A DNA stretch of 35,929 nt, from assembly GCA_017938625.1 (NCBI GenBank), contig JAGBBD010000003.1:1-35929 (forward strand), read 5' to 3'. The position numbers were made by a program, and so were the translations under genes. Origin of the DNA: Oscillospiraceae bacterium (GTDB lineage Bacteria > Bacillota > Clostridia > Oscillospirales > Oscillospiraceae). This document shows positions 1 to 35,929 of the stretch, piece by piece (position 1 is the first letter of the stretch; each line of letters opens with the position of its first letter). The notes beneath the pieces are model-generated. The model saw only the letters and a list, made by a program, of their open reading frames with translations, searched no databases and was not told where the DNA came from.

Positions 1-257
1 AGGGCAATGTGGTCAGCTACATTGTGGATGGCGAGGACTTCGCCCTCTACGCAGGTACGACCTATAAGGTGCCCGTCACCAGGATCGTTCTGGCAGATGC
101 CTTCAGCCCTGTGACCGTGACCGTCTATAACGCAGACGACACCGTTCACGCTGCAGGCACAGACTCTGTGGAGAGCTACATTGCAAGAGCAGGGGAGAAC
201 GCTCTCAATGCAGCCATTATGAAGTTTGCAACTTCTGCTCTGAACTATCTGACCTAA
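1..257 (+). CDS. C-terminal end of a secreted modular protein (5' end outside window)
   Basis: The reading frame is open from the first base (first full codon at 3) to a TAA at 255-257, so this is the last ~85 residues of a longer protein. The GTG at 9 has no ribosome binding site room and is internal. The sequence matches the second half of the duplicated module found near the N-termini of the proteins at 2814 and 14839: the conserved core is a segment like RIVLADA followed by a VTVTVYNADD-type strand, DSVESYIAR and a final helix ending in ALNYLT. Here the module is the extreme C-terminus, with no anchor, sorting signal or membrane segment after it. Function is unknown; by analogy with its paralogs it is probably extracellular. 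A terminator follows directly. Confidence 0.75.
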   Translation, partial: GNVVSYIVDGEDFALYAGTTYKVPVTRIVLADAFSPVTVTVYNADDTVHAAGTDSVESYIARAGENALNAAIMKFATSALNYLT

Positions 258-260
258 AAC

Positions 261-288
261 AAAAAAGACCCCCTCGGGGGTCTTTTTT
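261..288 (+). terminator. Rho-independent terminator of the partial upstream gene
   Basis: A GACCCC stem (267-272), CTCG loop and GGGGTC arm are flanked by A6 upstream and T6 downstream, just after the stop codon at 257. The A and T tracts make it potentially bidirectional. The same 24-bp core recurs in the terminator at 22710-22743. Confidence 0.9.
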
Positions 289-290
289 GC

Positions 291-345
291 TTAGGTAATA
301 GGAAATAGTGAATAGGGAATAGGTGTGGTGTCGGCTCCGCCGACG
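291..345. repeat. Dispersed intergenic repeat: TAGGGAATAGG-type tract plus small hairpin
   Basis: An A/T/G-rich run of degenerate AATAGG units (291-322) is followed by a perfect GTCGGC-TCC-GCCGAC hairpin at 330-344. From memory, tracts of this kind are common between genes in Oscillospiraceae genomes. No coding potential is seen. It is the first of three adjacent repeat elements in this gap. Confidence 0.55.
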
Positions 346-363
346 GATTTCAAATTTGCTCTG

Positions 364-420
364 CACCAAAGCCTTCCCCTTGAGGGGAAGGTGCCGAACA
401 AAGTGAGGCGGATGAGGTGT
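364..420. repeat. Dispersed palindromic repeat (CCTTCCCCTTGAGGGGAAGG type)
   Basis: A perfect palindrome with 9-bp arms (CCTTCCCCT at 372-380, AGGGGAAGG at 383-391) is followed by GTGCCGAACAAAGTGAGGCG and GATGAGGTG. This composite resembles a high-copy interspersed element I recall from gut Clostridia intergenic regions. It is non-coding, and its role (REP/MITE-like) is not known to me. Confidence 0.6.
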
Positions 421-444
421 GTGCAGGCATTGTTGTAAATATCT

Positions 445-507
445 GCACCGGCGGTCTGGGGTCAGACCGCCCTACAAATTCATAGGGGACGGCGTCCGCG
501 ACGTCTA
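445..507. repeat. Dispersed palindromic repeat (GGCGGTCTG/CAGACCGCC type)
   Basis: A perfect 9-bp-arm inverted repeat (450-458 and 464-472, with the GGGT/C junction between) is followed by CCTACAAATTCATAGGGGAC and a smaller GGAC-GGC-GTCC hairpin at 487-497. This is a second family of mobile-looking palindrome in the same gap, with no ORF or transposase. Confidence 0.55.
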
Positions 508-594
508 TCAGCAGGCAGATAAAACATGAAAAAACTGTGGCGGCTTTTTGTTCCAAAATGTAAAAAATGTTCCAATTTTGCAGTCCCGCAGTCC

Positions 595-623
595 TTGACG
601 ATGGTGGGGAAAAAAGGTAAAGT
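595..623 (+). promoter_or_regulatory. Putative sigma-A promoter of the alpha-galactosidase gene
   Basis: TTGACG (595-600), a 17-bp spacer and TAAAGT (618-623) lie 27 bp ahead of the start codon at 650. Just upstream, TTCCAA occurs twice (551-556, 570-575) inside an AT-rich stretch and could be a regulator site; that part is speculative. Confidence 0.6.
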
Positions 624-649
624 ATATTCAAAGAAAAAGGAGGCGCGCT

Positions 650-2554
650 ATGTTCAATCTTAACAATTTCCTCACCGGTACCATTGCCCGTGAGTATTTC
701 CGCGGATGCGGCAGCTTTGGTGAGATCTGCGGCAATGTGGAGCGATCCGAAGGCACGATCGTCAATCGCGGTGCGGAGTATGAGATCACCTGCACCTATG
801 AAAAGGATGCCTATGGTGTTTTCACCCGCAAGGATGTGTTCCGCAACACTTCCGATCACCCCATCCGGGTCAATGCCCTCAAGTCCAGATTTGTGTTTGA
901 TGGCAGCGAATATCAGGTCTATACCCAGTTCAACAACTGGCAGCATGAGAGCACCGGCGCATGGCAGGAGCTGGTCACCTCTGTCAGCGTGGCAAGCGCC
1001 AGTACCAGACTGACCATGGGCGGTACACCTTTTATGGTTTTGTGGAACGAGCAGGCACACCGCGGTGTGGCACTGCATCTGATCCCCAATGGGAATTGGG
1101 AGATCCGTGCCACCAGAACAGGTGCACAGAGCAAGCACACCAATGTGGTGGTGGATCTGGGCCTGTCAGACTACGGTATGGATGTGCAGCTGCAGAGCGG
1201 CGAGAGTCTGGAACTGCCCGAGGTGCTGTGCTACGAGGTGCGCAATAAGCTTGACTGCGATTGCTGGAAGCTGCACAACTATATGCACACCCGAGCTCCT
1301 CGTAAGGCCATGCCCATGCTGTACAACACCTGGCTGTGCCGGTTTGACAATCTGGATTATGATGTGCTCATCCGTCAGGCGGAACTGGCTGCTGAGATGG
1401 GGCTGGAATACTACCTCATCGATGCAGGCTGGTTCGGCAAGGGCGCGGCCTGGAGCTTGAGTGTCGGTGACTGGAAGGAAAACCAGACAGGCGCGCTGTA
1501 TGGCAAGATGATCGAAGTGGCAGACAAGGTCCGCTCTCTCGGCATGAAGTTCGGCCTGTGGCTGGAGCCGGAGCGCGCTGTTCCCACGGCAGACAATCTG
1601 CGCGAGCACCCGGAGTATTACTTCAAGGGCGGCACGGAGGCAGAGCCTTATTACTTCCTGGACTTCGGCAATGACGAAGCACGGCAGTGGATGCTGCAGA
1701 TCATCTTCGATCTGATCGACCATTATGGCATCGAATACATCAAGGACGACTATAACGCCGACCTGTTCTTCGACCCCAAGCACACTTCCTTCACGGATTA
1801 TCATGCAGGTCATGCCAAGTTTATTCAGGCGATCCGTGACAGATATCCCAATATTTATCTGACCAACTGCGGCTCCGGCGGCATCCGTCTGGATCTTAGG
1901 AGCTATATGCTCTTTGACAGCGCATGGCCCAGCGACAATGAAAGCCCCTATATCGAGATGCGTATGTACCGCGATACCATTCTGCGTATGCCGCCTCAGG
2001 GCTTTGAACGTTGGATCGCTGCCCATTCCGTTGCGGATCTGAAGGATTTCTATCAGTGCTTCCAGGGAAGCAACTCCGGCAAGCTGGAGCGTATGGTCGC
2101 CTGCGGTGATGCTGTGTGGCATCATCTGGTGGGCGTGCAGGATTCCTTTATGCAGGGCTACATGACCGGCGGCCCTGTGGGCTTCAGCTGCGACCTGCGT
2201 CTGCTCAGTGACCGCGCCCGTGAGATGTTCAAGGAGGAGATCGCCCAGATCAAGGCAGACCGGGAATTCTGGAAAACTGCCGTTGCCAGAATCCTTACCG
2301 ATACCAAGACGGTCACCACCTTCCAGTACAGCGATGTAGCTCTGACCAGGATCGTGGTGCAGCTGTTCACCCACGAGACCATGCAGCAGACCTTCCGTGT
2401 CTACCCTGTGGTGGACGAAGCGGCAAGCTATCGCACGGCAGACGGTGCGGTTCTTACAGGCCGTCAGATCGCAGAGGAAGGTATTGGAATCGCCACTGAA
2501 ACCTGGCTTGACAACTGGCACGAGATGTTCCAGATCACGCTGGAAAAGATTTGA
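650..2554 (+). CDS. GH36-family alpha-galactosidase (melibiase), cytoplasmic
   Basis: The protein of 634 residues should hydrolyse terminal alpha-1,6-galactosides such as melibiose and raffinose-family sugars. There is no signal peptide, so it is intracellular. An N-terminal beta-sandwich (about 1-210) leads into a (beta/alpha)8 barrel with family landmarks: LYNTW near 222, LIDAGWFG, VGDW, FGLWLEPE, then IKDDYN at 364-369, whose second Asp (367) aligns with the GH36 nucleophile of the K-W-D-x-N motif. NCGSGGIRLD follows, and SDN at 428-430 gives Asp429 as the likely acid/base. The usual aromatic before the nucleophile is Asp here, an unusual substitution. It is somewhat shorter than the ~700-740 residues typical of many bacterial GH36 enzymes. 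The start is set by AAGGAGG at 637-643. It stands alone between its own promoter and terminator. Confidence 0.9.
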   Translation: MFNLNNFLTGTIAREYFRGCGSFGEICGNVERSEGTIVNRGAEYEITCTYEKDAYGVFTRKDVFRNTSDHPIRVNALKSRFVFDGSEYQVYTQFNNWQHESTGAWQELVTSVSVASASTRLTMGGTPFMVLWNEQAHRGVALHLIPNGNWEIRATRTGAQSKHTNVVVDLGLSDYGMDVQLQSGESLELPEVLCYEVRNKLDCDCWKLHNYMHTRAPRKAMPMLYNTWLCRFDNLDYDVLIRQAELAAEMGLEYYLIDAGWFGKGAAWSLSVGDWKENQTGALYGKMIEVADKVRSLGMKFGLWLEPERAVPTADNLREHPEYYFKGGTEAEPYYFLDFGNDEARQWMLQIIFDLIDHYGIEYIKDDYNADLFFDPKHTSFTDYHAGHAKFIQAIRDRYPNIYLTNCGSGGIRLDLRSYMLFDSAWPSDNESPYIEMRMYRDTILRMPPQGFERWIAAHSVADLKDFYQCFQGSNSGKLERMVACGDAVWHHLVGVQDSFMQGYMTGGPVGFSCDLRLLSDRAREMFKEEIAQIKADREFWKTAVARILTDTKTVTTFQYSDVALTRIVVQLFTHETMQQTFRVYPVVDEAASYRTADGAVLTGRQIAEEGIGIATETWLDNWHEMFQITLEKI

Positions 2555-2561
2555 ATAAGGC

Positions 2562-2598
2562 AAAAAGCTCCGGGATGCTATGCATTCCGGAGCTTTTT
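2562..2598 (+). terminator. Rho-independent terminator of the GH36 gene
   Basis: AAAAAGCTCCGG (2562-2573) pairs with CCGGAGCTTTTT (2587-2598) around a partly paired apex. It begins 7 bp after the stop codon and is probably active in both directions. Confidence 0.85.
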
Positions 2599-2700
2599 AT
2601 GCTTACAGAAGGCTTGTCTTGCGCCATGGAGCTTTTCAAGCGATATTGCGTCCGGAGAATCTTTCTCCGTAAAAGTTTTACCAAATTGCAGTAAATTCTG

Positions 2701-2737
2701 TTGATTTTTTCCAGTTTTGGATGTAAAATCAAACTGG
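2701..2737 (+). promoter_or_regulatory. Promoter with overlapping inverted-repeat operator candidate, upstream of the 2814 gene
   Basis: TTGATT (2701-2706), a 17-bp spacer and TAAAAT (2724-2729) form a good sigma-A promoter. An inverted repeat, CCAGTTT (2711-2717) and AAACTGG (2731-2737), begins in the spacer and ends just past the -10 box, so a bound dimer would block polymerase. The regulator is unknown; the TetR at 10649 and AraC at 22914 are the candidates in view. The leader from here to the start at 2814 is about 75 nt. Confidence 0.6.
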
Positions 2738-2813
2738 TATGTAATAATGGGATGGGTGTATGCAGTTGAGTGCGGCCTGTTCCGTATCATATTGAAAGAA
2801 AGGGAAAGTTACT

Positions 2814-5800
2814 ATGAAAACCATCGTACGCAAAGCATTGGCATGTATGCTGGCGGTTTTGGTGCTGTTTAGCGCCGCCTCCGTGGCATCTGCCGAAACT
2901 GCAGAGCAGATCAGCTTTATCGGTGCGAACATGGCTCTGGGCAACGAGCTTGTCCTGAACTTTGTCATTGACGCTGCCGATATCGATGATCCCGCTGACT
3001 ACACGGCTGTGGTGACCCACGCCGGCAAGACAACGGAACTGCCTGTTGAGAAGCACAGCACCGGAAATTACTGTGTTTCCTATCCTCTGGCTGCCAGAGA
3101 AATGGCAGACAAGGTCTCGGCCTATATCGTCAACGAGCACGGCGATATCGTTTCCGAAACCTACGAAAGAAGCATCAAGGATTATGCCCATACCGCTCTG
3201 GACCTGTCTGACGGCAGCAACAAGGCGATGGACGCTTTGATGGTGGAAATGCTCAACTACGGTGCTGAGGCACAGAAGTATTTCCATTACAATGAATCCA
3301 ACCTTGCCAATGCGGATCTGACCGAGGAGCAGCAGGCTCTGTGCGGCGATGCACAGCCCTGTGTCAACGCTCTGGTGGCAGGTGAGCAGTACTACGGCAC
3401 CAACCTGGCGCTGAATGACAGCATTCTGCTGAACCTGCATTTTAACCGCGGCGACGACGCTGTGGAAGATATGTCCGCCGAGGTGGAGTTTGAAAACTTC
3501 CTCGGCAAGCAGCAGACTGCACAGGTCGAAGTGCTGCCCTACAGCTCCACGCTTTGCCGCGTAAGAGTGGATCAGATCGTGCTGGCAGACGCCCGCAAGG
3601 ACGTCACCGTGAAGGTCTATGCCGCTGACGGCAGCCTCTATGGCGAAGCTGTGGATTCTGTGGCAAGCTATGTTGCCAGATCCACCGGCACCAGAATGGA
3701 TGCTCTGTCTGCTGCCATCATCCGCTTCTCCGATGCTGCCTACACCTATCTGCTGAACCGCGGCACCGAAGAAGATAAGCCCGATGTGGGCGGCAGCGCG
3801 TCCGGTGACGTTGTTGTTGATGCAAACGGCACTGTGAAGGAGTCCATCTCCCTGACCGATAACAACGTGCAGGCAACTGTCCCCGCCGGTGTGGCCGTGA
3901 AGGACGGCACTACTTCCCTGACTCTGTCTGTGGACACCGTGTACGATTCCAATGCCGATGTCTCTGTCAATGAGAATGAGACTGCCATGTCTCTGGACGT
4001 CCATGTGGAAGGTGTTGCGGAAGAGAACACCACCGCCATTCTGGTCAATCTGGGCGAGGTCCTGCCTATCGGTCTGAACATGGGCAATGTCGCTCTGTAC
4101 CATGTGGAAAACGGCGAGACTGTGGAAATGACCCGTGTGGCTTCTATGTCCGAACTGGACAGCCACAATGAATATTACTACGAGCCCACCACCGGTGAGG
4201 TCACCGTGGCTCTGGCTTCCTTCTCCGAGATCGTGATGGTCAACGAGGAAGCCAAGTGGGAAGGCGCAGTGGACTACTCCTGGTACGATGCTGCCGCAAC
4301 GACCCATACCATCGCCAATGCCGACCAGCTGGCAGCTCTGAGCGCCATCGTCGGCGGCATGGTCGGTCAGACGCAGGATTCCTTTGCCGGTGAGACCATC
4401 AACCTGATCGCCGATATCGATCTGGATGATGCCGAGGCAAATAACGATGAGAGCAAGATCTTCTATCCCATCGGCTACTATAACTCTGAGGGTACTTATG
4501 AGAAGACCGGCACTGCCATCACCAGTGGCTTCAAGACCTTTGAAGGCACCTTCAACGGCAACGGTCACACCATCGCCAACTTCTACCACAACACCTGGGA
4601 AATGAAGGGTGACCATGAGTGGTACGCAGCCACGGAGCAGTGCTACCGCGATGGCATGGGTCTGTTCGGTAAGGTCTATGGCGGTACCGTCAAAAACCTG
4701 ACCATCAAGAACTTCTCCTCCGACGGTGAGATCACCACCACCGGCTGCGTGGCTGCTTATGCAGATTTCGGCGCAACCTTTGAAAACATTGCCATTTTCA
4801 ACTGCAACCCCCGTGTTTATAACATCGGCAACGGCGGTATCGTTGGCTGTGTCGGCTGGTACACCAAGGCCGTGACCAACAAGCCTGTCACCTTCAAGAA
4901 CATCACCGTTGACAATACCAACAAGATCTCCGCTCTGTGGGGCTCCTGGGACGTGGCTTGCGGCGGTCTGGTTGGTCAGTATTATCCCACCAGCGGCCAG
5001 GATAGCTACGGCAATCCCAAGAACGGCGGCATCTCCTTCGAGAACTGCCATGTGTCCGCACAGATCGATGTCAACAATGACGTCTGCGCAAACTATCAGT
5101 ACTATGCCTACCGTTACGCAGGCATGATCATCGGCTCCGTCCGTGAGAATGAGACCATCGACGGCCATGTCTATCCCAAGATGGATGGCATCACCGCCAA
5201 GGGCTGTACGGTCAAGTACGGTGACTGGAACGACTATTACTACTGCGAACTGGTCGCCAACTCTCTGGCTTCCTACACCCACGATCATCAGTTCTCCCGT
5301 CTGGTCATTCTGGAGAGCCTTGACGAGATCCAGGCAGGTGACACCTGGCTCAAGACCGGCAACTACCTGCTCATCGATGGCGAGACCAAGACCTGCTATC
5401 ACATCGTGAAGGATGCCGAAGGCAATCTGGTCCGCCATATGCACGAAGACTCCGGCGAGGAGACCGTAAACGGCGAGACCGTGCTGAAGGAAGACAAGCA
5501 GATCGTCTATCTGCCTTTCGATCAGATGTTCACCGGCTACGGCTGGGGCGTTACCAGCAAGGGCGTCAAGGACTTCGAAGGCATCACCAATCTGGATATC
5601 AAGTACGGTGACGAAGATACTTCCGTGACCAAGTTTGAGTACGTCGGTCAGGAGTCCTACATCACCGGCAAGACCCTGCCTCTGGGCAACCTGTTCCAGA
5701 CCATTGCCGACAGCGGCGTGGCTGTGGACTATGACAATGTGCAGGTGTTCGTATCTCCTGCAGATGACACCAGCACCGTGAGCGCTGTTTATACGCCCAA

Positions 5801-8800
5801 CAAGTCTGTCTGGGGTATGGGAACACTGGCATTCTCCGGTCTGGGCAAAGCCATCATCACCATCAATGACTACTATTTCTGCACGCCTACTACGGTGGAG
5901 ATCGAGATCACCGAAGACAACAGCCTTGAAAATCCCACTGTTTACACCGTGGACTTCAAGCAGTTTGCCAAGGATATCGCGGCACAGGAACTGTGGAACG
6001 ATCTGCCCTATGAGATCACCCAGGAGTGGCTCGATGCCCATCCCAACGCCGATCAGGCAACCATGAGAGTTCCCATGTCTGCCGAGACCCGCTATGTGGG
6101 CCGCTTCTATGAGGCAAAGACCGCAACAGACAAGTTCCTCTGGGGCGACACGGAAAAGGCTGCCTATGACAGCATCGTGGAATACCAGAAGGCAAACTAC
6201 AACTGGTACTGGTACGAGCCTACCACCAAGCTGAAGACCGGTGAAAATGCCAAGGGTATGTTCGTCAACTATGCTGACAATATCACTTGGGGCATCTCCC
6301 TGTATACCGGTCAGCTGAACAACTCCAACGCCAACTTCAACTTCGTTCTGAATGTGGAGAAGGCAGGTGCCTACACGCTGGATATGACTGCTTACTATGA
6401 GGGTCTGACAGGCGCAGCCAACATTGCTGCCACCACAGGCGGCGGTTCCGGCTCCGGCTATCTGGATATCCTTGTCAACGGTAAGCATGCCGTGGATGAT
6501 TACTGCCTGCTCGGTACTTATGAAAACGGCAGAATCAATGCCACTATGTCCAACTACATGGCAACGGTCTATCTCAGAGAGGGCGAGAACATCATCTCCC
6601 TCAGACCTGCAAAGGATATGCACGGCACCGAGTCCCACCATCGCCGTCAGATCAATCTGGTCTCTATGACCTTCACCGAGGCCAACTGTGAGCATGAGGT
6701 CATCACTGACTACTACTGCGAGACCTGCGGCATGCAGTTCGTTCCCGAGAGCCACATCCTCATCGACTTCAAGGACTTTGCCAAGAAGGCGTCCAAGACC
6801 GATTGGTGGCAGCAGCTGGGTGCAACTGCCATCGATAAGGCAAAGTATCTGGGCTATGAGCTCAAGGCGATGACTGCTGAAAACAAGGCAGCTTACACCG
6901 CTATGCAGCAGTGGCTCAGCGAGAATGCCTGCTGGAACTTCAATGAAGAGGTCACCGGCTTTACCACCACGCTGGATCGGAAGCATGTCTACCTCAATGC
7001 TTCCGATGCCATGACATGGGGTCTTGCATACTACTCCACTTATTTCAACTGCGACAATGCCAAGCTGGGCATCACCGTCAATGTGGAGAAGGCCGGTCCC
7101 TATCAGCTGGATATGACTGCCTTCTATGAGGGCACCACCTCCAACTTCAACACCGATCAGGTCACCGGCGGCACCAGCAATCAGCCCGGTGTGGGCGGCG
7201 GCTATGCCGATATCTTTGTCAACGGCAGACTGGTTGCCGATGACCATGTATTCTATCCCCAGAACCAGCAGTCTGTCACCCAGAAGAGCACCGTTGCTAC
7301 CATCTGGCTGGAAGAGGGTGAAAATGACATTACTGTGGTGCAGGCTCTTGACCATGCAGGTAAGCTGGGCTCCACCTCCCGTCGTTTCATCTGCCTGAAG
7401 CACCTGGCTCTGGTTCCCGTGGAATGTGCCCACGAGACCGAGATTTATGAGTATGCCCGCGGCGAGCAGATGCTGAGCCATGTGCGCAGCACCGTCTGTG
7501 CCAATTGCTTCAAGGTGAGTGCCATCGATGATGGAACTTGCGTGGATGCCAACAGCGACTACTTCTGCGACAACTGCGGCGGCCCCGTGGTCGATACCAA
7601 TGAGACCTTCATGATCGGCGACGAAAATATGCTCCGCACCTTCTCCAAGCTGGTCGATATGGGCGTCAGCGAACTGAATGCAGAGCTGACCGATGATATC
7701 GCTCTGACCTCTGCTTGGGTCACCAATCTGACGGTCGATCATACCATCGGCTCTGCCGAAGCTCCCTATGCCGGTACGTTTGACGGCGCAGGTCATACCA
7801 TTTCCGGTCTGACCATGTCCTTCGGCAACGTCAGAGCATCCCTGGGCGACGGCAACAATGACAACGTCCGTGACTTCCGCCTCGGTCTGTTCAGCACCAC
7901 CGATGGCGCGACCATCAAGGATCTGACTGTGGAAGGATCTCTGAAGCTCTCCGGCAGACAGACCGAGTATTCCAAGGTCGCCGGTATCGTGGCATGCGCT
8001 ACTGATACCACCATCACCAACTGCGTGAACCGCGTGACCATGACCGGTAACTCCTCCGGCTCCTGGGCATACCAGACAAATGTGGGTGGTATCGTTGGTC
8101 TGGCTGACAGATGTACCGTTACCCGCTGCGGCAACGAAGCAGATCTGATCGTCAGCGGCCGCTACATGGGCGGTCTGGTCGGTCGCATCGCCGTTTCCGA
8201 TACTCCCACTGTGGTCTGTGAGAGCTACAACCTGGGTACCATCGATGGCTGCCGTGAGGTCGGCGGTCTGGTCGGTGTGGTCGGCGGCTGCACCAATGAA
8301 GAGACCCGTACCACCATCACCAACTGCTATTCCTACGGCGATTTCGGCAGCCATTCTCTGAAAACCGTGAACAAGCAGACTGTCTATGATTACAGCAATC
8401 GCTACTGCGGTGGTCTGTTCGGCTCTGCCGACGACGAGAACGTCTACATCGAGCTCAGCAATCTGATCATGAGCGGCAGCACCTTTAATGCGGAAATGGA
8501 AGGCCTGACCAATGCTGTTGTCCAGTCCTGGCCCTCTGCAGCATTCCCTGTCAGAGAGAACATCTGGTATGAAGAAGGCAAGGGCGTTGAAGTGAGCAAT
8601 GCCGGCGGCAACTACTGGGGAAGCGGTGTCTCTGCCGAAGATCTGGCAGATCCCAACTTCGTCCGCTCTCTCGGCTGCGAGTTCGTGCTGGTGGACGGCG
8701 AGACCTTGCCTGTTCTGGCATGGCAGCATGCCCATACCGAGGCAGCCGGTTATATCCACAACGGCGATATGACTCATACCGAGGCAACGGTCTGTGAGGG

Positions 8801-10340
8801 CTGTTCCTGGGCAGAGCCTGTTGCCGAAACAGAAGCCTGCACCGATGAAGATGCCGACAATGTCTGTGACGTCTGCGAAGCAGAGCTGTCCTGCCTGCAT
8901 CTGAGAAAGAAGACCCGTCTGGTGACTGCAGATGACGAGACCAGCCATGATATCGTTGTGACCTGCAACTCTGTCTGCAAGCAGGTCCTGAGCACCGAAA
9001 CTGTGGTGTGCGCAGAGACCGAACTGATCACCAAGCTGGTGTCCAACGGCAATGTAACTCATACCACCACCGTTTCCTGCGAGTGCGGCAGAGTTATTTC
9101 CGAGGTGACTGAGGACTGCGCTGACGATGCCGGAACGACCAGTGTGGTCTGCGGTGTCTGCAATGGCTCTCTGGAGTGCAAGCATCCCAATACCACGGCT
9201 TCTTATGAAGCCGTGGGTGAGCAGAAGCACACCGTCACCAAGACCTGCGATGATTGTGAAGCGGTCGTTTCCGTCGAAGAAGCCGACTGCGTGAATGAGA
9301 ACGGCGATCTCGAGTGTGATCTGTGCACCGGCGAGCTCCCCTGCGAGCATGCACTGACTACCCCGTCCTATGCTGAAAACGGCAATCAGACCCACACTGT
9401 TACCAACACCTGTGACGAATGTGAGGAGATCGTCTCCACCGAGACGGTCGGCTGCGCCGATGAGGATGGCGACTACTACTGTGATGCCTGCGGTGGTCAG
9501 GTCGTTCCCGAAGGCACCTACTTCATCGATTTCAAGTATTCTGCCAAGAAGGCATCCGAACAGCCCTTCTGGCAGAATCTGAGAACTGTGAGCGGTGATG
9601 CGGGCAGCTCCAAGTTTATCGGCATCCGCGGCTGGGGCAGAGAAGAGACCGGTGCCATCAAGATGACCGAGACTGAGATCGAGGCCTACGGCGAAATGCT
9701 GACCTATATGAAGCAGAACTTCGGCTGGACGATCAATGAAGAGACCACCCCGCTGAACCTGGAGACGAACAGTGTTCCCAACAAAGCTGTCCTGTTCAAC
9801 ACGGACGGTGCCGTCAAATGGGGTCTTTCCTATCTCTCCGGCGGCTTTGACACAGAAGACCACGTTTCCAAGCTGGATCTGACTGTCACCGTGGAAGAAG
9901 CCGGCTGGTATGCCATTGATCTTACCGCTTTCCATGAGGCAAACTATGGCAGCACCACCATGGGAAGCTATGCCGGTCTGTATTCCGGTTCCGGCTATGC
10001 TGAGATCCTGGTCAATGGCAACTCTTTGCTGGAGGAATATTGTTTCTGCGGCGGTCTTGACGGTGTGTCCAACACGATCAATGGTCAGGAAATGGCCAAC
10101 CGTGTGGCAGCTGTTGAGGTCGGCTATGCCTACCTGAACGCAGGTGAAAACACCATCACCATCAATACCACGAAGGATCTCAATGGCGAAACCACAAGCT
10201 TGGCTCATGCGATCTGCCTGCAGTCCATGAAGCTGGAGCTGGTCAGCACCGACGAGTGCCCTGTCTGTCAGGGAACGGATGAGACCTGTGCTGTGTGCGC
10301 AACCAAGCCCGAAGACAGCGTTGTTGATCCTGAAGGTTAA
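2814..10340 (+). CDS. Giant secreted modular protein: duplicated N-terminal module, GLUG beta-helices, CBM-like domains, Cys-rich repeats
   Basis: The product is 2508 residues. A Sec signal peptide (about 1-27, cut after ASA) is followed by a duplicated ~135-residue module (about 32-317) shared with the proteins at 1 and 14839. A GLUG-like region follows (about 483-840, with FNGNGHTIANF and GLFGKVYGGTVKNLTI), then one Ig-like unit (about 943-1040). Three CBM-like beta-sandwiches (about 1043-1290, 1313-1536, 2233-2475) share DFK-FAK, NWY/NFGW, a VNG strand and a GEN(I/T)I strand. A second GLUG region (about 1596-1968, repeated GGLVG) and a Cys/His repeat array (about 1972-2231) lie between the second and third. 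No enzyme motif, LPXTG or membrane segment is visible. Adhesion or glycan binding at the cell surface is inference. The start follows GAAAGAAAGGGAAAG, a weak Shine-Dalgarno. The gene uses no TTA, CTA or TCA codon over almost its full length. Confidence 0.85.
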   Translation: MKTIVRKALACMLAVLVLFSAASVASAETAEQISFIGANMALGNELVLNFVIDAADIDDPADYTAVVTHAGKTTELPVEKHSTGNYCVSYPLAAREMADKVSAYIVNEHGDIVSETYERSIKDYAHTALDLSDGSNKAMDALMVEMLNYGAEAQKYFHYNESNLANADLTEEQQALCGDAQPCVNALVAGEQYYGTNLALNDSILLNLHFNRGDDAVEDMSAEVEFENFLGKQQTAQVEVLPYSSTLCRVRVDQIVLADARKDVTVKVYAADGSLYGEAVDSVASYVARSTGTRMDALSAAIIRFSDAAYTYLLNRGTEEDKPDVGGSASGDVVVDANGTVKESISLTDNNVQATVPAGVAVKDGTTSLTLSVDTVYDSNADVSVNENETAMSLDVHVEGVAEENTTAILVNLGEVLPIGLNMGNVALYHVENGETVEMTRVASMSELDSHNEYYYEPTTGEVTVALASFSEIVMVNEEAKWEGAVDYSWYDAAATTHTIANADQLAALSAIVGGMVGQTQDSFAGETINLIADIDLDDAEANNDESKIFYPIGYYNSEGTYEKTGTAITSGFKTFEGTFNGNGHTIANFYHNTWEMKGDHEWYAATEQCYRDGMGLFGKVYGGTVKNLTIKNFSSDGEITTTGCVAAYADFGATFENIAIFNCNPRVYNIGNGGIVGCVGWYTKAVTNKPVTFKNITVDNTNKISALWGSWDVACGGLVGQYYPTSGQDSYGNPKNGGISFENCHVSAQIDVNNDVCANYQYYAYRYAGMIIGSVRENETIDGHVYPKMDGITAKGCTVKYGDWNDYYYCELVANSLASYTHDHQFSRLVILESLDEIQAGDTWLKTGNYLLIDGETKTCYHIVKDAEGNLVRHMHEDSGEETVNGETVLKEDKQIVYLPFDQMFTGYGWGVTSKGVKDFEGITNLDIKYGDEDTSVTKFEYVGQESYITGKTLPLGNLFQTIADSGVAVDYDNVQVFVSPADDTSTVSAVYTPNKSVWGMGTLAFSGLGKAIITINDYYFCTPTTVEIEITEDNSLENPTVYTVDFKQFAKDIAAQELWNDLPYEITQEWLDAHPNADQATMRVPMSAETRYVGRFYEAKTATDKFLWGDTEKAAYDSIVEYQKANYNWYWYEPTTKLKTGENAKGMFVNYADNITWGISLYTGQLNNSNANFNFVLNVEKAGAYTLDMTAYYEGLTGAANIAATTGGGSGSGYLDILVNGKHAVDDYCLLGTYENGRINATMSNYMATVYLREGENIISLRPAKDMHGTESHHRRQINLVSMTFTEANCEHEVITDYYCETCGMQFVPESHILIDFKDFAKKASKTDWWQQLGATAIDKAKYLGYELKAMTAENKAAYTAMQQWLSENACWNFNEEVTGFTTTLDRKHVYLNASDAMTWGLAYYSTYFNCDNAKLGITVNVEKAGPYQLDMTAFYEGTTSNFNTDQVTGGTSNQPGVGGGYADIFVNGRLVADDHVFYPQNQQSVTQKSTVATIWLEEGENDITVVQALDHAGKLGSTSRRFICLKHLALVPVECAHETEIYEYARGEQMLSHVRSTVCANCFKVSAIDDGTCVDANSDYFCDNCGGPVVDTNETFMIGDENMLRTFSKLVDMGVSELNAELTDDIALTSAWVTNLTVDHTIGSAEAPYAGTFDGAGHTISGLTMSFGNVRASLGDGNNDNVRDFRLGLFSTTDGATIKDLTVEGSLKLSGRQTEYSKVAGIVACATDTTITNCVNRVTMTGNSSGSWAYQTNVGGIVGLADRCTVTRCGNEADLIVSGRYMGGLVGRIAVSDTPTVVCESYNLGTIDGCREVGGLVGVVGGCTNEETRTTITNCYSYGDFGSHSLKTVNKQTVYDYSNRYCGGLFGSADDENVYIELSNLIMSGSTFNAEMEGLTNAVVQSWPSAAFPVRENIWYEEGKGVEVSNAGGNYWGSGVSAEDLADPNFVRSLGCEFVLVDGETLPVLAWQHAHTEAAGYIHNGDMTHTEATVCEGCSWAEPVAETEACTDEDADNVCDVCEAELSCLHLRKKTRLVTADDETSHDIVVTCNSVCKQVLSTETVVCAETELITKLVSNGNVTHTTTVSCECGRVISEVTEDCADDAGTTSVVCGVCNGSLECKHPNTTASYEAVGEQKHTVTKTCDDCEAVVSVEEADCVNENGDLECDLCTGELPCEHALTTPSYAENGNQTHTVTNTCDECEEIVSTETVGCADEDGDYYCDACGGQVVPEGTYFIDFKYSAKKASEQPFWQNLRTVSGDAGSSKFIGIRGWGREETGAIKMTETEIEAYGEMLTYMKQNFGWTINEETTPLNLETNSVPNKAVLFNTDGAVKWGLSYLSGGFDTEDHVSKLDLTVTVEEAGWYAIDLTAFHEANYGSTTMGSYAGLYSGSGYAEILVNGNSLLEEYCFCGGLDGVSNTINGQEMANRVAAVEVGYAYLNAGENTITINTTKDLNGETTSLAHAICLQSMKLELVSTDECPVCQGTDETCAVCATKPEDSVVDPEG
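9012..9506 (+). repeat. Three 165-bp tandem Cys-rich repeats within the 2814 gene
   Basis: Units start at 9012, 9177 and 9342, each exactly 55 codons. The consensus is C-x-H near the start, H-T-V-T, T-C-x-x-C, a lone C, then D-x-D-x-x-C-D-x-C. A further full unit lies at about 8727-8891 and a shortened 40-residue unit at 8892-9011. Related single copies follow the first two CBM-like modules (about 6684-6745 and 7426-7590). The Cys/His spacing suggests metal-binding mini-domains, but this is unproven. Confidence 0.75.
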
Positions 10341-10367
10341 GCCTGTTCTTACAGCCAAATAATACCG

Positions 10368-10402
10368 GAGACGAGCTTCAATAGAAGCTCGTCTCTTATT
10401 TT
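10368..10402 (+). terminator. Rho-independent terminator of the 2814 gene
   Basis: A perfect 12-bp stem, GAGACGAGCTTC (10368-10379) with GAAGCTCGTCTC (10384-10395), AATA loop and TTATTTT tail, 28 bp after the stop codon. Confidence 0.92.
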
Positions 10403-10494
10403 ACGTGCGCACAAACGAAATTAAAAAAACACACAAAAATTGTCATACGTAGTTGAGTTTTTTCCGTGAAACAATCTGATTTTAGCAAAAACAC

Positions 10495-10523
10495 TTGTAA
10501 TTGCCATGGAAATATGATAAAGT
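10495..10523 (+). promoter_or_regulatory. Putative sigma-A promoter of the TetR-SipW operon
   Basis: TTGTAA (10495-10500), a 17-bp spacer and TAAAGT (10518-10523). The -10 hexamer and spacing match the GH36 promoter. It leaves an untranslated leader of roughly 120 nt before the TetR start at 10649, which holds the palindrome described next. Confidence 0.6.
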
Positions 10524-10575
10524 ATGTAAGATTTAATGTGGGCATTTGTCGCATGAAAGCAAAGAACGCAAAAGA

Positions 10576-10595
10576 GCAAACACCGCGGTGTTTGC
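10576..10595. promoter_or_regulatory. Perfect 20-bp palindrome, candidate TetR operator
   Basis: GCAAACACCGCGGTGTTTGC reads the same on both strands with no spacer. It lies in the leader between the promoter and the TetR gene, where TetR-family autoregulatory operators are often found. A second inverted repeat, AAATGT (10609-10614) and ACATTT (10620-10625), follows. Autorepression of the operon is inference from position and symmetry. Confidence 0.55.
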
Positions 10596-10648
10596 AATAT
10601 TTTGCGGGAAATGTAGTAAACATTTACGCTCGGAAAGGAGTCGTACAT

Positions 10649-11251
10649 ATGAAACCGGACGATAAGCATACGGCTCTGATCGAAGGTGCTATCCATGTGA
10701 TCGCCAACGAGGGAATTGACAGAGCAACGACGAAACGCATCGGCACTTATACCGGCATCAATGAAGCATATATTTATCGATGCTTCAAGGGGAAAGAGGA
10801 TCTGTTCGTACAGGCGTTTTTGCAGTTGGATAAAGAATTTGTAAACCATATCATGCTGCAGGTTCGTGTGATGGACAGGGAAGACCTTCCTTTCGAAGTG
10901 CGCTGCCGGAAGTTCTTCTCCGCTGTGTGGAGCTTTGTCCTTCACGAGCGTGACCGAAGTGTGTGCTACATCCAATATTACCACTCCCATTATTTTGCAA
11001 AGTATTCCCTGAATGGGCGCAGAGAACGTTTCAAACCTGTGCTGGATCGATGCAGCTCGGCATTTAAACCGCAGGCAGATGTGTGGCGGCTGCTCAATCA
11101 TATTCTGGATATCCTGTTTTCTTCGGCAGAGCAGGTATTTCAGGGAGAATTGCCGGATGATGAAAAAACGCAGGAGTATGTCTACTGTTTGATCTACTGC
11201 GGTATCGAGCCTTATCTGGCTTGGAGCGAAAGAGAATGTCTGGCAATGTAA
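10649..11251 (+). CDS. TetR/AcrR-family transcriptional regulator
   Basis: The protein has 200 residues, the normal size for the family. The N-terminal DNA-binding domain spans about 8-55: an EGAIHVIANEGIDRATTKRI-type first part, then a helix-turn-helix ending in the signature Y-I-Y-R-C-F-K-G-K-E-D-L (41-52). The C-terminal ligand and dimerisation region is unremarkable and gives no clue to the inducer. The start at 10649 is chosen over in-frame upstream ATGs because AAAGGAG at 10634-10640 sits 8 nt before it. The gene leads directly into the signal peptidase gene (44-nt gap, no terminator), so it probably controls export of the matrix-like proteins downstream and perhaps itself through the palindrome at 10576. 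Confidence 0.88.
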   Translation: MKPDDKHTALIEGAIHVIANEGIDRATTKRIGTYTGINEAYIYRCFKGKEDLFVQAFLQLDKEFVNHIMLQVRVMDREDLPFEVRCRKFFSAVWSFVLHERDRSVCYIQYYHSHYFAKYSLNGRRERFKPVLDRCSSAFKPQADVWRLLNHILDILFSSAEQVFQGELPDDEKTQEYVYCLIYCGIEPYLAWSERECLAM

Positions 11252-11295
11252 CAGACTGCTTTTTCTGAATTTAACCAAAGAAAAGAGGAATGGCA

Positions 11296-12006
11296 TTGAA
11301 AAAAGCATTGAATGTGATCAAGACAACGACTGTATGCCTGATCGTTGCGCTGGCGGTGTTCATGATGATCTTTACCATCGTTTCTGTGACCACCTTCAAC
11401 CGCAATGACCGGAATTTGTTTGGCTACAAGGCGTATATCGTAAACTCTGACTCTATGGCAGCGACCGATTTTGCTGCAGGTGATCTGATCTTCACAAAGG
11501 AAGTTTATGCCGGGGATCTCAGCGAAGGCGATATCATTACCTTTATTTCGCAGGATACCGAAAGCTACGGTGAGGTCGTGACCCATAAGATCCGCAGCAA
11601 GGCTGTGGATGCCCAGGGCAACCCCGGTTTCGTGACTTACGGTACGACCACAGGCGCCGACGACGCTGTGATCGTCACGTTCCCCTATATTCTCGGCAAG
11701 TACGAGTTCCATCTTGACGGCGTGGGTACATTCTTCAATTTCCTGAAAACACCCCAGGGCTACATCGTGTGTATCTTTGTTCCTTTTATGCTGCTGATCC
11801 TGTATCAGGGCATCAACTGCATCCGCCTGTTCCGCCGCTATAAGAAGGAGCAGAACGAGGAACTGCAGGCAGAAAAGGCAAAGATCGAAGCAGAGCGTGA
11901 GCAGGCAGACAAGATGATGGCAGAGCTGATGGCTCTGAAGGCCCAGCTGGAACAGCAGCAAAAGGCTCCCTCTGCGGAAGAGCAGCCTCCGGTCAGCACC
12001 AACTGA
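11296..12006 (+). CDS. SipW-type (ER-type) signal peptidase I with C-terminal coiled coil
   Basis: A membrane serine protease of the S26B type, which uses a Ser-His dyad to cleave signal peptides. One N-terminal membrane segment (about 10-33) is followed by the catalytic Ser in NSDSM (Ser53 from this start; the usual form is SGSM), GDLIF, GDIITF and VVTHKI with His97. A second membrane segment near 155-175 is followed by a charged cytoplasmic coiled coil rich in E, K, Q and A, an unusual tail. The TTG at 11296 is preferred because AGAGG at 11284-11288 lies 7 nt upstream; the ATG at 11290 would leave almost no spacing. The next gene is a second peptidase of the same type and then their presumed substrates. 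Which peptidase serves which substrate cannot be told from sequence. Confidence 0.85.
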   Translation: MKKALNVIKTTTVCLIVALAVFMMIFTIVSVTTFNRNDRNLFGYKAYIVNSDSMAATDFAAGDLIFTKEVYAGDLSEGDIITFISQDTESYGEVVTHKIRSKAVDAQGNPGFVTYGTTTGADDAVIVTFPYILGKYEFHLDGVGTFFNFLKTPQGYIVCIFVPFMLLILYQGINCIRLFRRYKKEQNEELQAEKAKIEAEREQADKMMAELMALKAQLEQQQKAPSAEEQPPVSTN

Positions 12007-12024
12007 GCAGATAGGAGATCATTC

Positions 12025-12552
12025 ATGAAGGTCGTAAAAAAACTGTGGAGCGTGATCTCCACGATCCTTGTGATCGCCATCGTCCTGTGCGCCGTGGCGC
12101 TCATGGGCTCAAGACTGCTGGGCTTCCGTGTGTTTACCGTCATTTCCGGCTCTATGGAGCCTGCCTACAGCGTGGGCGATCTGATCTATGTGAAGCCTGT
12201 GGATCCCGGTGAGATCAAGGTGGGTGATCCGATCACCTTTGTGCTTAACGAGGCTTTGGTGGTAGCTACGCACCGCGTGGTGGAGATCGATGCGGAAAAT
12301 CAGCATTTCCACACCAAGGGCGATGCCAACGAGATCGCAGATCAAGCACCTGTACATTTCAACAATGTGATCGGCGTGCCCAAATTCAGCATCCCAAAAC
12401 TGGGATATGTTTCTGATTTTATCCAGAATCCTCCCGGTATGTACATCACCATCGCTGCCTGTGCAGTGCTGATCCTGCTGGTCTTCCTGCCCGATATGCT
12501 GACAAAGAAGGAAGAAGAGGCAGAAAAAACAAAGGAAGAGACCAAAGTTTGA
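12025..12552 (+). CDS. sipW: SipW-type signal peptidase I
   Basis: The protein of 175 residues is close to the classic SipW layout. An N-terminal membrane helix (about 7-30) is followed by VISGSMEP with nucleophile Ser43, GDLIYVKPV, GDPITF, VVATHRVVEI with catalytic His83, and HTKGDAN. A C-terminal membrane helix (about 141-160) is followed by a charged K/E tail. It should process exported precursors of the TasA/camelysin type at the outer face of the membrane. The start is firm (AGGAG at 12013-12017, 7-nt spacing). It lies 18 nt after the first peptidase gene and 70 nt before the first TasA-like gene, an operon arrangement like sipW-tasA of Bacillus. Unlike the upstream copy it keeps the canonical SGSM and lacks a long coiled coil. 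Confidence 0.9.
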   Translation: MKVVKKLWSVISTILVIAIVLCAVALMGSRLLGFRVFTVISGSMEPAYSVGDLIYVKPVDPGEIKVGDPITFVLNEALVVATHRVVEIDAENQHFHTKGDANEIADQAPVHFNNVIGVPKFSIPKLGYVSDFIQNPPGMYITIAACAVLILLVFLPDMLTKKEEEAEKTKEETKV

Positions 12553-12622
12553 TTTTAGATTCCAAGCAGGTGTTTACCGGCAGGGATTTGAAATATAGTT
12601 TGAAAGAAAGGAGGAAAATTAT

Positions 12623-13324
12623 ATGAAACTGTCTAAGAAAAGGGTGTTGGTCATCGCGCTGGTCGTGTGCCTGGTGGCAATCTTGTCCATGGGTACTCTG
12701 GCTTGGTTCAACTACACCGATGACATCACCAACAAGTTCATGGTCGCTACCGATAGTGAAGGTACTCCCGATTTCGGTCTGGATATCTGGGAAACCGAAA
12801 ACGACGGCGATGACACCGTTGACGCCGACGGCGATGGCGACCCCATCAAGACCCAGGAAGGCAATACATACGAGGATATCACTCCCGGCGACGTTTTGGC
12901 AAAAGACCCCACTGTGGAGAACACCGGTCATTATGACCAGTGGGTTCGTGTGCTCGTTACTTTCGATGAGTACTCCAAGATCGAGGCTGCCTGTACCCGT
13001 GTCGGCATTTCCACCGATCTGAGGCAGTGGCTGGATATCGACACTGCCAACTGGACTGCCGATGATGCCGCTACCTTTACCGGCAACGACACCATCACTT
13101 ATGTGTTCTACTACAACAGCAAGCTTACTGAGGGTGCAACGGCTGCTCTGTTCAGCGAGATCACCATCCCCGGTGCGTTCGAGCAGGAAGACATGGCTTA
13201 TGTCAGCGGCGACTTTTCCGTCACCGTCAAGGCTGATGCCGTGCAGGCAGACAACACCGGCGATACCGCTCAGGCTGCATTTGCAGCTGTGGGCTGGACC
13301 GCAGGCGAGGCTTACGACGCATAA
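12623..13324 (+). CDS. TasA/camelysin-like SipW-dependent exported protein
   Basis: The protein has 233 residues. The signal region has K/R residues, a hydrophobic core at about 8-23 and then MGTLAWFNYTDDITNKF, the pattern typical of SipW-dependent precursors (S/M-x-G-T-L-A-W/Y-F-x-D-x-x-x-x-N). The mature part is acidic, with a Asp/Gly-rich loop near 60-75 followed by ITPGDVLAKDPTVENTG and a W-V-R-V strand, as in TasA/CalY beta-sandwich subunits that form biofilm fibres. The start is firm: AAGGAGG lies ahead of the ATG. It is probably cotranscribed with the two peptidases that would process it. Fibre formation is inferred from family, not shown here. It is the best TasA match in the window. 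Confidence 0.85.
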   Translation: MKLSKKRVLVIALVVCLVAILSMGTLAWFNYTDDITNKFMVATDSEGTPDFGLDIWETENDGDDTVDADGDGDPIKTQEGNTYEDITPGDVLAKDPTVENTGHYDQWVRVLVTFDEYSKIEAACTRVGISTDLRQWLDIDTANWTADDAATFTGNDTITYVFYYNSKLTEGATAALFSEITIPGAFEQEDMAYVSGDFSVTVKADAVQADNTGDTAQAAFAAVGWTAGEAYDA

Positions 13325-13410
13325 GCACTACCATCTGTAAGGTACGGCATACGGAAAACATGACATGATCCATATGCCGCAATTTAAAACATGTCACTTA
13401 GGAGGATCTT

Positions 13411-14673
13411 ATGAAAATCAAATCTACCAAGCGCGCACTGGTGCTCAGCGGTCTTGTGCTGCTGCTGTGCGTGTCCATGCTGGTTGGTTCCACCTTTGCG
13501 TGGTTCTCTGATTCTGTGACCAGCAAGAACAACATCATCAAGTCCGGCAATTTGGACGTCGTTCTGGAGTACAAGACTGCCGACATGGCTGACTGGGCTG
13601 TTGTGGAAGACGACACTGCTCTGTTCAGCGAAGATTCCCTCTGGGAGCCCGGCCACACCGAGTACGTCATGCTCCGTGTCAGCAACGCCGGCACTCTGGC
13701 TCTGAAGTACGCTCTGAAGGCTGAAGTGTATTCCGAGAAGGAAGGCACCAACGTTTACAACCAGCAGTTCCTGCTCTCTGACTACCTGATGTATGGTATC
13801 GTCACTGAGAACGATGTTGACACCGCCACCACCGACCGTGAGACCGCTGTGGCAGCTGCTGTCAACGAACTGACCTCTTCCATGGATGTCTCCGGCGCTC
13901 TGGAGGATCTGGGTCTGGGTAACGGCTGGGGCCAGCTGGTCGGCTCTGTCAGCACTGAGAGAGCTCTGCTGCCCGAGGAAAACAATGTTACCGCTCTGAT
14001 CATCACCATGCCCACCACTGTCGGCAACGAGGCCAACTACCTCACCGGCACTGAGGCTCCCTACATCAAGTTTGGCGTCAACCTGTATGCAACTCAGCAG
14101 ATGCATGAGGAAGACAGCTTCGGCGACGACTACGATGAGGATGCAAAGACTGAGCAGATCGAAGTTCCCATCGCCATCGTCCGTGACAATGGCCCCGTGG
14201 AAGATCTGTATGTTGAGTCCCTGTTCGGCGGCGGCCTGTTCGATGAGAACAACAATGAGCACCTGCGCGATATGGATGCAACTTTCACCTTTATCTCTCC
14301 CGCAGGCGTGACCGCTTACGACAACTGGGTCGCTGACTATGAGGTGACTGTGGATGCCGATCTGAACGACGGCGATGCTGTTCTGGCCGGTCAGTATGAC
14401 TTCATCGATGCCGATTGGCAGGCTTTCTATACTCCCGCCGTTGCAGCCAACCAGCCTCAGCGTCTGCTGGCTTCTCAGGGCCTGTACATGACCTATGCAG
14501 ATGTCCGTCAGTACGTTGGTGAGTTTGACTGCGGTGTTGAGAACATCAATGTTCCCGCCGGTACGACCATGACTGTTGCTCTGAAGCTGTACAAGTACGC
14601 TGAAGACGACTCCGCTCATGCAACCGTTCTCGACGAGATCACCGTTGCTTACTACAACTACACCTTTAAATAA
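13411..14673 (+). CDS. SipW-dependent-type exported protein, larger two-part TasA-like protein
   Basis: The protein has 420 residues. The signal region ends in GSTFAWFSDSVTSKNN (about 26-41), the SipW-type cleavage context. Residues about 30-230 form a TasA-like domain with EPGHTEYVMLRVSNAGTLAL and a closing GNEANY...GVNLYATQ. This half is clearly paralogous to the protein at 21247 (EPGYTQVVYLKV, GNEANY...GVIVEATQ). The remaining ~185 residues are an added region rich in Asp, Glu and aromatic residues that I do not recognise, ending in a beta-strand pattern. The start is set by TTAGGAGG (13398-13405). It is the last gene before the terminator at 14683. The extra C-terminal region may be an interaction domain or a second, diverged TasA-like unit. 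Confidence 0.82.
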   Translation: MKIKSTKRALVLSGLVLLLCVSMLVGSTFAWFSDSVTSKNNIIKSGNLDVVLEYKTADMADWAVVEDDTALFSEDSLWEPGHTEYVMLRVSNAGTLALKYALKAEVYSEKEGTNVYNQQFLLSDYLMYGIVTENDVDTATTDRETAVAAAVNELTSSMDVSGALEDLGLGNGWGQLVGSVSTERALLPEENNVTALIITMPTTVGNEANYLTGTEAPYIKFGVNLYATQQMHEEDSFGDDYDEDAKTEQIEVPIAIVRDNGPVEDLYVESLFGGGLFDENNNEHLRDMDATFTFISPAGVTAYDNWVADYEVTVDADLNDGDAVLAGQYDFIDADWQAFYTPAVAANQPQRLLASQGLYMTYADVRQYVGEFDCGVENINVPAGTTMTVALKLYKYAEDDSAHATVLDEITVAYYNYTFK

Positions 14674-14682
14674 TTGCTCCAT

Positions 14683-14726
14683 TACCGTTTGCACCCCTTC
14701 GGGGGTGCAGCGGTATATCGTTTTTT
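14683..14726 (+). terminator. Rho-independent terminator after the TasA-like pair
   Basis: GCACCCC (14691-14697), TTCG tetraloop and GGGGTGC (14702-14708) extend outward through TACCG/CGGTA, and a T6 run follows at 14721-14726. A second inverted repeat, TGACCGAT (14729-14736) with ATCGGTCA (14758-14765), comes immediately after. It could be a leader structure of the next gene. Confidence 0.88.
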
Positions 14727-14838
14727 GTTGACCGATGATCGCGAAGAGATCGTGCTTATCGGTCAGTAAAAAACCTGCGGCAGAAAGCTTGGTGCTTGCG
14801 GCTTGCTGTCGGGAAATGAAAGAAAGGGAAGTTATTCT

Positions 14839-17800
14839 ATGCGTAAGATTCTCTCTTGTCTGCTTGTTGTGGCGATGCTTTTGAGCTTCGTGCCTGCAGC
14901 AGCGGCTGCGGAAAGCAGTCCCTCTGTTCAGATCATCGGCTCCAACATGGATCTGGGCAATGAGCTTGTTCAGAACTTTATGATCCGTACTTCCGACATT
15001 GATGATCCCAGCCAGTATATGGGCCTTGTGACCCATGGCGATGAGACCATCGAAGTTCCCCTCAGAATGCACAGTACCCAGTATTACTGCATTTCCTATG
15101 GCGTGGCTGCCATGGAGATGGCAGATCCGGTCTCGGTCTGTGTTGTGGATGCAGATGGGAATGTGGTGTCCAACACCTTCACCAGAAGCATCAAGGATTA
15201 CGCACAGCTTGGCCTATCCACTTCTGAGGATATGAAGATGAAGTGCCTGTTGGTGGATATGCTCAACTACGGCACCGAGGCACAGAAATACTTCGGCTAC
15301 AACGAGGAAAACTACGCCAATGCCGATCTGACCGAAGAGCAAAAGGCTCTGGCAAGCGATTCGGTGGAATTTGAAGATAACAGAGAAAGCATCCGGAATG
15401 TTCTTGGCTCCAACCTGGCCCTGAACGATAGGATTTTGCTGAATGTTTTCTTCTCCGGCGTTTCTCCCAGCGAACTGGATACCCTGTCTGCTACTGTGGA
15501 ATACATCAATTTCCTTGGCAGAAAGGTCACCGAAGCCGCAACGGTCACATCTTATAATACCACAGCCTGTAAGGTGGTCGTGGATCAGATCGTGCTGGCG
15601 GATTCCCGCTGTGATGTGACTGTGAAGCTCTATGATGCCGAAGGCAGCCTGATTGGCGAGTGCGTGGATTCTGTGGAAAGCTACGCCGCCCGCAGCGTTG
15701 GCAGCAGAGGCTATGCCCTCAACGAGACCATTATGAAGTTTGCTGATACTGCCTATGTCTACCTGTACGACAGACTCAGCGAAAAGTTTGCTGTCAATGA
15801 TGGTCTGAACTTTGTCCATACGGCAGAAGACAGCACCATCGAAAAGACCCTTGGCGATCTGTTCACAGCTGTGGACGGTGCCGCGATCAGCAGCGAAACT
15901 GTGACCGTGGCTGTCAAAGCCGATGGCCTGAGCGTTGACTATGCCGCCAATGCAGAAGACTGGACACAGGGAACTGTGACCTTCTCCGGTGTTGGTACTG
16001 CCACTTTGATCATTACCGATAACAACCGCTGCGTTCCCTGCACTGCTACCGTGACTGTCACGGAAGTCAAGGATGCGGTGAAGTTCGAGGCAGCTTCCGA
16101 TCTGACCTTTGAGCACACGACGCAGGACGGTACCATCGAGAAGACTGTGGGCGATCTGTTCACCGCCGTGGAAGGCGCCCAGATCGATACTGCCAATGTG
16201 ACCGTGACCTACGAAGCTGATGGCGTGGAAGTTGAGTATGCCATCGATGCGGAAGATTGGACGCAGGATATTGTGACCTTCACCGGCGTGGGTACAGTCA
16301 CTTTCACCATCACCGATGATAATTTCTGCATTCCCACCACGGCAGTGGTGACCATCACGGAGCCTGAGTCTGTGGCAAAGTTCGAGGCAGCCACCGAGCT
16401 GGCCTTTGAACACACCGTTCAGAACGGTACTATCGAAAAGACCGTGGGTGACCTGTTCACCGCCGTGGAAGGTGCCGAAATCGACAGCAGTTCCGTGACT
16501 GTGACCTATGAGACCGACGGTGTGACGGTTGACTATACCCCCAATGCCGCAGACTGGACGCAGGATATTGTGACCTTCACCGGCGTGGGTACAGTCACTT
16601 TCACCATCACCGATGATAATTTCTGCATTCCCACCACGGCAGTGGTGACCATCACCGAGCCGGAGTCCGTGGCAAAGTTTGAAGCAGCCACCGATCTGGC
16701 ATTTGAACACACCGTTCAGAACGGTACTATCGAAAAGACCGTGGGCGACCTGTTCACCGCCGTGGAAGGCGCCGAGATCGATACTGCCAATGTGACCGTG
16801 ACTTTTGAAGCTGACGGCGTGAGCGTTGAGTATGCTCCCAATGCCGCAGATTGGGCACAGGGCACTGTGACCTTCACCGGTGTTGGCACTGCCACACTGA
16901 CTATCACGGATGACAGCTTCTGTATCCCCACGACAGCTTCCGTGACCGTTTCTGAGCCTGAGGAGACAGAAAAATTCGGTCTTGTCTTCCAGAACACCGA
17001 TACCTACATCTATCGTGTAGGCAACCAGAATACGGTCAGCCTTGGCAGTCTCTTCGAGGCTGTCGGTGAGAAGCCTGTCGGCAATGTGAGTGTCACCGTG
17101 GAAGCTCTCAACGGCGCTGTTGTTTCCGGCACTTATACTCCCAATGCTTCCAACTGGAAGTCCGGCACCATTCAGTTCTCCGGCACCGGCCCTGTTGTTG
17201 TGACCATCGATGACGATGCCTATGCTGTAGAAAAGACTCTGAAGCTGGAGGTCGTCAATGCAAAGAACTCCGCTTCTGCCACTTCTGTGACCTCCGCCAC
17301 CGGCAGCAACGTGGTTCTGCTGTGTGATACCACCGGCACGTTCAGCGTCTCCGGCGGCTACACCCTCTATGGCAACGGCTTTACTGTTAGGCTGCCTAAC
17401 ACCTATCAGAGCAAATACTCTGCCGGCTTTGTGGGCATGGTAAATCTGGACAGCGGTAATCTGGACAATGTCAGAATCGAGGGTCCTGTTTATCCCGAAA
17501 CCTATATCTACCGCTCTCAGGCGGAAGACAGCACCGACAGCACTCTGGCAAATTACTTCTACAATGCTGTCATCATCAACTCCGGTAACTGCACTATCTC
17601 CAATTCCTACATCTCCGGCTGCCGTTCTGCTGTCTATGTCAAGGCAGGCAACAATGTGGTCATTGAGAACACCACCCTTTCCGGCGGCTCCTTCGCCAAC
17701 CTTGAAGTTCAGGGCGCGACCAGCGTGACCCTGAAGGATCTGACCACCATTCAGTCTGAGAGAAGCGACTCCTACGGCAAGGGCAAGACGATGATCGGTG

Positions 17801-19797
17801 TTGGTGTCATGGTCTGGTCCGGTACTCCCGAGTTCTATATTGAAGGCGAGCTGGAGCAGTACAACTGGGTGAACAAGACCCAGTGGGATTCCATCGTGCC
17901 TTCTGTCTACCAGAGCGCATTCCCTGCATTCTTCACCGGTTCTGATTTCGCCAAGTTCCAGCATCAGCGTGACGGCGTCACTTATGTGAATCTGGCCTTC
18001 ATCTTTGCCTGCAACTGGGATACTGCCAAGATCCATGATGAGCATACCAACAGCATTGGATATGAATTCTCCAATACGGTCTCTCTGGGCGATCTGGACG
18101 GCGGTGTCCTGTCTGTGGCAAATGCCGGAACTCTCACCGATGAGCTGTTCGTCGCACCGACGACCTATACCGCTACCGGTCATGCTCCCGTGGCGCCTGT
18201 GTTTACCTTCGTGAACAAGGATGAAGAGGCAGACGATCCTAACAATGCAGCCGATCCCTACTGTGTGTATGAAGGCGGTATTCTGAAGATCGGCTCCACC
18301 GGCAGCAGCAGTACACTTGATCTTTCCGGTGTCAGCGTTCTGAAAAATGGTGTTGCCATGGACTATACCGTCTATCTCAACGGCAATGAGGTCACAGGCA
18401 GCTCTGTCACCATCAACGCGGCAGACGGCACCAGCCAGCGTCTGACCTTCAAGGCTGTCAGCGATGATGCAGGCTACGACAAGGACGGCAATGCCGTTGC
18501 CGGTACGGTGGAGTACACCTGGAACATTCCTGTTGAGGTGGCGACCTTGTCCTTCCCGGCTCCTGTCTGGAATATGGACAGCTACACCTTTGGCACCACA
18601 GATCCTACCAAGTGCTACTATGTCTACTATAAGACCTCTACCGGCTATGCCGAGGTCGTACCCATCTTTGAAGGCATCAAGGTGGACTACTACGACAAGA
18701 GCGGCAAGCTGGTCAATCTGGATCTGTCCGGCACCACGGTCAGCAAGACAGACACCAATGCCCTTGGCAGCGAGTATGTCTACACCCACTCCGATGGCTC
18801 TACTCTGGCGATCAAGTACAGCTCCGGTTATAAGAGCGGCGTCACGGCATACTACTTCACCACATATAACGGCAAGCAGTACGTCTATCCCAGTGATCCT
18901 TCCGCAAACGGCAACGTCCGTCCCGGTGTGTCCGATTATGACTTCAATGTGAAGTTCACCTACACCTTCACCGATCCCAACGGTCAGAAGACCGATACGA
19001 TCACCGTCAACTGGTACAATGCAAAGGCGTCCAACTCCAGCAATGTTTCCACCATCAAGTGGGGCACTCTGGATACCACCAACGGTAAGAACGGTACAGA
19101 CTGTATCACAGGTGACACGCTGATTACTCTGGCAGACGGCTCCGTCAAGCGTGCCGATGCCATGACAGGCGACGAGCAGCTGTTGGTCTGGGATCACGCC
19201 ACCGGTGCCATGAGCGCAGCGCCTGTTGCTTACATCATCGATCACGGCGGTGTGGAGCAGGAGCGTGAAGTCACAACTCTGACCTTCTCCGATGGCAGAA
19301 CGCTCGAAATGATCGGCGAGCACGTGTTCTATGACGCAACGCTGAACAAGTATGCAGCCATTGCCGATGACGCGGAAAGCTACATCGGTCACAGTTTCTT
19401 GGCTCTGACCGGCACCGATGCCATGGAAGAGATCACCCTTGTGGATGTGCAGCGCGAGGTTCGCATGACCACGGTCTATGAGGTCGTCTCCTACGAGCAT
19501 CTGACCTGCTTCACGGGCGGCATCCTGTCCACCTCTGCCTATCTGGATCCGCTGCTGAATATCTTCGATCTCGACCCCGAGACCTGGGCATATTCTGAGC
19601 AGAGCGTCGCTGAGGATATTGAGACCTATGGTCTGTATACCTACGAAGACTTTGAGGGTCTGATCTGTGAAGAGGCATTTGAGCTGTATAACGCAAAGTA
19701 CCTGAAGATCGCTGTCGGCAAGGGCTACATCGTCTGGGAGGACATCCTGGAAATGATCGAGATCTATTTCGATGCAGGCGTTGAGCCGCTGCAGTGA
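14839..19797 (+). CDS. Giant secreted surface protein with Ig-like repeats, beta-helix and C-terminal Hint (hedgehog/intein-like) domain
   Basis: The product is 1652 residues. A signal peptide (about 1-24) is followed by the duplicated N-terminal module (about 30-312). Four 99-residue Ig-like repeats and a diverged fifth (about 318-808) precede a right-handed beta-helix region (about 820-1000, with NCTISNSYISGCRSAVYVKA). Several beta-sandwich domains carry the chain to about 1418. Then CITGDTLITLADGS begins a Hint fold: Cys1422 as first residue, LLVWD, TLTFSDGRTLEMIGEHVF with His1495, NKYAAI, YIGHSF and VYEVVSYEHLTCFTGGILS. No His-Asn ends the domain, so protein splicing is unlikely. An N-terminal acyl shift that cleaves or transfers the upstream part is possible. 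About 88 further residues (ETYGLYTYEDFEGL, KIAVGKGYIVWEDILEMIE) follow. No sortase motif or membrane anchor is seen. The ATG at 14839 is chosen over the TTG at 14803 for the signal peptide and the AAAGGGAA ahead of it. Confidence 0.85.
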   Translation: MRKILSCLLVVAMLLSFVPAAAAAESSPSVQIIGSNMDLGNELVQNFMIRTSDIDDPSQYMGLVTHGDETIEVPLRMHSTQYYCISYGVAAMEMADPVSVCVVDADGNVVSNTFTRSIKDYAQLGLSTSEDMKMKCLLVDMLNYGTEAQKYFGYNEENYANADLTEEQKALASDSVEFEDNRESIRNVLGSNLALNDRILLNVFFSGVSPSELDTLSATVEYINFLGRKVTEAATVTSYNTTACKVVVDQIVLADSRCDVTVKLYDAEGSLIGECVDSVESYAARSVGSRGYALNETIMKFADTAYVYLYDRLSEKFAVNDGLNFVHTAEDSTIEKTLGDLFTAVDGAAISSETVTVAVKADGLSVDYAANAEDWTQGTVTFSGVGTATLIITDNNRCVPCTATVTVTEVKDAVKFEAASDLTFEHTTQDGTIEKTVGDLFTAVEGAQIDTANVTVTYEADGVEVEYAIDAEDWTQDIVTFTGVGTVTFTITDDNFCIPTTAVVTITEPESVAKFEAATELAFEHTVQNGTIEKTVGDLFTAVEGAEIDSSSVTVTYETDGVTVDYTPNAADWTQDIVTFTGVGTVTFTITDDNFCIPTTAVVTITEPESVAKFEAATDLAFEHTVQNGTIEKTVGDLFTAVEGAEIDTANVTVTFEADGVSVEYAPNAADWAQGTVTFTGVGTATLTITDDSFCIPTTASVTVSEPEETEKFGLVFQNTDTYIYRVGNQNTVSLGSLFEAVGEKPVGNVSVTVEALNGAVVSGTYTPNASNWKSGTIQFSGTGPVVVTIDDDAYAVEKTLKLEVVNAKNSASATSVTSATGSNVVLLCDTTGTFSVSGGYTLYGNGFTVRLPNTYQSKYSAGFVGMVNLDSGNLDNVRIEGPVYPETYIYRSQAEDSTDSTLANYFYNAVIINSGNCTISNSYISGCRSAVYVKAGNNVVIENTTLSGGSFANLEVQGATSVTLKDLTTIQSERSDSYGKGKTMIGVGVMVWSGTPEFYIEGELEQYNWVNKTQWDSIVPSVYQSAFPAFFTGSDFAKFQHQRDGVTYVNLAFIFACNWDTAKIHDEHTNSIGYEFSNTVSLGDLDGGVLSVANAGTLTDELFVAPTTYTATGHAPVAPVFTFVNKDEEADDPNNAADPYCVYEGGILKIGSTGSSSTLDLSGVSVLKNGVAMDYTVYLNGNEVTGSSVTINAADGTSQRLTFKAVSDDAGYDKDGNAVAGTVEYTWNIPVEVATLSFPAPVWNMDSYTFGTTDPTKCYYVYYKTSTGYAEVVPIFEGIKVDYYDKSGKLVNLDLSGTTVSKTDTNALGSEYVYTHSDGSTLAIKYSSGYKSGVTAYYFTTYNGKQYVYPSDPSANGNVRPGVSDYDFNVKFTYTFTDPNGQKTDTITVNWYNAKASNSSNVSTIKWGTLDTTNGKNGTDCITGDTLITLADGSVKRADAMTGDEQLLVWDHATGAMSAAPVAYIIDHGGVEQEREVTTLTFSDGRTLEMIGEHVFYDATLNKYAAIADDAESYIGHSFLALTGTDAMEEITLVDVQREVRMTTVYEVVSYEHLTCFTGGILSTSAYLDPLLNIFDLDPETWAYSEQSVAEDIETYGLYTYEDFEGLICEEAFELYNAKYLKIAVGKGYIVWEDILEMIEIYFDAGVEPLQ
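15790..16968 (+). repeat. Tandem 297-bp coding repeats (Ig-like units) in the Hint protein gene
   Basis: Units begin at about 15790, 16078, 16375 and 16672; the last three have an exact 297-bp (99-codon) period. Stretches of about 100 bp are identical between the second and third units (16258-16358 and 16555-16655). Each unit carries EHT...GTIEKT-GDLFTAVEGA, a DWTQ-VTF-GVGT strand and FCIPTTA. The near-identity points to recent expansion or ongoing homogenisation. Confidence 0.85.
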
Positions 19798-19827
19798 TCC
19801 AAAACCTAAAAATAAGTACTAAGCTGA

Positions 19828-19849
19828 CCCGACTCCTGCGGGAGTCGGG
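19828..19849 (+). other. Perfect hairpin in the leader between the Hint gene and the next gene
   Basis: CCCGACTCC (19828-19836), TGCG loop and GGAGTCGGG (19841-19849). No T-run follows, so it is a poor intrinsic terminator. A second, weaker fold pairs GTCAAA (19855-19860) with TTTGAC near 19880. It could be an attenuator, an RNA-stability element or a partial terminator setting the ratio of the Hint protein to the small proteins. Its function is not determined. Confidence 0.5.
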
Positions 19850-19914
19850 CGGCCGTCAAAGGGCACAGGGCTCTGCGCCTTTTGACAGCCGAAGAAACGA
19901 AAGGAGGAAGCACC

Positions 19915-20490
19915 ATGAAACATGTCAAACTGAAAACAGCTGTGATCTGTCTGGTCGCTGTCCTTCTGACATTCTTTACCCAGCCTTCTCTGGCGTATTA
20001 CACCACCATTGGCAGAGCGACCAATGTTGTGACCACAGGTGAGATCCGTTTTATCATCCACGAGACCACCGATCAGGGAACACCGTTCCCGGAAGAGGGC
20101 GTGTATATTGTCCCCGGTGATATCGTCAGCAAGCAGGTGTTCATTGAAAGTGCCTGTCAGCAGCCCTTCTATCTGCGCGTCAAGCTGGTCTATGGTGTAG
20201 ATGAGCAGGAGCTGTCCTCCGAGGAGTGCTTCCGTGTGAACATCAACGAGGCGTATTGGCAATTGGTGGATGGTTGGTATTACTACAAGGGTGTCGTAGA
20301 GCCGGGACAGACCACACCGTATGTGTTCTCTCAGGTGGAGATCGTGGGCAGTGAGGTGGACAATGCCTATCTGGGCAAGACTCTGACCCTGTCCGTCATT
20401 GCGCAGGGTGTGCAGAGCGCACACAATCCTGTCAGCGGTACCAATACTTATGAAGCCTCCGGCTGGCCTGCGGAAGGAGGCACAACATGA
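19915..20490 (+). CDS. SipW-dependent-type exported protein (TasA/camelysin-like)
   Basis: The protein has 191 residues. The signal segment (about 6-27) ends in QPSLAYYTTIGRATNVVTTG, matching the L-A-Y-F-x-x-x-x-x-A-T-N-V-V-T-x-G context of SipW-dependent precursors, followed by an I-x-F-I-I-H-E strand. The mature chain has VPGDIVSKQVFIESACQQPFYLRVKL and NINEAYWQLVDGWYYYKGVVEPGQTT, a beta-sandwich pattern seen in small TasA-like or pilin-like proteins. The start is firm: AAGGAGG at 19901-19907, spacing 7. The ATG of the next gene overlaps its stop codon (ATGA), so the two are translationally coupled. It is probably secreted and held in the matrix or cell surface, as no anchor of its own is visible. 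Confidence 0.8.
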   Translation: MKHVKLKTAVICLVAVLLTFFTQPSLAYYTTIGRATNVVTTGEIRFIIHETTDQGTPFPEEGVYIVPGDIVSKQVFIESACQQPFYLRVKLVYGVDEQELSSEECFRVNINEAYWQLVDGWYYYKGVVEPGQTTPYVFSQVEIVGSEVDNAYLGKTLTLSVIAQGVQSAHNPVSGTNTYEASGWPAEGGTT

Positions 20491-21266
20491 GAAAACTGTT
20501 TGCTTGCCTGTTGGCGATGCTGATCCTGTCTGTCTGTGTGCTGCCTGTTTTCGCGCAGGATGGCAGTGTGATCTACAGCGGCAATGCACGGGAGTTTATT
20601 TTTGAACCGGGAAGCCGTTACTCGCCTACAGACCTGTTTCCCAACTACAAAGGTGTTATGCCCGGTGACAGCCTGGGTCAGACCATCACCGTCCGCAATG
20701 AGCGTGCACGGACGACCATCCGGGTGTATATGCGCGCTTTGGGCGCCCACGAAGATTCTCAGGAATTTCTCTCGCAGCTGCACCTGCGTGTTAACGAGCT
20801 GAGAGATACGGAGCTTTTCGACGCTCCTGCAAACGAGACCGCCCAGCTGACAGACTGGGTGCTTCTTGGAACGCTCCGCTCCGGCGGTGAGATCGATCTG
20901 GAGGTCATTCTGGATGTGCCTGTGGAGCTGGACAATCGGTTCAGCAATGCCATCGGATATCTGGATTGGGAATTCATGGTAGAAGAGTTTCCGACCGGTG
21001 GCGGCGGAAACAAACCGGATCACCCGGAATTGCCGGATGATGAAGAAGATGAGGTCATCGAAGAAGAACCTCTGCCCCCTGAAATTTTGCCCGATACGCC
21101 TCATACCGGCGACCGGGATGACAGCGGCTTCTGGACAGCTGTTCTGATCTGTGCCGCAGTTTTGATGCTGATCACCGTGGTACTGCTGATCAAGTGGTAC
21201 AGAAGAAACGATGAGGAAGAAGCCTCAGAGAGGAACGTGCGTAAGGATGGAGAAACGGACGTATAA
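20487..21266 (+). CDS. Membrane-anchored surface protein with TPHTG sorting-like signal
   Basis: The protein has 259 residues with a signal peptide (about 1-23, cut after VFA). An extracellular domain (about 24-170) has the LFPNYKGVMPGDSLGQTITV pattern and VYMRALGA, as in proteins I recall from SipW and pilin-type operons of Gram-positive bacteria. An acidic Pro-rich spacer (about 172-200) is followed by TPHTG at 204-208, a hydrophobic helix (about 216-235) and the basic tail KWYRRN, then acidic residues. The TPxTG-hydrophobic-basic order is that of a sortase substrate, close to the (S/P)PxTG form used by C. difficile sortase B rather than LPxTG. No sortase is in the window. The start follows AAGGAGG (20474-20480) and overlaps the previous stop. 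It is a plausible wall anchor for the TasA-like partners. Confidence 0.8.
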   Translation: MRKLFACLLAMLILSVCVLPVFAQDGSVIYSGNAREFIFEPGSRYSPTDLFPNYKGVMPGDSLGQTITVRNERARTTIRVYMRALGAHEDSQEFLSQLHLRVNELRDTELFDAPANETAQLTDWVLLGTLRSGGEIDLEVILDVPVELDNRFSNAIGYLDWEFMVEEFPTGGGGNKPDHPELPDDEEDEVIEEEPLPPEILPDTPHTGDRDDSGFWTAVLICAAVLMLITVVLLIKWYRRNDEEEASERNVRKDGETDV

Positions 21267-21882
21267 AAAAATTGCATATGTCCTGAGCCTTTGCGTGTTC
21301 CTGCTGTGGGCAGCGCTGGGCACGGGAACATCTCTTGCCTGGTTTACAGACACGACCACGGAGATCAAAAATGTCTTCCATACAGCGGAGTTTGAACTGA
21401 AAGTCTCGCACCGTACAGAAGGCGGCTGGTACGAAGTCATTGATGGTACTACGCAGATCTTTGATGACGAAGCCCTCTATGAGCCGGGCTACACGCAGGT
21501 CGTCTATCTGAAGGTGAAAAATGAGGGAACGATTCCCTTTGACATGAAAACGGCAGTCAGTATAACGGATTATACTGTGGCGACCAATGTGTTCGGCAGA
21601 TCCTTCGAACTGCGGGACTATTTGAAATTCGGTTTCGTCATGGCAGATACGGAGGCGGAGCTGGATGAGAAAGTCGCAACCCGCGCCATGGCAGCCGCAG
21701 CAGCCACCATGCCGCTGAACAACTACTCCACAGACACCGTGGTCATGGAGGCCGGGCAGACAAAGTATATGGCGCTGATCGTCCGTATGCCGGAGGAAGT
21801 CGGCAATGAAGCAAACTATCGCGGCGACACCATTCCGAAGGTGGAGCTGGGTGTGATCGTGGAGGCAACGCAGATCACCTGA
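21247..21882 (+). CDS. SipW-dependent-type exported protein, paralog of the 13411 product
   Basis: The protein has 211 residues. A short basic start (MEKRTYKK), a hydrophobic segment (about 9-25) and GTSLAWFTDTTTEIKNVF give the SipW-type signal context. The mature part has EPGYTQVVYLKVKNEGTIPF and ends with GNEANYRGDTIPKVELGV and EATQIT, aligning well with the first half of the larger protein at 13411. The ATG at 21247 is preferred over the in-frame one at 21211 because it gives a normal signal peptide. The nearest good Shine-Dalgarno (AGAGAGG, 21227-21233) is rather far upstream, so the start is less sure than in neighbouring genes. It overlaps the end of the preceding gene by 20 bp, which supports coupling within one operon. 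Confidence 0.78.
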   Translation: MEKRTYKKIAYVLSLCVFLLWAALGTGTSLAWFTDTTTEIKNVFHTAEFELKVSHRTEGGWYEVIDGTTQIFDDEALYEPGYTQVVYLKVKNEGTIPFDMKTAVSITDYTVATNVFGRSFELRDYLKFGFVMADTEAELDEKVATRAMAAAAATMPLNNYSTDTVVMEAGQTKYMALIVRMPEEVGNEANYRGDTIPKVELGVIVEATQIT

Positions 21883-21904
21883 GCCTCTGAAGGAGAGAAA
21901 GACC

Positions 21905-22696
21905 TTGAAAGCATTTTTCTATGATCATTTCCACATACCCAAACAGGGGAAAATAGGGGAAAAGGTCCTGCTGTCCCATGTGGCGCTGACAGCGGTGCTG
22001 ATCATCGTGTATCTGCTGGCGATCAGCGGATCGGCATATGCATTCTTTACCAGCACCACGCGGGTACATAATACGCTGAAAGCCGCTCATTTTGATGCCG
22101 AGATCTATATCGTAGACGAGTATGGAAACGAGATCGATACCGAGCTGCAACCGGACGGTGTGCTGCTGGCACGGCTGGAAGTACCGGGGGCTTACGAGCT
22201 CACCATGACCCCGGACGGCACTGCGGAGACAGGCTTTGTCACCATGCAGATGGAGGGCGTGGACTATACCACAGCCCAGCTGGGGATCTCTATGGAAGCG
22301 GCAGGCGGCTATCGTGACGGCGTTACATTTACCATCCAGGCCTATGAGCCTGTGCCTGTAGCATTCCTGCCTCATTGGGGCACCTCTGCGGCCTATGCGG
22401 ACTATATTGCAGATGGCTATGCCGATCACTATCTGGTGGGCGGCGAGTATCTGGAGGCCGGTGACCCCAACAATACATGGCTGTATCTGGAAGAGGAAAC
22501 GGAAGAAGAGCCGGAGGAAGAAACGGAAGAGTCTGAAGAGCCTGAGGAAACGGAAGAGATCCTCGAAGAGGAACTTGAGACCGAGACCTTCGAGCAGCCG
22601 GAAACCGAAGAAGAACTGCAGCCGGAAACACAAAACGAGGCCGAGGAAGCAGAAACCTCTGAAGAGGAACTCCTGCAATCGGATGAAACATTCTGA
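21905..22696 (+). CDS. SipW-dependent-like exported protein with long Glu-rich C-terminal tail
   Basis: The protein has 263 residues and a TTG start (AGGAG at 21891-21895, 9-nt spacing). An unusually long cytoplasmic N-terminus (about 24 residues) precedes a membrane or signal helix (about 25-45) ending in SGSAYAFFTSTTRVHNTL, the same A-(Y/F)-F-T-S-x-T-x-x-x-N context as its neighbours. A beta-rich domain follows to about 195, then a tail of about 65 residues made mostly of Glu, Thr and Pro (197-260). The tail could bind cations or act as a spacer. No hydrophobic C-terminus or sorting motif is present. It is the last gene of the operon, with a strong terminator 13 bp after the stop. Membership of the TasA/camelysin group rests mainly on the signal region and context. 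Confidence 0.72.
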   Translation: MKAFFYDHFHIPKQGKIGEKVLLSHVALTAVLIIVYLLAISGSAYAFFTSTTRVHNTLKAAHFDAEIYIVDEYGNEIDTELQPDGVLLARLEVPGAYELTMTPDGTAETGFVTMQMEGVDYTTAQLGISMEAAGGYRDGVTFTIQAYEPVPVAFLPHWGTSAAYADYIADGYADHYLVGGEYLEAGDPNNTWLYLEEETEEEPEEETEESEEPEETEEILEEELETETFEQPETEEELQPETQNEAEEAETSEEELLQSDETF

Positions 22697-22709
22697 ACCG
22701 GTTGAATAT

Positions 22710-22743
22710 AACGCAAAAGACCCCCTCGGGGGTCTTTTGCGTT
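22710..22743 (+). terminator. Strong terminator at the end of the surface-protein operon
   Basis: A perfect 15-bp stem, AACGCAAAAGACCCC (22710-22724), with a CTCG loop and its complement through 22743. The T-tract lies inside the stem, so it can work on either strand. Its core repeats the terminator at 261-288. About 137 bp of apparently non-coding sequence separates it from the AraC terminator. Confidence 0.88.
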
Positions 22744-22880
22744 TAGGAACTTACAGATTACGCTCAGAGCCTGCTCATCTTCTTGACCATCTGTCCCGTA
22801 CGAACGATGACATTCCCCCGCGCAGACAGGACAGTTTCCGGACATAAAACAATGATCGGATACATAGCAGGGGTCATAGG

Positions 22881-22917
22881 ATAAACAGCACCGCCCGTTT
22901 TGGGCGGTGCTGTTTAT
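22881..22917 (-). terminator. Terminator of the AraC-family gene
   Basis: ATAAACAGCACCGCCC (22881-22896), a 5-nt loop and GGGCGGTGCTGTTTAT (22902-22917) form a perfect 16-bp stem. On the minus strand it overlaps the regulator's stop codon. With the hairpin at 22710 it insulates the two converging transcription units. Confidence 0.8.
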
Positions 22918-23759
22918 CTGGGGCGATTGGCGGGGTGCTTTTCGGAAAGATCCCGCCATTCATGTGGACTGTAGCCGGTTTCGCGGGAAAATATGCGTGA
23001 GAATGTGGAGCGGTCGCCAAAGCCGCATAGCTGTGCAGTTTCCGTTACGGAGAAACCGGCAAGCAGATGCCGTCGCGCCTCGGCAAGGCGGACGCGAAGA
23101 ATATATTCCTGTATGGATTCGCCCATTCTGCTTTTAAATACACGGGAGAGGTGACTGCGGTTGATGCCGAGTTCCTGTGCCATTTGTGAAACGGAAAGCT
23201 TTTGCATATAGCTGGCATTGATCTTGTTTACGATTCTTTGAATGTAATCCGGGTCGTTCTGACGCGGTGCCCGCAGTTTGCTGTGGATTAGGAATAAGTC
23301 GCTGGTCAGACGGGAAGCGAGATTGCGCTCCGGGCTCCTGAGATCATACAGCTGCGCCACGGTGCTGTCCGGCAAAGTAAACACAGTAGGAAATGAGAAA
23401 AACTCACTGGCGCGTATGCCTGTAAAGCCGATCCATGTATAGGACCAGGGCTCTTCACAATACAGAGAGGCGCTGGTACCTACAGGGACGATAAAGAAAT
23501 CACCCTCTTTGACGGGGAAACGGCGGCCGTTGAGAAGCAATTGACCGCAGCCGGAGCAGGAACGATACAGGAAGGAATAGACCTGATTGCGGATAGCGGT
23601 GGCCCTGTAGGCAGGAAGCTCTGCCTCTCCGATCGTGGCAGGGTTCAGATCCGTCAGATCCTCTTTGATAATGATTTGGTAATTTTTTTTGTATACTTTT
23701 TGAATCTCGGCAGCAGTTTCCTTGTCTGTTGTGCGCTTTCTTTTCGTGTTGTTCTCCAA
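22914..23759 (-). CDS. AraC-family transcriptional regulator
   Basis: The protein has 281 residues, the usual length. An N-terminal cupin-like sensor region (about 45-140, with RRFPVKEGDFFIVPVGTSA) is followed by a C-terminal AraC-type double helix-turn-helix (about 178-277). The first HTH is in KLSVSQMAQELGINRSHLSR and the second in FSVTETAQLCGFGDRSTFSR, closing with F-S-R-E-T-G-Y-S-P-H-E-W-R. Members of this subgroup commonly sense sugars and activate adjacent carbohydrate genes. The start is TTG at 23759, supported by AAGGAG (minus strand, 23768-23773) 8 nt upstream. It diverges from the giant lyase gene at 24002 and is its most likely regulator; the ligand is unknown. On the minus strand TTGGAT (23819-23824), an 18-bp spacer and TATATT (23795-23800) look like its promoter. 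Confidence 0.88.
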   Translation of the reverse strand: MENNTKRKRTTDKETAAEIQKVYKKNYQIIIKEDLTDLNPATIGEAELPAYRATAIRNQVYSFLYRSCSGCGQLLLNGRRFPVKEGDFFIVPVGTSASLYCEEPWSYTWIGFTGIRASEFFSFPTVFTLPDSTVAQLYDLRSPERNLASRLTSDLFLIHSKLRAPRQNDPDYIQRIVNKINASYMQKLSVSQMAQELGINRSHLSRVFKSRMGESIQEYILRVRLAEARRHLLAGFSVTETAQLCGFGDRSTFSRIFSRETGYSPHEWRDLSEKHPANRPR

Positions 23760-24001
23760 AACAGCAGCTCCTTATGGTGAAAATCTACAATCACAATATA
23801 TCACATCAGCGCAACGATATCCAATAGAAAATGATGGAAAATTGCACTAAAATGTAAGCAGCTTCAGTATTGCTGCGAACGCTTTGCACGGATTTGGGAT
23901 TTTTCCCAAACAGCGCGATTTCCCACAAAGAATGTTGTGAGCAGCGGTGGATTTTCTGAATGATCGGTCAATTTCATAAAACATCAAGGAGGAGCGAAAA
24001 C
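23760..24001. promoter_or_regulatory. Divergent regulatory region between AraC regulator and lyase gene
   Basis: It holds the AraC promoter (minus strand, 23795-23824) with ATCACA repeated directly at 23790-23795 and 23800-23805, a 10-bp periodicity suited to an AraC-type protein. AAATTGCACTAAA at 23839-23851 has a 12/13 match upstream of the 2814 gene. An inverted repeat, TTTGGGA (23893-23899) with TCCCAAA (23904-23910), follows. No convincing sigma-A promoter faces the lyase gene, which would fit activator dependence. AAGGAGG at 23986-23992 is the lyase ribosome binding site. Confidence 0.55.
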
Positions 24002-27000
24002 ATGAAGCAACACAAGTACCTTAGCAGAGCACTGTCCCTGCTGTTGGTTTTGGCTATGCTGCTGGGTGTGTGTCCCATCGGTGTGCTTGCAGCCGAAACC
24101 GAAGCGGTGGAAGAGACTGCGCAGACGGAGGATGTGCTCCCGCAGACTTTGGTTTACAACTTTTTGAAAGACTGTGCCAATACTGCGGGCGGTGACGGCT
24201 ATAAGGTCGTCAACTCCTATGAGTACTGGGATGATGTGGAGGATCCTACAGCATCGGAGCTGTGGAAGTTCAATGCTGTTTCCGCCAATCATGCCACTCG
24301 CTCTGTTGCGAGCGCTTATGCGACCTTGAATCTGAACGTGGGCGCGTGGGCAAAGTTTGACATTCAAGTACCGACTGCAGGCACCTATCAGCCTGTGTGG
24401 GACTATATGTCAAACTCCATGGGCGGTGTGGTCTCCTATTATCTGGCACCTGTTGATGCAGCGGATGTCTTTGCGGAAGAATACCTGATCAACACGGTGG
24501 ACACCTATGATACGCAGCAGTTCAAAGTGGACAGATCGGCAGATCTGATCAGTCTGGAGGAAGGCGAATATACCCTTGGCTTCAAAATCACGGACAAGAA
24601 TGCGGCGGTCAGTTCTCCCCGCTGCCAGTGGACAAAGTTCAGCCTTATCCCCACAGTAAAGCCTTTGGTCTATGACTTCCTGAAGGACAGCGCCAATACG
24701 GCAGGCGCTGACGGCTATAAGGTCGTCAGTTCCTACGAGTATTGGGACGACGTGGAGGATGAAACGGAATCGGAGCTTTGGAAATTCAATGCCGTTTCCG
24801 CCAATCATGCCACCCGTTCTGTTGCGGGTGCTTATGCGACCTTGAACCTGAATGTGGGCGCATGGGCAAAGTTTGACCTGCAAGTGCCTGCGACCGGAAG
24901 CTACCGCCCTGTGTGGGACTATATGTCAAACTCCATGGGCGGCGTGGTTTCCTACTATCTGGCACCCGTTGATACATCAGATGTCTTTGCAGAAGAGTAT
25001 CTGATCAATACGGTGGATACCTACGCTTCTCAGTCCTATCATACGGACGAACCGGAAAAGATCCTGGCACTGGAGGAAGGGGAGTATACCCTCGGCTTCA
25101 AGATCACGGACAAGAATGCGGCGGTGAGCTCTCCCCGTTGCCAGTGGACGAAGTTCTCTCTGGTGGACGCCAAGGCTCCCGAAGAGAGTGATATCACGGT
25201 CACAGAGGGGCTGACTGCTAATGTTACCTTGATCGGCATTGATGCAGATCACTTTACTGTCAGCAGCGAGAATGAAGATAAAGCAACAGCAGAGGTGACT
25301 GCAGCCAATACCTTGACCGTTACCGGTGTTGCAGCAGGTGAGACAGATATCACGGTTTCCAAGGATGATGTGGCTTTGTTTGTGATCCACGTGACGGTGG
25401 AAGCTGCACAGAGCGCTCCGGAGATCGACTATGCTACCGAGCCTTTGGTATGGGATTTCCTGAAAGATGCAGCCAACACAGCGGGCGGAGACGGCTTCAA
25501 AGTGGTAAGCTCCTATGATTACTGGGCATCTGCTTCGGATGATGTATTCTCCCAACAGTGGAAATTCAATTCCGTAAAATCCGGCTGTGCCTCCCGTTCT
25601 GTTTTGAATGCCTATGCCACCTTGAATTTGGGTGTGGGGGCATGGGTGCTGTTTGATCTTGGTATTCCTGTTTCCGGCACTTATCAGCCTGTGTGGGACT
25701 ATAAGACAAACTCCATGGGCGGCATTGTGGAATACTATCTGGCACCCAAGGGCGCATCCGATCCCTGGGCAGAGGCATACAAGATCAATTCTGTTGATAC
25801 CTATGCCTCTGACGGCAGTGCTGTGGATATGCCCAATAAGACTGTGACTGTGGAGGAGGGTGAATACACCCTTGGCTTCAAGATCACAGGACTCAATGCA
25901 TCTGCCTCTTCCGGCCGCTGCCAGTGGATGAAGTTCTCACTGGTGGATCCCGACACGGTGGAAAAGACTGAGGAAGTGGAACTGAATGTCACGGCAGGCG
26001 AGACTGCCGATGCCGAACTGGAGAGCATCACGGCAGAAAATGCCACGCTCACAGTCAAGGACGGCGCGATCGCGTCAGCCGAAGTGACTGCCGACGGCAT
26101 CGTTACCGTGACCGGCATTACTGCCGGTAAGACCGATATCACAGTTTCTGTGGATGGCAAGGATGTGTATGTGATCCATGTATCTGTGGAAAGCGCGGAG
26201 GAAGAAGGCGGAGAAGATACTGCCGAGCCCCTTGTCTGGGATTTCCTGAAGGACAGCGCCAACACTGCAGGTGCTGACGGCTACAAAGTCGTTACTTCCT
26301 ATGAATACTGGGATGCGGTGACGGATGATGTGTTCTCTCAGCCGTGGAAGTTCAATTCCGTAAAATCCGCCTGTGCCTCCCGTTCTGTTTTGAATGCCTA
26401 TGCGACCTTGAATTTGGGCGTGGGTGCATGGGTCCTGTTCGATCTGGATATCCCCACCTCCGGTACGTTCAAGCCTGTGTGGGATTATAAGGTCAACTCC
26501 AACGGCGGCATTGTGGAATACTATCTGGCACCCAAGGGTGCAACCGACCCCTGGGCAGAAGCATACAAGATCAACTCTGTTGATACATACGATACGGACG
26601 GTGCAAAGACCGATGCGCCAGATGTGACTGTGACTGTGGAAAAGGGCGAATATACCCTTGGCTTCAAGATCACAGGGAAGAATGATTCCGTGGCATCTCC
26701 CCGCTGCCAGTGGATGCGGTTCTCTTTGGAAGAGATTGAAGAAGAGACACCTCTGGAATGGAACTTCCTGAAGGACAGCGCCAACACCGCAGGCGCTGAC
26801 GGCTACAAAGTCGTTACTTCCTATGAATACTGGGATGCGGTGACGGATGATGTGTTCTCTCAGCCGTGGAAGTTCAATTCCGTAAAATCCGGCTGTGCAT
26901 CCCGTTCTGTTGCAGGCGTTTATGCGACCTTGAATTTGAATGTGGGCGCATGGGTACTGTTCGATCTGGATATCCCCACCTCCGGTACGTTTAAGCCTGT

Positions 27001-30000
27001 GTGGGATTATAAGGTCAACTCCAACGGCGGCATTGTGGAATACTATCTGGCACCCAAGGGTGCAACCGACCCCTGGGCAGAAGCATACAAGATCAACTCT
27101 GTTGATACATACGATACGGACGGCGCAAAGACCGATGCGCCCGATGTGACTGTGACTGTGGAAAAGGGCGAATACACCCTTGGCTTCAAGATCACAGGAA
27201 AAAATGATTCTGTTGCGTCTCCCCGCTGCCAGTGGATGAAGTTCTCCCTGGTGGATCCCGACACGGCACCTGCGCCTGTAGAAAGCTCGGCGGCTGTCAC
27301 AGAAAAGCAGACTGTGGATGTGAAGCTGGAAGGCATCACTTCTGCGACCCATGTGGTTGCCAGCGAGAGCAGTGCCGTTGCAACTGCTGCCATCAAGGCT
27401 GACGGTATTCTGACCATCACCGGTGTGGCTGCCGGCAAGACGGTCATTACCGTATCCAAGGATGGCAATGCTGTTTACAAGGTCAATGTGGAAGTCACAG
27501 CGGCACAGGAGGATGAGCCCTCTGCACCTGAGGTGGAGATCATCAACAACTCCATGACATGGGATTTCCTGAAGGATATCAAGAACACCGCAGGTGCTGA
27601 TGGCTACAAGGTCGTTTCCACCTATGACTACTGGGAAAATGTCAATGACGGTGTGGCATCTGAGCTTTGGAAGTTTAATTCCATCGCAACCGGTAACTAT
27701 GCCTGCCGCAGCCAGACTGCCTATGGCATTTTGAACCTGGGTGTCGGTGCATGGGTGAAGTTTGATATCAAGGTGCCCAGAGCCGGCAGCTTCAAGCCTG
27801 TGCTGGAGTATTATACCAGTTCTTTGGGTGGCATCGTGGAATACTACCTGGCACCTGCCGATGCAGACGACCATTTCGACATTCAGTATAAGATCGGCGG
27901 CGTCGACCAGAATCAGGCGCAGCAGATGCGCTATGATGACACCATGGACAACGTAACGGTGGAAGAGGGCGAGTACGTACTTGGCTTCAAGATCGTTGGT
28001 ACGAGCAACAATGCCACGCCCAGATGTATGTTCACCCGGTTCCATCTGGTGGATGAAAACAGCGCGGTGGAATGCAGCGCCAAGATGCTGGAAAAGGAAA
28101 GTGTTACCATTGATCTCAATGGCAGAGTCCTTGGCGATAGTGTGACTGCACAGACACATACGATCAAGTCTTCCAATGGGAAGGTGGCAACCGGCGTGAT
28201 CTCCGGCACACAGAAGATCACCATCACCGGTGTTGCGCCCGGTCAGACCGATGTGATCGTCTACAAGGGTGAGAAGATCGTGGCAGTGGTGAGAGTTACC
28301 ATCGAGTCTGCTGCCGCAGTCTCTTATACCTATGATTTCCTGAAGGGCGCTTCTTTGACGTCCTCACCCAATAATTATTCTGCCATTACAAGCTATGATG
28401 TGCTGGCAGGCTGCAACGACGGTGTTGCGTCTGCGCCTTGGTGCTTCAACGCTCTGGCACCCGGCAACTATGCTGCTCGCTGCATGGGAACCTATGCCAC
28501 CTTGAACCTGGGCATCGGTGTTTGGGTCAAGTTTGACATCAAGGTCGGCAAGGATGCCTGGTATCAGCCTGTTATGGATTATATGGCAAGTTCCAACGGC
28601 GGTATCGTGGAATACTATCTGGCACCTAAGGATGCTGAGGATCATTTTGCTGCGGAATATAAGATCGGCGGTGTGGACACCTACGATTCCCAGCAGTTCA
28701 AGACCGATGACACGATGGAACGGATCTATCTGCAGACAGGTGACTATGTCCTTGGCTTCAAGGTCGTCGGGAAGAACGATGCGGCGGCATCTGCCCGCTT
28801 CCAGTGGACAAAATTCCACCTTAATGAAGATCTGCCCAATATCAAGGAGAGCTGCAAGGTCATGACCGGCAGCACCGGCAATGTGGATCTGACGGCGTAT
28901 TTGGGCAAGATGGTCGTTGAGGATGGGACTCACACAGTCCATGTGGAAAATGACGAAGTTGCGTCCGCTGAGATCACCTCCAAAAACATTGTGACCGTGA
29001 CCGGCTTGTCCAAGGGCAAGACCAAGATCACCGTGTCTGAAGGCGATGTGGTGATCTGCACCATCGAAGTCAAGGTCAGCAACGGCTTGACCTATAACTT
29101 CCTGAAGGGTAAAGCCGCCACCGCCGGTGCCAACGGCTTTATGGGCGTTGTGACCAGTTATGAAGCTCTGGCAGCACTAGAGCCCGAGACACCTTCTGCA
29201 CCCTGGTATTTCCACTCCATCATCGCGGGCAACTATGCGTCCCGTACAGTAGGCACGTATGCGCTGCTGAACTGGCACATCGGCGCTTGGGTCAAATTCG
29301 GGATCCAGATCCCCGAGAGCGGTTGGTATAAGCCCATTATGGACTACGGCACCAGCTCCATCGGCGGTATCGTGGAATACTATCTGTCTCCCGTGGATGC
29401 TGTGAATCCCTGGGCATCCCAGTGGAAAATCGGCAGCGTGGACACCTATGCGCTGCAGTCCTTCCGCACAGACAACACCATGGATCTGCAGTACTATGAA
29501 GCAGGCGATTATATTCTGGGCTTCAAGATCGTCGGCTGTAACCCCAAGGTGGAAGGCCCCCGTTGGTACTGGACCAAGTTCCATCTCAGAGAAGGCGCTG
29601 AGCCCATTGAGCTGACGGAGTACGTCACCAAGGGTCAGACTGTCAGGCTGGATATGAACGGAAAGCTGGGCGAGACTGTCCTGCAGGCAGAGGACTTCAT
29701 CCTCAATATAGAAGATACGACCCTGGCTGCAGCGCAGATCACCGGCGAAAATGAGATCACTGTCACCGGTCTGAAACGCGGCAGAACGGAGATCGAAGTG
29801 GTCGAAGACGGCGATGTTGTGGCAAGAATCACGCTGAAGGTCAAGAGCGATGTGCCTCTGGAGCCTGTGATGGAGGCCTCTGTTGAGGGTGTTGCCGGGC
29901 AGATGGCACGCTTCACCACACACAACATGACAGCCTATATGATGGCTGCCGACGGTGAAGAGTTCTATGTGGATGAAGTCACCATGACTTATGATGTGGA

Positions 30001-33000
30001 TCAGGAAGGCATCGTGGAGATCGATGAAGAAGCCCATACCATCACAGGCGTTGCCAACGGCACAGTCAATGTGAAAATGACGGCCCGCTTCGGTGATCAG
30101 ACCATGTCAGATACCATCAAGATTACCGTTGCCGATGTGGGTGAGAACTTATTTGATGCAGCCAATGCAACCTTTGAGACCGATGGTTTCACAGCAGACA
30201 GCTGGGGCTGGCAGGATGCAGACTTCGCCGCGCCTGCCGCTTCCGAACGGGGCTTCACTTACAGTGAGGTCGTGCGGGAAGAGAGCGGCAACCATGCGCT
30301 GAAGGTGACCCTCAATCCGTCCATGTCCTACAATCAGAAGGACGGCAGCGTGAAGATTGGTCAGAAGGGCACGGATATTCAGACCAAGGCAGGATTCCTG
30401 GCACAGATCGAGCCTAACCGTATGTATGAGATCTCCTTCCGTGTCCGGACAGAGGATTTTACCATGCCTGAGGGAACAACGGCGGCTTTGCAGCTGCAGC
30501 TTCAGGCATGTGATGTTGCGGCAAACAAGTTTGGCACGCTGCTGAATAAACTCAGCGAAACAGTCGCCATCGACCAGAGCAAGGAAGAATGGACGACCTA
30601 CACGCTGAATATTAAGGCTCCCATTGAATATGAGCAGCCCTTCTATGTGATGAACAGAATCATCATCAAACCTGCAACCGCCAAGGACAATGATACCGCA
30701 GGCTACTCCGGCAGCATCTATTTCGATGATTTCGCCATCCGTGAAGTAGGCTTTGACCATGTGGATGCGTACCTCAGCGGCTCTCTGATCAATCTGGCAT
30801 CTGCAGCAAGTGTTGTCGTGGAGCCCTACGCTACTACCGGTGCCCCCATTCTGATCAGCACGGAAGCTGCGGCAGGCTCTGCGAGAATCAGCAGCACCGA
30901 CAATGCTGTGGTCAAGGCAACCGGCGATGCGACTCTGGTCGAGAGCATGGGCGGCTTCAAGGCGCCTGCCGTACCGGTCGCGCTGCAGGGTTACAATGGC
31001 TCTGCCGTTATGACGGCATCGGTCAATATCCATGGCAGAATCTGTTCCGAACAGATCGATGTCACCGCAAACGGATTGCCCGATACCATCACCAAGCTGG
31101 AATACACCCTTAATGGTGCGGAAGCCTTGACCATGGAATATGATCAGGTGGCAGAAGGTACTTTGGCTGCCGATACGATTCAGCTAAATACGCTGAGCGA
31201 AGATCAGATTCGTGAAAAGGGTGCTGTCTATTTCACCACCAGCGATCAAAATGTCGCGGTTGTGGATCAGCTGACCGGCAATGTTACCGCAGTCGGCGAG
31301 GGTACAGCGAAGATCACCGTGTATACTCTGCTGGAAGGCGGCACTGCTTCTGACTATGTGACCGTCAGTGTGACGGATGATACGGATCTGGCATCTCTGG
31401 AACTGTCCGGTGCACTGGATTACCTTGGTGTCGGCGGGCAGATGAAGATCTCTGTCAGCGGTAAAAAGGCATCCGGTGCCATTGCCGATATGAGCAAATT
31501 CCCTGTGGCATTCTCTCTTGATGAGGCGGCTGTGGAAAGCGGCATCGCCACCATTTCCGAAGACGGTGTCGTGGCCGGCTGCCGTGCAGGCACGATCACA
31601 GTGACGGCTGCAGCCGGTGTGGTGGATGAGATCATCACAGCCACACTGGAACTGAACGTGGTGGAAAACAGCGAAATGCCCGGCGGCATGGTGTTCTTTG
31701 ACTTTACCGATGGCAAGATCCTTAATCTGGAGACTGCAACCATCGAAGAGGACAATATCGAGCTGATCAGGGAACTGTCTCCCGACAGCATCAGCTTTGG
31801 TACCAAGTATGGCATCAACACCAGCATGGTCGTGGGTCAGACCTTGACTCTGGATTTCTATGTACCCAGAACGGGCTGGTATGCAGGCGAATGCTTTGGC
31901 GCCCAGATGTCCTACGGCGGCATTTCCGATCTGTTTATCGACAAGACCTATATGGGTCAGATCAGCTTTATCGGCTCGACCAACTATTATGGTGAAGGCC
32001 CCATGGGCTCCATCTATCTGGAAGCCGGTGTGCACAGACTGACGTTGAAGGCTGTGCAGGGAGGCGGCTGCTATCTGGGTAAGCTCTACCTGTACCCCAC
32101 GCAGGATCCCAATGCAGTGGAACTGAACATTACTGCCGATGCGGATATGCTGGCAGGGCAGAAGAAAACAGTCACGCTGGAAGCCAAAGCAGCCAATGAC
32201 TGGGGCTTCTATCTGGATGCTGTCAACGAAAAACCCGAGTATACCAACTATTACATTCTCTCTTCCGATAACACCAAGGTACTGACTGTTTCCGGAAGTA
32301 CCATGACAGGTGTGGCTGCCGGCACTGCAACGGTTACAGTAACTGCGGAAGTGTTGGGGCAGACTGTGACCAAGCAGTTTGAAGTTCTGGTCACGGAAGG
32401 TGTTGTGGATACGGCAAGATTGACAGCGGATGAAACCACACGCAAGCCCGATACAGCACCTGTGCAGACGGCCCTGTCGGTTTTGGCGACCAACGGCAAG
32501 CTCATCGAACTGCCGGAAGGCGCAAGTGTGGCATACAAGACCTCCGATACCAATATCGCATCGGTCAATGCTGAAGGCCTTGTGACCTTCACGGGCAAGG
32601 AAGGCTCTGTTTATATCACCGCTGTGATCACAGAGCTTGGCCGCGATGTGGAGGCAGGTATCTGGTTTACCGTGACTTCCGGCAAGTCCGAGCCTACGAT
32701 CTTCACTTATGAGGAGCGGGAGATCGCGCAGGAGAATACGCTCAAATATGACTGGGCATGGCAGGAAAGATCTGATGCTGTGGCAGAAGCTGACTATGTT
32801 TTGGAGCATCTGGACGAGTACTATGAACTGTATATCCACGAGGGTCTGCCCCGCAGCGCCAATGTGGGTCTGCGTTCCGACCCGGAAGTTACCTTCTGCC
32901 GCTACTGCGGAGAAGACCTGAAGAATGAATTCACAGTCTATCCCTGGATCGTTGATCCTATCAACAATCCCTGGAAGATCACTTGTCCTCTCTGCAGACG

Positions 33001-35929
33001 CGATTTCCCGTCCAACGACTTCGGTGCGTACTATGAATCCGGTCTGGATGAGAAGGGACGTTTCCGCGAGGAACTGGCTGACAAGAGCCTGCTGGTCAAC
33101 ACTCTGTACCCTGAGATGGGTGCAGGCTGGGGTGTGGACGATGGCCATGGTTACGATACAGGCAGAGTCTATTCCAGCGGCGCAAAAGAAGTGCATACCT
33201 ACATTGCGTATTATATGCATTGTGTCTACCAGGGTCTTGGCAGCACTACCCATGATATGCTCGATACCTTCAATGCACTGATGAACGCTTACCTGTATAC
33301 CGGTGAAGAAAAGTACGGCAATGCCGGTGCGATCCTGCTGGATCGTATTGCGGATATCTATCCCGAGTATGACTACTATACCAATTCTGTCGATCACTGG
33401 GATCAGGGCAAGATCGTCAACTATATCTGGGAAGCTTCTTCCATTGGCCAGACGCTGGCAAAGGCAGCCGATGCCTTCTGGCCCTGCATGGACAATGAGG
33501 AAGTGATCGATTACCTGCGTCAGCAGGCATGGCGCAAGGATGTGGAAAGCGAAGAAGAGATCACACCGGAGTATGTTCGCGATCAAGTGAATGAAAACAT
33601 TCTTCTTGAGATCCGGGATGCCTGCTATACCACCAAGAACATGGGCAACTTCGGCATGCATCAGGCGTCCATGGCTTACGCGGCTGTGGCATTGGATCGT
33701 CTGCCCGAAACGGAAGAGATGATCGACTGGATCTTCCGTGATGGCGCTGCTGTGAATCTGAAATTGGATGGCGGCAGCGTGATGACCAAATTGGTCGATG
33801 ATGTTGACCGTGACGGCTTCGGCAACGAAGGCTCTGCCGCTTATAACCAGATGTGGTATCAGAACCTTTACAAGATGGCGGATGCTCTGAACGGGTACGA
33901 CAGAATCGATGGCGTTGATCTGTGGAAGAATTCCAAGTTTGTGACCATGTTCAATGCCTTCACCAGATTGATCGTGCTGGGCTCTACTTCTGTTATGACC
34001 GGTGAGACCGGCTACATCCAGATGTGGAAGACCCTGCCTGAGGTGGATTATCTGCTGGGTGCCTTTGTCCAGACAGGAGACCGAGAGAGCGCACGAGGGC
34101 TGTATCTGGCCAACGGCAATACCACAGAAGGTCTCCATGCTGATATCTTCACGAAGGATCCCGAATCCGGTATCCGTAATCAGATTCAGGCAATCGTCAA
34201 TGAGGATGGCACATGGGCTCAGAATGAGAGCGATATGATGGCAGGCCATGGTCTGGCGATCCTCAGAGATGGTCCCGAGACATACCTCGGTGCCTCCAAT
34301 GAGGCAGAGTTCTCCGACTATTGGATGTTCTTTGGTATGACCGGCGGCACACATGGCGGTCTGGAATCCTTGAATGTGGGTGTTGACGCATACGGTTTGA
34401 TTTTGGCACCCACCGTGGGTTATCCTGCTGTTGTTAATGCGCAGGATGGTCACAGAATGCAGTTTATGCGCTCTACCATCAGTAAGAATGTGGTCATGGT
34501 CGACGACAGTGCACAGACTTGGGTCACAGATAACAGCTTCCCGTATCACTTCGAGGATAACGGAACGGTCGGTGTGATGGACGCTGCTGCTCCCGGCGCT
34601 TATGAGCAGACTGACATTTACCGCCGCACCATGGTGACGGTCAAGACGGATCACGATGTCTCCTATGCCGTGGACTTCTTCCGTGTTCTTGGCGGCAGCG
34701 AGCATGTGTATCTGTTCCATGCAGCCTCTATGCTGGAGCCCGAAACGGAGGGCTTGGAGTTTATCCATCAGCCCATGGGTACATATGCCGGCGCGGATAT
34801 TCCTCTGGGTACGCACATTACCAATCCTCACGGAAATGATGTGACGGCAAATACCGGATCCGGCTACAGCTGGCTGGACAATGTCTACCGCGATGCCGAT
34901 CCGGAAACCGTGTTCTCTGTGGACTTTGAATGCCAGGACTTCCGCAATCAGCTGCTGGATGCCTCCGGTATCCATATGAAGCTGACCATGCTTTCTGAGG
35001 AGCCTCTGACCGAACTGGCGATCGCAGACGGTCATCCCTCTCAGAACAGCGGCAACCCTGAGCATCTGAAATTCATGCTGGCACGACGCAGCGGCGCGGC
35101 AGGTATGGATTCCCTGTTCACCACCATCATTGAGCCCTACCGCTATGAGAGCTACATTGCTGAAGCTGTTCTTGTCGAGACCGAACTGATCAGCGGCACT
35201 CCTGCTGTTCATGATCGTGCGGCAGCCATCAAGGTCACGCACACGGATGGCCGTGAAGATTACGTTGTCTATGCAACAAATCCCGATTGTACCTATTCCA
35301 TCAAGGATGAAAACGGAAAAGAAAAGTTCCGCTTCTGCGGCTTTACCGGTGTGTGCACTTACCAGAACGACACTTTGATCTATGCTTACGGCAACGAGGT
35401 CTCTGTGGTGGAAGACAGCCGTACCGGCGAGCAGGTGATCCGGGCGTTGGCAAAGGTCACCGGTGAAGTTCTGGATTTCACCAAGGGTCTGCAGAACAAC
35501 TACACCATGACGGTGCGTGTCAACGAGCAGATCACAGCAGAGCAGCTGGAAGGCCGTTACATCTATGTCAACAATGACGGAACGGAGAATGGCGCATATC
35601 AGATCTATGGCGCGGAAGTGAACGGCAATACTGTGGTGCTGGATCTGAACACCCAGACACTTGTTCGGGAGTATGTGGATAGAAGCAATATCGATCTTGG
35701 CTATATCTATAACATCGCAGAGGGACAGACCTATACCATCCCATTGTCTGCTGAATATGATATGGCGTCTCTTGTGAACTATATCCCCGATCAGGTGGTC
35801 AAGGCAGGCTACCGTGTCGATCTGCAGGTGGGTGTGGAAGAATCCGGCGTTGCCTATGAGGCGGAAGGCTTGGTCAAGGGCATGAAGATCAACGCATCTA
35901 CCGGCAAATTGACCTGGACAACTTCCAAA
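24002..35929 (+). CDS. Giant secreted heparinase II/III-type polysaccharide lyase with CBM-like/BIG2 array (3' end outside window)
   Basis: At least 3976 residues, with no stop before the window end. After a signal peptide (about 1-30) come eight copies of a ~167-residue CBM-like module (about 50-216, 221-388, 481-649, 743-911, 917-1086, 1184-1351, 1441-1608, 1696-1863). Each has YDFLKD, SYEYW, LNLGVGAWVKFDI, GGIVEYYLAP, GEYTLGFKI and CQWTKFSL; six are followed by BIG2-like domains. A CBM4/9-like domain (about 2047-2253), more BIG2 units and a diverged ninth module (about 2560-2698) lead to the lyase (about 2900-3757). The lyase has a C-x2-C/C-x2-C zinc-ribbon (2966, 2969, 2995, 2998), GWGVDDGHGYD, an alpha-toroid with NFGMH (Asn3216, His3220), Tyr3281 and THGGLESLNVGVDAYG (His3451), the likely catalytic set. 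Substrate is probably a uronate polysaccharide. An Ig-like C-terminal region ends with GMKINASTGKLTW. The ribosome binding site is AAGGAGG. Any anchor lies beyond the window. Confidence 0.85.
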   Translation, partial: MKQHKYLSRALSLLLVLAMLLGVCPIGVLAAETEAVEETAQTEDVLPQTLVYNFLKDCANTAGGDGYKVVNSYEYWDDVEDPTASELWKFNAVSANHATRSVASAYATLNLNVGAWAKFDIQVPTAGTYQPVWDYMSNSMGGVVSYYLAPVDAADVFAEEYLINTVDTYDTQQFKVDRSADLISLEEGEYTLGFKITDKNAAVSSPRCQWTKFSLIPTVKPLVYDFLKDSANTAGADGYKVVSSYEYWDDVEDETESELWKFNAVSANHATRSVAGAYATLNLNVGAWAKFDLQVPATGSYRPVWDYMSNSMGGVVSYYLAPVDTSDVFAEEYLINTVDTYASQSYHTDEPEKILALEEGEYTLGFKITDKNAAVSSPRCQWTKFSLVDAKAPEESDITVTEGLTANVTLIGIDADHFTVSSENEDKATAEVTAANTLTVTGVAAGETDITVSKDDVALFVIHVTVEAAQSAPEIDYATEPLVWDFLKDAANTAGGDGFKVVSSYDYWASASDDVFSQQWKFNSVKSGCASRSVLNAYATLNLGVGAWVLFDLGIPVSGTYQPVWDYKTNSMGGIVEYYLAPKGASDPWAEAYKINSVDTYASDGSAVDMPNKTVTVEEGEYTLGFKITGLNASASSGRCQWMKFSLVDPDTVEKTEEVELNVTAGETADAELESITAENATLTVKDGAIASAEVTADGIVTVTGITAGKTDITVSVDGKDVYVIHVSVESAEEEGGEDTAEPLVWDFLKDSANTAGADGYKVVTSYEYWDAVTDDVFSQPWKFNSVKSACASRSVLNAYATLNLGVGAWVLFDLDIPTSGTFKPVWDYKVNSNGGIVEYYLAPKGATDPWAEAYKINSVDTYDTDGAKTDAPDVTVTVEKGEYTLGFKITGKNDSVASPRCQWMRFSLEEIEEETPLEWNFLKDSANTAGADGYKVVTSYEYWDAVTDDVFSQPWKFNSVKSGCASRSVAGVYATLNLNVGAWVLFDLDIPTSGTFKPVWDYKVNSNGGIVEYYLAPKGATDPWAEAYKINSVDTYDTDGAKTDAPDVTVTVEKGEYTLGFKITGKNDSVASPRCQWMKFSLVDPDTAPAPVESSAAVTEKQTVDVKLEGITSATHVVASESSAVATAAIKADGILTITGVAAGKTVITVSKDGNAVYKVNVEVTAAQEDEPSAPEVEIINNSMTWDFLKDIKNTAGADGYKVVSTYDYWENVNDGVASELWKFNSIATGNYACRSQTAYGILNLGVGAWVKFDIKVPRAGSFKPVLEYYTSSLGGIVEYYLAPADADDHFDIQYKIGGVDQNQAQQMRYDDTMDNVTVEEGEYVLGFKIVGTSNNATPRCMFTRFHLVDENSAVECSAKMLEKESVTIDLNGRVLGDSVTAQTHTIKSSNGKVATGVISGTQKITITGVAPGQTDVIVYKGEKIVAVVRVTIESAAAVSYTYDFLKGASLTSSPNNYSAITSYDVLAGCNDGVASAPWCFNALAPGNYAARCMGTYATLNLGIGVWVKFDIKVGKDAWYQPVMDYMASSNGGIVEYYLAPKDAEDHFAAEYKIGGVDTYDSQQFKTDDTMERIYLQTGDYVLGFKVVGKNDAAASARFQWTKFHLNEDLPNIKESCKVMTGSTGNVDLTAYLGKMVVEDGTHTVHVENDEVASAEITSKNIVTVTGLSKGKTKITVSEGDVVICTIEVKVSNGLTYNFLKGKAATAGANGFMGVVTSYEALAALEPETPSAPWYFHSIIAGNYASRTVGTYALLNWHIGAWVKFGIQIPESGWYKPIMDYGTSSIGGIVEYYLSPVDAVNPWASQWKIGSVDTYALQSFRTDNTMDLQYYEAGDYILGFKIVGCNPKVEGPRWYWTKFHLREGAEPIELTEYVTKGQTVRLDMNGKLGETVLQAEDFILNIEDTTLAAAQITGENEITVTGLKRGRTEIEVVEDGDVVARITLKVKSDVPLEPVMEASVEGVAGQMARFTTHNMTAYMMAADGEEFYVDEVTMTYDVDQEGIVEIDEEAHTITGVANGTVNVKMTARFGDQTMSDTIKITVADVGENLFDAANATFETDGFTADSWGWQDADFAAPAASERGFTYSEVVREESGNHALKVTLNPSMSYNQKDGSVKIGQKGTDIQTKAGFLAQIEPNRMYEISFRVRTEDFTMPEGTTAALQLQLQACDVAANKFGTLLNKLSETVAIDQSKEEWTTYTLNIKAPIEYEQPFYVMNRIIIKPATAKDNDTAGYSGSIYFDDFAIREVGFDHVDAYLSGSLINLASAASVVVEPYATTGAPILISTEAAAGSARISSTDNAVVKATGDATLVESMGGFKAPAVPVALQGYNGSAVMTASVNIHGRICSEQIDVTANGLPDTITKLEYTLNGAEALTMEYDQVAEGTLAADTIQLNTLSEDQIREKGAVYFTTSDQNVAVVDQLTGNVTAVGEGTAKITVYTLLEGGTASDYVTVSVTDDTDLASLELSGALDYLGVGGQMKISVSGKKASGAIADMSKFPVAFSLDEAAVESGIATISEDGVVAGCRAGTITVTAAAGVVDEIITATLELNVVENSEMPGGMVFFDFTDGKILNLETATIEEDNIELIRELSPDSISFGTKYGINTSMVVGQTLTLDFYVPRTGWYAGECFGAQMSYGGISDLFIDKTYMGQISFIGSTNYYGEGPMGSIYLEAGVHRLTLKAVQGGGCYLGKLYLYPTQDPNAVELNITADADMLAGQKKTVTLEAKAANDWGFYLDAVNEKPEYTNYYILSSDNTKVLTVSGSTMTGVAAGTATVTVTAEVLGQTVTKQFEVLVTEGVVDTARLTADETTRKPDTAPVQTALSVLATNGKLIELPEGASVAYKTSDTNIASVNAEGLVTFTGKEGSVYITAVITELGRDVEAGIWFTVTSGKSEPTIFTYEEREIAQENTLKYDWAWQERSDAVAEADYVLEHLDEYYELYIHEGLPRSANVGLRSDPEVTFCRYCGEDLKNEFTVYPWIVDPINNPWKITCPLCRRDFPSNDFGAYYESGLDEKGRFREELADKSLLVNTLYPEMGAGWGVDDGHGYDTGRVYSSGAKEVHTYIAYYMHCVYQGLGSTTHDMLDTFNALMNAYLYTGEEKYGNAGAILLDRIADIYPEYDYYTNSVDHWDQGKIVNYIWEASSIGQTLAKAADAFWPCMDNEEVIDYLRQQAWRKDVESEEEITPEYVRDQVNENILLEIRDACYTTKNMGNFGMHQASMAYAAVALDRLPETEEMIDWIFRDGAAVNLKLDGGSVMTKLVDDVDRDGFGNEGSAAYNQMWYQNLYKMADALNGYDRIDGVDLWKNSKFVTMFNAFTRLIVLGSTSVMTGETGYIQMWKTLPEVDYLLGAFVQTGDRESARGLYLANGNTTEGLHADIFTKDPESGIRNQIQAIVNEDGTWAQNESDMMAGHGLAILRDGPETYLGASNEAEFSDYWMFFGMTGGTHGGLESLNVGVDAYGLILAPTVGYPAVVNAQDGHRMQFMRSTISKNVVMVDDSAQTWVTDNSFPYHFEDNGTVGVMDAAAPGAYEQTDIYRRTMVTVKTDHDVSYAVDFFRVLGGSEHVYLFHAASMLEPETEGLEFIHQPMGTYAGADIPLGTHITNPHGNDVTANTGSGYSWLDNVYRDADPETVFSVDFECQDFRNQLLDASGIHMKLTMLSEEPLTELAIADGHPSQNSGNPEHLKFMLARRSGAAGMDSLFTTIIEPYRYESYIAEAVLVETELISGTPAVHDRAAAIKVTHTDGREDYVVYATNPDCTYSIKDENGKEKFRFCGFTGVCTYQNDTLIYAYGNEVSVVEDSRTGEQVIRALAKVTGEVLDFTKGLQNNYTMTVRVNEQITAEQLEGRYIYVNNDGTENGAYQIYGAEVNGNTVVLDLNTQTLVREYVDRSNIDLGYIYNIAEGQTYTIPLSAEYDMASLVNYIPDQVVKAGYRVDLQVGVEESGVAYEAEGLVKGMKINASTGKLTWTTSK
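24150..29590 (+). repeat. Eight-copy array of ~500-bp CBM-like coding repeats
   Basis: Copies start near 24150, 24662, 25442, 26228, 26750, 27553, 28322 and 29087. Copies 1-2 and 4-5 are adjacent; the others are separated by BIG2-like domains of 80-95 residues. Copies 1-5 are close to one another, while 6-8 are more diverged (GGVDTY or IGSVDTY in place of INSVDTY), which suggests 3'-to-5' ageing of the array. Confidence 0.85.
26243..27258 (+). repeat. Near-identical tandem duplication of CBM-like modules 4 and 5
   Basis: Bases from 26243 repeat from 26765 with an offset of 522 bp (174 codons). Long runs are identical, including the stretch encoding YKVVTSYEYWDAVTDDVFSQ and the one encoding YYLAPKGATDPWAEAYKIN. 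The few differences are mostly silent. This is a recent in-frame duplication or gene-conversion tract. Confidence 0.85.

Follow-up and report, generated by a model that had tools for sequence, protein, structure and literature searches.

What does a Hint (hedgehog/intein-like) domain do at the end of a secreted protein when it lacks splicing residues? A giant protein of an Oscillospiraceae bacterium raises this question. An earlier note read its C terminus as such a domain, which could cleave the protein or attach it covalently to a surface or matrix acceptor.

A Giant Secreted Protein in a SipW Locus

We analyzed the window, meaning the whole stretch of DNA, which is one entire contig of 35,929 bases from a genome that is 71% complete. 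The locus was rightly called a SipW locus, since two SipW-type peptidase genes are present by NCBIfam. The genes around and including that of the giant protein are as follows.

11290-12006 and 12025-12552, + strand: two SipW-type signal peptidase genes (NCBIfam TIGR02228 above cut-off, both)
12623-13324 and 13411-14673, + strand: two genes with SipW-type signal sequences (NCBIfam TIGR04088 above cut-off, both)
14839..19797, + strand: giant secreted protein gene, 1,652 aa (ORF list; ATG at 14839)
19882..22696, + strand: downstream genes (NCBIfam TIGR04090 matches for two)

The product of 13411-14673 is camelysin-like (Pfam Peptidase_M73 above cut-off), and the two downstream genes with TIGR04090 matches, 19882-20490 and 21905-22696, show a weak likeness to BsaA-type SipW-dependent matrix proteins (E 4e-5 and 4e-4, both below cut-off). 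An upstream ORF of the same locus (2814-10340; 2,508 residues) has no clear family match, and one of 1,352 residues on the minus strand (31184-35242) has no Pfam match at E 0.01.

The giant protein consists of a plain signal peptide, assigned by pattern and by eye, a long stalk that contains repeats and a beta-helix region, and a Hint domain plus tail that run from Cys1422 to the end. Within the stalk, degenerate repeats precede the beta-helix region and Ig-like stretches follow it, both recognized by eye. The family searches gave no SipW-type signal sequence on the protein itself; this signal is found instead on the two window neighbors and on seven relatives. The protein contains no LPxTG, as had been noted from its sequence.

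17452..17739, + strand: right-handed beta-helix region of the stalk (Pfam Beta_helix E 1e-5, 25.7 bits, just below the cut-off of 25.9)
19018..19101, + strand: Asn/Ser/Thr/Gly-rich linker ahead of the predicted scissile Cys (sequence)
19102..19545, + strand: Hint domain, Cys1422 to about residue 1569, without terminal His-Asn (profile matches, predicted fold)
19102..19104, + strand: Cys1422, predicted nucleophile of an N-S acyl shift (Cys in 49/49 distinct full-length sequences, a set whose selection favors an intact start)
19321..19323, + strand: block-B His, domain position 74 (His in 49/49)
19546..19794, + strand: conserved helical tail domain, putative acceptor-recognition region (AlphaFold helices; residue conservation)

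The Hint Domain and Its Family

The motifs on which the earlier reading was based are all in place. The Cys-initiated block CITGDTLITLADGS starts at 19102, its Cys being residue 1422 counted from the ATG at 14839; the GEH motif has its His at 19321-19323; and the closing strand VYEVVSYEHLTCFTGG is present. His-Asn and a following extein are both absent, the protein ending after the tail. Against Pfam Hint, the C-terminal 252-residue piece scored 21.1 bits (E 2.5e-4), short of the cut-off of 29.7; with the full-length protein as query, Hint was not listed at E 1 or better. A profile built from 13 sequences aligned with the BIL2 Hint structure along 147 positions (E 7e-10), and one built from 41 sequences also matched hedgehog 1at0 at E 0.0012, with Cys1 aligned on 1at0 residue 1. 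The predicted structure is likewise a Hint fold. With this fold present and the Cys conserved, the points on which computation could have contradicted the earlier note came out in its favor. The Hint motifs are thus real and not a matter of chance, and the module belongs to the Hint superfamily.

We then looked at how widely the module occurs, in genome sets that overlap in the window's own and some other genomes. With the window protein as query, 8 of 400 genomes of its own family matched at E 1e-3 or better (six over the whole module, its own genome included), and the named assemblies gave six loci, of which L011 is the same contig as G002. Profile searches found matches in 19 of 394 genomes of the order, two of them weak and limited to Hint and two partial, and in 15 of 391 genomes of the class, one of them weak and limited to Hint. 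The search of 348 genomes of the phylum returned the window's own genome plus one weak Hint-only match and nothing else. The profile also matched 37 viral contigs, ten of which (L057-L066) cover Hint and tail. The earlier note's mention of similar C termini in other gut Firmicutes fits what was found in other Clostridia: the named relatives come from Oscillospiraceae, Clostridiales, or Clostridia assemblies, at least one of them from goat rectum. Three genomes (G810, G862, and G907) carry two or three family genes each, close together on one contig; at L132, L139, and L141, in related genomes, two or three giant genes with Hint plus tail lie close together on a single contig. Such clustering suggests a duplicated surface protein set. 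At two loci, L013 (5101-5679; apparently the same contig as L029) and L151 (7487-7819; identical in place to L033), only the C-terminal part of the module is present, and tblastn found no block A beside it; these pieces are truncated or possibly silent.

For conservation, we used 49 distinct module-spanning sequences, the window's included (profile match starting at position 1 or 2 and reaching at least position 205, with E < 1e-20). Invariant among them are Cys1, Gly13, Phe62, His74, Gly96, Phe99, Leu113, and Gly177, the count for Cys1 being read in light of the selection by profile start 1-2, which favors an intact start. The block-B Thr position is held by Ile, Val, or Leu in 46/49, Ala in 1, and Thr in 2, with Ile in the window protein, and His-Asn at the Hint end occurs in 0/49. 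Against the nearest relative of the window protein, L011, which is 84% identical in Hint plus tail, dN/dS was 0.105 for the Hint domain and 0.080 for the tail. Ahead of the Cys, the last six residues are 73% G/S/T/N/D/P compared with 47% further upstream (49 sequences), and the Asn/Ser/Thr/Gly-rich linker is probably flexible.

The Tail Is a Conserved Folded Domain

An acidic tail of 88 residues had been described behind the Hint domain. It is indeed acidic (19 D/E vs. 3 K); it is not a mere tail, however, since both conservation and the predicted fold reveal a conserved folded domain instead. In the joint AlphaFold model, the tail (∼1570-1652) is helical, with block-mean pLDDT of 77-95 and 47 for the last seven residues, and folded alone it is also helical (pLDDT 82.7, pTM 0.70). 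It is conserved about as strongly as the Hint domain in the 49 sequences: G177 is present in 49/49, and D172, K207, and G208 are each present in 48/49. When the isolated tail was searched against 196 genomes, every one of the 11 genome places matched also held a Hint domain, and Hint stood beside the tail in all 10 viral loci. Comparison of the tail with Pfam, with the PDB by sequence, and with the PDB by a shallow fold search gave no convincing match, and no likeness to acceptor-binding domains was found.

Carriers of the Module

Among the 49 proteins, the N terminus is cut by the end of the contig or stretch in 11 and visible in 38. We labeled the visible N termini by hand from the sequences: 7 are SipW/TasA type, 4 are pilin type, 5 belong to phage proteins, and the remaining 22 are plain signal peptides or unassigned. 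By pattern, L127 and L138 have no signal peptide, and that of L148 is unconvincing. The camelysin/SipW type was found by Pfam or NCBIfam above a cut-off in L012, L124, and L126 and just below in L121 and L135; L128 was counted as TasA type from its sequence although Pfam and NCBIfam both gave no match, and L150 was counted so from sequence alone. The pilin type is above a cut-off in L122 and L120 and weak in L142 and L145 (N_methyl E 0.023 and 0.035). By the same patterns, SipW/TasA- or pilin-type starts occur in 10 of 32 module proteins vs. 0 of 45 other ORFs of at least 700 residues in the same loci, a rough control because many of these ORFs are stop-to-stop frames, perhaps not genes, and several SipW-signal neighbors fall just under the length limit (L012, 699 residues; L121, 642 and 643; L124, 599). 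Of 39 cellular loci examined, 5 have a SipW-type peptidase gene no more than 8 kb away (the window, L012, L121, L124, and L128). On the module tree, the TasA label requires seven gains or losses (at least four forced by well-supported branches), the pilin label three, and the phage label one. Because of these changes, the module appears to have been joined to fiber-type starts more than once, barring repeated loss.

These carriers weaken the motive that the earlier note had seen for covalent attachment, namely the lack of an LPXTG or membrane anchor. The window's own genome has four sortase matches over cut-off, and 11 of the 38 visible starts are SipW/TasA or pilin type; such a start could itself place the carrier in a fiber, so a missing anchor says little.

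The module also occurs on phage proteins without signal peptide. We annotated two phage loci individually. In L061, the gene order is small terminase, large terminase, portal, the module protein (822 residues), and a gene of 3,140 residues (L061:10721-20143), which stands directly behind the Hint protein and has three matches to ADP-ribosyltransferase-type polyvalent domains (ART-PolyVal) in its first 2,000 residues, the part scanned. In L058, a large terminase and a weak portal match precede the module protein. In L066, although it comes from a viral collection, the protein has a signal peptide at its start and the module midway along its length. Acceptors peculiar to the cell wall or matrix can therefore not be the general rule, and phage carriers without signal peptide make one common surface acceptor unlikely.

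Other Hint groups turned up beside this family. L069 and L068 are phage proteins that match tail fiber or baseplate families and have, close to their ends, Hint domains of other families with a different C-terminal region. A second group of phage Hint proteins, on viral contigs L067, L068, L070-L075, and L088 (with L069 similar), shares the Hint type of the window family but has a conserved C-terminal stretch of its own, which reads roughly RFNNxYPIxDMKFVKD. In L080, L081, L087, and L009, on viral contigs and in one genome of the window's own family, a third group of C-terminal Hint proteins has a short end in common (about ATAEQAxxM).

Comparison with Known Systems

Among solved structures, the nearest relative is BIL2, encoded in the BUBL1 polyubiquitin locus of Tetrahymena thermophila (PDB 6Y75 and 6TMM). 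BIL2 is flanked by ubiquitin-like domains and has Asn143 as its last residue (N143A in the crystal mutant), whereas the window module is C terminal, carries a tail domain, and has no His-Asn. In the alignment, the second zinc His of BIL2 misses the block-F His of the window family by one column, and we regard a zinc site as a lead only. For BIL2, ligation of the N-extein to the side chains of Lys has been reported (PMC8616854). Like bacterial intein-like (BIL) domains, for which a role in variable surface proteins has been proposed (PMC7664689, PMC3403396), the module is a Hint domain in secreted bacterial proteins with no +1 nucleophile. It differs from BIL types A and B and from inteins in the missing terminal His-Asn, and from inteins also in having no +1 nucleophilic extein. 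BIL types A and B both end in HN.

With the hedgehog Hog domain (Hint plus SRR/ARR), the module has in common its C-terminal place, Cys1, the block-B His, the absence of His-Asn, and a conserved additional region behind the Hint domain. ARR is the term used for the hedgehog region after Hint (PMC2362128), and the tail is a conserved folded region at the same place, for which PDB sequence searches and shallow fold searches gave no convincing match. In contrast to Hog, the module is bacterial and phage borne, and the Thr of TxxH is kept in 2/49 only. Because this TxxH feature is missing and the tail is at most a possible relative of SRR/ARR, we do not file the module as a Hog domain; at best, by analogy, it may work like one. 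The two-domain form, Hint plus conserved tail, was not found described in the open-access literature searched.

A Proposed Mechanism and Its Rivals

In known Hint domains, Cys1 and the block-B His can support an N-S acyl shift, usually with help from the Thr. Where Asn is absent, resolving the thioester falls to water or, as in hedgehog, to a nucleophile from outside. We propose, at what we judge to be close to even chances, that the last ∼231 residues form a two-domain autoprocessing module arranged like the hedgehog C-terminal (Hog) domain. The Hint domain would make a thioester through an N-S acyl shift at Cys1422, and the helical tail domain would occupy the place of the hedgehog adduct-recognition region. 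The thioester would usually be resolved by a nucleophile brought by the tail, our best guess being an amine of a neighboring protein, with BIL2 as the precedent. Cleavage would release Hint plus tail, the ∼1,421-residue stalk protein would get a new C terminus, and the end of a secreted stalk or fiber would become covalently joined to a partner. That the reaction occurs, as cleavage or covalent transfer, and that it ends in transfer and not in hydrolysis is what we infer; transfer is preferred because a conserved folded second domain sits at the place of the hedgehog recognition region. In stalks with a fiber-type start, the C terminus is the far end, so far-end joining would be expected over wall anchoring; in plain secreted stalks, such as that of the window, either may hold. 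Against transfer, we count the loss of the block-B Thr, the phage carriers, the incomplete BIL2 precedent, the tail's lack of likeness to acceptor-binding domains, and the L013 and L151 copies without block A.

Water as the resolving agent would make Hint plus tail a self-cutting C-terminal aid to folding or assembly, which we consider rather improbable. Such an aid would work alike in the cytosol and outside, and the carriers would suit it, being mostly long secreted proteins, some of fiber type, and including phage proteins. The C-terminal autocleaved chaperones of phage tail spikes cut themselves off by another chemistry, and other Hint families end the phage proteins with tail fiber or baseplate matches. 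A conserved second domain would, however, be needless for a cut, and we know of no assembly role for the tail. Alternatively, the Hint fold might be retained as a structural or binding tip that never cleaves: with the block-B Thr lost in 47/49, catalysis may be slow or gone. This we think unlikely, given that Cys1 and His74 are kept in every sequence while their neighbors vary and that a G/S/T/N-rich linker stands ahead of the Cys.

Hint domains also stand before toxins in secreted polymorphic toxins, and one of 13 family members had a Pfam PT-HINT match (E 0.08); such an arrangement would make the tail a toxin freed by the Hint domain. That is very improbable, since polymorphic toxins should vary at their C terminus and the tail is one conserved domain in the 49 sequences and in 45 aligned, not polymorphic across genera or carriers. 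Moreover, no toxin family stands out in the Pfam and PDB searches, PADLOC gave no match, and the next gene of the window is weakly matrix-like, not small and immunity-like. The slightest chance of all goes to the remnant of an intein or BIL domain that has decayed and no longer serves a role; the absence of HN and the truncated copies at two loci would fit decay, yet the low dN/dS, the invariant active-site residues, and the several carrier types speak against it.

A wider idea, which we put forward as doubtful, is that hedgehog-like processing serves as a general fiber-end "glue" in Clostridia and some phages: a removable Hint and recognition domain on giant TasA-type, pilin-type, and plain secreted stalks would, after the stalk has reached its place, bond the stalk end covalently to an acceptor chosen by the tail, with neither ATP nor sortase. 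Internal-thioester (TED) adhesins differ from Hint domains in fold and chemistry, and transfer of cargo by the module would produce an effect like theirs. In these adhesins, of which streptococcal SfbI is an example, a surface protein is joined covalently through a thioester (PMC4450167).

The origin of the hedgehog Hog domain is described as an open question (PMC2362128), for which a bacterial Hint domain with a conserved following domain is a natural comparison. If the module transfers its cargo, it would be a further bacterial route to covalent surface structures besides sortases and internal-thioester adhesins, one that would act in Clostridia on proteins of the TasA and pilin types and in phages on proteins encoded next to the portal gene.
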